A stretch of DNA of 64,000 nucleotides from Xylanimonas ulmi (GTDB taxonomy: Bacteria > Actinomycetota > Actinomycetes > Actinomycetales > Cellulomonadaceae). Positions 1 to 64,000 of this stretch are shown piece after piece. The notes beneath the pieces are model-generated. The model was not told the DNA's origin and searched no databases. It saw nothing but the letters and a program-made list of their open reading frames with translations. How positions within the stretch are numbered: the first letter of the stretch is position 1; the number at the start of each line of letters is the position of its first letter. Made by a program: the position numbers and the translations under genes. The DNA lies in assembly GCF_004216535.1 (NCBI RefSeq), contig NZ_SGWX01000001.1, forward strand, positions 186,001-250,000. Direction: 5' to 3'.

Positions 1-315
1 GAGGGCGTCGTCGTGCCGACCATCGCGGCGGGCGCGACGCACGTCTACCACCAGTACACGATCCGTGTCGCCGAGGACCGCGACCGTGTCGTGGCGGCGC
101 TGCGCGAGGAGCACCAGGTCGGCTCGGGCGTCTACTACCCGATCCCGAACCACCGCCTCGACTCGCTCAAGCACTTCGCACCGGGCCTCGAGCTGCCCGA
201 GACGGAGAAGGCGGCGGCCCAGGTCATCTCGCTGCCGGTGCACCCGTCGCTCACACCAGGCGACCTCGAGCGCATCGTGCACGCGGTCAACACCGTTGTG
301 AAGGCGGGCGCCTGA
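1..315 (+). CDS. DegT/DnrJ/EryC1/StrS sugar aminotransferase, C-terminal part
   Basis: This is the 3' end of a gene that begins before the window; the frame is open from base 1 to the TGA at 313-315. About 104 residues are present, with the family's C-terminal pattern: a YHQYTIRV strand, the DRDRVVAAL helix and GVYYPIPNH, which forms part of the sugar-nucleotide site in PLP-dependent UDP-3-keto or 4-keto sugar aminotransferases. The PLP lysine lies upstream and is not visible. The stop overlaps the next start by one base (TGATG), so it is co-transcribed with the Gfo/Idh dehydrogenase. That pairing is typical of WlbC/WlbA in UDP-GlcNAc3NAc-uronic acid synthesis. The family is clear; the WlbC role is inferred from the neighbour. 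Confidence 0.88.
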   Translation, partial: EGVVVPTIAAGATHVYHQYTIRVAEDRDRVVAALREEHQVGSGVYYPIPNHRLDSLKHFAPGLELPETEKAAAQVISLPVHPSLTPGDLERIVHAVNTVVKAGA

Positions 316-1301
316 TGGGGAACCTGCGCGCCGGACTCCTCGGCATCGGCTCGATGGGCCGTCACCACGCGCGCGTGCTGCGGGAGATCGACGGCGTGGA
401 CCTGGTCGCCGTCGCGGATCCGGGCGGCGACAAGTTCGGCGTCGCACGCGACCTCGAGGTGCTGCCCGACGTCGAGAGCCTGATCGCCGCCGGACTGGAC
501 ATGGCGATGGTGGCCGTGCCGACGGCGTTCCACGAGGACGCCGCGCTCAAGCTGGCCGCCGCAGGCGTGCACACGATGGTCGAGAAGCCCATCGCGAACA
601 CGTCCGAGGAGGGCGAGCGCATGGCCAAGGCGTTCGCCGAGGCCGGCCTGGTCGGCGCCGTCGGGCACGTCGAGCGCTACAACCCCGCGCTGCAGGAGCT
701 GCGCCGCCGCATCGAGGCCGGAGAGCTCGGCGAGGTCTACCAGATCGCGACGCGCCGCCAGGGCCCGTTCCCGGCGCGTATCGCCGACGTCGGCGTGATC
801 AAGGACCTGGGCGCGCACGACTTCGATCTGACGGCGTGGGTCGCGCAGAGCGAGTACGCCTCGCTGTCGGCGCAGACGACGCACCGCTCAGGCCGCGAGC
901 ATGAGGACATGGTCGTGGCCACCGGCAAGCTCGCCAACGGCGTGATGGTCAACCACACCATCAACTGGCTCTCACCCATGAAGGAGCGCCTCACGGTCGT
1001 GACGGGTGAGCGTGGCGCCTTCGTCGCCGACACCTCGACCGGTGACCTCACCTTCTTCGCGAACGGCGTGATCCCGACCGAGTGGGAGGCCGTCACGGCG
1101 TTCCGCGGTGTGTCCGAGGGCAACATCACGCGGTTCGCGTTCGCCAAGCGTGAGCCGCTGCGGGTCGAGCAGGAGGCGTTCCGCGACGCGGTGCTCGGCA
1201 AGCCGGCGGACATCGTGACGATGGAGCAGGGGCTCAAGACGCTGCGGGTGTGCGAGGCCGTGCTCGAGTCAGCGAGAGATGATCGGACGCGCACGTTCTG
1301 A
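315..1301 (+). CDS. Gfo/Idh/MocA oxidoreductase, WlbA-like UDP-sugar 3-dehydrogenase
   Basis: A 328-residue NAD-dependent oxidoreductase. The N-terminal Rossmann glycine motif GIGSMG is at residues 10-15, the family EKP signature at 90-92, and GHVERYNPAL at 117-126, a stretch typical of UDP-GlcNAc(A) 3-dehydrogenases (WlbA/WbpB). The C-terminal half is the beta-sheet substrate domain with KDLGAHDFD near 163-171. Length is normal. It probably makes a 3-keto UDP-sugar for the aminotransferase that ends just before it. The acetyltransferase usually needed next in the pathway is not in the window. A hairpin follows at 1324-1359. A myo-inositol-type dehydrogenase is possible from the family alone, but the YNPAL context and the locus favour nucleotide sugar. 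Confidence 0.85.
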   Translation: MGNLRAGLLGIGSMGRHHARVLREIDGVDLVAVADPGGDKFGVARDLEVLPDVESLIAAGLDMAMVAVPTAFHEDAALKLAAAGVHTMVEKPIANTSEEGERMAKAFAEAGLVGAVGHVERYNPALQELRRRIEAGELGEVYQIATRRQGPFPARIADVGVIKDLGAHDFDLTAWVAQSEYASLSAQTTHRSGREHEDMVVATGKLANGVMVNHTINWLSPMKERLTVVTGERGAFVADTSTGDLTFFANGVIPTEWEAVTAFRGVSEGNITRFAFAKREPLRVEQEAFRDAVLGKPADIVTMEQGLKTLRVCEAVLESARDDRTRTF

Positions 1302-1323
1302 GTTGCCGGGTCTGAATGCCGCG

Positions 1324-1359
1324 AGAGCGGGGTTGGCCTTGTCGAGCCGACCCCGCTCT
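1324..1359 (+). terminator. Hairpin after the aminotransferase/dehydrogenase pair
   Basis: Arms 1324-1336 and 1347-1359 pair over 13 bp with one G-U wobble, around a 10-nt loop. It starts 22 nt after the stop of the Gfo/Idh gene. No T-run follows, as is common for actinobacterial terminators. Confidence 0.55.
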
Positions 1360-1674
1360 GCGTTGGTCCGGTCGGCGCCCAGGCACCGCAGGGCTACGTG
1401 AGAGTCGGCCCCAGAGGCGGTCCTGTGGCCCAGAGACCGGTCGGACCTGATGAGGGTTCATCGGCAACTGGGCGGACCGCTGCGGTGGCGCGAAAAGCTC
1501 GGTTCCGAGAACGACCAGGGATCCGGAGCACGCGGCCCGGCCGCGGCAGAGACGCCGCTGGTGTGCTCGACAGGCCAGTCGAGCACGCACGTGCGCTCGA
1601 GGACCGCCTCGACCCGCGGATCGCCGCCTTCGCCGCGGACTCGACGCTTGCTCCTGGGTAGCGCAGCGGCACCG
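1360..1674. other. Intergenic stretch without a recognisable gene
   Basis: About 315 bp between the hairpin and the next promoter. Open frames here are short, arginine-rich GC artefacts and none resembles a protein family. I see no RNA gene or repeat. Confidence 0.5.
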
Positions 1675-1686
1675 TAGAGTCTTCCC
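1675..1686 (+). promoter_or_regulatory. Leaderless promoter for the GT operon
   Basis: TAGAGT (1675-1680) fits the actinobacterial -10 TANNNT and lies 6 nt before the GTG at 1687. A weak -35-like TTGCTC is at 1648-1653, 21 nt upstream. Transcription would begin at or next to the start codon. Confidence 0.5.
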
Positions 1687-2862
1687 GTGAGTCATACGCC
1701 GCGAGTCATCATCGCGACACGGATCTATCAGCCAGAGGCGGCTGCGGCGTCGTTCCGGCTCGCGGCTCTCGCGACGGCGCTTGTGAGTGCCGGTGCGGAC
1801 GTCACCGTGCTGACCACACGGCCACCACGGGGCTTCGCGCTGACCGATTCAGGTCCCGTCCGCGTGCGGAGGGCGCGCGTGCTGCGCGACTCGCAGGGCT
1901 ACGTCCGTGGATACCTGCAGTACATGAGTTTTGACGTTCCGTTGTTCTTCCGGCTGCTGTTTTCCCCGCGCCCTGACATTGTCGTCGCCGAGCCTCCTCC
2001 CACGACGGGGCTCGTTGTGCGGTGGGTGTGTGCGCTAAGACGTGTCCCCTATGTGTACTACGCGGCCGACATCTGGTCTGACGCATCGGCCTCGCTCGAT
2101 GCGCCAGGTGTGGTCGTGAGGCTCCTGCGCGTTGTGGAGTCAACGGTGCTACGGGGTGCTCAGAGCGTGATCGCCGTCACTGGCGGGCTCGCCGCGCGGG
2201 CGCGTGACTTGGGCGCGCGGCGCGTCGAGGTGGTGCGCAACGGCGTCGACACCGCGGTGTTCAGTCCGGACGGCTCCACGTCCTCGGAGGCCCCCGTGCG
2301 GGCGTACGCGGTCTACGCGGGCACCGCGTCGGAATGGCAGGGGGCTGAGGTGTTCGTGCAGGCGATGCGCCAGGTCCTGACTCGTGTCCCGGAAGCGTCG
2401 CTCATCTTTATCGGCCAGGGCAGTGCTTGGGACGGGATCGCTGAGACGGCACACGCTTTGCCGGATGGTGGGCGCTGCGTGCGGATGCTCGGGCCGGTGC
2501 CGCCGGCGGAGGTGTCGTCATGGTTGCGGGGGGCGCGTGCGGCGCTCGTGAGCTTACGCCCCGGCCAGGGTTACGACTTCGCCTTCCCGACCAAGGTGCT
2601 CGCTGGACTCGCATCGGGTGCGCCGGTGCTCTACGTCGGTCCCGGCGAGGCCGCCGAGACGATCACGCGTGTCGGGCTCGGCCGGGCCGTCCCGTTCAAG
2701 GTCGACGCGGTCGCGAACGCGCTCGCCGAGATGCTGGCCCAGCCCGTTCTGGAGGAGGAGAGGCGGCGGCTGTCGACGTGGGTGGAGGCGAACCTCTCCG
2801 CTAGCAAGATGGGGTCGGACGCGGCACGCTGCGTTCTTGCCTCTGTTCGGCGGCAGCCATGA
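1687..2862 (+). CDS. Glycosyltransferase family 4 (GT-B)
   Basis: A 391-residue cytoplasmic glycosyltransferase. The N-terminal Rossmann half starts RVIIATRIYQPEAAAASFRLA, the acceptor-side pattern of WcaI-like GT4 enzymes. The C-terminal donor half has the AGTASEWQGAEVFVQAM stretch and TKVLAGLASGAPVLYVGPGEAAETI, where the usual E-x7-E donor motif is relaxed. Start GTG 1687 is chosen because a TANNNT box ends 6 nt upstream. It opens an operon in which each gene overlaps the next by 4 nt up to 5902. It should add one sugar to a lipid-linked glycan; donor and acceptor cannot be read from the sequence. Confidence 0.85.
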   Translation: MSHTPRVIIATRIYQPEAAAASFRLAALATALVSAGADVTVLTTRPPRGFALTDSGPVRVRRARVLRDSQGYVRGYLQYMSFDVPLFFRLLFSPRPDIVVAEPPPTTGLVVRWVCALRRVPYVYYAADIWSDASASLDAPGVVVRLLRVVESTVLRGAQSVIAVTGGLAARARDLGARRVEVVRNGVDTAVFSPDGSTSSEAPVRAYAVYAGTASEWQGAEVFVQAMRQVLTRVPEASLIFIGQGSAWDGIAETAHALPDGGRCVRMLGPVPPAEVSSWLRGARAALVSLRPGQGYDFAFPTKVLAGLASGAPVLYVGPGEAAETITRVGLGRAVPFKVDAVANALAEMLAQPVLEEERRRLSTWVEANLSASKMGSDAARCVLASVRRQP

Positions 2863-4094
2863 GCGGTGTGCTGGCCCAGGTCACGCGCGTCGGCGCCTCC
2901 GCGTGGAGGCGTGTTCCCCTTCGAGCGCGGCGATTCGCCTGGCGGGTCGCTGGTCTGTTGCCGGTCACGGTCATCGCAAGGGTGCAGGCGCTCGCCTCGG
3001 GACGTCGGTACATCGCACCTGCGCGTCTTGGGGTCCCCGATGCGCCGGTGAGACTCCTTGTCGCGCCTGCGAACTTTGCCGGCCAGGGACATGCGTGGGC
3101 GCATGCCGCGGAGCGGTCGCTCCCGGGCGTGGCGGCGCGGAATCTCGCATTCGGCACCGCGTTCGGGTTCCCCTCCGATGTCGACGTTCCGCCCAGCGTG
3201 GCCTGGTCGAGGGCGTGGGCGCGCAGCGCTCGACGTGACGTGTACCGCTACAGCCATGTGCTCGTCGAGGCGGAGCGTGCGCTGCTGCCGGGCGTCGAGC
3301 GCGACGTCTCAAAGGCGATTGCTGACCTGCGTGGGCGGGGCGTCTCGGTGGCCACCGTCTGTCACGGAAGCGACATCCGGTCGCCGTCGGCCCATGCAGA
3401 CCGTGAGCCTTGGTCGCCGTTCGCGCTGGACACGTACAAGGACGCGCAGGTGCTCCAAGCGCAGGCGGAGAGGAACCGCGCACTGCTGGAGGATCTGCGC
3501 GCCGCGGACGTGCCGGCGTTCGTGTCAACGCCCGACCTGCTGCTCGATGTGCCATGGGGCACATGGCTTCCTGTGGTCGTCGACGTCGACGCGTGGAGCG
3601 CCGATACCGTGCCGCTCGCGGGCGAGGTGCCGGTGGTTGTCCACGCCCCGAGCCGAAGCGCGCTCAAGGGCACCGACGTCATCGATCCTGTTCTCCGGGG
3701 CCTCCATCGCTCTGGGTTGATTGAGTATCGGTCGGCATCCGGTCTAGACCGCGACGGGATGCAGAAGCTGTACCGCGGGGCGGATGTCGTCGTCGACCAA
3801 CTGCGGATGGGTATCTACGGGGTCGCCGCGTGTGAGGCGCTGGCCGCAGGGCGCGTCGTCATCTCACAAGTCAGCGACCAAGTCAGAGCAGCGGCCCGTG
3901 ACGCGTCGGGTCAGGACCTCCCAGTCGTCCAGGCGACTCCCGACACACTGGAGGAGACGATTCGCGGAGTGCTTGACGACGTCACCGGCGCCAGGAACGT
4001 CGCGTCCCGAGGACCGGGGTTCGTGCGACAACTCCACGACGGGCGCGCCTCGGCCCGTGTGCTGCGGCCTTTCGTTCTGGGGGCCGCGTCATGA
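2859..4094 (+). CDS. Glycosyltransferase-like protein (GT-B, divergent)
   Basis: A 411-residue protein starting at the ATG that overlaps the previous stop (ATGA). The recognisable part is C-terminal: VVVHAPSRSALKGTDVIDPV, then LYRGADVVVDQLRMG and YGVAACEALAAGRVVIS, the nucleotide-sugar-binding end of GT4-like enzymes. An HGSDIRSP stretch in the middle is often seen in actinobacterial cell-surface GTs. The first 150 residues are poorly conserved and basic. It overlaps the ABC flippase gene by 4 nt. Donor specificity is unknown. Confidence 0.72.
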   Translation: MSGVLAQVTRVGASAWRRVPLRARRFAWRVAGLLPVTVIARVQALASGRRYIAPARLGVPDAPVRLLVAPANFAGQGHAWAHAAERSLPGVAARNLAFGTAFGFPSDVDVPPSVAWSRAWARSARRDVYRYSHVLVEAERALLPGVERDVSKAIADLRGRGVSVATVCHGSDIRSPSAHADREPWSPFALDTYKDAQVLQAQAERNRALLEDLRAADVPAFVSTPDLLLDVPWGTWLPVVVDVDAWSADTVPLAGEVPVVVHAPSRSALKGTDVIDPVLRGLHRSGLIEYRSASGLDRDGMQKLYRGADVVVDQLRMGIYGVAACEALAAGRVVISQVSDQVRAAARDASGQDLPVVQATPDTLEETIRGVLDDVTGARNVASRGPGFVRQLHDGRASARVLRPFVLGAAS

Positions 4095-5902
4095 AGCAGA
4101 TCCTCAAGGCTGTCCGGGAGGTCTTTCCGCTCCTGCCCCAGGGCGCGCGTCGCTTCTGCGCAGGCTATGCCGTCGTCACCTGCCTGCTCTCCGTGCTCGA
4201 TGTCCTGGCGCTCGCCCTTGTCGCGGCCGTCACCGCACCCCTCGTCGCGGGGACGGCCGTTCGCTTCCCTGTGATCGGTGACGTCTCCGGTCAGGGTCTG
4301 GTCTGGATGCTCGTCGTCGTCTCGGCGCTCATAGTCGTCAAGGGCGTGCTCGCTCTCGCGGCGAGCTGGGTCGCGACCCGCCGCTTCGCCCGGTTCGAGT
4401 TGGAGATCGGTGACCGGCTCTTTGGCGCCTACATCCGGGCGCCGTGGATTCAGCGGCTTCAGCGCAGCACTGCCCAACTTGTCCGGATGGCTGACGTCGG
4501 AATTGCGGCGGTGACGACAGGCTTCCTGCTACCCGTGGTCGGGCTTCCCGCTCTGATCACCACGTTCGTCGTCGTGATCGGTGTATTGGTCGTCGCGGCG
4601 CCCCTGACCGCGCTCGTCACCCTCATCTACCTCGGATTCGTCGGGGGAGTCCTCTATCTCGTCGTCTCCCGCAGGGCGATCCGGTCGGGGCGGGTGAACC
4701 GTGACGTCTCATTCCGAGTCGCGTCACTGATGAGCGAGATGATGGGCGCGCTCAAAGAGATCACGCTGCGCGACAAGGCCGGCGAAGTCGCCGCCGTCGT
4801 CCACGAGCGTCGGATCGCAGCGACGAGCGCAAGGGCGAGCATCGCGTTCCTCGGCCAGGTACCGAGGTATGTGCTCGAGTCTGCGCTGGTCCTTGGGTTC
4901 CTCGTCGTCGGCGGCGTGTCGTACCTGACGTCCGGGGCGGGGGGCGCGTTCACCGCGATCGCACTGTTCGGTGTCGCGGGCTTTCGAATCATCCCGTCGT
5001 TGACGGCGTTCCAGTCGGTGCTCACCAGCGCTTCCTCGAACTTGCCGCAGGTCACAGCTGTCATCTCCGACATTCACGCCGCCGAGCGGTACGCCGCCGA
5101 GAACGAGCAACTCGGGCGCCGCCGTATTGAGGGGCGCCCCCGCGAGCTACGACTGAACGACGTGTCGTTCACCTATCCAGGTGCGGAGACACCTGCCGTG
5201 CGGGATGTGGATCTCACTATTCCCATCGGTAGCACGGTTGCTCTCGTGGGCGCGTCCGGGTCCGGGAAGTCCACCCTTGTCGACCTGATTCTCGGGCTGC
5301 TAACGCCGTCTGCAGGCTCGATCGACCTGGACGGCACTCCGATCGGCGACGTTCTCGGGGACTGGCGCGCGCGTGTGGGCTACGTGCCGCAGGAGGTCGC
5401 GCTGTTTGACGCCAGCGTTGCGCAGAACGTCGCGCTCGCTTGGGACGAGTCCGCGGATGACCAGCGAGTTCGTTCGGCGCTCGCTCAAGCACAACTCCTC
5501 GATGTGGTCGCGGCTCGGCCCGGAGGCCTCGACGCACCGATCGGCGAGCGTGGCGGGGCGCTCTCTGGCGGCCAGCGACAGCGACTCGGAATCGCACGTG
5601 CCTTGTATGGCGACCCGCTGGTGCTGGTGCTCGACGAGGCCACGAGCGCGCTCGACACCCAGACTGAGGCCCAGGTCGCCGCTGCGATCGCAGAGCTCAG
5701 CGGCGATGTCACTGTCGTCGCAGTCGCCCACCGGCTCGCCACGATCCGGCACAGTGACCAGGTATGTTTCATGAGTGATGCGCGCATCGTCGCCGTCGGC
5801 ACGTTCGATGACCTGGTGGCGCGGGTTCCCGAGTTCGCCGCGCAGGCCGCGCTGGCCGGACTCGCCGAGGAACAGGGCACGGACGGAGCGTGGTCGAAGT
5901 GA
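4091..5902 (+). CDS. ABC exporter/flippase, fused membrane and ATPase domains
   Basis: A 603-residue half-transporter of the MsbA/PglK type. Residues about 1-320 carry six hydrophobic segments. The ATPase domain has Walker A GASGSGKST near 384-392, the signature LSGGQRQRLGIARAL near 491-505 and Walker B LVLVLDEATSALD near 512-524. All catalytic residues are present and it would work as a homodimer. It lies inside a GT operon with 4-nt overlaps on both sides, so flipping of a lipid-linked oligosaccharide (PglK-like) is the best inference; a drug or lipid exporter is less likely here. Confidence 0.88.
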   Translation: MKQILKAVREVFPLLPQGARRFCAGYAVVTCLLSVLDVLALALVAAVTAPLVAGTAVRFPVIGDVSGQGLVWMLVVVSALIVVKGVLALAASWVATRRFARFELEIGDRLFGAYIRAPWIQRLQRSTAQLVRMADVGIAAVTTGFLLPVVGLPALITTFVVVIGVLVVAAPLTALVTLIYLGFVGGVLYLVVSRRAIRSGRVNRDVSFRVASLMSEMMGALKEITLRDKAGEVAAVVHERRIAATSARASIAFLGQVPRYVLESALVLGFLVVGGVSYLTSGAGGAFTAIALFGVAGFRIIPSLTAFQSVLTSASSNLPQVTAVISDIHAAERYAAENEQLGRRRIEGRPRELRLNDVSFTYPGAETPAVRDVDLTIPIGSTVALVGASGSGKSTLVDLILGLLTPSAGSIDLDGTPIGDVLGDWRARVGYVPQEVALFDASVAQNVALAWDESADDQRVRSALAQAQLLDVVAARPGGLDAPIGERGGALSGGQRQRLGIARALYGDPLVLVLDEATSALDTQTEAQVAAAIAELSGDVTVVAVAHRLATIRHSDQVCFMSDARIVAVGTFDDLVARVPEFAAQAALAGLAEEQGTDGAWSK

Positions 5903-6996
5903 CCCTTCGCGTCGACATGGTCGTGGCCCTGCATGACCCGCGCCGTCCCATCGAGCGGGCTGTGGCGTCGCTGCTTGCCGACGGCGTGCCCGTTCGCGTC
6001 ACCGTGGTGTGCCACGGGATCGACCCGTCGCCGATCGCCGAAAGGTTGGCGACCGTCGGGGCAGTCCCCGGATCGGTTCGCGTCGTGGCGTTCGCCGACG
6101 GAGTCCAGAGCCCGACAGGTCCGTTCATGTACGGGCTGCGTATGGCGACAGCAGAACACGTGGGAATCATGGGCTCGGACGACTGGCTCGATCCTGGAGC
6201 GCTCCGAGCCTGGCTGGAGGCCGCTGATTTGGGCGCCGACGTGGTTGTCGGCAGGTTGCGCCATCAGTCCGGGCAGACGGTCCGGGCTCCGCTGGTCCGC
6301 CCGTGGCGTACTCGTCGTCTGGACCCGGTGCGCGACCGGCTCGCCTATCGCACGGCACCTCTGGGGCTCTTCCGTCGGTGCTTGCTCAGCGACCCCGAGT
6401 GGAGCCTCACGCCGGGGCTGCGTACGGGCGACGACCTCGCGTTTGGCGTCCGCATCTGGACGTCGGCAGCGCGGATCGACTATCCCCGCGGCAGAGCCGC
6501 GTACGTCATCGGTTCCGATGCCACAGAGCGCGTGACCACCGCGCCCCATCCCGTGAGCGACGTTCTCGCGCCCATCGAACACCTACTGGACCGGCCATGG
6601 TTCGCGGACCTTCCCGCCCCCGTGCGTCGAGCGGTGGCGATCAAACTCGTCCGCGTCCATCTCCTGGGCGCCGTCGCTGCGCGTACTGAAGCGAGCCGTT
6701 GGATGCCGGGCGAACCCGAGCGCCTGGCGCACGTTCTCGCACGCTGCGTCGCCCAGGCTCCGAACGTCCCCGCGCCGTTCAGTCGGGCGGACCGCTGCGT
6801 CATCGACGCGGCGTTGCGTCCCGGCGTGAGCGCGGTCACGCTAGCGGCGGTGGCCGAGCGCCGACGGACCGCGTCGCGCCTGGACGGTGTGCTCACCGCG
6901 CGCCTGCGCGATGCGCTCATGCGCGAGAGTACCGCCCGGCGCTACCTCAACTATGCTTTGTCCCGCTTCGTCGAGCGGGTCCGAGGAGATCGATGA
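5899..6996 (+). CDS. Glycosyltransferase family 2 (GT-A)
   Basis: 365 residues. The start is GTG 5899, which overlaps the ABC gene stop as GTGA; an earlier in-frame GTG at 5890 is less likely. The GT-A fold begins VDMVVALHDPRRPIERAVASLL and has the metal-binding region GIMGSDDWLDPGA near residues 89-101. The C-terminal half has RLAYRTAPLGLF and a TGDDLAFGVRIW motif resembling the GT2 ED/DD catalytic segment. It is clearly paralogous to the gene at 10515-11612 (same HDPRR start, MGSDD core and RDRLAYR block). It overlaps the next gene by 4 nt. Confidence 0.82.
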   Translation: MTLRVDMVVALHDPRRPIERAVASLLADGVPVRVTVVCHGIDPSPIAERLATVGAVPGSVRVVAFADGVQSPTGPFMYGLRMATAEHVGIMGSDDWLDPGALRAWLEAADLGADVVVGRLRHQSGQTVRAPLVRPWRTRRLDPVRDRLAYRTAPLGLFRRCLLSDPEWSLTPGLRTGDDLAFGVRIWTSAARIDYPRGRAAYVIGSDATERVTTAPHPVSDVLAPIEHLLDRPWFADLPAPVRRAVAIKLVRVHLLGAVAARTEASRWMPGEPERLAHVLARCVAQAPNVPAPFSRADRCVIDAALRPGVSAVTLAAVAERRRTASRLDGVLTARLRDALMRESTARRYLNYALSRFVERVRGDR

Positions 6997-8132
6997 CCAC
7001 CCAGCGCACCCGTCCCACGATGGTGATTGTCGCGTTCTCGCCCCTCGCGCGCGATGCACGTGTGCTCAAGCAGATCCGACACTTCGCCGACCACTACGCC
7101 GTCACCACTGTGGGGTATGGGCCGGTGCCCGACCCGAGGGTTGAGCACCTTGAGCTCCCGGCTTCTTCTCAAAACGAACTCGACGGGCGGCTAATCACGT
7201 TGCGCGCCTACCGCTTGGCGCACCGTGCAGTCCCTGCGGTGCGGGCGACACGCGCGCTGCTGCGCGGGCGGCGCTTCGACGTTGGGATCGCCGACGACGT
7301 CGAGACCATCCCGGTGGTGTTTGGCGTTGTCGACAGGACGAGCGTGCTCGCTGACCTGCACGAGTACTCGCCACGCCTGCATGAGGAGAATGCCGCTTGG
7401 AATCGCCGCATCGCGCCGTACTACGCGTGGCTCACCAGGCGCTTCGCCGCGCGTTCCGGAGTGGTCACCACGGTGGGACAGGGGCTCGCGGACGAGTACC
7501 TGCGCTCGGAGGGCGTGCGCTGCCAGGTGGTCACGAATGCGGCGCCGTACGCCGAACTCGCGCCCGCGCCCGTAGGTGGGAACATCCGGCTGGTCCACTC
7601 GGGCGCTTGCCTGCGCAATCGGCAGCTCATGGAAATGATCGACGCGGTCGCAGCATCGAGCACGCCCGTGAGCCTCGACCTCTACCTCACGCCCAACGAT
7701 CCCCAATACCTCCAAGAGCTCCGCGATCGGGCGGCGTCGTTGTCGAATGTCCGGGTCAACGACGCTGTGCCTTACGAGTCGCTGGTGGCGACGCTGAACG
7801 GGTTTGACGTCGGCATCGCGCTGATCCCTCCCGTCACGTTCTCTTATCGGTGGTCGTTGCCCAACAAGCTTTTCGACTACGTGCAGGCGCGGCTCGCTGT
7901 CGCCATTGGGCCGTCGCCGGAGATGGCCCGGATTGTCGAAGACCACCGCCTCGGGCCGATCGCTGATGGATTTGCGACAGGCGATCTGACGAATCTCCTT
8001 GACGCGCTCACACCTGAGGCGGTGACGCGGTTCAAGGCTGCGTCACACGCCGCGGCGCGCGAGCTCTCCGCCGGGACCCAGATCGCCGTATGGGAGCGTC
8101 TTGTCCGCTCGCTTCCGGGGAGCCGCCGGTGA
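6993..8132 (+). CDS. Glycosyltransferase family 4-like, paralog A
   Basis: 379 residues from ATG 6993, preceded by GAGGAG and overlapping the previous stop (ATGA); longer frames upstream only shadow the GT2 gene. It starts MVIVAFSPLARDARVLKQIRH, the GT-B opening seen in GT4 enzymes that process D-A-R-V-L-K-Q acceptor helices. The C-terminal half has NGFDVGIALIPP followed by WSLPNKLFDYVQARLAVAIG, the donor-binding loop in which Pro-Asn-Lys-hydrophobic replaces the classical E-x7-E. It is a close paralog of the next gene, so the pair arose by tandem duplication. Confidence 0.83.
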   Translation: MTTQRTRPTMVIVAFSPLARDARVLKQIRHFADHYAVTTVGYGPVPDPRVEHLELPASSQNELDGRLITLRAYRLAHRAVPAVRATRALLRGRRFDVGIADDVETIPVVFGVVDRTSVLADLHEYSPRLHEENAAWNRRIAPYYAWLTRRFAARSGVVTTVGQGLADEYLRSEGVRCQVVTNAAPYAELAPAPVGGNIRLVHSGACLRNRQLMEMIDAVAASSTPVSLDLYLTPNDPQYLQELRDRAASLSNVRVNDAVPYESLVATLNGFDVGIALIPPVTFSYRWSLPNKLFDYVQARLAVAIGPSPEMARIVEDHRLGPIADGFATGDLTNLLDALTPEAVTRFKAASHAAARELSAGTQIAVWERLVRSLPGSRR

Positions 8133-9259
8133 GTGCGCGCCCGACCGTCTTGGTTCTGTCGTTCTCGATCATCGCCGCCGACGCCCGCGTGCTCAAACAG
8201 GTGCGGCTGCTCGCCTCTGACTTCGATGTCGTCACGTGTGGCCACGGCCCGCAGCCCGAGGGGACCGTCGAGCACATCGAGGTGCCCGTCGAGCACCAGG
8301 CATGGGTCAAGGACCCGCGGTGGCTGCTGCTGCGTCAGTACCGTCGCGTGTATCGCACCAACCCCGCGGTTGCGTACGCACGGCCGCTGCTGAAGCGCCG
8401 CCGGTTCGACGTCGTCCTCGCCGACGACATCGAGACAGTGCCGCTGGCGCTCGACCTCGCGCCGCTCGGGGGCGTGCATGCCGACTTGCACGAGTACGCG
8501 CCCGGGCAGCGGTCCGAGTTGCGCAGGTGGCGCTGGTTCGTCCGGCCCTACGTGCGCTGGCTGTGCCGACGGTTCGTGCCTCAGGCGGCGAGCGTCACCA
8601 CCGTCGGGCCGAGCATCGCCGAGCGGTTCCGACGAGAGTTCGGCTTCTCCGCCGAGGTCGTGATGAACGCGGCCCCGCTCGCCGACCACGCTCCCGGCAC
8701 GGTCACGGAGCCCATCCGCCTCGTGCACAGTGGCATCGCGCAAGCGAACCGCCATCTGGAACTCATGATCGAGGCAGTCGAGAACGCTGCCCGGCCTGTG
8801 ACGCTCGACCTCTTCCTCATGGCGAACGATCAGGACTATGTTGACCGGCTCACGACAATGACCGCTGGTTCTGCGCGCGTGCGGGTCCGGGGTCCTGTGC
8901 CGTACAACGAACTCGTCACCACACTCAACGGCTACGACGTCGGGGTGTTCCTCCTGCCGCCAGTCAACGAGAACTACCGCTGGGCCTTGCCGAACAAGCT
9001 GTTCGACTTCGTGCAAGCGCGCCTGGGCGTCATCGTGGGTCCCTCGGTCGAGATGGCCAAACTCGTGCGCGAGCACGGCCTCGGGGCCGTGACCGAGGGG
9101 TTCACGGCGCAGGATCTCACTCACGTCATCAACGGGCTCACGCCGCAGCTCGTGCGAGGGTGGCGGCAGGCCGCCGACGCCGCCGCCCGCGAGCTCTCCG
9201 CCGAAGAGCAATCCGGGCCGTGGCTCGAGGCCATCCGACGTCTGGCGGCGCGTGGCTGA
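8129..9259 (+). CDS. Glycosyltransferase family 4-like, paralog B
   Basis: 376 residues from GTG 8129 (GTGA overlap with the previous stop); a longer frame from ATG 8090 lies inside the upstream gene. It shares with its neighbour the ADARVLKQVRLLASDFDVVT start, a HADLHEYAPGQ stretch, NGYDVGVFLLPPV and WALPNKLFDFVQARLGVIVG. The two probably add related sugars or successive residues. It ends the tightly coupled block; 150 nt separate it from the next start. Confidence 0.83.
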   Translation: MSARPTVLVLSFSIIAADARVLKQVRLLASDFDVVTCGHGPQPEGTVEHIEVPVEHQAWVKDPRWLLLRQYRRVYRTNPAVAYARPLLKRRRFDVVLADDIETVPLALDLAPLGGVHADLHEYAPGQRSELRRWRWFVRPYVRWLCRRFVPQAASVTTVGPSIAERFRREFGFSAEVVMNAAPLADHAPGTVTEPIRLVHSGIAQANRHLELMIEAVENAARPVTLDLFLMANDQDYVDRLTTMTAGSARVRVRGPVPYNELVTTLNGYDVGVFLLPPVNENYRWALPNKLFDFVQARLGVIVGPSVEMAKLVREHGLGAVTEGFTAQDLTHVINGLTPQLVRGWRQAADAAARELSAEEQSGPWLEAIRRLAARG

Positions 9260-9396
9260 GGCGTCTGTGCCGTTCGTTCGCTGGCGGTCGTGGGCGTGCT
9301 GCGACCATGTGAGGGTGGCATCGTCGCGTTTGGACGCATCTGCCACCTCCAGCTGGCATACCGCGCCCTTGCCCTCGGTGGCGCCGGGGCCACTGA

Positions 9397-9409
9397 TACG
9401 GTCGGCCGC
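9397..9409 (+). promoter_or_regulatory. Leaderless promoter within the GT block
   Basis: TACGGT (9397-9402) ends 7 nt before GTG 9410. A TTGCCC at 9369-9374 sits 22 nt upstream. A 7-bp hairpin (9314-9320 with 9341-9347) lies in the same gap and may end the preceding transcript. Confidence 0.45.
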
Positions 9410-10522
9410 GTGAAGGTCGTCGTTGTCACCACGTGGTATCCCAATGCCGCAAACCCTTCGATGGGCACCTTCGTTGAGAAGGACGTCACGGCGATCCGCT
9501 CCGTGGGACACGATGTCAACGTCGTCCACCTCGTGAGTCCGTCGTTGCATGACGGCGGCCAGGAACGAGAGGTCCGCAACGGGATCTCCGTGCACCGCAT
9601 CCCTATGTCGACGTCGAACCCGATGTCGATTGCGCGCGCCGCTCGCGCCGTGCGCCCGCTGCTCGGTCGCGCGAACCTCGTGCACACCATGGCGTTCTCT
9701 ACGCTTCTGCCGTTCGCGCTCATTCGGCCGTCACTGCCGTGGGTTCACACGGAGCACTGGTCTGGCCTGACGACGCCGACGACCCTGCCCACCGCGTGGC
9801 AGGTTGTGCTTCCCGTCCTCAAGCGGCTCTTCCGCCGCCCTGACGTCGTCACCGCAGTCTGCGAGTATCTGGCGCAGCCAATCCGAGCCGTGCGGTCCGG
9901 GCCGGTCGTGGTAGTGCCCTGCATCGTCCCGCCCGTGTCGCTCGTCCCACGATCAGTCCGCGACGGCGTCGTGCGACTCGTCGCCATCGGGGCCCTGGTC
10001 GATCGGAAGGACCCGCTCGTCGCCGTCGACACACTCACCGAGCTCCGAAGCCGGGGGGTCGACGCCTCCCTCACATGGGTGGGCGATGGGCCGCTCCGGG
10101 CCGAGGCGGAGGCACGTGCCGCGGCGGCGGGTCTGGCCTTCCACGTCTCCATCACCGGGATTCTCGACGCTGCTGGGGTGCGGGCGGCGCTCGGCGCGAG
10201 CGATCTCTTCTTCCTCCCCACGAAGGCCGACAACTTCTGTGTCTCGGCTGCCGAGGCTCTGGTATCCGGGCGGCCGGTCGTCGTCGGTGCGACCGGCGGG
10301 CAGCGCGAGTACATCAGTCCGGGCGTCGGAGCACTCGTCGGCGTCCAAGACGCGCGCCTGTACGCCGACGCGATCGAGGACGTGGCCGCGCGCACGGCAT
10401 CGCTGACGGCGGAGGAGATCGCTGCGACGATCGGCGGTCGGTTCGACGCGCCTGCTGTCGCTGAGGGTTATGACACCGCCTACGCCCTCGCGCGCGAGGT
10501 TCGGGCAACTCGCCGTGGCTGA
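9410..10522 (+). CDS. Glycosyltransferase family 4
   Basis: 370 residues from GTG 9410, chosen because the protein begins there (VKVVVVTTWYPNAANPSMG, a typical GT4 N-terminus) and because a TANNNT box ends 7 nt upstream. The middle has VHTEHWSGL; the donor half has LVAIGALVDRKDP, GDGPLRAEAE and ADNFCVSAAEALVSGRPVVV, the E-x7-E region of retaining GT4 enzymes, then the GGQREYI loop. The stop overlaps the next GTG start by 8 nt. Likely a hexosyltransferase of the repeat unit. Confidence 0.88.
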   Translation: MKVVVVTTWYPNAANPSMGTFVEKDVTAIRSVGHDVNVVHLVSPSLHDGGQEREVRNGISVHRIPMSTSNPMSIARAARAVRPLLGRANLVHTMAFSTLLPFALIRPSLPWVHTEHWSGLTTPTTLPTAWQVVLPVLKRLFRRPDVVTAVCEYLAQPIRAVRSGPVVVVPCIVPPVSLVPRSVRDGVVRLVAIGALVDRKDPLVAVDTLTELRSRGVDASLTWVGDGPLRAEAEARAAAAGLAFHVSITGILDAAGVRAALGASDLFFLPTKADNFCVSAAEALVSGRPVVVGATGGQREYISPGVGALVGVQDARLYADAIEDVAARTASLTAEEIAATIGGRFDAPAVAEGYDTAYALAREVRATRRG

Positions 10523-11612
10523 GGTGCCGGCCGTTGACCTGGTCATCGCGTCGCACGACCCCAGGCGGCGTGTGGGGCGCGCCGTGGCGTCGGTGCTGGA
10601 GGGTCCGCAGGTGCGCACACGCGTCACCGTGGTCGCCCACAACACGGATGTGGCGGGGATGGAAGAGGCGATGCGCCGTGACGGTGTCGATGTCACTGAG
10701 CTCATCGCGCGCGGGTCACTTCGCGTCCTGTCGCTGACAGACGGCGTCGCGAGTCCTGCGGGGCCGTTCAACCTAGGCCTCGACCGAGCCGACGCGGAGT
10801 TCGTCGCGGTCATGGGCTCGGACGACGAGCTCGAGCCGGGCGCCGTTGCCTCGTGGCTCGCGCTAGCCGGGCTGGCGGGAGCCGCAGCCGTGATCCCGCG
10901 GCAGCGCCATGCGAGCGGGGTAGCCATCACGACACCTGTCGCGCGGCCAGGCCGAACGGTTGGGCTTGACCTGGTTCGGGATCGCCTCGCCTATCGCTCC
11001 GCGCCACTGGGCCTCGTCGCGCGTGCGGAGGTGGCGCGGCTCGGGCTGCGCTTCCTCGAGGGTGTCGCGGTGGGCGAGGATATCGCGTTCGCGACGCGTG
11101 TCTGGGCTGAGGGGAGCGTCGCATTCGACCGGAACGGGCCGGCATACGTTGTCAGGGACGATGCTCCTTTCCGGGTGACGACCGCGCCGCGGCCGCTTCG
11201 CTCTGAGTTCGCGTGGCTCGATGCGATGCTCGATGACGGATGGCTCACGGGGCTGGACCGGCTGCGTCGTGCGGCAGTCGTCACCAAGTTTGTGCGGACG
11301 CACGTATTCGGCGCGGTGCTCAACCGGCCCGACCCGGCGATCTGGACGGATGTCGAGCGCGGCGCGCTTCGACACGCGGCGGTGCGGCTCATCGCCGTTG
11401 AGCCGACCGCTATCGAGCCGCTCTCCGTAGCGGATCGCCGACTGCTCGATGCGATGCTCGATGTGACGGTTCCGGCCGGGCGGCTTGTTGGTCTCGCGGC
11501 GGCGCGCCGCCACTTCGGTAGACCCACGACGCTTGTGCCGCGGAACCCGCTGTGGATCGCCCATCGGGAGGCGCCGCCTCGCTTCATGGCGGCGTCCCTG
11601 CTCGTCCGCTGA
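10515..11612 (+). CDS. Glycosyltransferase family 2 (GT-A), paralog of 5899-6996
   Basis: 365 residues from GTG 10515, 8 nt inside the previous gene. It begins PAVDLVIASHDPRRRVGRAV, with the acidic metal site VMGSDDELEPGA near residues 96-107 and RDRLAYRSAPLGLVA and GEDIAFATRVWAEG later. The same order of motifs is found at 5899-6996, so one gene is a copy of the other. It is the last gene of the + strand block; the IS cluster begins 48 nt after its stop. Confidence 0.82.
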   Translation: MAEVPAVDLVIASHDPRRRVGRAVASVLEGPQVRTRVTVVAHNTDVAGMEEAMRRDGVDVTELIARGSLRVLSLTDGVASPAGPFNLGLDRADAEFVAVMGSDDELEPGAVASWLALAGLAGAAAVIPRQRHASGVAITTPVARPGRTVGLDLVRDRLAYRSAPLGLVARAEVARLGLRFLEGVAVGEDIAFATRVWAEGSVAFDRNGPAYVVRDDAPFRVTTAPRPLRSEFAWLDAMLDDGWLTGLDRLRRAAVVTKFVRTHVFGAVLNRPDPAIWTDVERGALRHAAVRLIAVEPTAIEPLSVADRRLLDAMLDVTVPAGRLVGLAAARRHFGRPTTLVPRNPLWIAHREAPPRFMAASLLVR

Positions 11613-11730
11613 CCCGGCGGCTGAGGTGTCGGCCCCTCTAGACCACGGGTTCCCAGAGCGGGGTCTGTACGGTCTGCGGCTCTGGCGCACTTTCGGTGGT
11701 GTGGCCTGCGGTTGTGGCCTGCGGTGACGC

Positions 11731-12791
11731 TCATGCGGTCAGGAGGATGCGGTGGCGTAGGAGGTCGAATCCGGCGCGTCCGTACATTTGGCGTTTGAGC
11801 ATCTTGGTGCGGGTGTTGACGCCCTCGGTGCGCCCGTTGTGGTGCGGGAGGGTGACCGCGGCGACGACGGCGTCGCGGTCTTGTTCCAGGCCGCGGACGA
11901 AGGAGTGCAGGTGCGGCAACACCGCCGCGCGGGCCTGCTCGATCCAGGTGGTCAGGGCGTCGGCGTTCGACTCGTCGGGGGCGAGCAGCCGGGCGAACCC
12001 GGCGACGAGGTCGTGCAGGGCGGTCATCTCCGGGCACGCCGCGACGAGCCGTCCGAGGCGTTCGGTCTGCCGCTCGGTCAGGGCGGTGGGTCGGGTGAGC
12101 AGGAGCCGGGTCGCGCGCCGAGGCGACAGGTGCGGGTGCTCGCCCGGGTGGCGGTGCTGGTTCAGGTACCGGTAGAGCAGGTTCTGGCTGCCCGTGTAGC
12201 CGAGCTCGCGGATCTCGGCCAGCAGGACGGTGACGCTCACACCCGGCTCTGCGTCCCGGCGTCGGCGTAGGGGGTCGCGGTAGGGGTCGACCAGAGTGGC
12301 CCGATACCGCGGTGGGCGGGCGATCTGCTCGGGCTTGGCGGCGCGGGCGTACCGCTTGACGGTGTTCAGCGCGATCCCGAGGCGGCGCGAGCAGTCCAGC
12401 AAGCCCGACCCCGGCGTCGAGCAGGCCGTGGACCTGATCCCACCGCTGCGTGGTGGTCTCGGCGAGCCGTCCTTCGCGCATGCCGGTCGCGGTGGCCGCC
12501 GCCCAGCACGCCGAGTGCGCCGCGACCTCCTTGCCGACGGCGTCACCGAGGCCGTGCCACAGGTGCCACCGGTCGGCGACCTGTGTCGCGTCCGGCAGGA
12601 CGTCGCGCACGGCCTGGGCGTAGACGGTCGACCCGTCCCTTGTGACGACCTGCACCCCGGGATGGGCGGTCAGCCACGCCTTGACGACGGCGCCGTCGCG
12701 GCCGGGGACGACGTCGACCCGGCGGCCGGTGTCCGCGTCGATCAAGACGGTGGCGTAGACCTGCCCGCGCCGCAACGCGAAGTCGTCGATC
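11731..12791 (-). pseudogene. ISL3 transposase, catalytic part with a frameshift
   Basis: The second part of the same transposase. It starts GIDDFALRRGQVYATVLIDADTG, the DDE core opening, and includes VADRWHLWHGL. Near 12,400 the protein changes frame: the first frame ends ...RWDQVHGLLDAG and the second resumes with SRRLGIALNTVKRYARA, and continues to PHHNGRTEGVNTRTKMLKRQMYGRAGFDLLR, the ISL3 C-terminus with the catalytic Glu. The gene is therefore dead twice over, by insertion and by a one-base frameshift. Confidence 0.85.
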
Positions 12792-12805
12792 CCCAGTGTC
12801 CCGCG

Positions 12806-13801
12806 TCAAGCTGCTGGCAGGTTTTGGGTCTCGGGAAAGTTGGGGGTCAGGGGGTCAGCCAGGCCCAGGTGCACCTCCAGGGGCCGGTTCCAGGCGATGG
12901 CCTCGTGCGGGCGGACGGTGTTGTAGTCGGCCCGGTAGTCGTCGGCGTGGGCGACGAGGGACAGGACGTCGTCGATCTCTTCGAGGAAGAGTCGCTCGTA
13001 CTTCAGGGAGCCGAAGCCGCGTTCGCGTGACCCGTTCTGCCCGGGCGTGCGCACCCGGGTGCGCATGTGCCGCAGCTCGGGGTGGGCGGTGATGAAGTGC
13101 TCGAACCGGAACGAGCGGAACGGGCCGCCGTTGTCGGTCACTACCGTCACCGCCGGCACGACGTTGCCGTCGCCGTCGCGGGCGCACGTGTCGATCAGGG
13201 GGCGGCCGAACAGGGTCTCGTAGTCGGCCAGCGCGAGCTCGATCGCCGCGATCGCGTCGTGCTGGTTCGCGGTCGGGGACACGTGCCACGGGTGCTCGTA
13301 CTTGGACCAGTAGTCCCGGCAGCCCGCGATGCGCCAGGTGCCACCGGTCGTGGTCTCGAACTCGGAGAAGTCGAGTTGCCACACCTGGTTGGGCCCCGTG
13401 GGCTCGGTGGCGAACGCGGCCTTCCTGCGGGCGGCGAGCTGGCGGCGTTCCCGCTGGTAGGCCGCGGGCAGGATCAGCCCTTCGTCGCGCAGCAGGCGCA
13501 GCACGGTGGCCTGGGAGACCCGGTGGCCGTCGTGGCGCACCATGGCCCACACCTTGCGGTGCCCCCACGCCGGGTGCGCGAGCGCATGCCGCCGGGCCGC
13601 CTCACGCACGTTCTGCCGGGCCGGGCGCGGCCACGGCCGCTTGACCGGGGAACCGGCCCGGGCGCGGGCCTGCCAGCGCCGCCAGGACCGCTCGGGCACG
13701 CCGACCAGCCAGCAGAACCTCGTGGTCGGCATGCCCGCCTCCACACGGATCACCTCGAGGTCCTCGAAGGGCCCAGGCGGCCCTCCGCGGACTTCTTCCA
13801 C
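12806..13801 (-). CDS. IS3-family transposase OrfB, DDE integrase core
   Basis: 331 residues. HTH_21-like start, then the rve core with the three acidic residues in WQLDFSEF, VVTDNGGPFRS and GSRERGFGSLKYERLF (D, D and the E of the 35-spaced DDE triad). The RADYNTVRPHEAIAWNRP C-terminus is typical. It overlaps the end of orfA by 52 nt in another frame, and is probably made mostly as an OrfAB fusion by -1 frameshifting. GTG 13801 could start OrfB alone. It looks intact. Confidence 0.92.
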   Translation of the reverse strand: MEEVRGGPPGPFEDLEVIRVEAGMPTTRFCWLVGVPERSWRRWQARARAGSPVKRPWPRPARQNVREAARRHALAHPAWGHRKVWAMVRHDGHRVSQATVLRLLRDEGLILPAAYQRERRQLAARRKAAFATEPTGPNQVWQLDFSEFETTTGGTWRIAGCRDYWSKYEHPWHVSPTANQHDAIAAIELALADYETLFGRPLIDTCARDGDGNVVPAVTVVTDNGGPFRSFRFEHFITAHPELRHMRTRVRTPGQNGSRERGFGSLKYERLFLEEIDDVLSLVAHADDYRADYNTVRPHEAIAWNRPLEVHLGLADPLTPNFPETQNLPAA

Positions 13802-14067
13802 ACCCGGACCTCCAGGTGCGCCTCACCCAGGGCCTGGGTCAGCTCGGCGACCTCGGCCTCCAACTGCTGCTCCCGCGTCGAGGGCCCCGACTTCCCCGCC
13901 ACCAGGCCGGTCTTGCCGGCCTCGAGGAACTGCCGCTTCCAGTTCCCGACGGACTGCTCGGACACCTTCGCCCGCCGGGCGGCCTCGGCGACGGTGACCT
14001 CGCCGGCTAGGACCGACAACACGATCCTGGACTTCTCCTCCACCGGAACGGCTGGTGGTCTTGCCAT
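13750..14067 (-). CDS. IS3-family transposase OrfA, HTH protein
   Basis: 105 residues: a helix-turn-helix (GEVTVAEAARRAKVSEQSVGNWKRQFLEAG) followed by a leucine-rich coiled coil (QQLEAEVAELTQALGEAHLEVRVWKK), the usual OrfA plan. It starts 69 nt inside the right end of the element. Its 3' end overlaps orfB. Confidence 0.9.
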   Translation of the reverse strand: MARPPAVPVEEKSRIVLSVLAGEVTVAEAARRAKVSEQSVGNWKRQFLEAGKTGLVAGKSGPSTREQQLEAEVAELTQALGEAHLEVRVWKKSAEGRLGPSRTSR

Positions 14068-14141
14068 GAACGATCAGAATCCTCACAGGTCAGGCCCGCA
14101 AGCAACGGGCCCTGCCACAAAGTCTGACGCGCGACACCCAG

Positions 14142-14618
14142 GACCCGCGGCACGACCAGCGCCGGGAGCTCGATCCTGCGCAGGACGCGCAGCGCGGTCT
14201 CTCGCCGCAGGCGCATGCCGAGAGCGGGGGCGAGCCGGGCCGAGGCGCGCCCCGCGAGCTCGGTCACCACGGCCTCGAGGGCTTCGGTCAGCCGGGCCGT
14301 GCGCCGTTGATAACGCTCGAGCACGCCCGGGACCTGCTCACGGAACGTCCTGCGCGGGCAGTGCGGCGACTGGCAGACCAGGCGCCGCACCCGGACCCGC
14401 AGCACGACCCGCAGCCCAGCGACGGGCAGGTCAGCCGGCGCGCGCTCGTGCCAGGCATGCAACCGCGTCGACGGCTGACTACAGACCGGGCAACCCGCTG
14501 GCCCGCCACGTGTCGTCACGGCGAGGACGAGCCCGCCCTCGCCCTCCTCCACGTCCTGGACGATCAGCCCGTCCAGCCCCGCGAACACCGCCCTGACCAG
14601 CACCGACGCATCGAGCAC
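14142..14618 (-). pseudogene. ISL3 transposase, N-terminal part
   Basis: About 159 residues from the start at 14618: a zinc-ribbon-like CPVC and a C-PHC-PRRTF segment (the ISL3 zf region), then a helical DNA-binding part ending VPRVLG. At 14136 the frame enters the inserted IS3 element. Removing that element and one copy of its 5-bp duplication joins the frame exactly to GIDDFALRRG at 12790. Confidence 0.85.
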
Positions 14619-14700
14619 GGCAGATCATTACAGATCCGCCAACCGCCATCGGACACCACCGAAAGTGCGCCAGAGCCGCTGGCTTTACAGACCCCAGGCC

Positions 14701-16091
14701 GGGACTTCCGCAGGAACGGTGGGTGAGCCCAGCGGTTTCTAGTTGTTCGCCGGCTCGAGTCGGCCAGCGAAGGTGATGGCGAACGCGTTCAGTGCGGGCT
14801 TCCACCTGATCATCCAGCGTGCCCTGCCGCCCCCGGTCGGGTCCAGGGACCGGGTGACCAGGTAGAGGCACCGTAGCGCGGACGCCTCGTTGGGGAAGTG
14901 CCCGCGGGCGCGCACGGCCCGTCGGTACCGGGCGTTGATCGACTCGATCGCGTTCGTCGTGCAGATCACGCGGCGGATCTCCACGTCGTAGGCGAGGAAG
15001 GGCACGAACTCAGCCCACGCGTTCTCCCAGAGCTTCACGATGGCCGGGTAGCGCCCGCCCCACTCTTGTGTGAACTCCGCGAACCGCTCCCGAGCGGCGG
15101 CCTCCGTGGGCGCGGTGTAGACCGGCTTGAGCGCCTTGACGATGCCGTCGCGGTGTTGCCGGCCGGCGTAGCGGAACGAGTTGCGGATCAGGTGCACGAC
15201 GCACTGCTGGACGATCGTGCGCTCCCACACGGTGGTGATCGCGTCGGGCAGGCCCTTGAGCCCGTCGCACACAGCGATCAGGACGTCGTCCACGCCGCGG
15301 TTCTTGATCTCGGTGAGGACCTGGAGCCAGAACCGTGCCCCTTCGGCGCCGTCACCGGCCCAGATCCCCAGGATGTCCCGCTCACCGTCCGTGGTGACGC
15401 CCATGACGACGTAGAAGGAGGTGTTACGCACCTGCCCGTCACGGACCTTGACGACGATCGCGTCGACGAAGATCACCGGGAAGACGCGGTCGAGCGGCCG
15501 GTTGGCCCACTCGGCCATCTCCCCAGACACCTTCTCCGCGATGCGGCCGATGGTGTCCTGGGAGACCTTCGCGCCGTACACATCGTCGAAATGCGCGGCG
15601 ATCTCTCCGGTCGTCAGCCCACGCGCGGACAAAGACAAGACGAGCGCGTCGATACCGTCCAAACGGCGCTTGCGCTTGGGCACGACGACCGGCTCGAATG
15701 TGCCCTCCCGGTCCCGCGGGACCTCGATCTCGACCGGGCCGATCTCCGTGAGCACGGTCTTGGCGCGGGTGCCGTTGCGCATGTTCGTCCCCGCCGGGAC
15801 GCCGCCGTGCTCGTGACCGAGGTGCTCGGTCATCTCGGCCTCCAACGCCGTCTGAAGCACCTGCCTGGTCAGCGAGGCGAGCAGCCCGCCGGGCCCAACC
15901 AGAGAGACTCCCTGGGACTTGGCCTGCGCGAGCAACTGCTGCGCGAGCTCGCGCTCATCGATGATCTCTCCGGTCACCTGATCGATCATCAGATCCGGGT
16001 CCTGCTCGACCGCCGCAGCGGTCATGGTCGTGTCTGTCACAGCCCTACCTCTCGGTCAGGCTGAGCCACCCACCGTTCCTGCGGAAGTCCC
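14701..16091 (-). mobile_element. IS256-family element 1
   Basis: Perfect 25-bp inverted repeats (GGGACTTCCGCAGGAACGGT plus five bases) at 14701-14725 and 16067-16091 enclose one transposase gene. No direct repeat is visible at the ends. It starts only 6 nt after the ISL3-type element, which suggests a later deletion at one side. Confidence 0.88.
14739..16040 (-). CDS. IS256-family (Mutator-type) transposase
   Basis: 433 residues with the full Mutator DDE pattern: VIFVDAIVVKVRDGQV (first D), LIAVCDGLKGLPDAI (second D) and ICTTNAIESINARYRRAVRARGHF (catalytic E). The N-terminus contains MTEHLGHEHGG and RNGTRAKTVLTEIGPVEIEVPRDREG. Length and ends are normal and there is no frameshift. About half of its positions match the transposase at 16170-17477, but the terminal repeats of the two elements are different, so they are distinct IS types. 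Confidence 0.95.
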   Translation of the reverse strand: MTDTTMTAAAVEQDPDLMIDQVTGEIIDERELAQQLLAQAKSQGVSLVGPGGLLASLTRQVLQTALEAEMTEHLGHEHGGVPAGTNMRNGTRAKTVLTEIGPVEIEVPRDREGTFEPVVVPKRKRRLDGIDALVLSLSARGLTTGEIAAHFDDVYGAKVSQDTIGRIAEKVSGEMAEWANRPLDRVFPVIFVDAIVVKVRDGQVRNTSFYVVMGVTTDGERDILGIWAGDGAEGARFWLQVLTEIKNRGVDDVLIAVCDGLKGLPDAITTVWERTIVQQCVVHLIRNSFRYAGRQHRDGIVKALKPVYTAPTEAAARERFAEFTQEWGGRYPAIVKLWENAWAEFVPFLAYDVEIRRVICTTNAIESINARYRRAVRARGHFPNEASALRCLYLVTRSLDPTGGGRARWMIRWKPALNAFAITFAGRLEPANN

Positions 16092-16123
16092 GGAAACACG
16101 GCGTTGGCCCGGCCGGTGTGGGT

Positions 16124-17517
16124 GGGTCTGTACGGTCTGCGGTGTATCTCCTGACCAGGAGGAACACGGATGAGTACGCAGGTCGACATGGTCGCGGAGG
16201 CGATCAGCGAGGAGCAGGTGCACGTGACGACGACGCCGCAGGCGCCGCAGTTGGACAAGACGCTGATCGCTCAGCTGGTTGGTGACGCGCAGGCGTCCGG
16301 GCTGGGCATCGATGGGGAGAACGGGTTGTTGGCGCAGCTGACGAAGCTGGTCCTGGAGTCCGCGCTCGAGGGTGAGCTGACTGCTCACCTGGGCTACGAG
16401 AAGCACGAGAAGGGCGCCTCGACGGACGGCAACGCCCGTAACGGCACCCGTGCGAAGACGGTGCTGACCAAGGGCGGCCCGGTGCAGGTCGAGGTGCCCC
16501 GGGACCGGGCGGGGACGTTCGAGCCGGTCGTGGTCGCCAAGCGGCAGCGCAGGTTGGGGTCGATCGAGGACATCGTGCTGTCGTTGTCGGCTCGGGGGAT
16601 GACGCACGGGGACATCAGCGCGCACCTGGCCGACGTGTACGGCTCGGAGGTGTCGAAGACGACGATCTCGACGATCACGGACAAGGTCCTGGACGAGATG
16701 GCCGAATGGCAGTCCCGGCCCCTGGACCCGGTGTATCCGGTGGTGTTCGTTGACTGCATCCACGTCAAGGTGCGTGACGGGCAGGTCGCCAACCGGCCGA
16801 TCTACGTCGCACTGGCCGTGACCGTCGACGGGAACCGGGACATCCTGGGGCTGTGGGCCGGGGACGGTGGTGAGGGCGCGAAGTACTGGCAGCAGGTCCT
16901 GACCGAGATCAAGAACCGCGGCGTGCAGGACCTCCTCATGCTCGTGTGTGACGGCCTGAAGGGGCTGCCCGACTCCGTGAGCGCCGTGTGGCCGGACACC
17001 ATCGTGCAGACCTGCGTCGTGCATCTGATGCGGGCCAGCTTCCGGTACGCCGCCCGGCAGGACTGGGACGCGATCTCCCGGGACCTGAAGCCCGTCTACC
17101 AGGCCGCGACCGTCGAGGGGGCCGAGGAACGCTTCTTGGAGTTCTCCGAGAAGTGGGGCGCCAAGTACCCCGCGATCGTGCGGCTGTGGACGAACGCGTG
17201 GGCCGAGTTCGTCCCGTTCCTCCAGTTCGACCGGGAGATCCGCCGGATCGTGTGCACGACGAACGCGATCGAGTCGGTCAACGCCCGGATCCGTAAGGCC
17301 GTGCGTGCCCGCGGGCACTTCCCGAACGAGCAGGCCGCGCTCAAGTGCGTCTACCTCGCCGTCATGGCCCTGGACCCCACCGGCAGGGGACGAGCCCGCT
17401 GGACCCAACGCTGGAAGGGCGCGCTGAACGCGTTCGACATCACCTTCGACGGTCGGCTCACCGCCGGCCGCCGCTGACCAACAACACCCAGAGATACACC
17501 GCTGGCTTTACAGACCC
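16124..17517 (+). mobile_element. IS256-family element 2 with 8-bp target duplication
   Basis: The ends are GGGTCTGTA...GCGGTGTATCTC at 16124-16150 and its inverted copy at 17491-17517, with a 6-nt unmatched stretch inside each. The target duplication GTGTGGGT is exact at 16116-16123 and 17518-17525. The duplication and the intact gene indicate a recent insertion. The target was the loop of an inverted repeat (arms 16100-16110 and 17531-17541) downstream of the CWB2 protein gene. Confidence 0.93.
16170..17477 (+). CDS. IS256-family (Mutator-type) transposase
   Basis: 435 residues, start ATG 16170 with a strong AGGAGG site 6 nt before it. Motifs: VVFVDCIHVKVRDGQV (D), MLVCDGLKGLPDSV (D) and VCTTNAIESVNARIRKAVRARGHFPNEQ (E). 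TAHLGYEKHEKG and NGTRAKTVLTKGGPVQVEVPRDRAG occupy the N-terminal part. Nothing is missing, and together with the clean target duplication this is the IS in the window most likely to be active. Confidence 0.95.
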   Translation: MSTQVDMVAEAISEEQVHVTTTPQAPQLDKTLIAQLVGDAQASGLGIDGENGLLAQLTKLVLESALEGELTAHLGYEKHEKGASTDGNARNGTRAKTVLTKGGPVQVEVPRDRAGTFEPVVVAKRQRRLGSIEDIVLSLSARGMTHGDISAHLADVYGSEVSKTTISTITDKVLDEMAEWQSRPLDPVYPVVFVDCIHVKVRDGQVANRPIYVALAVTVDGNRDILGLWAGDGGEGAKYWQQVLTEIKNRGVQDLLMLVCDGLKGLPDSVSAVWPDTIVQTCVVHLMRASFRYAARQDWDAISRDLKPVYQAATVEGAEERFLEFSEKWGAKYPAIVRLWTNAWAEFVPFLQFDREIRRIVCTTNAIESVNARIRKAVRARGHFPNEQAALKCVYLAVMALDPTGRGRARWTQRWKGALNAFDITFDGRLTAGRR

Positions 17518-17553
17518 GTGTGGGTCGGCGGGGCCAACGCCGGTGGTGGGTTA

Positions 17554-19236
17554 TCAGGGCGCGTAGGGGGAGTTTTCGGCGAGGTTGCTGAGTTGGGTGG
17601 CGAGGGTGTCGCTGATGGCGCCGGTGCCGCCGAGGATGATGATGCGGCGGGGCAGGATGCGTTTGATCTCGGCGATGACCTCGGGGCTGGCGGTGTTGGT
17701 GCGGGTGAGCAGGACGGGTCCGTCGAGGTGTCCGGCTGCTGCGGCGCCGGCGAGGGCGTCGGGGAAGTCGAGGCCGTTGGCGATGTAGAGGGTCTCGACG
17801 CCGTTCAGGTTGGGGTTCGTCTTGGTGTAGGTGGCCTGGCTGATGGCGGCGGAGGTCGCGAAGCGGTCGGCGCCGGCTTGGCGGGTGACGGTCGTGGCGT
17901 ACGACTTGAGCTGGTTCAGGACGGTGTCGCTGATGGCTCCGGTGCCGCCGAGCACGACGATGCGGGTGGGCTTGAGTCGCTTGAGGTCGGTGGCGACGTC
18001 GGCGCTGATGCTGTCGGTGCGGGTGAGCAGGACGGGTCCGCCGAGGTGTCCGGCTGCTGCGGCGCCGGCGAGGGCGTCGGGGAAGGTGAGGCCGTTGGCG
18101 ATGTAGGCGACCGGGACGCCGGGGCTGTAGGTGGCCTTGCTGATGGCGGCGGAGGTCGCGAAGCGGTCGGCGCCGGCTTGGCGGGTGATGGTCGTGGCGT
18201 ACGACTTGAGCTGGTTCAGGACGGTGTCGCTGATGGCTCCGGTGCCGCCGAGCACGACGATGCGGGTGGGCTTGAGTCGCGTGAGTTCGGCGCTGATCTC
18301 GGCGCTGATGCTGTCGGTGCGGGTGAGCAGGACGGGTCCGCCGAGGTGTCCGGCTGCTGCGGCGCCGGCGAGGGCGTCGGGGAAGGTGAGGCCGTTGGCG
18401 ATGTAGGCGACGGGGACGCCGGGGGTGTAGGTGGCCTGGCTGATGGCGGCGGAGGTCGCGAACCGGTCGGCGCCTGCCTGGCGCTTGACGCCCGACAGCG
18501 CGGGTCCGGGCACGGTGCCGCACGTGTCGGGGATGACGATGTTGGTCGCCTCCGCGGCCGTGTTCGCCCCACCCGCGAAGTACTCCTCGCCATCGTAGTA
18601 AAGCGCGACGTCATAGGAGCCGGGGGCGAGCCCGGTTACTGAATAGGCGCCTGACGCGCTGACCAAGAAGTTGGTGCTGCGGGTGACAAGGTCCGGGTCG
18701 GAGTCGTTGAAGACCACCGCCCGCGCGTTGTTGTTGACGGGCAGCCCAGTGAACGACCCGGTCACGACGCCGCACTGCGAGGCCTTGAAGTCGATTCCCG
18801 TCGCGCTCTGGCCCTCGGTGAGAGTCAGAGGAGAGGCCTGGGCGAACTTCACCGTTCCCTGGGGTGACCCAGCCTTGTAGTACACACCGGTGCTCAGTGA
18901 GTAGCCGCTGTCTCGATTGAACCCCACGAAGTAGGTCCCCTCCAGGGGCGGGAACCCAGCGATGAACGAGTACACCCCGTTGCGCGCGATCCACCCGTCC
19001 CTCAATGGGAGCGTCGTCATGAGGCTCGCGTTGTCAGAGCCGTACAAGGTCAGCGCAGGGGGATACGACTCATTCTCCGGCACTCCTGACACCGTGCCAG
19101 TGATCGTGTCTGGCGGCACGTCGTCCGCAGTCGCCGGGACGGCAGGGGCGAGGAAGAGGACCGCTGCGGCGACTACGCCGAGTGTGCGCGGAAGGTTCTT
19201 CCGGATTCTGTGGTGGGCATTGTGCATGGGTTCCAT
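17554..19236 (-). CDS. Secreted cell-wall-binding protein with three CWB2 repeats
   Basis: 560 residues. The start is ATG 19236 (a second ATG is at 19227), directly before a signal peptide: basic MEPMHNAHHRIRKNLPRT, a hydrophobic core, and cleavage after VPATA near residue 37. Residues about 40-270 hold two carboxypeptidase-regulatory-like beta-sandwich stretches (SGVYSFIAGFPPLEGTYFVGF and SGAYSVTGLAPGSYDVALYYDG-like). The C-terminal half has three cell-wall-binding repeat 2 units, each with RQAGADRFATSAAIS, GLTFPDALAGAAAAGHLGGP and RIVVLGGTGAISDT, which bind wall glycopolymers. Units 1 and 2 are nearly identical with a 300-bp period. Its terminator is interrupted by IS256 element 2. Probably a wall-anchored protein of the glycan made here. 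Confidence 0.85.
   Translation of the reverse strand: MEPMHNAHHRIRKNLPRTLGVVAAAVLFLAPAVPATADDVPPDTITGTVSGVPENESYPPALTLYGSDNASLMTTLPLRDGWIARNGVYSFIAGFPPLEGTYFVGFNRDSGYSLSTGVYYKAGSPQGTVKFAQASPLTLTEGQSATGIDFKASQCGVVTGSFTGLPVNNNARAVVFNDSDPDLVTRSTNFLVSASGAYSVTGLAPGSYDVALYYDGEEYFAGGANTAAEATNIVIPDTCGTVPGPALSGVKRQAGADRFATSAAISQATYTPGVPVAYIANGLTFPDALAGAAAAGHLGGPVLLTRTDSISAEISAELTRLKPTRIVVLGGTGAISDTVLNQLKSYATTITRQAGADRFATSAAISKATYSPGVPVAYIANGLTFPDALAGAAAAGHLGGPVLLTRTDSISADVATDLKRLKPTRIVVLGGTGAISDTVLNQLKSYATTVTRQAGADRFATSAAISQATYTKTNPNLNGVETLYIANGLDFPDALAGAAAAGHLDGPVLLTRTNTASPEVIAEIKRILPRRIIILGGTGAISDTLATQLSNLAENSPYAP
17835..18490 (-). repeat. Near-identical 300-bp tandem repeats in the CWB2 gene
   Basis: The segments around 17837-18130 and 18137-18430 repeat almost base for base with a period of 300 bp, in frame (100 codons). 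A third, more divergent unit lies at about 17560-17836. The near-identity at synonymous positions points to recent duplication or gene conversion. Confidence 0.8.
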
Positions 19237-19581
19237 CCGTCTCGATGAGGGTGCTCTGCACGTTCCCAGTGAGCCGTTTGTCTCGCAAGCGGAGGCGGAG
19301 AAGTCACCCGGGTGAAGTTGTGCGCATCGAGTGTGGACGATGTCATCGCCGCTATTGGGGCCCGGATGGCGATGACGACGCATGGCGAGTTCCGGCATTC
19401 TCGCGATGTAGATGACGGTTCTTCATCTTCTTGGCGGGTCTTCTTCTGGACGCGCGGAAAGGAAGGGCCATCAGGCTGCGGTGCCGTTCGCGCAACGGGC
19501 CCTCTTTTTCTGGGTCGATAGCGCGCTGTCGGGCCGCATCTCGGTGAGGCGATCGTGCTCCCGGACAGTCGTCAGGGGGCA
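19237..19581. other. Divergent intergenic region without a recognisable gene
   Basis: 345 bp between the CWB2 gene and the promoter of the ligase gene. It holds a terminator-like element on the + strand: AGGGCC at 19464-19469 pairs with GGCCCT at 19498-19503 and is followed by C and five Ts. No + strand gene precedes it, so it may be left over from a lost gene. No clear -10 for the minus-strand gene was found. Confidence 0.4.
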
Positions 19582-19594
19582 TAAGGTCTGGGAC
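19582..19594 (+). promoter_or_regulatory. Leaderless promoter of the ligase/polymerase gene
   Basis: TAAGGT (19582-19587) ends 7 nt before ATG 19595. GTGCTC at 19555-19560 is 21 nt upstream of it. Confidence 0.45.
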
Positions 19595-21376
19595 ATGCGG
19601 ATCGCCCATGACCGAGCGCCTGTCATGGCGATAGTTCTCCTCGGCGCCGCTCCGCTGGCCTTCCTTCCTGGAGGTCTCTATCGGTTCGCTTTGCCCAAGC
19701 TCGCGGTGCTGGCGGTCGGTGCCTTGGTGGCTGCGTATGCCGCACCGCGGGGACGTCTGCCGCGCTCGGTTGTCACCGGGGCCGCAGTCGGGTGTGTCCT
19801 GTTCGTCACTGCCGCGCTCGCAGGAGCCGCTCCGCTCGCACAACTCGTGGGGCGCTGGCCGCGATACGAGGGCGTGCTCGGGCTCGTCGTATACCTGAGC
19901 GCCGTGTGGGCAGGTGCGCGAGTGCTCGGACCGCAGTCTCGTCCGCAGGACTTCGGTGTCGCGGTGCGCGTGGCCGCGGGCGTCGCCGTGATTCTCGCGG
20001 CCATCAGTGTCGCCGAACTGTGTGGGTTGCGACCGCTCGGCGGTGATGTGGCGCGGCCCGGCGCGCTGCTGGGCAATGCGACCGACCAAGGCATCGTCGG
20101 CGCCTGTCTGGCGGCGAACCTCGTCGGTCCCGCGTTGCGGAGGCAGGCGCGCCTCGGTCGCGCGGTCGCGACTTTGGGGCTGGCAGCGGCGCTCGTCACG
20201 GTGGTGGCCTCGGGGTCTCGGGCGGCGTTGCTCGGCGGTCTGATCGGTCTCGGCGTGGTGGGCTTGGCCCAACCGCGCGCCCATCGACGTCGCACACTGG
20301 CCGGTACGTGCGCGAGCGCCGCAGCGCTCGTTGCGCTGGCGCTCGTCGTTCCCGGAACGCGCAGCCGTGTGACGGGTGAGAGCCCGTTGGCGGTCACAAC
20401 CATCACGAGTCGCCTCGAGCAGTGGTCCGCGACGGTGAGCTTGGTGCGCGACCACCTGTGGCTGGGCGTCGGACCGAGCGGGTTTGTCGAGGCGTTTCCA
20501 GCCTACCGACCGCTGTCATGGACGGTGACGCAGAATCCCGCAGGCGTGCTGGACTCGCCGCACAACTGGGTGTTGCAAGTCCTCGCGGCGGGTGGTGTGG
20601 CGCTGGCCCTGTGCTCGGTTGTCCTCGCCGCCGTGGTCGCATCGGCCGCACGGGCGTCGATCGTCGAAGCGGCCGACGGGGCCCGCCGAGAGTATCTGGT
20701 GGGCGGCGCGGCAGGGGCCGTGGTGGTCGCTGTGGCGGGGCTCACCCACTTCACCAGTCCAGGCATCGTCGCTGTGGTCGCAGCGCCCCTAGGCACCCTG
20801 GTCGCCGCGCGCCATGTGCGGGCACCCAATCCTCGCCCTGTCATTGTGTTCGTCCGTGGCGGGATGGCGCTCCTGGTCGCTGTCCTCGGGGTGGCGTGTG
20901 CGGCAGAGATTCCGCTCGCTCGCGGAGCCGCCGCTGCGGCCCGGGGCGACGTGGCGAACGCAGAACACGACTTCGCCGTTGCTGAACACCTTCGGCCGTG
21001 GGATGCCGACGTGCCGCTGATCGCCGCGCAGTCGTTCGTGCCTGAGACGGCCGCGGGGGACAAGTCGGCGGCGCAGGCCGCTGGGCGATGGTCCGCACGA
21101 GCGCTCGATCGTCTCCCGGGGTCGATCGAGGCCGGCAGCATCCACGTGCTGGCCTTGCTGGGCGTCGGTAAGCCTGAGGCGGCAGCGGATGAGGCGTCGG
21201 TCCTGGTGGTGGTTTCGACGACGGATCCATACCTGCGCTTGCTCTACGGGCTTGCGCTCGCGCGGTCCGGTGAGCCCACGCGAGCCATCGAGGAACTGCG
21301 GCTCGCCAGCCAGAATCCCTACCTGAGAGAGTTGGCGCAACGGGCGCTTGGTGTGGTGATGGGTTCGGGCAAGTGA
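19595..21376 (+). CDS. O-antigen ligase/polymerase family membrane protein (Wzy/WaaL-like) with C-terminal TPR-like part
   Basis: 593 residues. The start ATG 19595 is set by the TANNNT box 7 nt upstream and by the hydrophobic N-terminus; longer frames begin in non-coding DNA. About ten membrane segments fill residues 10-430. The Wzy_C signature LDSPHNWVLQVLAAGGV is near 317-333, after a periplasmic loop with GVGPSGFVEAFPAYRP. The last 120 residues are soluble and helical (ARGDVANAEHDFAVAEHLRPWDADVP, then LLYGLALARSGEPTRAIEELRLA), like TPR pairs. It should polymerise or ligate lipid-linked glycan on the outer face of the membrane, and is the only Wzy/WaaL candidate in the window. Confidence 0.85.
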   Translation: MRIAHDRAPVMAIVLLGAAPLAFLPGGLYRFALPKLAVLAVGALVAAYAAPRGRLPRSVVTGAAVGCVLFVTAALAGAAPLAQLVGRWPRYEGVLGLVVYLSAVWAGARVLGPQSRPQDFGVAVRVAAGVAVILAAISVAELCGLRPLGGDVARPGALLGNATDQGIVGACLAANLVGPALRRQARLGRAVATLGLAAALVTVVASGSRAALLGGLIGLGVVGLAQPRAHRRRTLAGTCASAAALVALALVVPGTRSRVTGESPLAVTTITSRLEQWSATVSLVRDHLWLGVGPSGFVEAFPAYRPLSWTVTQNPAGVLDSPHNWVLQVLAAGGVALALCSVVLAAVVASAARASIVEAADGARREYLVGGAAGAVVVAVAGLTHFTSPGIVAVVAAPLGTLVAARHVRAPNPRPVIVFVRGGMALLVAVLGVACAAEIPLARGAAAAARGDVANAEHDFAVAEHLRPWDADVPLIAAQSFVPETAAGDKSAAQAAGRWSARALDRLPGSIEAGSIHVLALLGVGKPEAAADEASVLVVVSTTDPYLRLLYGLALARSGEPTRAIEELRLASQNPYLRELAQRALGVVMGSGK

Positions 21377-21403
21377 GTGGGCGCTCGCGCCAGGCCCCAC
21401 GAG

Positions 21404-21725
21404 TGTGGGTCGGCCGGGCCAACGGTGGTGGTGGCGCAGGGCACGATGGGGGAGTTGTCGGCGAGGTTGCTGGGGTGGGTGGTGAGGTGTCGCCGATGGC
21501 TCCGGGGCCGCCGAGGATGATGACGCGTCGCGGCCGGATCCGTTTGATCTCGACGATGACCTCGGGACTGGCGGTGTCGGCGCGGGTGAGGGCTGAGAGC
21601 GCGCGCTGCGCCGCGCTTGCGGCGCTATGGGGCTTCGCGTCGATCGCTGACGGCGTCGGGCGTGTGAGAGCGGCGGCGATCGTGTCGACGCAGCTCCCCG
21701 CCAAGATCGGGGCGAACCCGTGTCG
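21404..21725 (-). pseudogene. Chimeric remnant: wecB 3' end joined to a CWB2 repeat end
   Basis: On the minus strand, bases about 21725-21588 translate to DTIAAALTRPTP...AAQRALSAL, a copy of the last 40 residues of the adjacent wecB. At 21588 it changes to TRADTASPEVIVEIKRIRPR and then RVIILGGPGAIGDT, matching the C-terminus of the CWB2 protein at 17554-19236 (TNTASPEVIAEIKRILPRR and then IIILGGTGAISDT). The downstream GTGTGGGTCGGC...GGGCCAACG sequence also matches the region after that gene. There is no start or full domain, so this is a recombination scar. Confidence 0.75.
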
Positions 21726-22790
21726 CTATCGTTCCTCGCGGAGAGCCGAGAGCGTGCGTTGCGCCGCGCATCCGTCGCCGTAGGGCTCCGCGTCGGTCGG
21801 CGGGGGCGTCGGGCGTGCGAGCGCGGCGGTGATCGTGTCGATGTTGTTCGCGAGCACGTTCCAGCCGAGATCGACTGTCTCGGTCCACTCGGTCTCCGTT
21901 CGCACTGTGGTGCAGGGGACGCGGAGGAGGAATGCCTCCTTCTGAAGGCCGCCCGAGTCTGTGACGACCCCCGCGCTACGTAGCGCCGCCGCGATCAGGT
22001 CGGGGTAGGTCAGGGGTGGGTGGCAGCGCAATGCCCCCTGGTTGAGTGCGATGCCGTGCGCTGCGGCCTTCGCGAGAACGCGCGGATGGGCGAGGAGGAT
22101 GACGGGACGGTCTGCGCGCGCGAGGGCCTCAATGATCATGGCCATCCGCTCGGGGTCGTCAGTGTTCTCGGCGCGGTGAATGGTCGCAACGTAATACTCA
22201 CGGTCTTTGAGGTCGAGGTCGGGCAACAAGCGGGGCGCGCGGCTCGAGACGATGTCGCGCACCTGGATGAGGACGTCGCTCATCACGTCGCCGACGAGGA
22301 CGGAACGCGGGGCAAGTCCCTCAGCCGCGAGATGGCTCATCGCCACAGCGGTCGGCGCAAGACATAGATCGGCCGCGTGGTCCGTCAGCACGCGGTTGTG
22401 CTCCTCTGGCATGCGCCGGTTGAAGGAGCGCAGCCCAGCCTCCAGGTGGGCCAAGGGCACGTGGAGTTTGACCGCGGCGATGGCTGCGGCGAGCGTGGAG
22501 TTCGTGTCACCGTAGGCGAGGAGCCAATCAGGCTCGTGCTCGACGAGCACGCTGTCGAGGGCGCCGAGGATCGCACCGGTCTGGACCCCGTGGCTGCCGG
22601 ATCCGACTCCGAGATGCACATTCGGCTCAGGGATGCCGAGGTCGCGGAAGAACACGTCGGAGAGCATGGGGTCGTAGTGCTGACCAGTGTGGACGATGAC
22701 GTGCTCGACGCCCGCTTCCTCCGCAGCCCTGGCGATCGGTGCGAGCTTGACGAACTGCGGGCGCGCACCGACGACGCTGAGGATTCTCAC
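21726..22790 (-). CDS. wecB: UDP-N-acetylglucosamine 2-epimerase (non-hydrolysing)
   Basis: 354 residues from GTG 22790, supported by a TANNNT box 8 nt upstream. Family motifs: GARPQFVKLAP (7-17), VHTGQHYDPMLSDVFF (34-49), HLEAGLRSFNRRMPEEHNR with the catalytic His/Glu region, and DSGGLQKEAFLLRVPC near 270-285. It interconverts UDP-GlcNAc and UDP-ManNAc. A WbpI-like role on UDP-GlcNAc3NAc-uronate is possible given the WlbA/WlbC-like pair at the window start. With the 6-dehydrogenase at 24114 it could supply ManNAc-uronic acid. The copy is complete; its own 3' end is repeated just downstream as a remnant. Confidence 0.9.
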   Translation of the reverse strand: MRILSVVGARPQFVKLAPIARAAEEAGVEHVIVHTGQHYDPMLSDVFFRDLGIPEPNVHLGVGSGSHGVQTGAILGALDSVLVEHEPDWLLAYGDTNSTLAAAIAAVKLHVPLAHLEAGLRSFNRRMPEEHNRVLTDHAADLCLAPTAVAMSHLAAEGLAPRSVLVGDVMSDVLIQVRDIVSSRAPRLLPDLDLKDREYYVATIHRAENTDDPERMAMIIEALARADRPVILLAHPRVLAKAAAHGIALNQGALRCHPPLTYPDLIAAALRSAGVVTDSGGLQKEAFLLRVPCTTVRTETEWTETVDLGWNVLANNIDTITAALARPTPPPTDAEPYGDGCAAQRTLSALREER

Positions 22791-22804
22791 GGAGACCGAT
22801 GCTA
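22791..22804 (-). promoter_or_regulatory. Leaderless promoter of wecB
   Basis: On the minus strand TAGCAT (22804-22799) ends 8 nt before the GTG at 22790. Confidence 0.45.
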
Positions 22805-23216
22805 TCGGCGCTGTGGATGTGTCGGCTCAGTTCGCCATGCCGTAGGTCGCCCGCAGGAGGGCGTGTGACGCAACTCGTCGCGGGCGACGCGTACTCAACA
22901 GACTCGGTTCCCGTACGTTTGCCCCCAATGAGGTCCGCGTCCGCGCCGGCTTCTGGCATCCGACGGAAGATGACTCCCTGTGCATAGGCTCCCGTCCCCT
23001 GCGCCGTTGGGGTACTCCGGCAGCCGAGCGCGGGTGGCGAGGACCGCGTTGGTGTTGCTGGTGTCGCCCTCTGTGTGGCTTCCCTGATGGCGCTCGGCGC
23101 GTTCCCGCGGTGGCCGCCTGCCGCATGAGACGGCATCGCGACATTCGCGTGGCCTCGCCGCAGATTCGGCTCTTCCGTCACGGGGAACGGCGACGGTCGA
23201 AGTCGAGTCGCACAAG
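22805..23216. other. Intergenic, probably decayed sequence
   Basis: About 410 bp between wecB and the amidase pseudogene. A TAGGCT box is at 22985-22990 on the + strand, the same hexamer as other -10 boxes in the window, and may be the old promoter of the pseudogene. No protein family could be recognised on either strand. Confidence 0.4.
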
Positions 23217-23925
23217 GTGACTCAAGTCCCAGCGGAGCGCAGCGTTCCTGATGTTCGGCACGCCGCTCCGGGCAACGCTGGCGAGTCCGTGGGACTCGTG
23301 CTCGACGCGGTTGACGAGATCGGTGTCGCGATGGTCGGAACCTTCACGACCACGGCCGGCGTGACGCCGACGGACGCGATGCTCGCCGGTGTCGCCCGGA
23401 TCGTTGGCTATCGCCTGGCGCAGTACGGCGTTGACCCTGGCGGCTCCGCGACGTTCACCGCCGCCAGCCAGACGGCGGGAGGGCGATTCGCGGCCAGCCA
23501 GCAGGTGGCGCTGCCGCGTGTCTTCAGTCACCGAGACACTCACCGGACGAAGTGCCCTGGCGAGCTCGCATACCAGCAGCTCCCGCGAATCCGGGCGCAG
23601 GCCGCGCTGTATGCGCAAGCGTTCTCCGCCGTGTCGCGGTTGGCGGGAGATGATCGGTATGCGACGTCGGCGGCGGTCTCGGCGGCGACGTTCGCTCCGG
23701 GGGTTCCGGTGGCGTATGTCGCGAACGGACTGCTGTTCCCGGATGCGTTGTCGGGGGCGCGGTGGTCCCGTGCTGTTGGTCCGGTCGGATTCGGTTCCGT
23801 CGGTCGTGGCCCAGGAGTTGGCGCGGTTGCGGCCGGGGCGGATCGTGGTGCTGGGCGGCTCGGGGGCCGTCTCGGACTCGGTCGCTGGGCTGCTCCTCCG
23901 CTACGCGACAGGTGTCGTCGGATAG
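23217..23925 (+). pseudogene. N-acetylmuramoyl-L-alanine amidase/CWB2 protein, truncated and frameshifted
   Basis: The frame from 23217 holds the end of an amidase_2/PGRP domain: VDEIGVAMVGTFTTT, then TFTAASQTAGG and VFSHRDTHRTKCPGELAYQQL, where the HRD...C site is the usual zinc-ligand His and nearby Cys. A CWB2 repeat follows (RLAGDDRYATSAAVSAATF, GLLFPDALSGA). At about 23,755 a small deletion shifts the frame; the repeat resumes as GGPVLLVRSDSVPSVVAQEL and RIVVLGGSGAVSDSVAG and stops at 23925. The signal peptide and most of the catalytic domain are missing upstream. In the original frame the reading runs on into the dehydrogenase gene. Confidence 0.78.
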
Positions 23926-23996
23926 CGATGGAGCGGACGGCGCGCAGGTGGGCCACCGCCGCGCGCCCGCCGCAGACGCGACCTGGGCTGCTCGCG

Positions 23997-24002
23997 TATC
24001 CT
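23997..24002 (+). promoter_or_regulatory. Possible -10 for the UDP-sugar dehydrogenase
   Basis: TATCCT fits TANNNT and would give a 5' UTR of about 105 nt. The UTR holds a 12-bp direct repeat (ACCGCCGCCTCG at 24071-24082, repeated with start 24086) and a GAAAGGA ribosome site at 24100-24106. Confidence 0.35.
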
Positions 24003-24113
24003 GCGTGGTGGCTCGATCGTCGCGCCGGAATGGCGTCCGTCGGCGCCTCGCCGGGACGGTTGTCAGGCCGACCGCCGCCTCGCCGACCGCCGCCTCGTCG
24101 AAAGGAACGCTCG

Positions 24114-25418
24114 ATGCGCATCGCCGTCATCGCCCTGGGCAAGATCGGACTGCCGCTGGCCGTCCAGTTCGCGAGCAAGGGTCACGAGGTGATCGGCGTT
24201 GACGTGAATGCCGAGACGGTCGCGACGGTGAACGCCGGCGAGGAGCCGTTCCCTGGCGAGGCGCGCCTGGCTGAGCGTCTTGCCGAACTGGTCCCGTCAG
24301 GCGCGCTGCGCGCCACGACCGACTACGCCGACGCGGTGCCGGGTGCTGACGCCGTCGTCGTCGTCGTGCCGCTGTTCGTCGACGAGGAGACGGCGAAGCC
24401 TGACTTCGGGTGGATGGACGCCGCCACCAAGTCGCTCGCCGAGCATCTGTCGCCTGGCGCCCTGGTCTCCTACGAGACGACGCTGCCCGTGGGGACCACG
24501 CGCACTCGGTGGAAGCCGATGATCGAGGAGATCTCGGGGCTGACGGAGGGAGAGGACTTCCACCTCGTCTTCTCGCCCGAGCGCGTACTGACGGGCCGCG
24601 TGTTCGCGGACCTGCGCAAGTACCCCAAGCTGATCGGCGGGCTGAGCGAGGCAGGCGCGGCTCGTGCGCGCGAGTTCTACGAGGCCGTGCTCGACTTCGA
24701 CGAGCGCCCCGATCTCGACCGCCCGAACGGGGTCTGGGACCTGGGCGCGGCCGAGGCCTCCGAGCTCGCGAAGCTCGCGGAGACCACGTACCGGGACGTC
24801 AACATCGGCCTGGCGAACCAGTTCGCGCTCTTCGCCGACAGGCAGGGCATCGACGTGCACGCCGTGATCGCCGCGAGCAACTCCCAGCCGTACAGCCACA
24901 TCCACCGCCCGGGCATTGCCGTCGGCGGCCACTGCATCCCCGTCTACCCGCGCCTGTACCTGTCGGTGGACCCGGAGGCGACGATCGTGCGCGACGCGCG
25001 CCGCGTCAACGCCGAGATGCCCGAGCGCATGGTGGCGCGGGCGGAGGAGATCCTCGGTGACCTGACGGGCCTGCGCGCTGTTGTCCTGGGCGCCGCCTAT
25101 CGGGGCGGCGCCAAGGAGACGGCGTTCTCCGGCGTGTTCGCCACCGTCGACGCGCTGACGCGCCGAGGCGCCACCGTCACCGTGCACGATCCGCTGTACA
25201 CCGACGGAGAGCTCGAGGGCATCGGCTTCGCCGCCCACCATCTCGGAGATCCGGCCGACGTCGCCATCGTGCAGACCGACCACCCGGAGTACGCGACGCT
25301 CGCGCCCGCCGATCTGCCTGGCATTCGCCTGCTGGTCGACGGGCGCCGCGTCACGGATGGCGCGCGGTGGGCGGGGACCGCGCGAATCGTCTTGGGCGCC
25401 GGCTCCCGCCTGAGCTGA
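24114..25418 (+). CDS. Nucleotide-sugar 6-dehydrogenase (WecC/WbpA-like)
   Basis: 434 residues. The start is ATG 24114 with AAAGGA 7 nt before it; the open frame extends upstream only through the amidase pseudogene. The NAD site is MRIAVIALGKIGLPLAVQF. The catalytic cysteine is Cys274 in GGHCIPVYP, and AEASELAKLAETTYRDVNIGLANQ forms the dimer helix. The third domain has GAAYRGGAKETAFS and DPLYTD. It oxidises C6 of a UDP-HexNAc to the uronic acid (four-electron, NAD-dependent). UDP-ManNAc (with wecB) or UDP-GlcNAc (with the WlbA/WlbC-like pair) are both plausible substrates; GHCIPVYP does not decide. Confidence 0.9.
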   Translation: MRIAVIALGKIGLPLAVQFASKGHEVIGVDVNAETVATVNAGEEPFPGEARLAERLAELVPSGALRATTDYADAVPGADAVVVVVPLFVDEETAKPDFGWMDAATKSLAEHLSPGALVSYETTLPVGTTRTRWKPMIEEISGLTEGEDFHLVFSPERVLTGRVFADLRKYPKLIGGLSEAGAARAREFYEAVLDFDERPDLDRPNGVWDLGAAEASELAKLAETTYRDVNIGLANQFALFADRQGIDVHAVIAASNSQPYSHIHRPGIAVGGHCIPVYPRLYLSVDPEATIVRDARRVNAEMPERMVARAEEILGDLTGLRAVVLGAAYRGGAKETAFSGVFATVDALTRRGATVTVHDPLYTDGELEGIGFAAHHLGDPADVAIVQTDHPEYATLAPADLPGIRLLVDGRRVTDGARWAGTARIVLGAGSRLS

Positions 25419-25468
25419 GACGGCGGGGACGCTCCCGGACACGAGCGAGCAGGACATCCCTGACCGGT

Positions 25469-25474
25469 TAGGCT
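25469..25474 (+). promoter_or_regulatory. Probable -10 for the gtrA/gtrB-like pair
   Basis: TAGGCT, the most frequent form of the -10 in this window, would start a transcript near 25481 with a leader of about 60 nt. Confidence 0.4.
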
Positions 25475-25513
25475 GCGCGTCCGGGCCCCCACGAGGTCGG
25501 CCCGTTCGCAGCC

Positions 25514-25543
25514 ATGAACAAGCAGGGAAGTGTCGAAACGTGA
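25514..25543 (+). CDS. Possible 9-codon leader ORF (MNKQGSVET)
   Basis: ATG 25514 opens a 9-codon frame whose TGA overlaps the GTG start of the GtrA gene as GTGA, the coupling geometry used by full genes here. Its own ribosome site is weak (GAGGT 17 nt upstream). It may be chance, or a translational-coupling leader. Confidence 0.25.
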   Translation: MNKQGSVET

Positions 25544-25980
25544 GAGCAAGCGTCGTGCGCTATCTCGTCGCGGGCGGGCTTGCCTTTCTCGTGGACTTCG
25601 GCATGCTCGCGTTCCTCCGCATGGTTCTCGGGTGGCGGACGGGCATCGCCGCCGCGGTGGCCTTCCTGCTGAGCTTCGCCTTCACCTACACCGTTCAGCG
25701 CCGGATCGGCTTCGTGTCGCGTGCGCCCCACGGTCGCGCGTTGGTGCGCTACACGGTTCTCGTGGCCTTCAACACCCTGGTCACGTCCGTCATCGTCGCC
25801 CTCATCGACCAGACCGCGGGCGGTTGGGGTGTGGGCAAGGTCGTCGCGACGGCGGTGACCACAGTGACCAACTACTTCGTCTACCGCTCGTGGGTGTTCG
25901 CGGGCTCTGGGCCAGCCGCGCAGGACGACGAGCCGACCACGGTCTGCGACGGGCAGACCACAACAGAACGGGAGCCGTGA
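25540..25980 (+). CDS. GtrA-family membrane protein
   Basis: 146 residues with four membrane segments, beginning VRYLVAGGLAFLVDFGMLAFLR and containing FAFTYTVQRRIGF and VTNYFVYRSWVF, the GtrA core. GtrA proteins are thought to help move undecaprenyl-phosphate-linked monosaccharides across the membrane. The next gene is the matching polyprenyl-phosphate glycosyltransferase, overlapping by one base. GTG 25540 lies 10 nt after an AGGGAAG site. Confidence 0.88.
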   Translation: MRASVVRYLVAGGLAFLVDFGMLAFLRMVLGWRTGIAAAVAFLLSFAFTYTVQRRIGFVSRAPHGRALVRYTVLVAFNTLVTSVIVALIDQTAGGWGVGKVVATAVTTVTNYFVYRSWVFAGSGPAAQDDEPTTVCDGQTTTEREP

Positions 25981-26954
25981 TGGTGTTCGAAGGAGCGCGG
26001 ATCGCCGCCGTTGTGCCTGCGTACAACGAGGCGAAGATGATCGCCACGGTCATCGAGACGATGCCCCACTTCGTCGACCACATCATCGTCGTCGACGACT
26101 GCAGCTCCGACGGCACCAGCGACGTCGTCCAGGCGTCGGCCGACGAGCGCGTCGTGCTCGTGCGCCACGAGACCAACAAGGGCGTGGGCGGCGCGATCAT
26201 CACCGGCCACCGCAAGGCGATGGCGCTCGGCGCCGACGTGAACGTGATCATGGCCGGCGACGCGCAGATGGACCCCGACTACCTGCCCCCGCTCCTCGAA
26301 CAGGTCACGACTCACGGGTACGGCTTCGCCAAGGCCAACCGGTTCTTCGCTCCGGAGTCGTTCCACGGGATGCCCCGCTACCGGGTCTTCGGCAACATCG
26401 TGCTGTCGTTCATGACGAAGTTCGCGAGCGGATACTGGCACCTGTTCGACCCGCAGAACGGCTACACGGCCATCCGGACGGAGGTGCTTCGGCGTCTTGA
26501 CCTCGACCGCATCGCACCGCGCTACAGCTTCGAGAACGACCTGCTGATACGCCTGAACATCCTCCAGGTGCCGGCAGTCGACGTGCCGATCCCCGCGGTC
26601 TACGGCAACGAGGTCTCAAGCATCCGGCTGAGCAAGGTCGTGCCGGAGCTCCTCACGCTGCTCACCGTGGGGTTCTGGCGTCGCATCTGGTACCGGTACG
26701 TCCTCTGGTCGTTCTCGCCGATCGCGCTGCTCCTCGTCCTCGGTCTCCTCCTGAGCGGATTCGGGCTCGCCGTGGCGATCTGGGTGTGCTTCCAGATCGC
26801 CGCCTCCGTCGTCGCGACGGCGGCCACGGTGATGCTCGCCGCCGTGCCGCTCATGGTGGGCGCGCAGATGCTCATCGGCGCACTTCAGCTCGACATCCAG
26901 GCGAGCCCCTCGACGCCGAGCGGCGAGCCCTTCGAGCGGACGGCGCCCCGGTAG
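25980..26954 (+). CDS. Polyprenyl-phosphate glycosyltransferase, GT2 (GtrB/DPM1-like)
   Basis: 324 residues. Start ATG 25980 overlaps the GtrA stop (TGATG); GTG 25977 is an alternative. GT-A domain: AVVPAYNEAKMIATVIE, VVDDCSSDGTSD (DD at 39-40) and MAGDAQMDPDYLPP, the metal-binding DxD region. C-terminal part: two to three hydrophobic segments (residues about 240-300), as in GtrB enzymes that make undecaprenyl-phosphate-sugar. With GtrA before it and the DUF2142 protein after it on the other strand, it forms a likely three-component side-chain glycosylation set. Confidence 0.88.
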   Translation: MVFEGARIAAVVPAYNEAKMIATVIETMPHFVDHIIVVDDCSSDGTSDVVQASADERVVLVRHETNKGVGGAIITGHRKAMALGADVNVIMAGDAQMDPDYLPPLLEQVTTHGYGFAKANRFFAPESFHGMPRYRVFGNIVLSFMTKFASGYWHLFDPQNGYTAIRTEVLRRLDLDRIAPRYSFENDLLIRLNILQVPAVDVPIPAVYGNEVSSIRLSKVVPELLTLLTVGFWRRIWYRYVLWSFSPIALLLVLGLLLSGFGLAVAIWVCFQIAASVVATAATVMLAAVPLMVGAQMLIGALQLDIQASPSTPSGEPFERTAPR

Positions 26955-26982
26955 CCGTCGCCGAGGGGCCGGCTCACGTGGA

Positions 26983-27008
26983 GGCGGCCTCAGACGCCGG
27001 AGGCCGCC
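26983..27008. terminator. Bidirectional hairpin between convergent genes
   Basis: GGCGGCCTC (26983-26991) and GAGGCCGCC (27000-27008) form a 9-bp stem with an 8-nt loop. It overlaps the stop codon of the minus-strand DUF2142 gene and lies 28 nt after the GtrB stop. Confidence 0.55.
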
Positions 27009-28489
27009 GGCGCGGACCGCTCCCGAACGGCGAACAGGGCGAGCAGGAGGAGCGTGAACCCCACCGTCCCGAACGCCCAGGTGGCCATCGGCGACGGCCC
27101 CCCGTGCCACCACTCGACATCCGCGTTGAGGTTGAAGCCGGAGACGTCGAGGCCGGTGACGAACCGCCGGATCTGCGTGTGCAGCGCGACGCTGTGCGCG
27201 ACCGCGAGCCCGCTGACCAGTGCGAGCGTCTGGGGCGTTGCGATCGTCGGAGCCCCGCCGTCCTGCGGTGACCACATGACGACGGCCATGAGCACGAACA
27301 GGAGCGGGAGCGTGTACCGAGCCTGGAACGCGATGCCGACGTGCGCGCTGCTCACCTGGAGGAAGATCAGCGGCAGCGCGACGTAGAGCAGCGCGACCCC
27401 GCCCAGCGCGATCCACTTGCGCGGGCGCATCGACGCCAGGCCGCTCCACGCGACCGCCGCGCTGAGAGCGATCACCGTGACCCAGGTGATGGCCGGCACG
27501 GGAGTGTCGAGCCAGTTCAGCATCGTCGGCTGAACGGCCGCGAATCCGAACAGCAGCGGCAGGAAGTCCCGGACGTTCGCGAACAGCAGGGTCCAGCCCG
27601 TCTCCGTCGCCGTTCCGCCGGAGAAGCCGCGGAGCAGGAGGGCGGACTGCCCGGAGGCGAGGAAGGCGGTCACGGTGGCCGCGAGCAGGGCCGTGAGCGC
27701 GCCGCCGGCGATCCAGGTCCTGCGCGACCATGTGAGACGCACGAACATCACCGCGACGGCGATGATCGCCACGCCGACGAACGCGGCCGCGTCTGCGCGC
27801 GCCGCCGCGGCCAGGAACGCTCCGACGAGGGCCAGTGCCGCGAGCGCGACCCTCCTCGCGCGGCTCACCGGTTGGAAGAGTCCGTAGCTCCCGAAGAACG
27901 CGACGATGACTCCGGTGATGGCCCAGCTGCTGGGGTTGACGCTGGCGACGAGGAAGATCGGGAACGGCGCCACCACTGGCAGGACTGCGTACAGGACGTG
28001 CCGGCGCCCGCCGAGGGGAAGGAGCAGGACCACCGCCGTGATCAGGCCGACCGCGAGCAGTCCGTTGACGATCCGGATCGTGACGACCGTTGCCGCGGGA
28101 TCGTCGCCCACGAGGTGATGGACGATGTCGTAGTAGGTCCCCGGGTACCCGCCGCCGTGGTCGAGGCGTGAGGTCCAGGCCGTGCCCTCGACGCCGAGTG
28201 CGCAAGCGCCCGACTCGGCGGGCTGGAACATGTTGCAGGAGGAACTCTCCACCAACAGCCTGGGCACCTCGGCCTGGGTGACACCCGTGTCGCCCACGCG
28301 GGTCTCGCACGCGCCGTCGATCGGCGTCGGGCACCAGATCGACGCCAGGTGGAAGTCTTCGTCGGGCGAGGAGCCGGGAGGCGACGCCGTCGCCCACGCG
28401 ACCACGGACAGAACCGCGCCGAGGATGGCCAGTGCGCCCAGGAGTGATCGGCCGCGGAGCGTCAGCGCGTGGAGGGGGTTCGGTGGCAC
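26990..28489 (-). CDS. DUF2142 polytopic membrane protein 1 (GT-C-like)
   Basis: 499 residues with about 11 membrane segments. After the first segment comes ASPPGSSPDEDFHLASIWCP with acidic residues at 43-45, placed like the catalytic Asp/Glu of the first outer loop of GT-C glycosyltransferases. The short signatures INPSSW-like (NPSSWAITGV), DTPVPAITW and RYTLPLL are shared with two other window proteins (43594-45147 and 50707-52206). A GTG start at 28489 is fixed by a TANNNT box 6 nt upstream. The known family is of unknown function; using a polyprenyl-phosphate sugar from the adjacent GtrB is inference. Confidence 0.8.
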   Translation of the reverse strand: MPPNPLHALTLRGRSLLGALAILGAVLSVVAWATASPPGSSPDEDFHLASIWCPTPIDGACETRVGDTGVTQAEVPRLLVESSSCNMFQPAESGACALGVEGTAWTSRLDHGGGYPGTYYDIVHHLVGDDPAATVVTIRIVNGLLAVGLITAVVLLLPLGGRRHVLYAVLPVVAPFPIFLVASVNPSSWAITGVIVAFFGSYGLFQPVSRARRVALAALALVGAFLAAAARADAAAFVGVAIIAVAVMFVRLTWSRRTWIAGGALTALLAATVTAFLASGQSALLLRGFSGGTATETGWTLLFANVRDFLPLLFGFAAVQPTMLNWLDTPVPAITWVTVIALSAAVAWSGLASMRPRKWIALGGVALLYVALPLIFLQVSSAHVGIAFQARYTLPLLFVLMAVVMWSPQDGGAPTIATPQTLALVSGLAVAHSVALHTQIRRFVTGLDVSGFNLNADVEWWHGGPSPMATWAFGTVGFTLLLLALFAVRERSAPAASGV

Positions 28490-28501
28490 CAGTGAAGGCT
28501 A
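28490..28501 (-). promoter_or_regulatory. Leaderless promoter of DUF2142 gene 1
   Basis: TAGCCT (28501-28496, minus strand) ends 6 nt before GTG 28489. Confidence 0.5.
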
Positions 28502-28597
28502 GAGGACGAACTCGGCGTGACGCGCGCCCCCACCAATGCGGGGTCGCGATCGTCCTGCTAAGCGGTCGCCAAGTGCCTCCGGGGACGGCCGGGCGGG

Positions 28598-28603
28598 TAG
28601 GCT
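28598..28603 (+). promoter_or_regulatory. -10 of the methyltransferase gene
   Basis: TAGGCT gives a predicted leader of about 28 nt with the ribosome site GAGAGGGAG before GTG 28639. Confidence 0.45.
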
Positions 28604-28638
28604 CGACGCCGTCGTGCGAACAGAGAGGGAGTGCCTGC

Positions 28639-29718
28639 GTGAGCCACTACCAGACCGTGGTCGACCTGACGGTGCGGAACTCGAGCCAGACGCTCGAGGT
28701 CGAGATGGTCGGTACCGGCAAGCGCGTGCTCGACGTCGGTTGCGCAGGGGGGTTCCTCGCCGACGCGCTCAACCTCCAGGGGTGCACGGTGAGCGGAGTC
28801 GAGTATGACGCCGACGCCGCGCAGGAGGCGCGCCCGAAGCTGAGGCGCTTGGAGATCGCCGACATCGAGAAGAGCCCGCTCGCCGAGCTGTTCCGCGGGG
28901 ACGAGTTCGACCGGATCGTCTTCGGCGACGTCCTTGAGCACCTGCGCGACCCGGCCGCGGTGCTGCGCTCGGCCATGGAACTGCTGCCCCCCGACGGCCG
29001 CATCGTGATCTCCGTGCCGAATGTCGCGCACGGGTCGCTGCGGCTCGCGCTCCTGCAGGGGCGCTGGCGCTACCGCGACACGGGTCTGCTCGACCGCACG
29101 CACATCACCTTCTTCACGCTCGAGAGCCTCGTCGCGATGCTCACGTCGCTCGGGCTCGTCATCCACGACGCGTGGTCGCCGCAGCTCGACGTGCTCGGGA
29201 CCGAGGTGGAGGTCGCCCCGGACACGTTCCCTGGCGGCCTGGTCGACTGGGTGCGGCACCAGCCGCGCGCGCTCGACTATCAGTATGTCGTGAGCGTCGG
29301 TGTCGGTGAGCCGACCGGTGAGTTGCCCGACGTCAAGCCTGCGGCCACGTGGGAGGAGATCGTCCCGGACGACCGGTTCGCCCAGGAGGCGAGGGACCGC
29401 GTCGCAGGAGAGCACGCGCGCATGTACCAGCGCGACCACGTCATGGGCCTTGAGGCCGGTCTCGCACGGGCCGAGCTCACCTACGCCGACGCCGCGGCGC
29501 GCGCCAAGGCGGAGTACGCCGACGCCGTCGAGCAGGCGAACGCGAAGCTCGAGAGGGCGAGGGCGACGGTGGACGAGATCCAGGCGGAGCGGGAGCGATT
29601 GTCGCGGCTTGTCGAGGATCTCGACTCACAGAGCAAGGAGCTGCGCGCGTCGACGACATGGAGGATCGGCTCGCTGGTGATGGCGCCGCTGCGGTTCGTC
29701 AAGCGTGCCCGGCGATGA
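28639..29718 (+). CDS. SAM-dependent methyltransferase with C-terminal coiled coil
   Basis: 359 residues from GTG 28639 (GAGAGGGAG site about 8 nt upstream). The class I methyltransferase domain covers residues about 1-230: VLDVGCAGGFLADAL (30-44, SAM motif I), DRIVFGDVLEHLRDP (motif II-like) and VISVPNVAHGSL. Residues about 250-345 are a charged heptad-rich helix (EHARMYQRDHVMGLEAGLARAEL, then AKLERARATVDEIQAERERL and LVEDLDSQSKELR), and the protein ends TTWRIGSLVMAPLRFVKR, a tail seen on many glycan-cluster proteins. The methyltransferase-plus-coiled-coil plan recalls chain-terminating WbdD proteins that work with Wzm/Wzt exporters, and such an exporter is 1.6 kb downstream. The start of the next gene overlaps the stop (ATGA). 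Confidence 0.82.
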   Translation: MSHYQTVVDLTVRNSSQTLEVEMVGTGKRVLDVGCAGGFLADALNLQGCTVSGVEYDADAAQEARPKLRRLEIADIEKSPLAELFRGDEFDRIVFGDVLEHLRDPAAVLRSAMELLPPDGRIVISVPNVAHGSLRLALLQGRWRYRDTGLLDRTHITFFTLESLVAMLTSLGLVIHDAWSPQLDVLGTEVEVAPDTFPGGLVDWVRHQPRALDYQYVVSVGVGEPTGELPDVKPAATWEEIVPDDRFAQEARDRVAGEHARMYQRDHVMGLEAGLARAELTYADAAARAKAEYADAVEQANAKLERARATVDEIQAERERLSRLVEDLDSQSKELRASTTWRIGSLVMAPLRFVKRARR

Positions 29719-31271
29719 CGGCCCCGCTCTTCTCGATCGTCACGCCCGTCTACAACCCGCCGATCGACGTGCTGCGAGACATGATCGACGCGGTTCGCGC
29801 GCAGACGTTCGCGGACTGGGAGCTCATCCTCGTCGACGACGTCTCACCCGATCCGGCCGTGCGGGAGACGTTGCGGGCGTCGGCGGCCGCCGACAGCCGC
29901 ATCGTCGTGGTGGAGCGTGAGGAGAACGGCCACATCGTCGCCGCCTCCAACGATGGGATCGAGCGAGCCCGCGGTGAGTTCGTGGTGCTCGTCGATCATG
30001 ACGACCTGATCACGGCGAACGCGCTCAAGGCCGTGGCCCGGGCCATCGAGGCCACACCGACCGCCGACTACCTGTACTCCGACGAGGACAAGGTCGACGC
30101 CGAGGGCAACCTCTACGACACGTTCCGCAAGCCCGACTGGTCACCTGAGCGGCTCCGCGGGCACATGTACACGGGCCACCTGTCGGTGCTGCGCACGTCG
30201 CTCGTTCGCGCCGTCGGGGGGTTCCGTGAGGGCTTTGACGGGTCGCAGGACCACGACCTGGTGCTGCGGGTGACGGAGCGCGCACGCGACGTCGTGCACC
30301 TGCGCGAGGTGCTCTACCACTGGCGCGTGGTGCCGGGGTCCGCCGCTGGGGACCCGAACGCCAAGCCCTATGCGTGGATCGCGGGGCGCAAGGCCGTACA
30401 GGAGCACCTCGACCGGCTCGGGGTCCGCGCGACCGCGCAGTTCGCGCAGCACCCGAGCACCTACCGCATCGTGCGCGACCCGGTCGGTGACGACGTGCTG
30501 GTGTCGGTGATCATCCCGACGCGTGGCGGAGCCGGGTACGTGTGGGGCGAGAGGCGCGTCTTCGTCATCGACGCCGTGCGCTCACTCCTCGAGCGAGGCG
30601 GGCACCGCAACCTGGAGATCGTCGTCGTCTACGACGCCGCGACGCCCTCAGACGTGCTCGACGGCCTCAGACGGCTCGCAGGGGAGCGGCTGGTGCTCGT
30701 CGCGTACGACAGGCCGTTCAACTACAGCGAGAAGTGCAATCTCGGCGTGCTCGCCTCGCACGGCGGGGTGATCCTGCTGTTGAACGACGACATCGAGGTG
30801 ATCGCCCCCGGGTTCGTCACCAAGCTCGTCGCGCCGCTGTCGGAGCCGGGAGTCGGCATGACCGGAGCGCGGTTGCTGTACTCCGACAACACGATCCAGC
30901 ACGCGGGCGTGGCCGTGTGGGCCGGGAACTACGTGCACCGCTTTCGCAAGGCGCTCGACGAGGATCCCGGTGGTTTCGTCACGCTGTGCGTCGACCGCGA
31001 GGTGAGCGCGCTGACGGCCGCCTGTGCGGCGCTGACCCGCGGAACCTACGAGCGGGCGGGGGGCCTTAGCGAGCAGCTCCCGGTCAACTTCAACGATGTC
31101 GACCTCTCGCTCAAGGTCGGTCTGCTCGGCCTGAGACGGTTGTGGATCGCCGAGGCCCGCGCTTACCACTTCGAGTCCCAGACGCGCGAGGTCTGCGTGG
31201 AGGCGTGGGAGCCGGCCTTCATGGTGAACCGCTGGCACATGCCGGACCAGGACCCCTACCTGCCCGAGTGA
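29715..31271 (+). CDS. Tandem GT2 glycosyltransferase, two GT-A domains
   Basis: 518 residues. The first GT2 domain (1-255) has FSIVTPVYNPPIDVL and VLVDHDDLIT (DHDD near 94-97), and SQDHDLVLRVTE as the catalytic acidic motif. The second (260-510) starts VSVIIPTRGG and has VILLLNDDIEVI near 353 and FNDVDLSLKVGLLGLR as its base region. Such two-domain proteins are typical of rhamnan and O-antigen polymerising enzymes. It overlaps the methyltransferase by 4 nt, so chain growth and modification are probably coupled. Confidence 0.87.
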   Translation: MTAPLFSIVTPVYNPPIDVLRDMIDAVRAQTFADWELILVDDVSPDPAVRETLRASAAADSRIVVVEREENGHIVAASNDGIERARGEFVVLVDHDDLITANALKAVARAIEATPTADYLYSDEDKVDAEGNLYDTFRKPDWSPERLRGHMYTGHLSVLRTSLVRAVGGFREGFDGSQDHDLVLRVTERARDVVHLREVLYHWRVVPGSAAGDPNAKPYAWIAGRKAVQEHLDRLGVRATAQFAQHPSTYRIVRDPVGDDVLVSVIIPTRGGAGYVWGERRVFVIDAVRSLLERGGHRNLEIVVVYDAATPSDVLDGLRRLAGERLVLVAYDRPFNYSEKCNLGVLASHGGVILLLNDDIEVIAPGFVTKLVAPLSEPGVGMTGARLLYSDNTIQHAGVAVWAGNYVHRFRKALDEDPGGFVTLCVDREVSALTAACAALTRGTYERAGGLSEQLPVNFNDVDLSLKVGLLGLRRLWIAEARAYHFESQTREVCVEAWEPAFMVNRWHMPDQDPYLPE

Positions 31272-31299
31272 GCCCCAGGGAGTGGGCGGTCGGCACCGA

Positions 31300-32496
31300 T
31301 CAGCTCAGCACCTCGAACTCGGCGTCGGCTCCGACGAACCCCGCCGACGTTCCCGGGCCCGTCACGGAGAACTGCGCGGCGTCCGGCACGCGGTGGACCT
31401 CGGTGCCGTCGTCAAGGGTCAGGCCGACCTGGATCGAGTAGTCACCCTCGCCGAGGCGCATGCCCCCCAGGTGAACCTGGAACTTCGACGTCGGGCGAAG
31501 TGTTCCCGGCTCGACTCCCAGCAGCGTGGTGTTGGTGGAGTAGACGCTCATCCCGAGGGGCGTGGCGATGCCGATCTCGATGATCGGACGCGCCACCGGC
31601 ACGGGGGAGTCGATCTCCATCGCGACCAACAGACCCTCGCCCTGAGCGAGAGTGGGCTGGCCGATCGCCCCCGAGTCCGAGCGCAGCGCGATCCCGGTGA
31701 AGTGGGCGTCGAGTTCCTTGCGCGCGTCGGGGGCCGCCTGCTGGCGCGACCGCTCCTCCTGGCGGGCGTCCTCGAAATCGGCCCTCAGGGTCCGGAGCGC
31801 CTCGCGCGCCGTGCCGTCCGTGACCACGCGTCCGTTCTCCAGCACGACCGCGCGGTCGCAGAACTCATCGACCTGGTCGAGGCCGTGGGTGACCAGGATG
31901 ATCGTGCGGCCCTCGGCCTGGAACTGCCGGATCCGCTCGAGGCACTTGCGCTGGAACGGCTCGTCGCCGACGGCGAGCACCTCGTCGACCAGCAGGATGT
32001 CGGGATCCACATGCACGGCCACGGCGAATGCGAGGCGCACGTACATGCCGGACGAGTAGAACTTCACCTGCGTGTCGATGAACTTCTCGATCCCGGAGAA
32101 GTCGACGATCGCGTCGAAGTACTTGTCCGTCTGCTCCCGTGAGATCCCCAGGATCGACGCGTTGAGGTAGACGTTCTCGCGTCCGGTCAGGTCGGGGTGG
32201 AACCCGGCGCCGAGCTCGAGCAGAGCGGCCAGGCGACCGCGGATGCTCACTGATCCGGTGTCAGGCTGGAGGATCCCGCCGATCATCTTCAGCAGCGTGG
32301 ACTTGCCCGACCCGTTCGGTCCGATGAGGCCGACCGTCGTGCCCGCCTCGATCGACACGTCGATGTCGCGCAGCGCCCAGAAGTCCTCCTTGTGCGCGCG
32401 CGAGCGTCCGAAGTTGACGACGCGCTCCTTGAGCGACTTTTCCTTGCGGATCGTGAAGTGCTTGGACAGGTTCGCGATCTCGACGACGGTGGTCAT
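31300..32496 (-). CDS. wzt: Polysaccharide ABC exporter ATPase with glycan-binding C-terminus (Wzt-like)
   Basis: 398 residues. ATPase: Walker A GLIGPNGSGKST (57-68), signature YSSGMYVRLAFAVAVH and Walker B ILLVDEVLAVGD, all intact and of the O-antigen/teichoic acid exporter class. Residues about 275-398 are a beta-sandwich (GQPTLAQGEGLLVAMEIDSP...GLTLDDGTEVHRVPDAAQFSV), the Wzt C-terminal domain that recognises the modified end of the polymer. Start ATG 32496 has AGGAG 5 nt before it and overlaps the permease stop by one base. Confidence 0.93.
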   Translation of the reverse strand: MTTVVEIANLSKHFTIRKEKSLKERVVNFGRSRAHKEDFWALRDIDVSIEAGTTVGLIGPNGSGKSTLLKMIGGILQPDTGSVSIRGRLAALLELGAGFHPDLTGRENVYLNASILGISREQTDKYFDAIVDFSGIEKFIDTQVKFYSSGMYVRLAFAVAVHVDPDILLVDEVLAVGDEPFQRKCLERIRQFQAEGRTIILVTHGLDQVDEFCDRAVVLENGRVVTDGTAREALRTLRADFEDARQEERSRQQAAPDARKELDAHFTGIALRSDSGAIGQPTLAQGEGLLVAMEIDSPVPVARPIIEIGIATPLGMSVYSTNTTLLGVEPGTLRPTSKFQVHLGGMRLGEGDYSIQVGLTLDDGTEVHRVPDAAQFSVTGPGTSAGFVGADAEFEVLS

Positions 32497-33449
32497 CACA
32501 GCTCCTGGGCGAAGTTTGCTTGCAGCCGGGCAAACACGCGCTGCGCGACCCACAGAAGGACGACGCCCACGGCCAGCGCGACGCCCAGGCGCAGTGCGAG
32601 GTCGGAGATCGGGTGCGGGACAAATCCCATGCTGGGATCCGGGGTGTCACCGGCGACCCAGAAGGTCTTCTGGAAGCCGAGCACGGCGAGCGTCGCGGGG
32701 TTGGCCAGGTACACCTCCATCAACGCGGACTGTGTGCTGGCCGACATGCTTGTGCGGCCGAGCGCGTCGACGACAAAGTGCCAGGAGTACACGATGGGGG
32801 AGACCCACATGAAGATCATGATCGCGATCTCGACGAGGTACTGGACGTCTCGCAGGTACACGTTGACGGCGCCGAGGACGAGTCCGAGCGCAAGCGAGTA
32901 GACGAGCAGCACAGCGAGGGCCAGGACGGCGTAGAGCCACCGCGAGCCCGTGGGAACCTGCCCGACCAGCACGGTTCCCAGGAGCAGGATGATCATCTGC
33001 ATCGCGAAGTTGAAGAGCGACGAGCCCACCGACGCGAGGGGGAAGACCTCGCGAGGGAGGTAGACCTTCTTCACGAGTCCGCTGTTGGCGACGATCGAAC
33101 CCGTGCCGGCGGAGATCGTCTCGGAATAGAAGCCCCACGCGGTCAGGCCGGCGAAGATGAAGATCGCGAAGCCCGGGATGCCCCGGGCCGCGCCCATGAA
33201 CTGCCCGAGCACGATGTAGTAAATGCCGAGCATTGCCAGCGGGCGCAGGAGGCTCCAGACGAACCCGAGCGTGCTGTCCTTGTAGCGCGCCTTGAGCTCG
33301 CGGCGCACCAGCATGCCCAGCAGTTCGCGGTGGGCGGCGAGGTCGCGAAGCGAGTCGAGCGTCCCTGTCGCGAACCCACGGCGGGGTCCTGCGGGCCGAA
33401 GCGGCTCAGCCGCGAGCAGCGCAGCGCGATGGCTGACATCCGAGGTCAT
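32496..33449 (-). CDS. wzm: Polysaccharide ABC exporter permease (Wzm-like)
   Basis: 317 residues, ABC-2 type, six membrane segments. It starts with an amphipathic basic region (HRELLGMLVRRELKARYKDSTLGFVWSLLRP), the hallmark of Wzm/TagG permeases. The ATG 33449 has GGAGGA 9-10 nt upstream. It forms an operon with the ATPase gene that follows. It would export a finished polymer, in contrast to the Wzx flippases elsewhere in the window. Confidence 0.93.
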   Translation of the reverse strand: MTSDVSHRAALLAAEPLRPAGPRRGFATGTLDSLRDLAAHRELLGMLVRRELKARYKDSTLGFVWSLLRPLAMLGIYYIVLGQFMGAARGIPGFAIFIFAGLTAWGFYSETISAGTGSIVANSGLVKKVYLPREVFPLASVGSSLFNFAMQMIILLLGTVLVGQVPTGSRWLYAVLALAVLLVYSLALGLVLGAVNVYLRDVQYLVEIAIMIFMWVSPIVYSWHFVVDALGRTSMSASTQSALMEVYLANPATLAVLGFQKTFWVAGDTPDPSMGFVPHPISDLALRLGVALAVGVVLLWVAQRVFARLQANFAQEL

Positions 33450-33500
33450 ACGAGAGGTCTCCTCCGAGAGGCCTGGCCGCGGTCGCGAGCAGGCCGGGTC

Positions 33501-33506
33501 ACTCTA
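33501..33506 (-). promoter_or_regulatory. -10 of the wzm-wzt operon
   Basis: TAGAGT on the minus strand (33506-33501) predicts a leader of about 45 nt. The gap to the upstream gene is 158 nt. Confidence 0.4.
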
Positions 33507-33607
33507 CCGTCTCCACCACACATGCCCTGCTCCGCGGGCAGACAGAGCGCGCTCTCTGGTCGATCCGAACGCGACGGGCAACCGACGGGCCAGTGAACGA
33601 CGGCGCC

Positions 33608-34978
33608 TTACGAGGCTGGCGCAAAGAGAGTGATGAAGACGGTGTACATGCATGCCGCGTGAGCGAGAGTTAAGGCGCCGTATACGCAAATCAGAACAGG
33701 GCGAACGCTCGTGATCGCTGGCAGAGCTCTCCGGAGGGAGACGAGTCCGTGAGTCGAAAGCAGCACTAGCCCGGGAAGCGCGGACATCAAGTACCGTCCT
33801 TGTGCCTGGAAGTCCGAAGTGTAAGAGCGGTACACAGACAGCGCCAGCGGGACCAAGATTCCGACGAAGAGCCAGGGTGCGATTGCCGCCACGGTGTCGC
33901 CGGACTTGTGACCGTGTCTGACGATCACTCTCACCAAAAGGCCCAGACAGGCAGCGATGAGAAGCGCGCTGTAAAACTGGACGACGAACGCTGGCGCGAA
34001 CACGGTCATGTTCCCAAAGCGCGCGATAAAAGTCTCGTACGACGTCGCGAGCCAACCCGGGTCACCGAATACCATCTCCGTGAAGGACCACCACGTGCTG
34101 CCGGCGCGCTGGCCTACCTGAACGATGTCAGCGCCGTAAGTGAGGCGCAGTGCCTCAGCCGTTCGGAGCCCGAGGGCATCTCCATCGAACATGAGCATGT
34201 TCCGGAGATAGAACCAACCGGCCATGCTGGCGACACATGCGCAGATGAGGGCAGCGCTGGCCGACCATGTGCGCCCTGGCCTTCGCGTCGACCTACGAAC
34301 TGCGTTGCACCAGAGCCAGAGTGCGCCGCTGAGCAAGCCCCAACCAAATGCGTTGTAATATGAGATCGCGAGCAGACCGAGTCCGATCGCAAGTGCGCAG
34401 TTCGAACGCAGATCCCATGAAGTCTTCAGACCGCGGACCCACGAGTAGAGGATGACCGTCGTCGCGAGAACTGCAAACGTGTCGACGTTCGAATAGCCAG
34501 CAAGAAATGCGAACTGGGGCCAGGTCATGAACAGCACCGTCGCGAACCAAGCCCCGCGCCGGCTGAAGATCTGGCTGCTCGTCAGCCAAAGGAACCAGCC
34601 CGAGACGACGCCAGAGACGATGACGGGAAGTCGAATGGCGTAGAGGATCAGCCACGGGCTCGACGTGAGCCAGGAGGCGATATTCCCCGTGATTGCGCCG
34701 AGAATCTGAGGTGTGAACGGAAAGAAGGCGTAGCTGAATCCCCAGTTGGGTTCCCTGATCATCGGATCGTCGGCGGCTGGGAGTCGACCATGGTCCATCA
34801 TGTAGTGGACGAGCGTGAGGCGCATCGCCTCATCCGGCGCATAGGCTGTCGGAGTCAGGAAGGACCACGCTGAGTAGAGCGCGAAACTGAGTCCGAGAAA
34901 GAGAAGGATCGCCCGGTTGCGATCGAGCGCCGCACCGACCCTCTCGGAAACGTGGGTCAACCCGCGGAGCGTCGTCAA
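33608..34978 (-). CDS. Polytopic GT-C-like membrane glycosyltransferase
   Basis: 456 residues with about 11 membrane segments. After the first segment comes FLTPTAYAPDEAMRLTLVHYMM, where PDE (48-50) matches the first-loop acidic motif of GT-C enzymes and of the DUF2142 proteins. The middle has MTWPQFAFLAGYSNVDTFAVLAT. The start is TTG 34978 overlapping the GtrA stop (TTGA), with AGGAG 5-6 nt before it. It is the last gene of a GNAT-GtrB-GtrA operon and so the probable third component (GtrC-like) that transfers a sugar from polyprenyl phosphate. GC is lower than in the flanks. Confidence 0.72.
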   Translation of the reverse strand: MTTLRGLTHVSERVGAALDRNRAILLFLGLSFALYSAWSFLTPTAYAPDEAMRLTLVHYMMDHGRLPAADDPMIREPNWGFSYAFFPFTPQILGAITGNIASWLTSSPWLILYAIRLPVIVSGVVSGWFLWLTSSQIFSRRGAWFATVLFMTWPQFAFLAGYSNVDTFAVLATTVILYSWVRGLKTSWDLRSNCALAIGLGLLAISYYNAFGWGLLSGALWLWCNAVRRSTRRPGRTWSASAALICACVASMAGWFYLRNMLMFDGDALGLRTAEALRLTYGADIVQVGQRAGSTWWSFTEMVFGDPGWLATSYETFIARFGNMTVFAPAFVVQFYSALLIAACLGLLVRVIVRHGHKSGDTVAAIAPWLFVGILVPLALSVYRSYTSDFQAQGRYLMSALPGLVLLSTHGLVSLRRALPAITSVRPVLICVYGALTLAHAACMYTVFITLFAPAS

Positions 34979-35487
34979 AGGTTCTCCTGCGTGCTCGGAG
35001 GGCGCGCCGGGTCGATCCGACGCGAGTCGGAGGGCTCTGCAGTTCGGCCACGACGAAAGGAGAACCGTGAATGCGCGAGGTATGTGATGACAGCCACGGT
35101 GATCGTGGCGAAGCCCTGAGCAACAAGTGGTGTCGCGCTCGTCGCCTCGATGATCACGGGAAGTAGCACGCTATTGAGTGCCAATCCACCGATCTGCACG
35201 AGTGAGAACCGCGCGAGGTCAAGCCAGAAGTGGCCGCGCGGCCGAAAGACGAGTGCCCGCTGGGTGAGATAGGAAAGGAATACGCCAACCGTGTAAGACA
35301 GATAGAGCGAGACCATGTAGCCGAAGCGGCCGAGATGCGCTCCGACAAGGTGCTGGGCCAAGGCGAACAGAGCCCATCCCAGAGCAGTATTGAATCCGCC
35401 AACCACGAGGAACGCCAGACGCCGATCCTTGAGGACCCCAAGCGACGAGTCCCGGTCTTCTCTTTCGTGGCGGCGGGTACCGGTCAC
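34975..35487 (-). CDS. GtrA-family membrane protein
   Basis: 170 residues. The start is GTG 35487, overlapping the GtrB stop (GTGA); longer frames upstream are shadows. Four membrane segments, with LAFLVVGGFNTALGWALFAL, LSYTVGVFLSYLTQRALVFR and VITYLAHSRFSF as the GtrA core. It lies between a polyprenyl-phosphate GT and a GT-C-like protein with 4-nt overlaps on both sides, the classic three-component order. Confidence 0.87.
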   Translation of the reverse strand: MTGTRRHEREDRDSSLGVLKDRRLAFLVVGGFNTALGWALFALAQHLVGAHLGRFGYMVSLYLSYTVGVFLSYLTQRALVFRPRGHFWLDLARFSLVQIGGLALNSVLLPVIIEATSATPLVAQGFATITVAVITYLAHSRFSFRRGRTAEPSDSRRIDPARPPSTQENL

Positions 35488-36449
35488 GGACTGCCATCCG
35501 CAGGAGAGGAGGGATCCGGCGGCGTCGTACTCTCGGCGTTGATCTGCTCCTTGATGACGAACTGAGGCGCCTGGCTGATGGAGATGTATGCGCGCCCGAG
35601 GTACTCGCCGACGAGGCCCAGCGCGGAGAGGATGAGACCGCCGAGGACGAGGAGCGCGACCATGAGCGAACTCCATCCAGGCGGTGCCGATGGAGAGATG
35701 ATGGCCCTGATCGCCGTGACGCCGCCGTAGACGATTCCGCAAGCGGCGACAGCGACGCCCAGCACCGCGGAGACACGGAGCGGGCGAACAGAGAATGCTG
35801 TGAAGCCATTGAGCCACAGGCTGATGAGCTTCCGAAGGCTATAGCCCGAGCGCCCGACGGCTCGGGCCTTGTGCTCGACCGTGACGTTGGCTATCGAGCG
35901 CGTCGTTCGCAGGATCAAGCCAATGATGTACGGATATGGGCTGGTATATCGGGCGACTTCATCGATGACATACCGTCGTGCCCCGAAGAAGCTCGAGAGA
36001 TAGAGACCACGGGGCTTGCCAAGTAGTGCGCGCGCCATTTGCTCGTTGAGTGCGCTCCCGACGTTGCGCAGCGCCGTGTGCTCCTTTTGGTCGTACCGTC
36101 CATAGACCACATCGAAGCCCTCATCAAGGCGCTGCAAGATCTTCGTCACCTCGCGAGGGGGCGTCTGTCCGTCGTCGTCGAGGCACACCACGACGTCTCC
36201 AGAGGCGTGACGCAGCCCCGCCATGAGCGCCGAGTGCTGCCCGAAGTTCCGTGCCAGGGCGAGCACCGTGATGTGGGGCCTGGCGGCGGCGAGTGAGCGA
36301 AGATGCGTGAGCGTGTCGTCAGGCGAGCAATCGTCGACGAGAATCACCTCATGCTCCAGTTGCGCCCGCCGCATCGTCTCGTCGAGTTCGTCGACGACAT
36401 CGACGATTGTCAGGGCAGAGCAGTAGCAGGGTATGACGAAGGAGATCAC
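35484..36449 (-). CDS. Polyprenyl-phosphate glycosyltransferase, GT2 (GtrB/ArnC-like)
   Basis: 321 residues from GTG 36449 (GTGA overlap with the acetyltransferase stop). It starts VISFVIPCYCSALTIVDVV and has VILVDDCSPDDTL, NFGQHSALMAGLRHASGD and VVCLDDDGQTPPRE, the DPM1/ArnC/GtrB metal site. Two C-terminal membrane segments lie around residues 230-300 (VSAVLGVAVAACGIVYGG and SLMVALLVLGGLILSALG), followed by GEYLGRAYISISQAPQFVIKE, typical of GtrB. The sugar could be the acylated 4-amino sugar made by the two genes before it. Confidence 0.88.
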   Translation of the reverse strand: MISFVIPCYCSALTIVDVVDELDETMRRAQLEHEVILVDDCSPDDTLTHLRSLAAARPHITVLALARNFGQHSALMAGLRHASGDVVVCLDDDGQTPPREVTKILQRLDEGFDVVYGRYDQKEHTALRNVGSALNEQMARALLGKPRGLYLSSFFGARRYVIDEVARYTSPYPYIIGLILRTTRSIANVTVEHKARAVGRSGYSLRKLISLWLNGFTAFSVRPLRVSAVLGVAVAACGIVYGGVTAIRAIISPSAPPGWSSLMVALLVLGGLILSALGLVGEYLGRAYISISQAPQFVIKEQINAESTTPPDPSSPADGSP

Positions 36450-36973
36450 CGGGCCCAGTCTTCCTTGAGAACTGCCATCACAACAATGTCTGTTGCGACG
36501 CCGTCGAGATAGACGTCCTGTCGAAGGTACCCTTCGTGCGTGAACCCGACCTTCTCGTAGGCGCGGATCGCCTGCCGATTGTGAGCGAGGGCGCGTAGGG
36601 TAATCCGGTTGAGGTTGAGCTCGGCGAATCCGAAGGCAAGGATCTGGCGCGCGGCCTCGGTCCCGACTCCGCATCCTCGAGCGGACGGATCTCCGATGAA
36701 GATCCCGAACTCACCCTTGTGGTGAGGGGTGTCGAGATCGCGAAGATAGGTTGATCCAACAGGAACGCTCGACTTGCCCAATTCGATGATGAACTGCGCG
36801 ACTCTGCCGCGATCAACCATCTCGGTCATCCAACGGTGCTGGTCCGCGACGGTGAGTCGGTCGCGGAAGATGAAGTTGCTGCGAACCGAGTCGGTGTTGC
36901 GCCATGCCACCACACGCTCTGAGTCGTGCCGGGTGATCGGCCGGAGTCGCACCAGTGGAGTTGAGGAGGTCAC
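36446..36973 (-). CDS. GNAT N-acetyltransferase (RimJ/L-like; possible amino-sugar acetyltransferase)
   Basis: 175 residues. The acetyl-CoA site is PSARGCGVGTEAARQILAFGF (R/QxxGxG/A), and the C-terminal motif is HNRQAIRAYEKVGFTHEGYLRQ. GTG 36973 overlaps the aminotransferase stop (GTGA). Position directly after a WecE-like aminotransferase suggests it acylates the new 4-amino group, as WecD, PseH or FdtC do; ribosomal-protein acetylation is the alternative from the family alone. Confidence 0.82.
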   Translation of the reverse strand: MTSSTPLVRLRPITRHDSERVVAWRNTDSVRSNFIFRDRLTVADQHRWMTEMVDRGRVAQFIIELGKSSVPVGSTYLRDLDTPHHKGEFGIFIGDPSARGCGVGTEAARQILAFGFAELNLNRITLRALAHNRQAIRAYEKVGFTHEGYLRQDVYLDGVATDIVVMAVLKEDWAR

Positions 36974-38127
36974 CTGATGTGCTCCCGTCGCGCGGTTGGT
37001 GGCGCGAAGAACTCCAGAACGCTCTCGATGACCTTGTTGGCGTCAGAATCTTTGAGGCCGTAGTACATCGGCAAGCGCAGTAGTCGTTCGCTTTCACGTG
37101 TCGTAACGACATCCGCGCCCGAGAATCGCCCGAAGTGACGACCCGCGGACGACGAATGCAGTGGCACGTAGTGGAACACCGCCATGATCCCCCGGGCCTT
37201 GAGGTGGGAGATCAACTCAGCTCGCTGGAGGTGGTCACGGACCTTGATGTAGTACATGTGTCCGTTATGATCACACCCTTGAGGAATGGTCGGAACGTCA
37301 ATCACTCCCGTCTCGGCCAGAGGAGCCAGCCCCTCGTTGTATATCCCCCAGGTGCGAAGCCTGCTGTTGTTGATCGTCTCTGCGAGCTCGAGTTGTGCGC
37401 GCAGATACGCCGCATTGAGTTCGCTCGGAAGGTAGGAGGATCCGGTGCCGACCCAAGTGTATTTGTCCACTTGTCCTCGGAAGAACCGCGATCGGTCGGT
37501 GCCCTTCTCGCGGACGATCTCGGCGCGATAGTAGGCATCGTCGTCGTTTGTGACGAGCGCCCCGCCCTCGCCCATCGAGTAGTTCTTGGTTTCGTGGAAA
37601 CTGAACGCTCCGAAGTCGCCGAATGAGCCGAGCGATTTCCCGTGGTAGCGCGCCATCAACGCTTGAGCCGCGTCCTCGACGACCGCGATGCCATGCTTCC
37701 TTGCGACTGACATAATGGCGTCCATCTCGCATGCGACGCCTGCGTAGTGGACCGCGACGATCGCCTTCGTCCGCGAGGTGATCGCGGCCTCGATTCGTGT
37801 TTCGTCGATGTTCATCGTGTCTTTGCGGATATCGACGAAGACAATGCGGGCGCCTCGCAGCACGAAGGCGTTCGCCGTCGAGACGAATGTGTACGATGGC
37901 ATGATCACCTCGTCGCCCGGGCGGATGCCCAGCAGCAGTGCGCTCATCTCGAGCGCATGGGTGCATGACGTTGTCAGGAGCGCGTGCCGCACCTGGAGTT
38001 CTTGCTCCAGCCATCGGTGGCACCATTCCGTGAACTCGCCGTCGCCCGAGATCTTCCGCGCGCGGACAGCTTGCTGCGCGTACTCGAGCTCGCGCCCTGT
38101 GAACGGCGGAACGTTGAAGTTGATCAT
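36970..38127 (-). CDS. dTDP-4-amino-4,6-dideoxyhexose transaminase (WecE-like)
   Basis: 385 residues from ATG 38127; a longer frame to 38211 lies over the promoter. AGGGA is 8 nt upstream. It begins MINFNVPPFTGRELEYAQQA, the WecE/RffA N-terminus. PLP lysine is Lys181 in SFHETKNYSMGEGGAL; EDAAQA (151-156) holds the cofactor aspartate. WecE turns dTDP-4-keto-6-deoxyglucose into dTDP-4-amino-4,6-dideoxygalactose. That intermediate also feeds dTDP-rhamnose, whose RmlC is at the window end. It opens the low-GC operon. Confidence 0.87.
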   Translation of the reverse strand: MINFNVPPFTGRELEYAQQAVRARKISGDGEFTEWCHRWLEQELQVRHALLTTSCTHALEMSALLLGIRPGDEVIMPSYTFVSTANAFVLRGARIVFVDIRKDTMNIDETRIEAAITSRTKAIVAVHYAGVACEMDAIMSVARKHGIAVVEDAAQALMARYHGKSLGSFGDFGAFSFHETKNYSMGEGGALVTNDDDAYYRAEIVREKGTDRSRFFRGQVDKYTWVGTGSSYLPSELNAAYLRAQLELAETINNSRLRTWGIYNEGLAPLAETGVIDVPTIPQGCDHNGHMYYIKVRDHLQRAELISHLKARGIMAVFHYVPLHSSSAGRHFGRFSGADVVTTRESERLLRLPMYYGLKDSDANKVIESVLEFFAPPTARREHIR

Positions 38128-38178
38128 CGAGGGATCCCTGTCTGGGTCGGCCGGTTCCTCCACGGGAAGCCCAAGCGG

Positions 38179-38184
38179 AGTGTA
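38179..38184 (-). promoter_or_regulatory. -10 of the WecE-GNAT-GtrB-GtrA-GT-C operon
   Basis: TACACT on the minus strand (38184-38179) gives a leader of about 45 nt. Confidence 0.4.
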
Positions 38185-38333
38185 GCGGGGCCGCGCTCTT
38201 GGTTCATGCATCCGGTGCTTGGCCGACGAGCCGTGCCCGACCGGTTTCGGCCTTGGCGGGCGTCCGCGAACGCTCGCGAGGCGTGGTCAGACCGTGTGGT
38301 GCTGCGGGCTGGGGAGCCGGGTCGTCGCCGAAC

Positions 38334-38339
38334 TACGAT
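38334..38339 (+). promoter_or_regulatory. -10 of the RgpF-like gene
   Basis: TACGAT predicts a leader of about 73 nt to the CTG start at 38419. Confidence 0.35.
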
Positions 38340-38418
38340 GTGGATCGAGTCCCGCCCGGTCCCTGAGGTCGGCGGGCCATCTGTACGCCGCATGCCGCGC
38401 TGACATCGAGGAGCTGTT

Positions 38419-40164
38419 CTGAACGCACGCCGGGCGCTCGTATACGTCCACTTCAACCCGCTGGGCCTCCTCGCCGACCATGTCGTGTACCAGCTCGCGG
38501 CGCTGCGGCCGCTGTGCGAGAGGGTCGTCGTCGTCTCGAACAGCGCTCTCGACGCGCCCGCCCTCGCACGTGTGGAGACGCTCGCCGACGGCGTCATCCT
38601 GCGCGAGAACGTCGGGTTCGACTTCGCGGCGTGGCGAGAGGGCCTGGCCTCGATCGGCTGGGACGAGCTGGCGGGCTTCGACTCGGTCACCCTGATGAAC
38701 GACACGTGCTTCGGCCCGGTGGGAGACCTCGGCGAGGTTTTCGCGACCATGGAGGCGCACGGCTGCGACTTCTGGGGCGTGACGAATCACCGCGCGACGC
38801 CCGCCGTGCCGTTGGGCGGCGTCCCCACGGACGTGCCGGAGCACCTGCAGAGCTACTTCGTCTCCTATGCGCGCAGCGCGGTCCAGCACCCGGTGTTCCG
38901 CGAGTTCTGGGAGTCCGTGCCGGACTACACCGACGTGAATGACGTCGTGCGCAACCTGGAGATCCGGGCGACCGCGCGGTTCGCCAAGGCGGGCCTGCGC
39001 TACCGGGCCGTCTTCGACACCGTCGACGAGGACTACGCCCCCGCCCCCTGGCCCGACTTCTCCTACAGCCTGCCCGACAGGATGCTCGCGGCGGGAGCGC
39101 CGCTGCTCAAGGTCAAGTCCTTCCTGACCAGGCCCGAGTTCGCCCCGTTCGCGCTGGCGCACATGCAGGCGCGCGGCTACCCGGCGCGCCTGGCCGCCGC
39201 GCACCTGTCCCAGATCGACCGGCCCGACCGCACCGGCTATCTGGCAGCGAAGCAGGGCGACTACTCCCACGACACGGCGGCGCCCTCGCCGGGCCTGCGG
39301 GTCGTCGTCCACCTGCACGTGCACTACGTGGACCTGCTTGCGGAGTTGCTGGACGCGCTCGACGCGCTCACCTTCGACCACGCGCTGATCGCGACGACCG
39401 ACGACGCGGACAAGGTCGCCCAGATCGAGGCCGCCTTCGCGGGCCGGGGGCGCGTCGGCGAGGTCGTCGTCGTCCCACCCCGGGGGCGCGACATCTACCC
39501 CCTGATGCTGATCGCCGACCGCCTGCGGGAGTACGACGTCGTCGGGCACTTCCACACGAAGAAGTCCGTCGGCGACAAGCCCTTTGTCGGCGAGGCATGG
39601 CGCCATGAGCTGATGGACATGCTCATGGCGCCGGGGTCGGCGATCGTCGCAGACCTGGAGGCGAACCCCAGCCTCGGCGTGGTCATCGCGGACATGCCGA
39701 TGTACTTCCGCTACAACAAGATCGTCACGGCGGACAACGAGGCGCTCATGGCCCCGCAGATGAACGAGCTGTGGCGCCGGATGGGCATGGAGCGGGAGAT
39801 CGACTTCCGGTCACGTGACACCTTCGTGATGAGCTACGGCACGTTCTTCTGGGCCCGCCGCGACGCGATCGCGCCGCTGCTCGCCCTCGAGCTCGAGGGC
39901 GAGATCCCGCCGGAGCCGCTCGGCGTGAACACGATCCTGCACTGCCTGGAGCGGATGCTCGTGTACGTGGCCTGGGGGCGCGGGTACGACTTCCGCATCG
40001 CGCAGGGACGCTATGTCACGCCGTTCGTCGACAGCGGCGTGCTCAATCTCCACACGCCGTCGCCCGTCGCCGCGATCGTGAGCATCCCGCCCTCTGCGCG
40101 CTCGCGCCTGGCGCGCTACGTTCCCCGGAGGGTCGCCGATCTCCTGAGGAGAATGCTGCGGTAG
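38419..40164 (+). CDS. Rhamnan synthesis protein F-like (RgpF family)
   Basis: 581 residues. The family N-terminus, here RRALVYVHFNPLGLLADHVVYQL and RENVGFDFAAWREGL, starts just after CTG 38419; an in-frame TGA at 38401 leaves CTG as the only usable start, and GAGGAG (38408-38413) lies 5 nt before it. GTG 38485 would remove the conserved start. The second half has VHFHLHVHYVDLLAELLDAL-like RVVVHLHVHYVD, DVVGHFHTKKSVGD and WRHELMDML, the RgpF domain (two glycosyltransferase-like modules). RgpF takes part in rhamnose-glucose polysaccharide assembly. A hairpin follows the stop. Confidence 0.85.
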   Translation: MNARRALVYVHFNPLGLLADHVVYQLAALRPLCERVVVVSNSALDAPALARVETLADGVILRENVGFDFAAWREGLASIGWDELAGFDSVTLMNDTCFGPVGDLGEVFATMEAHGCDFWGVTNHRATPAVPLGGVPTDVPEHLQSYFVSYARSAVQHPVFREFWESVPDYTDVNDVVRNLEIRATARFAKAGLRYRAVFDTVDEDYAPAPWPDFSYSLPDRMLAAGAPLLKVKSFLTRPEFAPFALAHMQARGYPARLAAAHLSQIDRPDRTGYLAAKQGDYSHDTAAPSPGLRVVVHLHVHYVDLLAELLDALDALTFDHALIATTDDADKVAQIEAAFAGRGRVGEVVVVPPRGRDIYPLMLIADRLREYDVVGHFHTKKSVGDKPFVGEAWRHELMDMLMAPGSAIVADLEANPSLGVVIADMPMYFRYNKIVTADNEALMAPQMNELWRRMGMEREIDFRSRDTFVMSYGTFFWARRDAIAPLLALELEGEIPPEPLGVNTILHCLERMLVYVAWGRGYDFRIAQGRYVTPFVDSGVLNLHTPSPVAAIVSIPPSARSRLARYVPRRVADLLRRMLR

Positions 40165-40189
40165 CGCCCTGGTCGTTCGGGTCAGGGCG
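40165..40189 (+). terminator. Hairpin directly after the RgpF-like gene
   Basis: CGCCCTG (40165-40171) pairs with CAGGGCG (40183-40189), 7 bp with an 11-nt loop, starting at the base after the stop codon. No T-run. Confidence 0.45.
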
Positions 40190-40208
40190 GGCGCGGCGGT
40201 CCCGGTGC

Positions 40209-40214
40209 TAGCGT
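40209..40214 (+). promoter_or_regulatory. -10 of the epimerase gene
   Basis: TAGCGT, 78 nt before ATG 40292. The leader is GC-rich and has a GAGGTGAGGAG ribosome site at 40277-40287. Confidence 0.35.
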
Positions 40215-40291
40215 TCGCGTCGGCGCTGCGCCGGCGTGCGGCTGCGCGCCGCCGCGGGAGGTGTCAGCAGGCGGCTGAGGTGAGGAGATCT

Positions 40292-41239
40292 ATGCGGTGC
40301 TTGGTGATCGGCGGGAACGGGTTCATCGGATCCCATGTCGTCGACGCGCTCATCGAAGACGGCCATGAGGTGACCGTGTTCGACCGGTTCGACGACGATC
40401 CGACCTATGTCGGCGCGCCAGCGGCGGAGATTGTGGGCGACTTCCTCAACAACGGCGACGTCCGCGGAGCCGTCAAAGGCCAGGACGTCATCTATCACCT
40501 GCTGTCGACGACGACCCCCGCCACCGCGGAGGAGGACCCGCTCATCGACGTGCGCACCAACATCCCCGGCTCGATCGACCTGTTCCGGGAGGCGGTCGAC
40601 GCAGGGGTGGGCCACGTGTACTACGCCTCGTCGGGCGGTGCGATCTATGGGTCGCACACCGAGGGCGCCGTGAGCGAGGAGGCCGTCGCGGCCCCCGTCT
40701 CTCCGTACGCGATCGGCAAGCTGGCGATCGAGCAGTACCTCGCCTACTTCGAGCGGAAGCACGGGCTGAGGTCGACGGTCTTCCGCATCTCCAACCCGTA
40801 CGGCCCGCGTCAGCACGCGCTGCGCCGCCAGGGCGTGATCCCGATCTTCCTGCGCAACCTCGCCGACGGCCGGCCGCTGACCGTCTTCGGCGATGGGACG
40901 ATGGTGCGCGACTACATCTACGTCACTGACCTCGCCGCGATGCTCGTCACCCCGCTGGGCCGCGACGCGGCCCATCGCGTCTACAACCTCGGCAGTGGGA
41001 CGGGCCACTCGATCAACGAGATCATCGACGGCATCCATCAAGCGACAGGGATCGAGCCCACGTTGGTGCGCCAGCAGGTCCCCTCCACCTTCGTCGACCG
41101 GATCACGCTCGATGTCTCTCGCTTCCACGCCGAGTTCGGCGCGATCGCGAACCCGACGACGCTGCTGGACGGCATCGTCGCCACCTGGAACGAGATCAAG
41201 GCCCAGGACGCGGCCCGCCGCAGCGTCAGGGCGTTCTGA
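40292..41239 (+). CDS. NAD-dependent epimerase/dehydratase (extended SDR)
   Basis: 315 residues from ATG 40292, 4 nt after AGGAG. NAD site GGNGFIG (7-13); catalytic SSGGAIYG, and Tyr139-x3-Lys143 in SPYAIGKLAIEQY. NPYGPRQHALRRQGVIPIFL and GTMVRDYIYVTDLA are substrate-domain motifs of UDP-glucose/GlcNAc 4-epimerase (GalE/WbpP-like) enzymes. It likely supplies UDP-Gal or UDP-GalNAc(A); dehydratase activity cannot be excluded. Confidence 0.87.
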   Translation: MRCLVIGGNGFIGSHVVDALIEDGHEVTVFDRFDDDPTYVGAPAAEIVGDFLNNGDVRGAVKGQDVIYHLLSTTTPATAEEDPLIDVRTNIPGSIDLFREAVDAGVGHVYYASSGGAIYGSHTEGAVSEEAVAAPVSPYAIGKLAIEQYLAYFERKHGLRSTVFRISNPYGPRQHALRRQGVIPIFLRNLADGRPLTVFGDGTMVRDYIYVTDLAAMLVTPLGRDAAHRVYNLGSGTGHSINEIIDGIHQATGIEPTLVRQQVPSTFVDRITLDVSRFHAEFGAIANPTTLLDGIVATWNEIKAQDAARRSVRAF

Positions 41240-41333
41240 CCCACTACCACCTCGGCGCGCAGACCCCCCGCGCCGGACTTATCGACAACCGCAACCCGCG
41301 GCCGACGGCCGGCGGCGGGCGAAAGGACCGTTC

Positions 41334-42620
41334 GTGCGCACACCACAAGGCCGAGCCAGCGAGAGCCTTCTGTCGAAGGCCGCACGAGTCGCGCGTCGCG
41401 AAGGACCGCGGGGGGTGGCGCGCAGGGTGATGCGCCTGGTGCGCCCCGGCCGCGCGCAGGTCGCGGCGGAGGCGCCCCGTGCGCTCGTCGACATGGACCG
41501 CCTGCCGCAGATGCCGCGGATCTGCGACATCACCGCCATCGCCGAGCTGCCCGCCTACACGCCGCCCGCCAAGGTCGCCAAGACCGCGCTGCGCATCACG
41601 TGGCTCTCGCCGCCCATTGGTCCCGGAGGCGGCGGACACATCAACATCGTGCGGTTCGCCAAGCACTTGCAGAGCAAGGGCCACAGCGTGAGCTTCGCCG
41701 TCTACGAGACGAACACCGTGCCGCAGTCGCCGTCGCAGGCGCACGACATCCTCAAGCACTCCTACGGCATCGACGCGCCGGTGCGCCGGCTGGAGGACCT
41801 GGGGTCGCAGGACGTCATCTTCGCCTCGAGCTGGGAGACCGCGTACGGGCTGCGTTCGCTCGACGTCCCGGCCCACAAGTTCTACTTCATCCAGGACTTC
41901 GAGCCCTACTTCTTCCCCAGGGGCTCGCGTTCCGTCCTCGCCGAGGAGACCTACCGCTTCGGGTTCTACGGCATCGCAGCCGGAAGGTGGATCGAGAGCC
42001 AGGTCAAGCCGTTCGGCATGCCGTGCGACCACTACGAGTTCGGCGCCGACGCCGAGCTGTACCGGCCCCGCGACCTCGCCGCCCTGCGCAAGCGGAGGCG
42101 GGTGCTCTTCTATGCGCGTCCGTTCACCGAGCGGCGCGGGTTCGAGCTCGGCGTCATCGCGCTGTCGATCTTCGCGAAGCGGCATCCCGAGTACGAGATC
42201 GTCACGGTCGGCCAGGATCTTCGCGACTACGACCTCCCGTTCGAGCACACCGACCTCGGCACCCTGACGCTCGACGAGCTCGGGCCGCTCTACCGCGAGG
42301 CCACCGCGTGCCTCGTGATCTCGCTGACGAACGCGTCGCTGCTGCCGCTCGAGCTCGCTGCGGCGGGGTGCGTCACCGTGATCGACTCCGGTGCCAACAA
42401 CCACGAGATCTTGGGCGACATCGACGGCATCGTCTACGCCCGCGCGTTCCCGACAGAGCTCGCCGAGGCCCTGTGCCAGGTCGTCGAGCGCGATGACATC
42501 GACGAGCACGCGCGGGAGGTCTCCCGGTCCGTGCACGACCGCGACTGGCAGGCGAGCCTGGAGAAGGTCGAGCGGATCATCCTGCGCGAGGTGACGACCG
42601 GTGGGACGGACGATGAGTGA
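41334..42620 (+). CDS. WsaF-like rhamnosyltransferase (GT4)
   Basis: 428 residues. GTG 41334 has AAAGGA 6 nt upstream; longer frames overlap the epimerase gene in another frame. After about 80 residues of basic leader comes ITWLSPPIGPGGGGHINIVRFAKHL (GT-B acceptor side), FYFIQDFEPYFFPRGS and AEETYRFGFYGIAAG, motifs of the WsaF rhamnosyltransferase family. The donor half has VLFYARPFTERRGFELGV and LVISLTNASLLPLELAAAGC. Together with the RgpF-like protein and RmlC it supports a rhamnose-containing glycan. Confidence 0.85.
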   Translation: MRTPQGRASESLLSKAARVARREGPRGVARRVMRLVRPGRAQVAAEAPRALVDMDRLPQMPRICDITAIAELPAYTPPAKVAKTALRITWLSPPIGPGGGGHINIVRFAKHLQSKGHSVSFAVYETNTVPQSPSQAHDILKHSYGIDAPVRRLEDLGSQDVIFASSWETAYGLRSLDVPAHKFYFIQDFEPYFFPRGSRSVLAEETYRFGFYGIAAGRWIESQVKPFGMPCDHYEFGADAELYRPRDLAALRKRRRVLFYARPFTERRGFELGVIALSIFAKRHPEYEIVTVGQDLRDYDLPFEHTDLGTLTLDELGPLYREATACLVISLTNASLLPLELAAAGCVTVIDSGANNHEILGDIDGIVYARAFPTELAEALCQVVERDDIDEHAREVSRSVHDRDWQASLEKVERIILREVTTGGTDDE

Positions 42621-43593
42621 GGACGCCGTGACGGCGGCGGTGACGGCCACCGTCGTCATCCCGACCTACAACGGTGAGCACGACCACCTGGTGGAGACGC
42701 TCACCGCCGTGATGGCCCAGCAGGCGCCGTTCTCCTGGAACGTCCTCGTCATCGACTCGGGCTCGTCGGACGGCTCCGTCGCGATCCTAGAGCGGTTCGC
42801 CGCCGCCTACGACACCTTCCGGCTCCACCAGATTCCCAACGCCGAGTTCTCGCACGGTGGGACGCGGCAGCGCGCGGCCGAGATGGCGGACGGCGAGTTC
42901 GTCGTGTACCTCAGCCAGGACGCCGTCCCCGCGGACCCCACCTGGCTGGCGCGGATGGTCGACGGATTCTCCCTCAGCGACAGGGTCGCGGGCGTCCTGG
43001 GACGCCAGGTTCCACGCAGGTGGTGCTTCCCCCTGCAGAAGCGGGACATCGGGCTCGTGTTCGCCGCACAGGGCGTCGACGGCGCGCACACGGTGTATGA
43101 CGCGAGCTCGCTGGAGCAGGGGCGCGCGCGCTACTACTCGGATGTCTGCTCGGCCGCGCGCCGTTCGGTACTGCTCGGTGACGTTCCCTACCGGGACGTG
43201 CCGTACGCCGAGGACCAGGCGTTCGGCGCCGACCTCATCGAGGCGGGCTACCTCAAGGTGTACGCGGACCCCGCGCGGGTGGTGCACTCCAACGACATCG
43301 CGCTCCGGGACTACCGCCGACGGATTCTCGACGAGTTCGCCGGACTGGAGAAGGTCGGCGTGGTGCTGGGGCGTCCGCCGGTGCGCGAGCTGCTTCGCGA
43401 GCTCACGGGCGGCGTGGCGCGCGACATCCTGTTCACGTGGCGTGACCGCACGTACACGGCGAAGCAGAGGCTCAAGTTCACCGTGACCGCGCCGCTCTAC
43501 CGCTACAGCCGGTGGCGGGGCAAGCTCATGGCCTTCCGGCGGGAGGAGGGCCAGTCGCTCGAGGCGCGCCGCAAGTCGGAGCGCGGCGACTGA
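42613..43593 (+). CDS. Glycosyltransferase family 2, rhamnosyltransferase-like
   Basis: 326 residues from ATG 42613, 8 nt inside the previous gene. ATVVIPTYNGEHDHLVETL and VIDSGSSDGSVAILERF form the nucleotide site; YLSQDAVPADPTWLARMV is the DxD-like segment (QDA), and DVPYAEDQAFGADLIEAGY the ED acceptor base. QDAVP and the SHGGTRQRAAE motif are characteristic of rhamnosyltransferases of the RfbF/WbbL group. Its TGA is immediately followed by the stop of the convergent DUF2142 gene, with no base between. Confidence 0.87.
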   Translation: MSEDAVTAAVTATVVIPTYNGEHDHLVETLTAVMAQQAPFSWNVLVIDSGSSDGSVAILERFAAAYDTFRLHQIPNAEFSHGGTRQRAAEMADGEFVVYLSQDAVPADPTWLARMVDGFSLSDRVAGVLGRQVPRRWCFPLQKRDIGLVFAAQGVDGAHTVYDASSLEQGRARYYSDVCSAARRSVLLGDVPYRDVPYAEDQAFGADLIEAGYLKVYADPARVVHSNDIALRDYRRRILDEFAGLEKVGVVLGRPPVRELLRELTGGVARDILFTWRDRTYTAKQRLKFTVTAPLYRYSRWRGKLMAFRREEGQSLEARRKSERGD

Positions 43594-45147
43594 CTACGCG
43601 GCGGGCGTCAGGGCTGGGCTGACCGCCGCGAGGGGCTCGCCCGTGAGCTCGGGCCGCTCGTCGCTCGGGTCTGCGCGCTGGACTCGGAAGAGCACGAGCG
43701 CGAGCACCGCGAACCCGAGGCTGCCCAGGAACCAGGTGGCCATCGGGCTGACCGGGGATCCCCACCACTCGACCGCCGAGTTGAGGTTGAGCCCGCCCAC
43801 GTCGAGGCCCGTGACGAACCGGCGGATCTGGATGTGGAGGATCACCGCGTGGGCGCCGACGAGGCTGGCGTAGACGAGGGCGCTCTGGCCCGTGCCCAGG
43901 CGAGGCATCCCCCCGCGACATGGCGTCCACAGCGTGGTGGCCATGATCGCGGGGACGAGGGGAGCGACGTACCGGGCCTGCACCTCCAGCCCGACCGGGG
44001 TGCCGGAGAGCTGGAGCACGAGCAGCGGCAGCGCGACGTACACGCCGACCATGCCGAGCAAGGCAACGCCCTTGGGGACGTCGACGACGCGCATCCCGCG
44101 GAACGCGAGCGCTCCGGCGACCAGGACCAGGGGGACCCAGGCGATCGGCGGCACCGGGGTGTCGAGCCAGTTGAGGCTCTCGGTCTGGGCGCCGAGCAGG
44201 AGTGACGGCAGGGCGAAGAGATTGGCGAAGAACAAGTCGCCGTCGCCGGGCCCTTGCGTGCCGTACATGCCCGTCAGCGCGCCGGTCTGGCTCGCCGAGA
44301 GAAAGCCGACGACGCCGATGGCCGTGACGAGGAGGGGCAGGATCCCTGTCCGCACCCGCGCGCGGACCGTCCGGATGTGGAGCGCAACCACTCCCGCCGC
44401 GACGACTCCGAGGTAGGCGCCGGCGTCGGCCCGCGCCGTGGCGGTCAGGACGGCCGCGAGCAGCGCGACCGCCGCCAGGCCGTAGCGTCGGCGCCGATCC
44501 GGCTGGGTCATGAACCCGTGCATGCCGGCCCACGCGACGGCGACCCCCGTGACGGCCCAGCTCGAGGGGTTGATGGAGGCGATCAAGTAGACGCCCAGCG
44601 GGACGGACACGGTCAGAAAGCCGTAGGCGAGCACGCGCCGCGACGCGGGCGGTGAGAGCACGGCGACGGCGGTGAACAGGGCGATCGCCACCAGTCCGTT
44701 CGCGATCCGCATGTTCGTCACGGACTGGGGCACGTCGGGGCCGACGAACCAGTGCATGACGTCGTAGAAGCCGCCGGGGTAGAGGCCGTCGTTGAGGCGG
44801 CTCGCCCAGACCTTGTCGTTGCCGAGCCCGTCCACGCAGGCGCCCGAGTTGTCGGGCTGGAAGGCCGTGCAGAGCGCCGCGGAGACGACCACGTGTGGTG
44901 CGGCGACCTGGGTCTCTCCCTCCTCCCCCACGCGGGTCTCGCAGGATCCGTCGATCGGCATCGGGCACCAGATCGACGTGAGGTGGAAGTCCTCGTCGGG
45001 CGACGATCCGGGGGGCGACGCCGTCGCCCAGGCGACCACGGCGAGGAGCGCGCCCACCACCAGCAGGGCCGACCATGCGGCCGTCCGCAGTCGCGATCGG
45101 CGACGCGCGTCGGTGTCTCCGGGCGTGCGGTGGCGCAGGGGGCTCAT
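43594..45147 (-). CDS. DUF2142 polytopic membrane protein 2 (GT-C-like)
   Basis: 517 residues with about 11 membrane segments. ATG 45147 is set by a TANNNT box 6 nt upstream. ATASPPGSSPDEDFHLTSIWCP follows the first segment with DED at 51-53, then a region with conserved cysteines (CETRVGEEG, ALCTAF and GACVDG), NPSSWAVTGVAVAW, DTPVPPIAW and QARYVAPL. The same order is present in the proteins at 26990-28489 and 50707-52206. Function unknown; an outside-acting polyprenyl-phosphate-dependent glycosyltransferase is inferred. Confidence 0.8.
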   Translation of the reverse strand: MSPLRHRTPGDTDARRRSRLRTAAWSALLVVGALLAVVAWATASPPGSSPDEDFHLTSIWCPMPIDGSCETRVGEEGETQVAAPHVVVSAALCTAFQPDNSGACVDGLGNDKVWASRLNDGLYPGGFYDVMHWFVGPDVPQSVTNMRIANGLVAIALFTAVAVLSPPASRRVLAYGFLTVSVPLGVYLIASINPSSWAVTGVAVAWAGMHGFMTQPDRRRRYGLAAVALLAAVLTATARADAGAYLGVVAAGVVALHIRTVRARVRTGILPLLVTAIGVVGFLSASQTGALTGMYGTQGPGDGDLFFANLFALPSLLLGAQTESLNWLDTPVPPIAWVPLVLVAGALAFRGMRVVDVPKGVALLGMVGVYVALPLLVLQLSGTPVGLEVQARYVAPLVPAIMATTLWTPCRGGMPRLGTGQSALVYASLVGAHAVILHIQIRRFVTGLDVGGLNLNSAVEWWGSPVSPMATWFLGSLGFAVLALVLFRVQRADPSDERPELTGEPLAAVSPALTPAA

Positions 45148-45159
45148 CCCCGCAGGATA
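45148..45159 (-). promoter_or_regulatory. Leaderless promoter of DUF2142 gene 2
   Basis: TATCCT (45159-45154) ends 6 nt before ATG 45147. It touches the terminator stem at 45160. Confidence 0.5.
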
Positions 45160-45211
45160 CCGGCGCGGATCCACCTCACGGCGCGAACGACGGAGGATGG
45201 ATCCGCGCCGG
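45160..45211 (-). terminator. Strong hairpin after the exported-protein operon
   Basis: CCGGCGCGGATCCA (45160-45173) and its exact complement (45198-45211) make a 14-bp perfect stem with a 24-nt loop, 12 nt after the stop at 45224. There is no T-run. The next promoter begins at its far edge. Confidence 0.65.
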
Positions 45212-45223
45212 TCCGTCACCAGA

Positions 45224-47635
45224 TCACGGGACGGCGATGGTGGACGGCCAGCCGATGCTGGGGTGGACGCCGTCGTTCGGGGAGTTGATGAAGTACACGC
45301 GGACGTCCTTGGCGCCAGAGGTCACGGGGACGGTGATGTCGAAGCCGCGGTTGGCGCCGAGGCCGATCGCCGCCTCGACATCGGGCCGGGATCGGTTGGC
45401 GACCCCGGAGCCCGCGTAGACGCCGCCCACGTAGACGTCGACCGCGACGAAGGCGCTGGTGTCCGGGTCGATCGCCCACCCGGCGACCTGCAGGCTGCTC
45501 GACCCGTTCGACGTCGAGAGGCTCACGACGTCAAGGGATCCGAACGGGCCGCGGTTGGGCACGTCGACCGAGGCGCAGCCGAGGGACGCCGTCACACCCG
45601 TCGGGGAGTCGACGGCGGTCGCGCAGACCTGACGTGTGCCCGGCGACGTCTGGGTGGTCAGTGACCAGCCCACGGTCGCGCGGCCGGCGCCCGCGGGGAT
45701 CGGGGACACGGTCGCGGACGCCTTGGCCTGGCCGACGGCGACGCCGTCGACCGCAAGACGCACGGTCACGGGAGTCGTGACGTCGTAGTCCCACGCCCAC
45801 CCGGACGCGACCAGGCGCGCGGGCGCGGTTCCGCTCACGTCCGCTGCCGCGTCGGTGATGGCCCCCGTCGGCGGGGTGTTCGGGACGGTCACGGTGCGGC
45901 ATCCCACCGCAGTCGCGGCTCCGGTGGGCGCGTCGAGGGCGTCGACGCAGATCTGCCGACTCCCGGCCGTCAGGGCGACGGTGGTGTCGAACCCGGTCGC
46001 GTCCCGGACGCCGAGCGCCTTGCCGACGTCGGGACGCGACGCGTCCGCGGTCGCGGTGTGGACGACGGCGCCGTCGACCCGGACCCGCACGCCGATCGGG
46101 GCGGTGGAGTCCGCGTCGTACGCCCAGCCGGCCACCCGGACGTTCTGCGGGCTGGCGGCGTCGACGATGTCGAGCACGCCGATCGGAGTCGCGTTGCGGA
46201 CCGTGACCGTCCGGCACCCGGTCTCGACGTTGAGCCCGGCGGGGACGTTGATCGCGTAGGCGCAGACGCGGTGCGTCCCGTCGCTCGCGCCGAAGGTGGT
46301 CATGAACCCGGAGGTCGCGCCCATCCCCCCAAAGGCGTTCGCGACGTCCTGGCGCGCTCCGTCCGCGACGACACCCTGCGTGATCTTCCCGTCGACATAG
46401 ATGTGCACGGGGATCGGCGACGTCGTGTCGGGGTCGAAGGCCCAACCGCCGACCGTGATGGCGCCAGGTCCGGCCGTCACGACGTCGAGGACCCCGAGCG
46501 GCGTGCGGTTGGTGACCGTGACCGTCGAGCACCCGAGCAACGCGTTGAGGCCGGCGGGGCTGTTGATGGCGTAGGCGCACACGTTGTGCTGGCCGGCTGT
46601 GACGGTGAAGGTGCCGCCATAGCCAGCCCGGGCGTTGCCGTAGATCGCGGCGACGTCCGGACGGGCGCTCGAGGTCATGAGCTGCCCGGCGATCGCGCCA
46701 TCGATGTACACGTGGACCGGGATCGAGCTGACGTCAGGGTCGATCGCCCAGCCGCCCACGTAGATCGTCCCCGGCGTCGTCGCCTGGACCAGGTCCAGGT
46801 TTCCGAACGGAGTCCGGTTGCCCGTCGGCGAGCCGAACCACTGCTTGAAGAAGGTGTGGAAGTTGCGGTTCCCGTAGGACGAGCAGGCGTCTCCCGTCCC
46901 GGTGCCGGCCGCTAGCGCGGCGGCGTTGGGCTGGTAGGGCGTGTAGTTGTAGAGCGACGCCGTCGCTTGGTTCTGGATGTAGACGGGCGACGTCCCGCAC
47001 GAGGCGTTGGGGCTGTAGCGGATGTTGTTCACCGCGCCCGGGCGGTGGGCGTAGGCGTTGGGGTTGGCGGCGTAGCGCTGGAGCTGCTGGGCCGCGGAGT
47101 ACACCTGGTTCGCGAAGCCGGCGTACTGACCGTCGCACACCCCGCCCGCGTTGTCGGGGCAGCCGAACCCAAGCGCCCGGGCGTAGGTCGACGCGGGCTT
47201 GCCCGTCGTCGCCGTGACGAGGCCCTGCTCCTTCTGGAGCGTCACGAGCAGCACCTGCGGATTGATGCCGCAGGCGGCACCCACCTTGCTGATGATGGTG
47301 GCCGCGCTCTCGCCGCTCGCACCGGTGTAGGCGCTCGCGCACAACGCGCTCGCCGGCCGTGTCGGTGTCGTCTCGCGGTAGTCCTTGAGGCAGGTGTTGC
47401 CCGCGGACGGCCTGCAGTTCGCCCCCTGGGTGGCGATGAACTGCGCGACCTGGGCCGCGCTCATGCTGCGCGAGTCGTACATCACGGCGTCGCTGATGAT
47501 GTAGCCCGGGTCGAAGTCGGTGATGGGCGCCGCGGTCGCCGTGCCGGTCGAGAGCACGGCGGTCACGAGCAGCAGCGCGGCGGACAGCGTCGTCGCGAGC
47601 GCCGCGGGAAGGGCGCGCCTTGCTGTCGAAGTCAT
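45224..47635 (-). CDS. Secreted lysozyme-like protein with five GWA-DPD repeats
   Basis: 803 residues. Signal peptide MTSTARRALPAALATTLSAA... cleaved near ATA|AP at residue 36. Residues about 40-270 form a cysteine-rich domain with INPQVLLVTLQKEQGLVT, where the Glu in QKEQG sits like the catalytic Glu of lysozyme/transglycosylase folds, followed by GFGCPDNAGG and HTFFKQWFGSP. Residues about 275-803 hold five copies of a ~100-residue beta module, each with VGGWAFDPD-like, DVYVDG-like, RPDV and VCAYAINSPAG-like motifs ending CxTVTVxN. It is likely a wall- or glycan-associated hydrolase or adhesin. ATG 47635 overlaps the previous stop (ATGA). The lysozyme-like assignment is a judgement from motifs. 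Confidence 0.72.
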   Translation of the reverse strand: MTSTARRALPAALATTLSAALLLVTAVLSTGTATAAPITDFDPGYIISDAVMYDSRSMSAAQVAQFIATQGANCRPSAGNTCLKDYRETTPTRPASALCASAYTGASGESAATIISKVGAACGINPQVLLVTLQKEQGLVTATTGKPASTYARALGFGCPDNAGGVCDGQYAGFANQVYSAAQQLQRYAANPNAYAHRPGAVNNIRYSPNASCGTSPVYIQNQATASLYNYTPYQPNAAALAAGTGTGDACSSYGNRNFHTFFKQWFGSPTGNRTPFGNLDLVQATTPGTIYVGGWAIDPDVSSIPVHVYIDGAIAGQLMTSSARPDVAAIYGNARAGYGGTFTVTAGQHNVCAYAINSPAGLNALLGCSTVTVTNRTPLGVLDVVTAGPGAITVGGWAFDPDTTSPIPVHIYVDGKITQGVVADGARQDVANAFGGMGATSGFMTTFGASDGTHRVCAYAINVPAGLNVETGCRTVTVRNATPIGVLDIVDAASPQNVRVAGWAYDADSTAPIGVRVRVDGAVVHTATADASRPDVGKALGVRDATGFDTTVALTAGSRQICVDALDAPTGAATAVGCRTVTVPNTPPTGAITDAAADVSGTAPARLVASGWAWDYDVTTPVTVRLAVDGVAVGQAKASATVSPIPAGAGRATVGWSLTTQTSPGTRQVCATAVDSPTGVTASLGCASVDVPNRGPFGSLDVVSLSTSNGSSSLQVAGWAIDPDTSAFVAVDVYVGGVYAGSGVANRSRPDVEAAIGLGANRGFDITVPVTSGAKDVRVYFINSPNDGVHPSIGWPSTIAVP

Positions 47636-48225
47636 GGGACCGTCACCGCCACCGAGGACGATTTGCCGCTATGCGTCGCGGACTCGTAGTGGAGCACAGC
47701 CGACCAGGTCCCTGACGACAGGCGCTCACCGGGGACCGTGAGGCCGCCGCACACCGTCGAGGTGACGTCGGGGATGGACGGCGTCTCGACGGTGACCGAC
47801 GGGCTGCCCTCCTTCGTCAACGTCAGCGCGCAGGTGCCCCCGCCGTCGAGCGGGATCGAGAAGCCCGACGCCTCGACGTGCTGAGCCTGCGGCGACCACG
47901 CGAGGTAGCTGAGGGTGACATCGGCGCTCGGCTGTGGAGACGCCTCGTGCGGTGGCGGTGCGGACGCAGGCGCGACGTCGGGCGTGGGCGCCGCTGCGGG
48001 CGACGGCGTTGGCGCGGCGTCCGACGGCGTGCCCGAGGGCGCCGAGGCGGCGCCCGACGCTGACGGGGCGTCGGACGGTGTGTCGCGGGGCGGGGCGGAG
48101 GACGACCCCGCGGCATCCGGTTCGGGGCTTGGGCCGGGCCGGTCGAGCGTGATCGCGTAGCCGACCGCGCCGGCCGCGAGCACGCCGACGGCCACGACCG
48201 CTGCGACGATAACGGGACGTTTCAT
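47632..48225 (-). CDS. Membrane-anchored protein with Pro/Ala/Ser linker
   Basis: 197 residues, no recognised family. Residues 5-27 are a single membrane helix or uncleaved signal. Residues about 30-105 are a low-complexity linker rich in Pro, Ser, Ala and Asp. Residues 106-197 form a small beta domain with two cysteines (GGTCALTLTKEG and TVCGGLTVPGE). ATG 48225 has GAGGAG 6 nt before it. It is the first gene of an operon with the 803-residue secreted protein and may anchor or present it. Confidence 0.65.
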   Translation of the reverse strand: MKRPVIVAAVVAVGVLAAGAVGYAITLDRPGPSPEPDAAGSSSAPPRDTPSDAPSASGAASAPSGTPSDAAPTPSPAAAPTPDVAPASAPPPHEASPQPSADVTLSYLAWSPQAQHVEASGFSIPLDGGGTCALTLTKEGSPSVTVETPSIPDVTSTVCGGLTVPGERLSSGTWSAVLHYESATHSGKSSSVAVTVP

Positions 48226-48251
48226 GACACACTCCTCACCGATGTGGCCTC

Positions 48252-48257
48252 ACCCTA
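48252..48257 (-). promoter_or_regulatory. -10 of the exported-protein operon
   Basis: TAGGGT on the minus strand, about 27 nt before ATG 48225, leaves room for the GAGGAG site. Confidence 0.45.
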
Positions 48258-48382
48258 AGCGAGCGTTCGCGACGGAGGCGGTCGAACCGCGCCAGATCGG
48301 CCCCGATTGGCCTGGAAGGCGCCTTCGCGGACGCGTCGTGCGCGCCTTCGGCGGCCGTGGCTCGACGCGCGTTCGCGGCCAC

Positions 48383-48396
48383 TAGGATCGGCGGCG
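48383..48396 (+). promoter_or_regulatory. Leaderless promoter of the first Wzx gene
   Basis: TAGGAT (48383-48388) ends 8 nt before ATG 48397. Confidence 0.45.
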
Positions 48397-49674
48397 ATGC
48401 TTCGGCGACTTCTCACCCAGACAGACAACCCGGATCGAGCGGGTTTCCTCTGGAACACCATCGTCGGAGTGTGGTTCACGTTCCAGCCGACAGCCATCTC
48501 GTTCGTCATCACCCGAACACTCGGGGCGAGCGAGACCGGGCAGTTCGCCTACGCCGTCGCCCAGGCCTACCTGTTCTGGGGGATCGGGATCTACGGGATG
48601 AGGCGGTACCAGGCGTCGGACGTCGAGTTCCGGTTCACCTTCGGCGAGTACCTCGGCTCGCGTGTGGTCACCACCGCGGCGATGATCCTCGCCGGCCTCG
48701 GCTTCGCCGCCTGGAGCATCGTGCGCGACCCTGGGTCGGCAGACACGATGGCGCTGGTCCTGCTCGTCCTCGCGCTGCGGGCGGTCGACTCGCTCGAGGA
48801 TGTCTATCTCGGCTACTTCCAGCAGATGGGCCGCCTCGACATCGGCTCGAAGGTCTCGGCGTACCGGTCGATCGCGTCCACCATCGTGATCATGCTGGCC
48901 CTCCAGGCAACGCACGACATGCCCCTGGCGATCGGGCTCGGCGTCGTGGTGTCCGTCGTGCTGCTCGCGGTCATGCTGCCCCAGGCGTTCGTGCGGCCCC
49001 TTACGCCGCAGGAGCGCGCCCTGACCTCAGCGCGACTGTGGCGGCTGCTGAGCGCGTGCGCGCCGCTGTTCGTCGCGACCTTCGTGTCCATCTACGTGGC
49101 GAACGCGCCGCGCTACGCGATCAACGCCGCGCTCGACCTGGAGGCGCAGGGGTTCTTCTCCTGGCTGTCGCTTGCGCCGTTCCTGATCACGCTGCTCAGC
49201 ATGGTGATCTACAACCCCGTCATTACGAGGATGGCGGTGCAGTGGACCACGGGAGACCTGCGGACCTTCGTGTCCTGGACGCGGCGGCTCTCGATGCTGA
49301 TCGGAGGCGTCACCGTGGTCACGACCGCGGCCGGGCTCCTGCTGGGCGTCCCGGTGCTCAACGCCATCACCGGATGGGACTTCGGCCCGTATCGGACCGA
49401 GTTGGTCGTTCTGCTGCTCGCCGGAGGGCTGTCCGCATGGGGCGGCCTGTACTCGACGGTGCTGACGATCGTGCGTCGGCAGGGCTGGTTCACGGTGGGT
49501 GTGGTCGCGGCCGCCGCGGTCGGGCTCACCGGCGGCGCCTGGGTCCGGCACGGAGGGCTGCTCGGCGCGAGTTGGCTGTACGTGGCGCTCTTCGCGGTGC
49601 AGTGCGCGGTGTTCGGCGCCGCACTCCAGACGGTGGTGCGTCGGCGACGACTCGAAGGGACCTCGCGTGCGTGA
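48397..49674 (+). CDS. Polysaccharide flippase 1 (Wzx/MATE-like)
   Basis: 425 residues with about 12 membrane segments. ATG 48397 is fixed by the TANNNT box; an upstream in-frame ATG at 48307 lies before the promoter. It starts RAGFLWNTIVGVWFTFQPTAISFVITRTLGASETGQFAYAVAQAY, the RfbX/Wzx opening in which G-A-S-x-x-G-x-F is the usual turn. It would move a lipid-linked repeat unit across the membrane. It overlaps the next GT by 8 nt. Confidence 0.87.
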   Translation: MLRRLLTQTDNPDRAGFLWNTIVGVWFTFQPTAISFVITRTLGASETGQFAYAVAQAYLFWGIGIYGMRRYQASDVEFRFTFGEYLGSRVVTTAAMILAGLGFAAWSIVRDPGSADTMALVLLVLALRAVDSLEDVYLGYFQQMGRLDIGSKVSAYRSIASTIVIMLALQATHDMPLAIGLGVVVSVVLLAVMLPQAFVRPLTPQERALTSARLWRLLSACAPLFVATFVSIYVANAPRYAINAALDLEAQGFFSWLSLAPFLITLLSMVIYNPVITRMAVQWTTGDLRTFVSWTRRLSMLIGGVTVVTTAAGLLLGVPVLNAITGWDFGPYRTELVVLLLAGGLSAWGGLYSTVLTIVRRQGWFTVGVVAAAAVGLTGGAWVRHGGLLGASWLYVALFAVQCAVFGAALQTVVRRRRLEGTSRA

Positions 49675-50716
49675 CACCAGGGCGGCGGCGCCGCGACGGG
49701 TTCTGCACCTGCTGGGGACCAACCAGTTCTCCGGCGCCGAGAACGTGATCGTGACGATGATGGAGCAGTTCCGCGGCTCAGAGGTCGAGATGGTCTACTG
49801 CTCGCCCGACGGCCCCATCCGCGAGGTGCTCACCTCGCGCGGGCTCGCGTTCCTTCCGTTGGCGGGCCTGACGCCGCACCAGGTGCGGTCCGTGCTGCGC
49901 GCACACCGCTTCGACGTCGTGCACGCGCACGACTTCAAAGCGAGCATGGTCGCCGTGCTCGCGGGGTTCGCGGGCGAGATCATCGCCCACATCCATTCGA
50001 ACCCGCGGTTCGTCAAGAGCTGGAACCCGCTCTCCCTCGCGTTCGCCAGCGTGGCCAGGAGGTTCCACCGGGTGGTGTTCGTCTCCGCGGAGGCGACGCG
50101 CGGAACGGTGTTCGCCGGGCTGGTCCGCGACAGGGCGCGGGTCGTGGCGAACGTGGTCGACAGCGAGCGGGTCCGACGGCTCGCCGCCGAACGCGACGTC
50201 GAGCGGCGTGATGTCGTCTTCCTCGGTCGCCTGACCGAGGTCAAGCGGCCGCAGACGGTCATCAGGGCCGTGGCCGGGGCGCGCCGGGCAGTCCCGGAGC
50301 TGACCGCGCGACTCGTCGGTGACGGTGATCTCAGGGCCGCGTGCGAGCGTGAGATCCGCGCGCTCGGCCTGGACGGTGGCGTGAGGCTCGAAGGGTTCCA
50401 GTCCAACCCGTACCCGTTCGTCCGCGCCGCGAGGATCGCGCTCATGCCCTCGACCTACGAGGGCCTCGGCCTCGCGGCGATCGAGGCGCTCGCCCTCGGG
50501 GTTCCCGTGCTCAACAGCGGTGCGGGCGGTCTCGGCGATATGTTCGCGGCCCATCCGGAGTTCATCTGTCGCACCGTCGAGGAGTACGCCGCGCGCCTCG
50601 TCGAGCTCCAGGACCCCGACAGATACTGCGAGCTCCAGGCGGCGTGCGCCGAGATCGTCGCGCCGTACTGCGACCTCGCGCGCTATACCGCCCAGATACG
50701 CGAGCTCTACGCGTGA
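49667..50716 (+). CDS. Glycosyltransferase family 4
   Basis: 349 residues from GTG 49667 with AAGGGA 6 nt upstream. N-terminal half: RVLHLLGTNQFSGAENVIVTMM, the GG/GAE acceptor loop, and VVHAHDFKASMVAVLAG. Donor half: VVFLGRLTEVKRPQTVIRA, LVGDGDLRAACEREI and LMPSTYEGLGLAAIEALALGVPVL (E-x7-E). It follows the Wzx gene. The 3' end overlaps the convergent DUF2142 gene by 10 nt. Confidence 0.9.
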   Translation: MRDTRAAAPRRVLHLLGTNQFSGAENVIVTMMEQFRGSEVEMVYCSPDGPIREVLTSRGLAFLPLAGLTPHQVRSVLRAHRFDVVHAHDFKASMVAVLAGFAGEIIAHIHSNPRFVKSWNPLSLAFASVARRFHRVVFVSAEATRGTVFAGLVRDRARVVANVVDSERVRRLAAERDVERRDVVFLGRLTEVKRPQTVIRAVAGARRAVPELTARLVGDGDLRAACEREIRALGLDGGVRLEGFQSNPYPFVRAARIALMPSTYEGLGLAAIEALALGVPVLNSGAGGLGDMFAAHPEFICRTVEEYAARLVELQDPDRYCELQAACAEIVAPYCDLARYTAQIRELYA

Positions 50717-52206
50717 GCGGCCACGGTGGCGGGCTCGGACCTCTCGGGGCGTGCCACCAGGAAGAGGGCGACCGCGAGCGCGGCGAAGCCGAAGCTGCCC
50801 AGAATCCAAGTGGCCACGGGTGAGACGGGCGACCCCCACCACTCGACGGCGTCGTTGAGATTGACGCCACCCACGTCGAGCCCGGTGACGTAGCGCCGGA
50901 TCTGGGTGTGCAGCACGGCGCTGTGGCCGACGACCATCGCCGCGTAGGCGAGCACGGTCTGGGGCCGGCTCAGACGCGGGATGCCGCGTCGCACCGGGTC
51001 CCAGAGGGCGGCGGTCATGATCGCCGGGAGCAGGGGGGTGAGGTAGCGCGCTTGCACCTCCGTGCCGACATGCGCGCCCGACAGCTGCAGGAGCAGCAGG
51101 GGGAGCGCGGCGTAGACGCCGACGAGACCCAGCAGCGCGACGCGTTTGGGGACGTCGGTGACCCGCAGCCCGAGGAACGCGAGCGCCGCGATGACCAGCA
51201 CGATCGGGACCCAGGTGATCGCGGGCACCGGGGTGTCCACCCAGTTGAGGGGGTCCATCTGCGAGCCGAGCAGCAGCTGCGGCAGTCCCTTGATGTTGGA
51301 GATGAGCAGCGCGCGGTCGCCGAGCTGCGCGTAGCCGCCCATGCCGCTGGTCACCGCCCCGGCTTGGCTCGCGGACGCGAATCCCGCGGCGCCGATGACG
51401 GCGACGGCCGTCGGGAGCGCCGCCAGGCGCAGGCGGCCGCGCACCGCCGTGAAGTGCAGCGCCACGGCGCCGACGGCGATCACGCCGAGGAAGGCGCCGG
51501 CGTCGGCGCGAGCGGTGGCCGCGACGACGGCGGCGCCCACCGCGAGCGCCGCGAGGCCCACGCGGCGCCGACGCTCCGGCTGCGTGAGGTACCCGTGCAG
51601 CGCGGCCCACGCGACCGCGACCCCGGTGATCGCCCAGCTGGAGGGGTTGACGGAGGCGATCAGGTAGACGGCCATCGGGACCGCCACGGTGAGATGGCCG
51701 TAGACCAGCGCGCGGCGCCCCTCGGGCGGGGAGAGCATGGTGACGGCCGCGAAGAGCACGATGGCGAGCAGGCCGTTGACCACGCGCATGATGGTGACGG
51801 ATCTGGCGACGTCGTCGCCGACGAACACGTGCATGACGTCGTAGAAGCCGCCCGGGTACTGGCCGTCATCGAGGCGGTTCGACCACGTCGGGTCCGTCGT
51901 CAGCGTCTTGACACAGGCGCCCGAGTTCTCGGGGTGGAACGCCGTGCAGACCGCCGAGGAGATCACCATCTGCGGCGCCTGGACGGCGGTGTAGCCGTCC
52001 GGGCCGATCTTGGTCTCGCACGCGCGCCCCAGAGGTGTCGGACACCAGATCGATGTGAGGTGAAAGTCTTCATCGGGTGAACTTCCCGGCGGGGAGGCGG
52101 TCGCCCATGCGACGACCACGAGGAGGGCGCCGAGGACGAGCGCGGCAGCGCGCAGAGGCGTGGACGCGTGGTTTCGGGCGCGCGTCAGTCGCCTCAGGGC
52201 ACTCAT
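50707..52206 (-). CDS. DUF2142 polytopic membrane protein 3 (GT-C-like)
   Basis: 499 residues from ATG 52206 (TANNNT box 6 nt upstream; a longer frame to 52308 crosses the divergent promoters). ATASPPGSSPDEDFHLTSIWCP with DED at 45-47, CETKIGPDG, AVCTAFHPENSGACV, NPSSWAITGVAVAW and DTPVPAITW appear in the same order as in its two paralogs. About 11 membrane segments. It is closest in sequence to the protein at 43594-45147. Role inferred as for the others. Confidence 0.8.
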   Translation of the reverse strand: MSALRRLTRARNHASTPLRAAALVLGALLVVVAWATASPPGSSPDEDFHLTSIWCPTPLGRACETKIGPDGYTAVQAPQMVISSAVCTAFHPENSGACVKTLTTDPTWSNRLDDGQYPGGFYDVMHVFVGDDVARSVTIMRVVNGLLAIVLFAAVTMLSPPEGRRALVYGHLTVAVPMAVYLIASVNPSSWAITGVAVAWAALHGYLTQPERRRRVGLAALAVGAAVVAATARADAGAFLGVIAVGAVALHFTAVRGRLRLAALPTAVAVIGAAGFASASQAGAVTSGMGGYAQLGDRALLISNIKGLPQLLLGSQMDPLNWVDTPVPAITWVPIVLVIAALAFLGLRVTDVPKRVALLGLVGVYAALPLLLLQLSGAHVGTEVQARYLTPLLPAIMTAALWDPVRRGIPRLSRPQTVLAYAAMVVGHSAVLHTQIRRYVTGLDVGGVNLNDAVEWWGSPVSPVATWILGSFGFAALAVALFLVARPERSEPATVAAHA

Positions 52207-52218
52207 GCGCACATCGTA
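52207..52218 (-). promoter_or_regulatory. Leaderless promoter of DUF2142 gene 3
   Basis: TACGAT (52218-52213, minus strand) ends 6 nt before ATG 52206. Confidence 0.5.
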
Positions 52219-52288
52219 GTGGCGGGCGCGACGCCGCCCCGGCGGGGCGATCATCAACGGCAAGTGGGTGGTGGCGCCGTCGGCCACT

Positions 52289-52325
52289 GGTGAGTGTTCA
52301 CCAGCCATTCAGGTAGCGTTCACCC
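52289..52325 (+). promoter_or_regulatory. Leaderless lic promoter with operator-like palindrome
   Basis: TAGCGT (52314-52319) ends 6 nt before GTG 52326. Upstream lies the palindrome GGTGA-GTGT-TCACC (52289-52302), and GTTCACC is repeated at 52318-52324, over the -10 and +1 region. The spacing suits an operator; the gene product itself carries a winged-helix domain. Confidence 0.4.
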
Positions 52326-54197
52326 GTGAATCTCGACAGACGTCCCCTCGCAGGCCCTGACGCGGGTGTCGACCCCGCGGTCCTGCTGCTGCGGGCCGTC
52401 GGCGAGCGCCGGACGAGGACGGCGTCGCAGCGAAAGCTCGCCGTCCTGCTGGGGTGGGACCGTTCGCAGGTGCGCGCGCGGGTTGCCGACGCCGTTGGGG
52501 CGGGGTTGCTCGTCCAAGTCGACGACTATGTGCAGTTGTCGCCTGCTGGATTCTCCTTCTTGGAGCCGTACCGGGTTCGCAACGCGATCATCCTTGCGGC
52601 GGGCACCGGGTCGCGGCTGCTTCCCTTGACGTTTGAGAGGCACAAGGGCCTGACTCCCGTCCGGGGGGAGCCGATGATCGAGCGGCAGATCCGGCAACTG
52701 CACGCGCGCGGGGTCGAGAACGTCGTCGTCGTCACGGGGTACCTGGCCGACTCGCTCGAATACCTCTCCGGGCGCCCGGGCGTCATCACGGTCCACAACC
52801 CGGAGTTTCAGGACAAGAACAACCTCGCGAGCCTCTTCCGGGCGGCCGATCAGTTGGGCGGCACGTACCTGCTCGTCGCCGACAACTGGATGGACGAGAA
52901 CATCTTCCGGCCGTGGGAGACGCACAGTTGGATGTGGTGCGAGCACACCGACGACCCGACGCCGGAGTGGATCGTCGACACCGCGTCGGACGGTCGGATC
53001 ACCGACATCCACATCGGCGGCGCCGGTGGGTGGTTCCTTGCTGGCCCCGCGTACCTCACGCCAGAGCTTGCCCAGGACTTCGCGCCGCTCGTCGTCGACT
53101 ACTACCACCGGGACGGGTCGGACGACTTCTACTGGGAGGACGTGCTGCGCCGTGAGCTGGGCAGTCTGCCGCCCATCTACGCGGAGCACGCGTCGCGTCG
53201 CGTCGTGCATGAGTTCGAGACCGTCGAGGAGTTGCGCCAGTTCGACCGGTCCTACCTCTTCGACATCGACGATCCGTGCCTGACGACCATCTCCACCATC
53301 TTCGGAGTGCCGCAGCACGAGATCACCGGCTTCAAGCCGATCAAGACCGGCATGACGAACACCAGCTTCGTCTTCGCGGTCGATGGCGTCGACTACGTCT
53401 ACCGCCGGCCCGGCGCCGGGACTGACGAGCTCATCAGCCGTCAGGACGAGAAGCGCAGCTACGAGGCGGTCGCCGAACTCGGGATCTCCGACGAGATCGT
53501 CCATTTCGACGCCGCGAGTGGGGTCAAGGTCTCCCGGTTCTACGAGGGCTCGGCGATCGTCGACCCGTTCAACGACGACCAGGTCGCGCGCTCCATGCGC
53601 CTGCTGCGAGAGTTCCACGACGCGCAGGTCACCACGCCGCACCGCTTCGACATCCGCGAGCGCCTCGCCGCGTATTTCGACCTCCTGGAGCAGGACGACC
53701 TCGACAAGGCTCGCGAGCTCAAGCCGTACATGCGCCAGGCCGCTCGGCTCGACGGGGTACGGGTCGGCCTCGGTGTGCCTGAGGTGCTGTGCCACATCGA
53801 CTACGTCTTCGCCAACATCCTGACGCTGCCAAGCGGCGAGATGCGCGTCATCGACTGGGAGTACAGCGGTGCGGCCGACCCCCTGATCGACGTCGCGATG
53901 TTCTCCATCTATGCCCTGTATGACCGTGCGCACATCGACCGTGCGCTCGAGCACTACCTCGGCCGGTCCGCCACGGTCGAAGAGGCATTGCGCGTCTACC
54001 TGCACGTCGCGCTCGCGGGCCTGCTGTGGAGCCTGTGGGCCTACTTCAAAGCGGCCCGCGGCGAGACTTTCGGGGAGTATCCCGAGCAGATGCTGCAGTA
54101 CTTCACGGCCTACTACCGGATCATCACGAGTGAGGGCACTTTCGATGACTACATTGCTCGCCACCACGCTGCGAGCCCAGCAGATCCGCCGGTATAG
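52326..54197 (+). CDS. licCA: Winged helix-LicC-LicA fusion: phosphocholine cytidylyltransferase/choline kinase
   Basis: 623 residues in three parts. Residues about 15-80: winged-helix domain (TASQRKLAVLLGWDRSQVRARVADAVGAGLL). Residues about 86-310: nucleotidyltransferase with NAIILAAGTGSRLLPLTFERHKGLTPVRGEPMIERQI, as in LicC, then the VADNWMDENIF metal region. Residues about 330-610: choline/aminoglycoside kinase fold with GMTNTSFVF, the HIDYVFAN motif near 489-496 and IDWEYSGAADPLIDVAMF near 508. It would phosphorylate choline and activate it to CDP-choline. Genes for LicB and LicD follow. GTG 52326 is supported by the promoter box. Single-chain fusions of LicC and LicA are known in other bacteria; I recognise the combination, not a particular ortholog. 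Confidence 0.9.
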   Translation: MNLDRRPLAGPDAGVDPAVLLLRAVGERRTRTASQRKLAVLLGWDRSQVRARVADAVGAGLLVQVDDYVQLSPAGFSFLEPYRVRNAIILAAGTGSRLLPLTFERHKGLTPVRGEPMIERQIRQLHARGVENVVVVTGYLADSLEYLSGRPGVITVHNPEFQDKNNLASLFRAADQLGGTYLLVADNWMDENIFRPWETHSWMWCEHTDDPTPEWIVDTASDGRITDIHIGGAGGWFLAGPAYLTPELAQDFAPLVVDYYHRDGSDDFYWEDVLRRELGSLPPIYAEHASRRVVHEFETVEELRQFDRSYLFDIDDPCLTTISTIFGVPQHEITGFKPIKTGMTNTSFVFAVDGVDYVYRRPGAGTDELISRQDEKRSYEAVAELGISDEIVHFDAASGVKVSRFYEGSAIVDPFNDDQVARSMRLLREFHDAQVTTPHRFDIRERLAAYFDLLEQDDLDKARELKPYMRQAARLDGVRVGLGVPEVLCHIDYVFANILTLPSGEMRVIDWEYSGAADPLIDVAMFSIYALYDRAHIDRALEHYLGRSATVEEALRVYLHVALAGLLWSLWAYFKAARGETFGEYPEQMLQYFTAYYRIITSEGTFDDYIARHHAASPADPPV

Positions 54198-55227
54198 AAG
54201 CCGCGGAATCACGGTCGCCGTCGTCTCGGGCGTCTTCTACGGGCTCTACTCCGCCTTCATCTCGCTCGCGATGGCGACCGGTGGGTGGAGTGACTGGGCG
54301 GCGGGCGCTGCGGTCAGCGCATTCGCGGCCGTCTACCTGCTCGGCATCCTGGCCGCCGGCCTCAACGACCTGCTGAGCGGTGTGTGGGCGCTGGTCATCG
54401 GCGGCGCGCGCGGTAAGTTCCGCGACACGCTGCGAGTCGCGCGGACGAGGCCCGGCCGTGTGCTGATGGCCTGCGCGATCATCGGCGGCCCGATCGGGAC
54501 CGTCGCGTACATCCTCGCGCTCCAACTCGGCGGTGCGGCGATCATCCCGATCACGGCGCTGTGTCCCGCGTTCGGCGCGATCCTGTCCCGCATCCTGTTC
54601 AAGCAGCCGCTGCGGCCGATCATGATCGTCGGCATCGCGGTCTGCTTGGGTGCGACGTGTCTGATCGCGTACTCGGCGGGCTCCGCTCCGGGCAGCGACG
54701 TCATCCTGGGCCTTGTGCTCGCCTTCGTCGCGGCCCTCGCCTGGGCAGTCGAGGGCGCGGTCGCGGGTATGGGCACGGCCGTCGTCGACTATGAGATCGC
54801 CATCACGATCCGTCAGTGGACGAGCGGCCTGATCACGCTCTTCATCGTCTTGCCAGCCGTCGCGCTGATCGGCGGAGAGCTCGGCACAGCGACCGAGATG
54901 ATCGGGCTGACGCTCTCCAGCCCGATGACGCTGCTCGTCGTCGCCGTCTCGGGGCTCTTCGCGCTCTACGCCTTCGGTCTGTGGTATCGAGGCAATGGAA
55001 TGTGCGGCACGGCGCTTGGAATGGCGTGCAATGGCACGTACTCCTTCTGGGGCCCGCTGTTCTGCTGGCTGCTGCTCGGTGTCTCGTTCGGCATGGCGGG
55101 GTGGGGCATCGCGCCCATCGCCTGGGTTGGCGCCGTCCTGATGAGCGTCGGCATCCTGCTTGTGGCCACCAACCCGCTTGAGTGGCTGCGCGCCGCTCGT
55201 GCCCGAGTCCCCGGAGGCGTCGCATGA
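54145..55227 (+). CDS. licB: LicB-like choline permease (DMT superfamily)
   Basis: 360 residues, ten membrane segments (EamA/DMT). The start ATG 54145, with GAGGG 8 nt before it, lies 53 nt inside the licCA gene. It begins with a basic stretch (TTLRAQQIRRYRSRGIT) and then VAVVSGVFYGLYSAFISLAMATG, the LicB N-terminus; later GGPIGTVAYILALQLGGAA and CNGTYSFWGPLFCWLLLGV. LicB imports choline. The place between LicCA and LicD makes this specific. Confidence 0.85.
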   Translation: MTTLLATTLRAQQIRRYRSRGITVAVVSGVFYGLYSAFISLAMATGGWSDWAAGAAVSAFAAVYLLGILAAGLNDLLSGVWALVIGGARGKFRDTLRVARTRPGRVLMACAIIGGPIGTVAYILALQLGGAAIIPITALCPAFGAILSRILFKQPLRPIMIVGIAVCLGATCLIAYSAGSAPGSDVILGLVLAFVAALAWAVEGAVAGMGTAVVDYEIAITIRQWTSGLITLFIVLPAVALIGGELGTATEMIGLTLSSPMTLLVVAVSGLFALYAFGLWYRGNGMCGTALGMACNGTYSFWGPLFCWLLLGVSFGMAGWGIAPIAWVGAVLMSVGILLVATNPLEWLRAARARVPGGVA

Positions 55228-55502
55228 GGCTCCCACTCAATGCCGCCGTGCTTCAGCAGTTCGCCCTACGCCCCGAGGCGAGCGCCGCCGAGATCGTCGA
55301 GGCTCTCGCGCCCGTCTACGGCCGAGACCGGTCGCTTCGCGTCGCCTACGTCGAGCAGGCGCTGCTCACCGCGATGATGAACGGCCTTCTCGAGGAGTCT
55401 CGAGTGGCCGAGGACGGCGGGGGCGTCTGCGCGTGGTACCGAGCCACATCGACCGGGCTCGACACCATCCGCACGTTCATCGGAGTGCCGACCCATGCCT
55501 GA
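55224..55502 (+). CDS. Small winged-helix-like protein between licB and licD
   Basis: 92 residues from ATG 55224 (ATGA overlap with licB). No family recognised with certainty. The order of helices (LNAAVLQQFALRPEASAAEIVEAL, then VAYVEQALLTAMMNGLLEES and a short two-stranded end with ICAWYRATSTGLDTI-like VCAWYRATSTGLDTI) looks like a winged helix. It overlaps licD by 8 nt, so it is part of the operon. It could be a regulator or a small partner of LicD. Confidence 0.55.
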   Translation: MRLPLNAAVLQQFALRPEASAAEIVEALAPVYGRDRSLRVAYVEQALLTAMMNGLLEESRVAEDGGGVCAWYRATSTGLDTIRTFIGVPTHA

Positions 55503-56337
55503 CCGGCGCCTGGTCGGCGAGGACGAGCTTCGCGCGATTCAGGTCGACATCCTGGAGACGATCGACCGCATCTGCCGCGAGCACGGCATCGAGTACACGA
55601 TCGCGTTCGGCACGCTGCTCGGCGCGATCCGGCACGGCGGATACATCCCGTGGGACGACGACATCGACATCGAGTTGACGCGCGACGGGTACGAGCGCCT
55701 CATCGCGCTGCTGGCGACCGAACTGCCCGAACACCTCTCGCTGCTGCACCGCAGCGCGCGCCCGACATATCTGCCGTTCGCCAAGGTGTACGACAACCGC
55801 ACCGAGTTCACCAGCAGACTCGACATGATGAACCGTGGCACCGGCGTCTTCGTCGACATCTTCCCCGTCGACGCCGTCCCCGACGACGCTGACGAGCGCC
55901 AGCGGTTTCACCAGAGCATCATCAAGGCGTCAACCCACCTCGCGGCGTCGAACGATCACGGCGTCGACTACTCGAGCGCCTCCCGGATGGCCTACCGGCT
56001 CGCCAAACTGGTGCTGTGGCTGCCCGCGCACCTGCGCCACCGGGGCCAGTGGCGACGTCTGGCGGCCGACGCCGACCTGCTGATGCAACGCTTCAACACC
56101 GAGCAGACGACGGAGTGCGGGTTCCTCGGCATGTTGACCGTCCCTGTCGTGGTTCCCCGCAGCCTTTACGCGCAGTATGAGGACGTGCTTTTCGAGGGCC
56201 GCACCCTGCGCAAGCTTGTCGATCACGACACGTACCTGCGCCGCCAGTACGGCGACTATATGGAGCTTCCGCCGCAGGGCCAGCGGGTCAACCACTCCTA
56301 CTACCGATGGTTCTGGAAACCTGGATATCGTGAGTGA
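55495..56337 (+). CDS. licD: LicD-family phosphocholine transferase
   Basis: 280 residues from ATG 55495. Core motif GTLLGAIRHGGYIPWDDDIDI at 39-59, the metal/nucleotide site of LicD/fukutin-type transferases, followed by LIALLATELPEHLSLL, FAKVYDNRTEF and GVFVDIFPVDAVPDD. It would transfer phosphocholine from CDP-choline to a sugar of the glycan. Length is normal. The stop is overlapped by 8 nt by the second Wzx gene. Confidence 0.92.
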   Translation: MPDRRLVGEDELRAIQVDILETIDRICREHGIEYTIAFGTLLGAIRHGGYIPWDDDIDIELTRDGYERLIALLATELPEHLSLLHRSARPTYLPFAKVYDNRTEFTSRLDMMNRGTGVFVDIFPVDAVPDDADERQRFHQSIIKASTHLAASNDHGVDYSSASRMAYRLAKLVLWLPAHLRHRGQWRRLAADADLLMQRFNTEQTTECGFLGMLTVPVVVPRSLYAQYEDVLFEGRTLRKLVDHDTYLRRQYGDYMELPPQGQRVNHSYYRWFWKPGYRE

Positions 56338-57802
56338 GCAGCCCGCGCAGCCCAGCCTCGGCGCGAACGCGCGCGTCATGCTGGTCTCGCAGGTCGCCCG
56401 CTACATCATCCAGTTCGGCGCCGTCGCGGTGCTCTCGCGCATCCTGACCCCGGCGGACTTCGGCGTCTACGCACTGGTCAGCGCCGTCGTCGTCATCGGC
56501 AGCGTCTTCAGCGATCTCGGCTTGACGCTCTCCGCGATCCGCGCGCCCGAACTCAGCCACCGCCAGTGGTCGGGCCTGTTCTGGGTCAACACGGCGCTCG
56601 GTGGAGTGCTCATGGTCGCCGTCATGGCGCTGGCGTCACCCATCGCCGCGCTCATGCACAACCCCAGCCTGACCACGTACCTCGTCGCCGTCGCGACCGT
56701 GTTCCTCTTGGGCGGCGCCTCGGCCCAGTACCGCGTCGCCTTGATTCGCGCGGGCCGGTATCAGGCGCTCGGCCTCGCCGAGGTCGTCGCCCCAGTGCTC
56801 GGCGTCGTGGTGACGCTTGTGGTGGCCATCTTCATCCGCGGCCCCTGGCCGCTGGTCATCCAGCAGATCGCCTGGGCGGCCTTCCTGCTCGCGCTCTCGG
56901 CGCTCGCCGCACGACGGGTGCCGCAGCGGCCCAGACGCGGCTCGGGAGTCCGCTCGCTTGTGACGACCGGCGGCGCGCTCGGCCTGCCGCTCCTCATCGA
57001 GTCGCTGTCGAACGCGCTCGCGCCGCTCGCGCTCGGGCGCACCCAACCCGCCGCAGCCGTGGGCGCGTTCTCGCAGGCGAGCAACATCGGCAATATCGTC
57101 CACCTCGCCCTCGGTGACTCGCTGACGCGCGTCGTCGTGCCGGCGATGTCGAAGGCCGAGGGCGACGAGGCGTTCGTCAGGGCGCTGCACACGGCGCGCG
57201 CGGCCTACGTCTTCAGCGTCGGAGTCCTGGTGATGGCGGTCGGTGGGCTCGCCGTCCCCGTCGTGACGATCCTCCTCGGCGGGAACTGGCTCGAACTCAC
57301 GCCGCGGCTCTTGTCCATCTGGGCGGTCGGCAGCTTCTTCCAAGGAGTCGCCTTTGTCCTCTACTGGCCCTTGGTCGGCCGAGGGCTCGCGAGACTGCAG
57401 TTGCGGATCGACACGCCGGTCCGGGTGCTGTTCATCCTCGCCGTGCTCGTCGGTGCTCAGGTCGGCGTCGAGTTCGTCGCGTGGATGTTCCTGGCCACCG
57501 CGGCGCTGCGCGCGATCGCGTACCTCGCCTTCGTGCCTCGCGCGCTCGGGATCGGCGACTTGTCCTATGTGCGTGCGGCGATGCCGAGCCTGATGGCGCC
57601 GCCGCTCGTGTTCGCCGCCACGAGGGCGACCACACGCCTGCTGGCGGACGCGCCAGCGGTGGTGCAGGGCCTCGCGGGCGCCGGGGCGATGGCTGTCGTC
57701 GTGCTCATGTGCTCGGTCGTCTCGCCGACGGTTCGGGCGGACCTGCGCTCGACCCGTAACCTTGTCGCCGACGTCGTCGGACTGGGAGCGGGCAGGGCAT
57801 GA
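56330..57802 (+). CDS. Polysaccharide flippase 2 (Wzx/TuaB-like)
   Basis: 490 residues from GTG 56330, 8 nt inside licD. About 13 membrane segments. It begins LGANARVMLVSQVARYIIQFGAVAVLSRILTPADFGVYALVSAVV, the Wzx/TuaB pattern (R-x-L-x-P-x-D-F-G). It is not closely similar to the flippase at 48397-49674 and probably exports the phosphocholine-modified unit. It overlaps the next GT by 4 nt. Confidence 0.9.
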   Translation: MSEQPAQPSLGANARVMLVSQVARYIIQFGAVAVLSRILTPADFGVYALVSAVVVIGSVFSDLGLTLSAIRAPELSHRQWSGLFWVNTALGGVLMVAVMALASPIAALMHNPSLTTYLVAVATVFLLGGASAQYRVALIRAGRYQALGLAEVVAPVLGVVVTLVVAIFIRGPWPLVIQQIAWAAFLLALSALAARRVPQRPRRGSGVRSLVTTGGALGLPLLIESLSNALAPLALGRTQPAAAVGAFSQASNIGNIVHLALGDSLTRVVVPAMSKAEGDEAFVRALHTARAAYVFSVGVLVMAVGGLAVPVVTILLGGNWLELTPRLLSIWAVGSFFQGVAFVLYWPLVGRGLARLQLRIDTPVRVLFILAVLVGAQVGVEFVAWMFLATAALRAIAYLAFVPRALGIGDLSYVRAAMPSLMAPPLVFAATRATTRLLADAPAVVQGLAGAGAMAVVVLMCSVVSPTVRADLRSTRNLVADVVGLGAGRA

Positions 57803-58917
57803 GGATCGCGTTCATGGTGAGCAGCTACCCGCCCGCCATCGGAGGGCTTGAGCGTCACATCGCCGACCTTGCCGAAGAGCTCGCGAGCCTCGGCCACACG
57901 GTCGGGGTCTTCACGCTCGCGCCGCGCTCGCGGCCGATGCGGCGTGAGAACGGTGTTGAGGTCTGCCGTTACGCCGAGATCGTGCGGGTGGGCGACGTGC
58001 TCGGTTTGCCCACCGCGCCGGCACTGCGTCGGCTGCGCGAGGAGGTCAAGGCATGGCGTCCTGACGCGATCTCGGTGCATACGCGGTTCTTCCCGCCCAC
58101 GTGGTTCGGCGTCCTGCTGGCACGACGCCTCGGGGTCCCCTCCGTTCTGACAGAGCATGGAAGCGGTCACGTCGTCTCCGAGTCCACGCTCGTGCACGTG
58201 GCCAGTCGGGTGGTTGACGGGACGCTCGGGCGGTGGGCGCTGAGAAGGGCGTCGCTCGTGCTCGGGATCTCACGAGGGGCCACTGCGTTCGTGGACCGGC
58301 TCGCCGGGCGGCGGGCGGTCCTCTTCCAGAACGCAGTGCGGCTGAGCGCGGGCGCGTCGGGAGGGCCGCACCCCGAGCGCATCGTCTTCCTCGGGCGCAT
58401 GGTCGGCGGCAAGGGCTGGGATACCTTCCTTGAGGTCGCGGGTGAGTTGCGCCGTCGAGGTGTCGCCTTCGACGCGGTCATGCTGGGTGACGGGCCTGAG
58501 TTGGAGCAGGCTCGCGCCGAGGTCGCCCGGCTCGCCCTCGCCGATGTCGTCGATGTGCGGGGAGGCGTCTCGCACGCCGAGGTCTATGAGGCGTTGCGGT
58601 CAGCGGTGCTCGTCAACCCGACCCTGCTGGCCGAGGGCTTTCAGACCACCGTCATGGAGGCCGTCGCGGCCGGGGGGCGCGTGGTCACCTACGCCGGGTC
58701 GCAGAGCGGCGAGGCGCTTGTCGAGGACGGCGCTCCCGTGACGATCGTGCCCCGTGGCGACAAGGCCGCGCTGTGCGAGGCGGTGTTGGCCGAGCTGGCA
58801 CAGCCGAGCGCGCCGTTCGCCGCCGAGCGCTTCGCACAGTGGACCTGGCCGGAGCGCGCCCGAGAGTATGAGGCGCTGCTTGCGGGCCTGACCGCGGGGC
58901 AGCCCGGCCGCGACTGA
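57799..58917 (+). CDS. Glycosyltransferase family 4
   Basis: 372 residues from ATG 57799 (ATGA overlap). N-terminus MRIAFMVSSYPPAIGGLERHIADLAEELASLGH, the GG loop of GT4; HGSGHVVSESTLVHVASRVV; donor half with IVFLGRMVGGKGWDTFLEVA, MLGDGPELEQA and TLLAEGFQTTVMEAVAAGGRVVTY (E-x7-E). Last gene of the lic operon; one base separates its stop from the convergent DUF2304 stop. Confidence 0.9.
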   Translation: MRIAFMVSSYPPAIGGLERHIADLAEELASLGHTVGVFTLAPRSRPMRRENGVEVCRYAEIVRVGDVLGLPTAPALRRLREEVKAWRPDAISVHTRFFPPTWFGVLLARRLGVPSVLTEHGSGHVVSESTLVHVASRVVDGTLGRWALRRASLVLGISRGATAFVDRLAGRRAVLFQNAVRLSAGASGGPHPERIVFLGRMVGGKGWDTFLEVAGELRRRGVAFDAVMLGDGPELEQARAEVARLALADVVDVRGGVSHAEVYEALRSAVLVNPTLLAEGFQTTVMEAVAAGGRVVTYAGSQSGEALVEDGAPVTIVPRGDKAALCEAVLAELAQPSAPFAAERFAQWTWPERAREYEALLAGLTAGQPGRD

Positions 58918-58918
58918 C

Positions 58919-59323
58919 TCAGGCGGGGCCGCCGGCACCGTTCGGTCCCGCCCGGGCCGCGCGGCCGAGCGCGCGCATTTCGTCACGCAGCTCCTCGCAC
59001 TCCTGGCGCAACAGTGCGTGCTCCTCGGCCACGGTGCGCGCCGACTCCTCCAGGCTCGACACTTCGAGGCTCAACTGGATGCACACCAGCAGAAGCACGA
59101 AGATCGCCGCGGCGAACAACAGGTTGCTCGGTGTCTCGACGCCGACCAGTCGCGAGAGCCACCCGGCGAGCGGCGGGATCGCGCCGATCACGCAGACTCC
59201 GACCGCCAGGGTGAACCACAGCGCCGCGTACTTCTCCTTCAGACGGCGCCGTCGCAGCAGCACCACCAGCGTGACGAGCAGGATCGCGCAGATCGTGACG
59301 GCGAACCAGTAGCCGGGGCTCAT
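58919..59323 (-). CDS. DUF2304 membrane protein
   Basis: 134 residues. Three membrane segments: YWFAVTICAILLVTLVVLL, LWFTLAVGVCVIGAIPPL and LLFAAAIFVLLLVCIQLSLEV, with RRRLKEKYAALWF between the first two, the family signature. A short coiled coil (SSLEESARTVAEEHALLRQECEELR) ends the protein. DUF2304 proteins are commonly next to polyprenyl-phosphate GT2 genes, as here (4-nt overlap), and may help flip the lipid-linked sugar. Confidence 0.85.
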   Translation of the reverse strand: MSPGYWFAVTICAILLVTLVVLLRRRRLKEKYAALWFTLAVGVCVIGAIPPLAGWLSRLVGVETPSNLLFAAAIFVLLLVCIQLSLEVSSLEESARTVAEEHALLRQECEELRDEMRALGRAARAGPNGAGGPA

Positions 59324-60063
59324 CGGGCCTCCTCGTGCAGAGGCTTCATCGGACGGGACATCGCGACGACCAGGGCGAGCATGACCCGCCCGAGGTACAC
59401 GGCCGCCTTGAGCGGGTTGTGCGACGGCGCCCCCGCCGCGCGCTCGCGCATCTCGACGCCGACCTGCGCCACCCTCAGGTGCGCGCGAGCGGCGATGACC
59501 AAGGCCTCGACCGTGTCTCCGAGGTACTCCGCCGGGTAGTCCTGGGCGAACACCTCGATGGCGGCGGGGCCCGAGGCCTTGAAGCCGGAGGTGGTGTCGG
59601 TCAGGCGCGTGCCGACGACACGGGACAGAACCCAGGAGAGCAGTCGCATCGCCCAGCGACGCGGTCCGCCGACCTCGTAGGACCCGGTCCCCGCGAACCG
59701 GGCGCCGATCACGAGATCGGCGCTGTGCTCCCTCATGGCGGCGAGCAGGCGAGGCACGTCAGCGGGATCGTGCTGCCCGTCGGCGTCCAACTGGATCGCG
59801 ACGTCGTAGCCCTGCCGGTGGGCGTACTTGTACCCCGCGCGCATCGCGCCCCCGACCCCCAGGTTGAGCGGAAGGTCGACGATCGTCGCTCGGCCTGTCG
59901 AGCGGGCGACGGCGGCCGTGTCGTCCGTCGATCCGTCGTTGACGACGAGGAGGTCCGCCCACGGGAGCACGGTCGCGACCTCGTCCAGGACGGCGGCGAT
60001 CGCCGCCTCTTCGTTCCAGGCTGGGAGCACGATCAAGACGCGCTGGGAGGGCGGGGAGGTCAC
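59320..60063 (-). CDS. Polyprenyl-phosphate glycosyltransferase, GT2 (DPM1-like)
   Basis: 247 residues from GTG 60063, set by a TANNNT box 6 nt upstream. Motifs: VLIVLPAWNEEAAIAAVLDEV, LVVNDGSTDDTAAV, NLGVGGAMRAGYKYA and QLDADGQHDPADV (DxD). LTDTTSGFKA and EYLGDTVEALVIAARA follow. No C-terminal membrane domain, unlike the two GtrB proteins. It would make undecaprenyl- or decaprenyl-phosphate-linked monosaccharide. Confidence 0.9.
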   Translation of the reverse strand: MTSPPSQRVLIVLPAWNEEAAIAAVLDEVATVLPWADLLVVNDGSTDDTAAVARSTGRATIVDLPLNLGVGGAMRAGYKYAHRQGYDVAIQLDADGQHDPADVPRLLAAMREHSADLVIGARFAGTGSYEVGGPRRWAMRLLSWVLSRVVGTRLTDTTSGFKASGPAAIEVFAQDYPAEYLGDTVEALVIAARAHLRVAQVGVEMRERAAGAPSHNPLKAAVYLGRVMLALVVAMSRPMKPLHEEAR

Positions 60064-60075
60064 GCCTGGAGTCTA
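60064..60075 (-). promoter_or_regulatory. Leaderless promoter of the DPM1-like/DUF2304 operon
   Basis: TAGACT (60075-60070) ends 6 nt before GTG 60063. It fits into the 26-nt gap after the upstream GT2 gene. Confidence 0.5.
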
Positions 60076-60089
60076 TCGGCGGTTGCCGG

Positions 60090-61040
60090 TCACTGGGGCG
60101 AACGTGGGCGGCGACCGTGCGACAGCCAGACAAGATAGGCGCCCAGTGCGCGCCAGCGAGCCCGGTTGACGGCCTGGGCCTCATCGCGCCGCACCAGGCG
60201 CGTCAGCGCCCCTGCGCTCTGGCGCGCGAGACTGTGCAGCGCGCGGACCCCTCCGGCGTGCCGCGTGACGACGATCAGGGAGTTGCGGGTGTTGTAGTAC
60301 CGGAACACCGGACTGGCGCCACCGCCCGTCGACGCCATGTGCCGGTGGTGGGCCCGCGCCGCGTGCTCGTGGATGATCGTCCAGCCGTGCTCACGCATGC
60401 TCCACGACAGGTCGGTGTCCTCGTAGTAGAGGAACAGGCTCGCGTCGAACCCGCCCGCCTCGCGCAGCGCGGACGTCCGCAGAAGCGCCGCGCCGCCGTT
60501 GAAGCCGAACACCTCGCGTGTGGGACGTGCCTCGTCGAGGGGGACGCGGTAGTCGCGGTCGGCCGCCGCCCCCGACGCGGTGAGGATGTTGCCCGTCGAG
60601 TTGACCAGCACCCGTCCGTCGTCGTCGCGCTCGGCGAGTAGCACCGTCGCGGTCACCGCCCCCACGCGCTCTCCGGCCGCCTCGGCCGCGTCCGCGGCCG
60701 CGACCAGGAGTCGGACGGCGTCCGGCTCGAACCGGGCGTCGTTGTTGAGCAGCGCGACGAACTCGGGCAGCGCCCCACCCGCCTGAGCCGCGAGCACGTC
60801 CGCCGTGCCCGCCGCGACGCCGCCCGCGAAGCCTCGGTTCTGGGGCAGGGTGAGCACACGGACCTGGGGGTAGCGGTCGGCGAGCAGCGCCGCAGTGCCG
60901 TCGGCGCTCGCGTTGTCCACCACCAGCACCTCGAGCTGTCCGGGGGGCAGGTCCTGGGCGAGCAGCGAGTCGAGGCACTCGGGCAGCAGGTGGGCGCCGT
61001 TCCAGGTGACGACGACCGCGCGCACGCGCGGCGCGCTCAC
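60090..61040 (-). CDS. Glycosyltransferase family 2 (rhamnosyltransferase-like)
   Basis: 316 residues from GTG 61040, overlapping the upstream stop (GTGA); the longer frame upstream is a shadow. VRAVVVTWNGAHLLPECLDSLLAQ, VLVVDNASADGTAALLADRY, LTLPQNRGFAGGVAAG, VALLNNDARFEPDAV (the NDD-like metal site NND) and FNGGAALLRTSALREAGGFDASLFLYYEDTDLSWSMREHGW (ED base). This is the WbbL/rhamnosyltransferase subtype of GT2. Confidence 0.9.
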   Translation of the reverse strand: MSAPRVRAVVVTWNGAHLLPECLDSLLAQDLPPGQLEVLVVDNASADGTAALLADRYPQVRVLTLPQNRGFAGGVAAGTADVLAAQAGGALPEFVALLNNDARFEPDAVRLLVAAADAAEAAGERVGAVTATVLLAERDDDGRVLVNSTGNILTASGAAADRDYRVPLDEARPTREVFGFNGGAALLRTSALREAGGFDASLFLYYEDTDLSWSMREHGWTIIHEHAARAHHRHMASTGGGASPVFRYYNTRNSLIVVTRHAGGVRALHSLARQSAGALTRLVRRDEAQAVNRARWRALGAYLVWLSHGRRPRSPQ

Positions 61041-62161
61041 GACGCCCTCGCGTGGCTCAGGGCGGCGCGGTAGGCGGTGACATGCTGCTCGGCCGAGCGC
61101 TCCCAGGTGTACGCGGCGGCGTTGGCGCGCGCGGCGGCGGCCAGGTCCCCGTGGGCTGGGCCGACGGCGACTTGGATGCCCGCGGCGACGTCGTCGGCGT
61201 CGAGCGGGTCGATGAGCACGGCGCCGCCGCCGACGACCTCGGCCATCGAGGTCCCGCGCGAGGTGACCACGGGGACACCGTGCGCCTGGGCCTCGAGCAC
61301 GGGCATGCCGAAGCCCTCCCACAGCGACGGGAAGCAGAAGACGCGCGCCGCGGCGTATGCCTCCTGCAGTTCGCGCCAACTGACCGCGCCCAGGACGTGC
61401 ACCCGGTCGGCGGGCAGGGCGGCGCGCCGAGCCCTCAGGTCCTGGGCGGCGCCGCCCCAGCCGTCGGGGCCGACGAGCACCAGATCGAGGTCGGTCTCCT
61501 CCACCAGGCGGGAGAACGCGTCCAGCAGCACGCCGAGGTTCTTGCGGGGTTCGATGGCCCCGCACCACAGCACATAGGGCCGGGTGATCCCGTGACGCGC
61601 CCGGAACGCCGTCGCCGCGGCCTCGTCCACGGGCGCGGCGCTCACCCCGTGGGCGATCACGTGGAGCCGCGACGGGTCGACGCCGGCCGCGACGGCGTCG
61701 TCGCGCGTGGCGAGCGACGGCACGATGACGGCGTCGGCGTCACGGCGCGTCGCCGTGAGCGCGCGCTCGAAGAACGCCACGCCGCGGGGGGTGAAATGCT
61801 CGGGACTGCGCCGAAAGGCCAGGTCGTGCACCGTGACGACGAGCGGAGCGGACCGGGGCGGGACGGCCCACGTCGTCGCGTGGAGGACCTGGGGCCTCGG
61901 CCCCGGGACGCGCGGGAGGCGCCAGCGTGTCCACGCCTCGTAGAGCGCGGCGCGCGGCAGGCGCGACTGATCGATCGGAACTGATGCGGGCAGCCCGTGG
62001 CCGTCGCCCTGCGGCCCGGCCGCACGCACGGCGCGCAGCGCGACGTCGCCGCGGGCCACGAGCGCCGAGGCGAGCTCGCGGATGTAGGTGCCCGAGCCGC
62101 CGGGGACGGGCTGCCACAGCTGCTCGGCGACGAGCGTCACGTCCAGGCTCTCGTGAGTCAC
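61037..62161 (-). CDS. Glycosyltransferase family 4
   Basis: 374 residues from GTG 62161, set by a TANNNT box 7 nt upstream; the frame continues to 62278 but crosses the promoter. LVAEQLWQPVPGGSGTYIRELASAL (GGxGTY acceptor loop), VHDLAFRRSPEHFTPRG, VLWCGAIEPRKNLGVLLDAF, LVGPDGWGG, and FPSLWEGFGMPVLEAQAHGVPVVTS (E-x7-E). It resembles mannosyl- and fucosyl-type GT4 enzymes of the same layout as the divergent neighbour at 62256-63380. Confidence 0.92.
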   Translation of the reverse strand: MTHESLDVTLVAEQLWQPVPGGSGTYIRELASALVARGDVALRAVRAAGPQGDGHGLPASVPIDQSRLPRAALYEAWTRWRLPRVPGPRPQVLHATTWAVPPRSAPLVVTVHDLAFRRSPEHFTPRGVAFFERALTATRRDADAVIVPSLATRDDAVAAGVDPSRLHVIAHGVSAAPVDEAAATAFRARHGITRPYVLWCGAIEPRKNLGVLLDAFSRLVEETDLDLVLVGPDGWGGAAQDLRARRAALPADRVHVLGAVSWRELQEAYAAARVFCFPSLWEGFGMPVLEAQAHGVPVVTSRGTSMAEVVGGGAVLIDPLDADDVAAGIQVAVGPAHGDLAAAARANAAAYTWERSAEQHVTAYRAALSHARAS

Positions 62162-62174
62162 GGGCAAGAGCCTA
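62162..62174 (-). promoter_or_regulatory. Leaderless promoter of the 62161-60090 GT pair
   Basis: TAGGCT (62174-62169, minus strand) ends 7 nt before GTG 62161. Confidence 0.5.
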
Positions 62175-62211
62175 TGCGGGCGTTGGCTCCGTCCCGCGCC
62201 AGCCGTCCAGG

Positions 62212-62217
62212 TAGGGT
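62212..62217 (+). promoter_or_regulatory. -10 of the divergent GT4 gene
   Basis: TAGGGT gives a leader of about 32 nt with GGAGG at 62247-62251, 4 nt before GTG 62256. Confidence 0.45.
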
Positions 62218-62255
62218 CGGGCCTTGCGTCTCGCCCGAGACCGAACGGAGGTCCT

Positions 62256-63380
62256 GTGCACGTCCTGCTCGACGCCACCGCCGTCCCCGCCGACCGTGGC
62301 GGCGTGGGCCGCTACGTCGACGAGCTCGTGCCCGAGCTCGACCGAGCCGGCGTCGCCCTGACGATCGCCGCACAGGCCCGCGACGGCGCGCTGTTCTCCG
62401 CGCTCGCCCCGCACGCCGACGTCGTCACGGCGCCCGCCGCCCTGGAGAGCCGCGCCCGCCGCATGGCCTGGGAGCAGACCTCGCTGCCGGCGCTCGTCCG
62501 CCGGGTGCGCCCCGACGTCGTTCACAGCCCGCACTACACGATGCCGCTCGCGACGCGCGCCCCCGTCGTCGTGACGCTGCACGACGCGACCTTCTTCACC
62601 ACACCCGAGCTGCACCTGCGCTCCAAGGCGGTGTTCTTCCGCAACGCGATCCGGCTGGCGTCGCGGCGCGCGGCCGCGCTGGTCACGCCCAGCAAGGCCA
62701 CGCGTGACGAGGTCGTGCGGCTCGTGGGCGCCGATCCCGCGCGATTCCATGTGGCCTACCACGGCGTCGACCATGCGCGCTTCCACGCCGTGCCCGACGC
62801 CGACGCGGCCCGCGTGCGGGCGACGCTCGATGTCGGCGACGCGCCCTACGTCGGGTTCCTCGGCACGCTCGAGCCGCGCAAGAACGTCCCCGCGCTCATC
62901 CGCGGCTGGGTGCGGGCGTGTGAGGGACTCGCGGACCCGCCCGCGCTGGTGCTCGCCGGGGGCAAGGGCTGGGACGAGGCGATCGACGGCGCCGTCGCCG
63001 CCGTGCCCGGCCACCTGACGGTGCGCCGCCCCGGCTATCTGCCGCTCGACGATCTGCCGGGCTTCCTCGCCGGCGCCCGCGTGCTCGCCTACCCGAGCCT
63101 CGGCGAGGGGTTCGGGCTGCCCGTGCTCGAGGCCATGGCGTGCGGAGCCACCGTGCTGACGACGCGCGAGCTGTCGCTGCCCGAGGTCGGCGGGGACGCC
63201 GTCGCGTACTGCGGCGTCGACGACGCCTCGATCGGCGCCGCGCTGCGCGCGCTGCTCGACGACCCCGCGCGACGCGACGCGCTCGCGCACCACGCCGTCG
63301 AGCGGGCGGCGGAGTTCACCTGGGCTGCCGCGGCGCAGGCGCACATCGCGGCGTACGAGGCGGCCCGCACCGCCCGCTGA
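62256..63380 (+). CDS. Glycosyltransferase family 4
   Basis: 374 residues from GTG 62256. VHVLLDATAVPADRGGVGRYVDELVPEL (GGVGRY loop), VVTLHDATFFTTPELH, YVGFLGTLEPRKNVPALIRGW, VLAGGKGWDEAI and YPSLGEGFGLPVLEAMACGATVLTT (E-x7-E). It is divergently transcribed from the similar GT4 at 61037-62161, with both promoters in a 94-bp gap. Convergent with rmlC 23 nt away. Confidence 0.92.
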   Translation: MHVLLDATAVPADRGGVGRYVDELVPELDRAGVALTIAAQARDGALFSALAPHADVVTAPAALESRARRMAWEQTSLPALVRRVRPDVVHSPHYTMPLATRAPVVVTLHDATFFTTPELHLRSKAVFFRNAIRLASRRAAALVTPSKATRDEVVRLVGADPARFHVAYHGVDHARFHAVPDADAARVRATLDVGDAPYVGFLGTLEPRKNVPALIRGWVRACEGLADPPALVLAGGKGWDEAIDGAVAAVPGHLTVRRPGYLPLDDLPGFLAGARVLAYPSLGEGFGLPVLEAMACGATVLTTRELSLPEVGGDAVAYCGVDDASIGAALRALLDDPARRDALAHHAVERAAEFTWAAAAQAHIAAYEAARTAR

Positions 63381-63403
63381 GCGGCCGGGCCCGCGCCGAG
63401 CGG

Positions 63404-64000
63404 TCAGGCCCCCAGCGACGCGACGTAGGCGAGCACCTGCTCGTAGTCGGGCAGGAGCCCCTGCTCGGCGGCCTCGGCCAGGGTCGGCGCCGCGGTGTCC
63501 TTCTCGGACAGCAGCGGCGTGACCGGGTTGCCGTGGCGGTCCTGTGTGGGCCACACGAGCCCGATCTGCGGGTCGAGCGGGTTGATCCCGTGCTCGCCCG
63601 ACGGGTTGTAGCCCGTCGAGCACAGGTACATGACCGTCGAGCCGTCCTCGAGCGCCATGAACGCGTGGCCCAGGCCCTCGCCCAGGTAGATCGCGCGGCG
63701 GTCGACGTCGTCGAGCAGCACAGAGTCCCACTGGCCGAACGTCGGAGAGCCGACGCGGATGTCGACGACGACGTCGAGCACTGCGCCCTTGGCGCACGTG
63801 ACGTACTTGGCCTGCCCGGGCGGCACGTCGGCGAAGTGGATGCCCCGCACCACGCCGGCGCTCGAGACGGAGCAGTTGGCCTGCTGGAGGTCGAGCGGGT
63901 GCCCGACGGCCTCCTCGAACGCCGGGGCCTTGAACCACTCGAGGAACACGCCACGGGGGTCGCCGAACTGCTTCGGGGTGATCTCGAAGGCGCCGGGCAC
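63404..64000 (-). CDS. rmlC: dTDP-4-dehydrorhamnose 3,5-epimerase, 5' end outside the window
   Basis: 198 residues visible; the first codon in the window (GTG at 64000, in VPGAFEITPKQFGDPRGVFLEWF) is probably internal, since RmlC normally has about 8 residues before it. Cupin motifs: NCSVSSAGVVRGIHFADVPPGQAKYVTCAKGAVLDVVVDIRVGS-type stretches with the catalytic His in RGIHF, and YLGEGLGHAFMALEDGSTVMYLCS with Tyr/His in GHAF. It epimerises C3 and C5 in dTDP-L-rhamnose synthesis. The other rml genes probably lie beyond the window. It explains the rhamnosyltransferases in the locus. Confidence 0.93.
   Translation of the reverse strand: MPGAFEITPKQFGDPRGVFLEWFKAPAFEEAVGHPLDLQQANCSVSSAGVVRGIHFADVPPGQAKYVTCAKGAVLDVVVDIRVGSPTFGQWDSVLLDDVDRRAIYLGEGLGHAFMALEDGSTVMYLCSTGYNPSGEHGINPLDPQIGLVWPTQDRHGNPVTPLLSEKDTAAPTLAEAAEQGLLPDYEQVLAYVASLGA

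What the first reader, a model, noticed from the sequence alone, without database searches (positions are those of the whole stretch)
52326..58917. Complete lic1-type phosphocholine decoration locus inside an actinobacterial glycan cluster
Choline kinase and cytidylyltransferase in one protein, a LicB-type permease and a LicD transferase lie in one overlapping operon with their own Wzx flippase and a GT4. All key motifs are present (GTGSRLLPLTFERHKG, HIDYVFAN, WDDDIDI). Phosphocholine on surface glycans is best known from Haemophilus, Streptococcus and Neisseria; in a high-GC actinobacterium it would change how the cell surface meets hosts, phage and choline-binding proteins. Gene content is read from sequence; the activity is inferred.
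Basis: partly seen in the sequence, partly recalled or inferred. Interest (0 to 1): 0.8.

Follow-up and report, generated by a model that had tools for sequence, protein, structure and literature searches.

The report
Phosphocholine decoration operon in Xylanimonas
A bacterium of the genus Xylanimonas carries an intact six-gene set that should attach phosphocholine to a surface sugar chain; the pathway is a known kind, but its core enzyme was found in none of the 220 other genomes of the family that were searched.

Summary
The fusion's best solved relatives are pneumococcal LicC (5e-35) and LicA (1e-29); LicA's four aromatic choline-cage residues are kept. The permease model matches LicB best. 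Relatives of the fusion lie near choline-binding-repeat proteins in 42 of 82 loci, 38 of them one sibling clade, none among the six nearest. So: a lic1-type pathway, very probably phosphocholine.

It is a known kind: 478 relatives in one scan, many actinobacterial; a paper reports Lic-1 in Actinomyces. Notable: the fusion is in 1 of 221 family genomes; the operon fills a slot where a congener carries other genes; and it looks like a mosaic. Its LicD groups with LicDs of two Xylanimonas congeners (56% and 51% identical), which lie near a TagD-like cytidylyltransferase and lack LicCA. That LicD here uses CDP-choline is therefore inferred. No choline-binding-repeat protein was found in the genome (one of two models had a working control).

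The parts
52326..52577 (+). N-terminal winged-helix-like domain (residues 1-84) of the LicCA fusion
   Evidence: MarR_2 only E 0.012 in the window protein; HTH_24 over its cut-off in L031, L077, L091, not in L014; N-terminal stretch of 55 or more residues in 79 of 83 fusions; of the 4 others L020, L051 and L055 begin at a contig end, L054 does not
52578..53270 (+). LicC-type CTP:phosphocholine cytidylyltransferase domain
   Evidence: phmmer to pneumococcal LicC 1jyk E 5.1e-35; NTP_transf_3 E 2.5e-14
53271..54197 (+). LicA-type choline kinase domain
   Evidence: phmmer to pneumococcal LicA 4r77 E 1.2e-29; Choline_kinase 39.9 bits, cut-off 29; choline cage residues kept
54145..55227 (+). LicB-type choline permease of a divergent branch (start ATG 54145; GTG 54130 also possible)
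   Evidence: EamA 31.2 bits, cut-off 28.2; profile of 17 rows to LicB 7b0k E 1.8e-43, profile of its own 7-row branch no hit; AlphaFold model best PDB matches 7paf and 7b0k, both LicB
55224..55502 (+). 92-residue protein with predicted winged-helix fold of PadR type
   Evidence: homologues directly behind LicB in L014, L015, L016, L017, L020; AF2 mean pLDDT 89.2 from 6 sequences; Foldseek best E 1.4e-4, many PadR-family regulators, TM to 0.71, also MukBEF chains
55495..56337 (+). LicD-family phosphotransferase
   Evidence: Pfam LicD E 5.4e-45; WDDDIDI; only PF04991 match in the genome; clade with two congener LicDs, support 100/99
56330..57802 (+). MOP-superfamily (Wzx-type) flippase
   Evidence: Polysacc_synt_3 E 6.9e-45; GTG start overlapping licD; match at E<=1e-60 in 1 of 220 family genomes, its own
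57799..58917 (+). GT4 glycosyltransferase
   Evidence: Glyco_transf_4 E 1e-23; 42% and 44% identical to GT4s near the LicCA fusion in L003 and in Actinomyces urogenitalis L077; match at E<=1e-60 in 1 of 220 family genomes, its own

Best explanation
A lic1-type operon, probably assembled by horizontal transfer. LicB imports choline; the LicA domain phosphorylates it with ATP; the LicC domain activates it with CTP to CDP-choline; LicD moves phosphocholine onto a lipid-linked oligosaccharide to which the GT4 contributes a sugar; the flippase carries the decorated unit outward into a cell-wall or capsular glycan made by the surrounding cluster. The winged-helix domain on LicCA and the small PadR-like protein may adjust expression to choline or CDP-choline. 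Shown here: gene content, intact frames, family membership, conserved choline-cage residues, LicB-like fold model, genus, sporadic presence. Inferred: every enzyme activity, the LicD donor, the acceptor, the direction of transport, regulation, and the transfer history.
For: Fusion: best PDB relatives are pneumococcal LicC 1jyk and LicA 4r77. LicA pocket as described in PMC4364537 (passages): T29, D176, V178, Y197, W251, W254, Y268 correspond to T344, D492, V494, Y513, W568, W571, Y585 (mapping by eye; family conservation). Permease: 17-row profile to LicB 1.8e-43; model best matches 7paf and 7b0k, TM by target 0.81 and 0.82. Context: choline-binding-repeat proteins within six genes of the fusion in 42 of 82 loci; 49 of 146 genes at offset 1 and 27 of 132 at offset 2, against 6 of 214 at offsets 5-6 and 2 of 324 farther out; one such protein checked, PF19127 E 5.6e-51. 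A GT4 of this type accompanies the fusion in L003 and L077. One LicD in the genome.
Against: LicD groups with congener LicDs near a TagD-like enzyme, in genomes without LicCA. None of the six nearest fusions has a choline-binding-repeat neighbour or a LicD match in the flank held, some of these flanks being short; L016 and L020 have a PF04464 glycerophosphotransferase instead. LicA Glu213 is Tyr529 here; LicC Asp192, discussed as making room for P-Cho against AEP (PMC6697681, passages), is Glu271 as in PntC, though Glu in 83 of 83 fusions. The permease's own branch does not reach LicB by profile. No choline-binding-repeat protein found in the genome (no control rang).
Confidence: 0.72

Rival explanations
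1. LicCA and LicB make CDP-choline, but this LicD keeps the donor of its Xylanimonas lineage (a CDP-polyol such as CDP-glycerol from a TagD-like enzyme) and decorates the glycan with another phospho-group.
For: Window LicD is 56% and 51% identical to LicDs of G010 and G004; a TagD-GFO/IDH/MocA fusion is adjacent in G010 and about 1.9 kb away in G004; its first domain matches glycerol-3-phosphate cytidylyltransferase 1coz best, 3.4e-32; both genomes lack LicCA; clade support 100/99.
Against: licD overlaps its neighbours within the lic operon; no match to the TagD-like fusion in the window plus 140 kb around it (126000-329999 of the genome); one LicD in the genome. The other 95% of the genome was not searched for a TagD-like enzyme.
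Confidence: 0.15
2. The head group is not phosphocholine but phosphoethanolamine or 2-aminoethylphosphonate; the nucleotidyltransferase works like PntC.
For: PntC and LicC are close kin (PMC6697681, passages); the residue matching LicC Asp192 is Glu, as in T. denticola PntC.
Against: A kinase with the LicA choline cage is fused to it, which a phosphonate route does not need; the second position (LicC Asp105, PntC Glu104) is Val184; no PEP mutase among 25 window proteins scanned with Pfam; choline-binding-repeat neighbours in related loci.
Confidence: 0.07
3. CDP-choline feeds phosphatidylcholine or a phosphocholine glycolipid, as in Treponema denticola or Mycoplasma fermentans, not a polysaccharide.
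For: T. denticola makes phosphatidylcholine from CDP-choline (PMC7368946, passages); LicD also hits the NCBIfam model of the cholinephosphotransferase Mf1 with 71 bits, far below its cut-off of 225.
Against: Flippase and GT4 overlap licD in one gene string, inside a polysaccharide cluster (RgpF, RmlC, several GTs).
Confidence: 0.06

Closest known systems
Pneumococcal lic1/lic2 loci (licABC, tarIJ; licD1, licD2, tacF)
   Same: Choline import, kinase, cytidylyltransferase, LicD and a MOP flippase next to licD; LicA cage residues and LicB fold shared.
   Different: LicC and LicA are fused, with a winged-helix-like domain; one LicD; no TarI/TarJ in the operon; flippase hits the MOP models PRK10459 and TuaB (TacF not compared); no choline-binding-repeat protein found in the genome (one working control).
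LicCA-LicB-small protein cassette of L014, L015, L016, L017, L020 (termite-gut MAGs by isolate codes that I recall; the titles do not say so)
   Same: Nearest LicCA (46-49%), LicB (43-55%) and small protein (34-44%) in the same order; LicCA clade of 7 rows with L019, SH-aLRT 100.
   Different: No match to the window's LicD, Wzx or GT4 in the flanks held; L016 and L020 have a PF04464 transferase downstream, L017 an MttB.
Actinomyces-type lic locus (L077, A. urogenitalis; L003 and L004 unnamed)
   Same: Winged-helix-LicC-LicA fusion, LicB (L004, L077), LicD, and the same type of GT4 (L077 44%, L003 42%).
   Different: LicCA 32-34% identical and in the other main clade; LicD of L077 and L003 30% and 24% over the alignment.
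Xylanimonas LicD with TagD-GFO/IDH/MocA fusion (G010 = X. cellulosilytica, G004)
   Same: LicD 56% and 51% identical, at the purEK end of a surface-glycan region.
   Different: No match to the window's LicCA, LicB, Wzx or GT4 in the 18-19 kb read; LicCA absent from both genomes at E<=1e-25; TagD-like enzyme instead.

Membership tests
LicC (CTP:phosphocholine cytidylyltransferase) | Sequence kinship to solved LicC, with its acidic active-site residues | tested here: met
   1jyk E 5.1e-35; LicC D107 and E216 correspond to D186 and E296, kept in 83 of 83 fusions; D107's role is recalled, E216 as metal ligand is in PMC6697681
LicC (CTP:phosphocholine cytidylyltransferase) | Smaller residues (D105, D192) that may make room for choline, Glu in T. 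denticola PntC | tested here: inconclusive
   Val184 (no Glu) but Glu271 (PntC-like); Glu271 in 83 of 83 fusions (residues from PMC6697681)
LicA (choline kinase) | Kinase core plus choline site T29, D176, V178, Y197, E213, W251, W254, Y268 | tested here: met
   All but E213 (Tyr529) kept in the window protein
LicB (choline importer) | Sequence and fold of LicB within the DMT superfamily | tested here: met
   17-row profile to 7b0k 1.8e-43; model best matches LicB; against: 7-row profile of its own branch found nothing
LicD (phosphocholine transferase) | PF04991 domain with DDD motif | tested here: met
   E 5.4e-45, WDDDIDI
LicD (phosphocholine transferase) | Uses CDP-choline | not testable with these tools
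   Inferred from the operon; congener LicDs have a TagD-like neighbour
lic1 pathway | All four functions LicA, B, C, D in one locus | tested here: met
   by homology, not activity
lic1 pathway | Phosphocholine on a surface glycan | not testable with these tools
   Needs 31P NMR or antibody
PntC phosphonate pathway | PEP mutase in the cluster | tested here: inconclusive
   None among 25 window proteins scanned with Pfam; the genome was not searched
TacF-type flippase | Sequence and residues of the phosphocholine-checking flippase | not tested
   Only general MOP models were hit

The most novel reading that the evidence does not exclude
Within one genus a single LicD lineage has changed head group by cassette exchange: paired with a TagD-like cytidylyltransferase in X. 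cellulosilytica and G004, and with an imported choline module (winged-helix-LicCA, LicB, PadR-like protein) in the window species. If so, the group put on the glycan is set by donor supply rather than by the transferase, and the CDP-choline maker may also be its own DNA-binding regulator.
Probability: 0.3. Interest if true: 0.6.

Novelty: new variant of a known kind. Interest (0 to 1): 0.4.

Why it matters
It would put phosphocholine on the surface of an actinobacterium of a family in which no other searched genome has the core enzyme, away from the pathogens in which phosphocholine is mostly studied, and so far without choline-binding-repeat proteins. Closely related LicDs with two different donor makers in one genus allow a clean test of what fixes LicD specificity. 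A first lic locus in actinobacteria it is not.

Tried and rejected
First actinobacterial occurrence: rejected. Generic EamA exporter instead of LicB: less likely. Operator search: one palindrome upstream of the fusion (window 52287-52304) was matched by 8 of 60 shuffles, and TTCACNNGTGAA (52319-52330) was found upstream of the window gene and of none of the other fusions with enough upstream sequence; no support for autoregulation. A strict repeat pattern for choline-binding proteins found 20 of 82 loci; an iterated HMM seeded from one neighbour protein found 42 of 82; only one of these proteins was checked with Pfam. Naming the species: only the genus was fixed, by a 3001-base 100% match of plasmid pXCEL01 to congener G010. 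PHROGs and PADLOC searches were not run. Papers on this family: phosphocholine, polysaccharide, Cellulomonas: one paper, listing only, on insecticidal proteins; Xylanimonas or protaetiae: listing, 12 of 72 seen; nothing is claimed about print beyond these. Rows left out: alignment A2 holds 16 of the 23 loci with a LicB match, A4 10 of the 14 with a LicD match (left out L004, cut by the locus end, L066, L068, L073; their local identities are 54% over a short stretch, 26%, 34% and 27%); three ORFs over 900 residues (L065, L067, L068) were cut to their last 620 for the tree.
Full report
Observation. The window is C1:186001-250000 of a one-contig genome of 3,965,098 bases. Between minus-strand genes on both sides lie six plus-strand genes, each overlapping the next: LicC-LicA fusion 52326-54197 (623 aa), permease 54145-55227, a 92-residue protein 55224-55502, LicD 55495-56337, flippase 56330-57802 and GT4 57799-58917. 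Around them are DUF2142 membrane proteins, DUF2304, GT2 and GT4 enzymes, RgpF and RmlC.

Families. Pfam puts NTP_transf_3, Choline_kinase and APH on the fusion, EamA on the permease, LicD at 5.4e-45, Polysacc_synt_3 and GT4 models on the rest. In NCBIfam no row shown for the fusion, the permease or LicD reaches its curated cut-off. By sequence the fusion's best solved relatives are pneumococcal LicC 1jyk (5.1e-35) and LicA 4r77 (1.2e-29). Of the choline site described for LicA (PMC4364537, passages) the four aromatic cage residues, Val178, Thr29 and Asp176 are kept; Glu213 is Tyr529. Across 83 fusions, window included, Thr344, Asp492, Asn497, Asp510, Glu512 and Trp568 never vary and Trp571 is kept in 82. 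In the LicC half Asp186 and Glu296 never vary; of two positions discussed as setting LicC apart from the phosphonate enzyme PntC (PMC6697681, passages) one is Val184 and one is Glu271, the latter PntC-like but the same in 83 of 83 fusions. I count that as inconclusive.

Permease. A profile of 17 rows (16 of the 23 loci with a LicB match, plus the window) finds LicB 7b0k at 1.8e-43; the only other row has E 1.5. The profile of the window's own branch alone (7 rows) finds no PDB chain, so this is a divergent LicB branch tied to LicB through intermediates. The AlphaFold model (mean pLDDT 86.3) has LicB in nanodiscs and choline-bound LicB as its two best Foldseek matches.

The missed gene and domain. 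The 92-residue protein has homologues directly behind LicB in five loci (L014, L015, L016, L017, L020; 34-44%). It is predicted as a winged helix (pLDDT 89.2); its Foldseek matches are weak (best E 1.4e-4) and include many PadR-family regulators, and MukBEF chains (that LmrR belongs to PadR is recalled). The fusion carries an N-terminal stretch of 55 or more residues in 79 of 83 cases, over the HTH_24 cut-off in three of four relatives scanned (L031, L077, L091; L014 only below cut-offs) and weak in the window protein. Regulation by these is a guess; the operator search gave nothing.

Distribution. The nearest (46-49%) are MAGs whose isolate codes I recall as termite-gut samples. In the phylum sample 26 of 396 genomes match at E<=1e-25, 18 of them over both halves (the window genome among them) and 8 over the kinase half only. 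In the window's family the fusion is found in 1 of 221 genomes, its own, and matches to the flippase and the GT4 at E<=1e-60 likewise in 1 of 220 each. Of 22 order members outside the family two (G038, G054) have full-length relatives, 32-33% identical. In the tree of 83 fusions (quick method; the window row has a long branch and odd composition) the window falls with L014-L017, L019 and L020 (SH-aLRT 100), apart from Actinomyces and Coriobacteriia genera such as Collinsella.

Context of relatives. Among 82 loci 42 have a choline-binding-repeat protein within six genes: 49 of 146 genes at offset 1, 27 of 132 at offset 2, 7 of 125 at 3, 6 of 115 at 4, 6 of 214 at 5-6, and 2 of 324 beyond. A stricter pattern gave 20 of 82. 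One such neighbour was checked with Pfam: PF19127 5.6e-51. A protein cluster of which one member was checked as a BCCT betaine/choline transporter lies within six genes of the fusion in seven loci. This supports choline as the substrate of the family. Against it for the window itself: 38 of the 42 form one mostly Lachnospiraceae sibling clade (38 of its 38 rows; support 80), the other four lie in the other main clade, and none of the six nearest fusions is among the 42.

The site. In congener G008 the GT2b-DUF2304 pair and the DUF2142 gene keep order and orientation; between them, where the window has the lic operon, lie about 4.5 kb with a GT4 (Pfam) and what I read from sequence as GT2 genes and a flippase-like membrane protein (the latter without a Pfam match). 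In G001 other genes follow DUF2304. So the slot looks exchangeable. GC3 of the lic genes is like that of their surroundings, so the gain need not be recent.

LicD. It is the only LicD match in the genome. Of 220 family genomes 18 match PF04991, full-length only in the window genome, G010 and G004. The congener LicDs are 56% and 51% identical to it; ten LicDs near other fusions are 24-33% and the top-listed plasmid one 34%. The clade of three has support 100/99. A fusion of a TagD-like cytidylyltransferase and a GFO/IDH/MocA oxidoreductase is adjacent in G010 and about 1.9 kb away in G004; both genomes lack LicCA at E<=1e-25. No match to this fusion occurs in the window genome between 126000 and 329999; the remaining 95% was not searched for it. 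The operon therefore looks like a mosaic: LicCA-LicB-small protein of the L014-L020 type, a GT4 like that of Actinomyces lic loci, and a Xylanimonas LicD.

Reading. The most likely function is choline uptake, activation to CDP-choline, transfer of phosphocholine to a lipid-linked glycan and export. The flippase may act like pneumococcal TacF, which monitors phosphocholine content (PMC13385700, passages); that was not tested. Choline-binding-repeat proteins were not found in the genome: PF19127 with a control that rang, PF01473 with none that rang, so only the first answer speaks for absence.

Known or new. Lic-1 genes in Actinomyces gerencseriae and A. viscosus are reported (PMC10434233, section 5), and antibody-based reports of ChoP in Actinomyces, Micrococcus and Corynebacterium jeikeium are tabulated there (passages). 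The finding is a variant of a known pathway in a new lineage, with an open and testable question about LicD.

Noticed in passing
L014:7605-9905, L015:11249-13471 and five further loci (L036, L060, L061, L075, L082): A YidC-like membrane insertase (60KD_IMP) fused to a weak CDP-glycerol glycerophosphotransferase match (L014 scanned with Pfam; the others only by clustering). An unusual fusion near LicCA genes.
   Followed up: no
L127:7699-9111, L128 about 5498-6856, L016:16093-17400: TagD-like cytidylyltransferase fused to a GFO/IDH/MocA oxidoreductase, near LicD in two Xylanimonas genomes and downstream of LicCA in L016.
   Followed up: partly
L016:13190-14800: A second LicCA-like protein (536 aa) without the N-terminal domain behind the LicCA-LicB-small protein set.
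   Followed up: no
L017:3716-5059: A trimethylamine methyltransferase (MttB) gene downstream of LicCA-LicB-small protein, a further link to methylated amines.
   Followed up: no
window 11700-17500: Transposase genes inside the glycan region (ISL3-, IS3- and two IS256-type by their plasmid matches); 187 bases at 15906-16092 are 99.5% identical to plasmid pXCEL01.
   Followed up: partly
window 27002-28444, 43660-45165, 50710-52308: Three DUF2142-type membrane protein paralogues in the cluster; the first two are 50% and 65% identical to the third.
   Followed up: no
window 52320-54212 (-): A 630-codon open frame antisense to the LicCA fusion; most likely a by-product of high GC.
   Followed up: no
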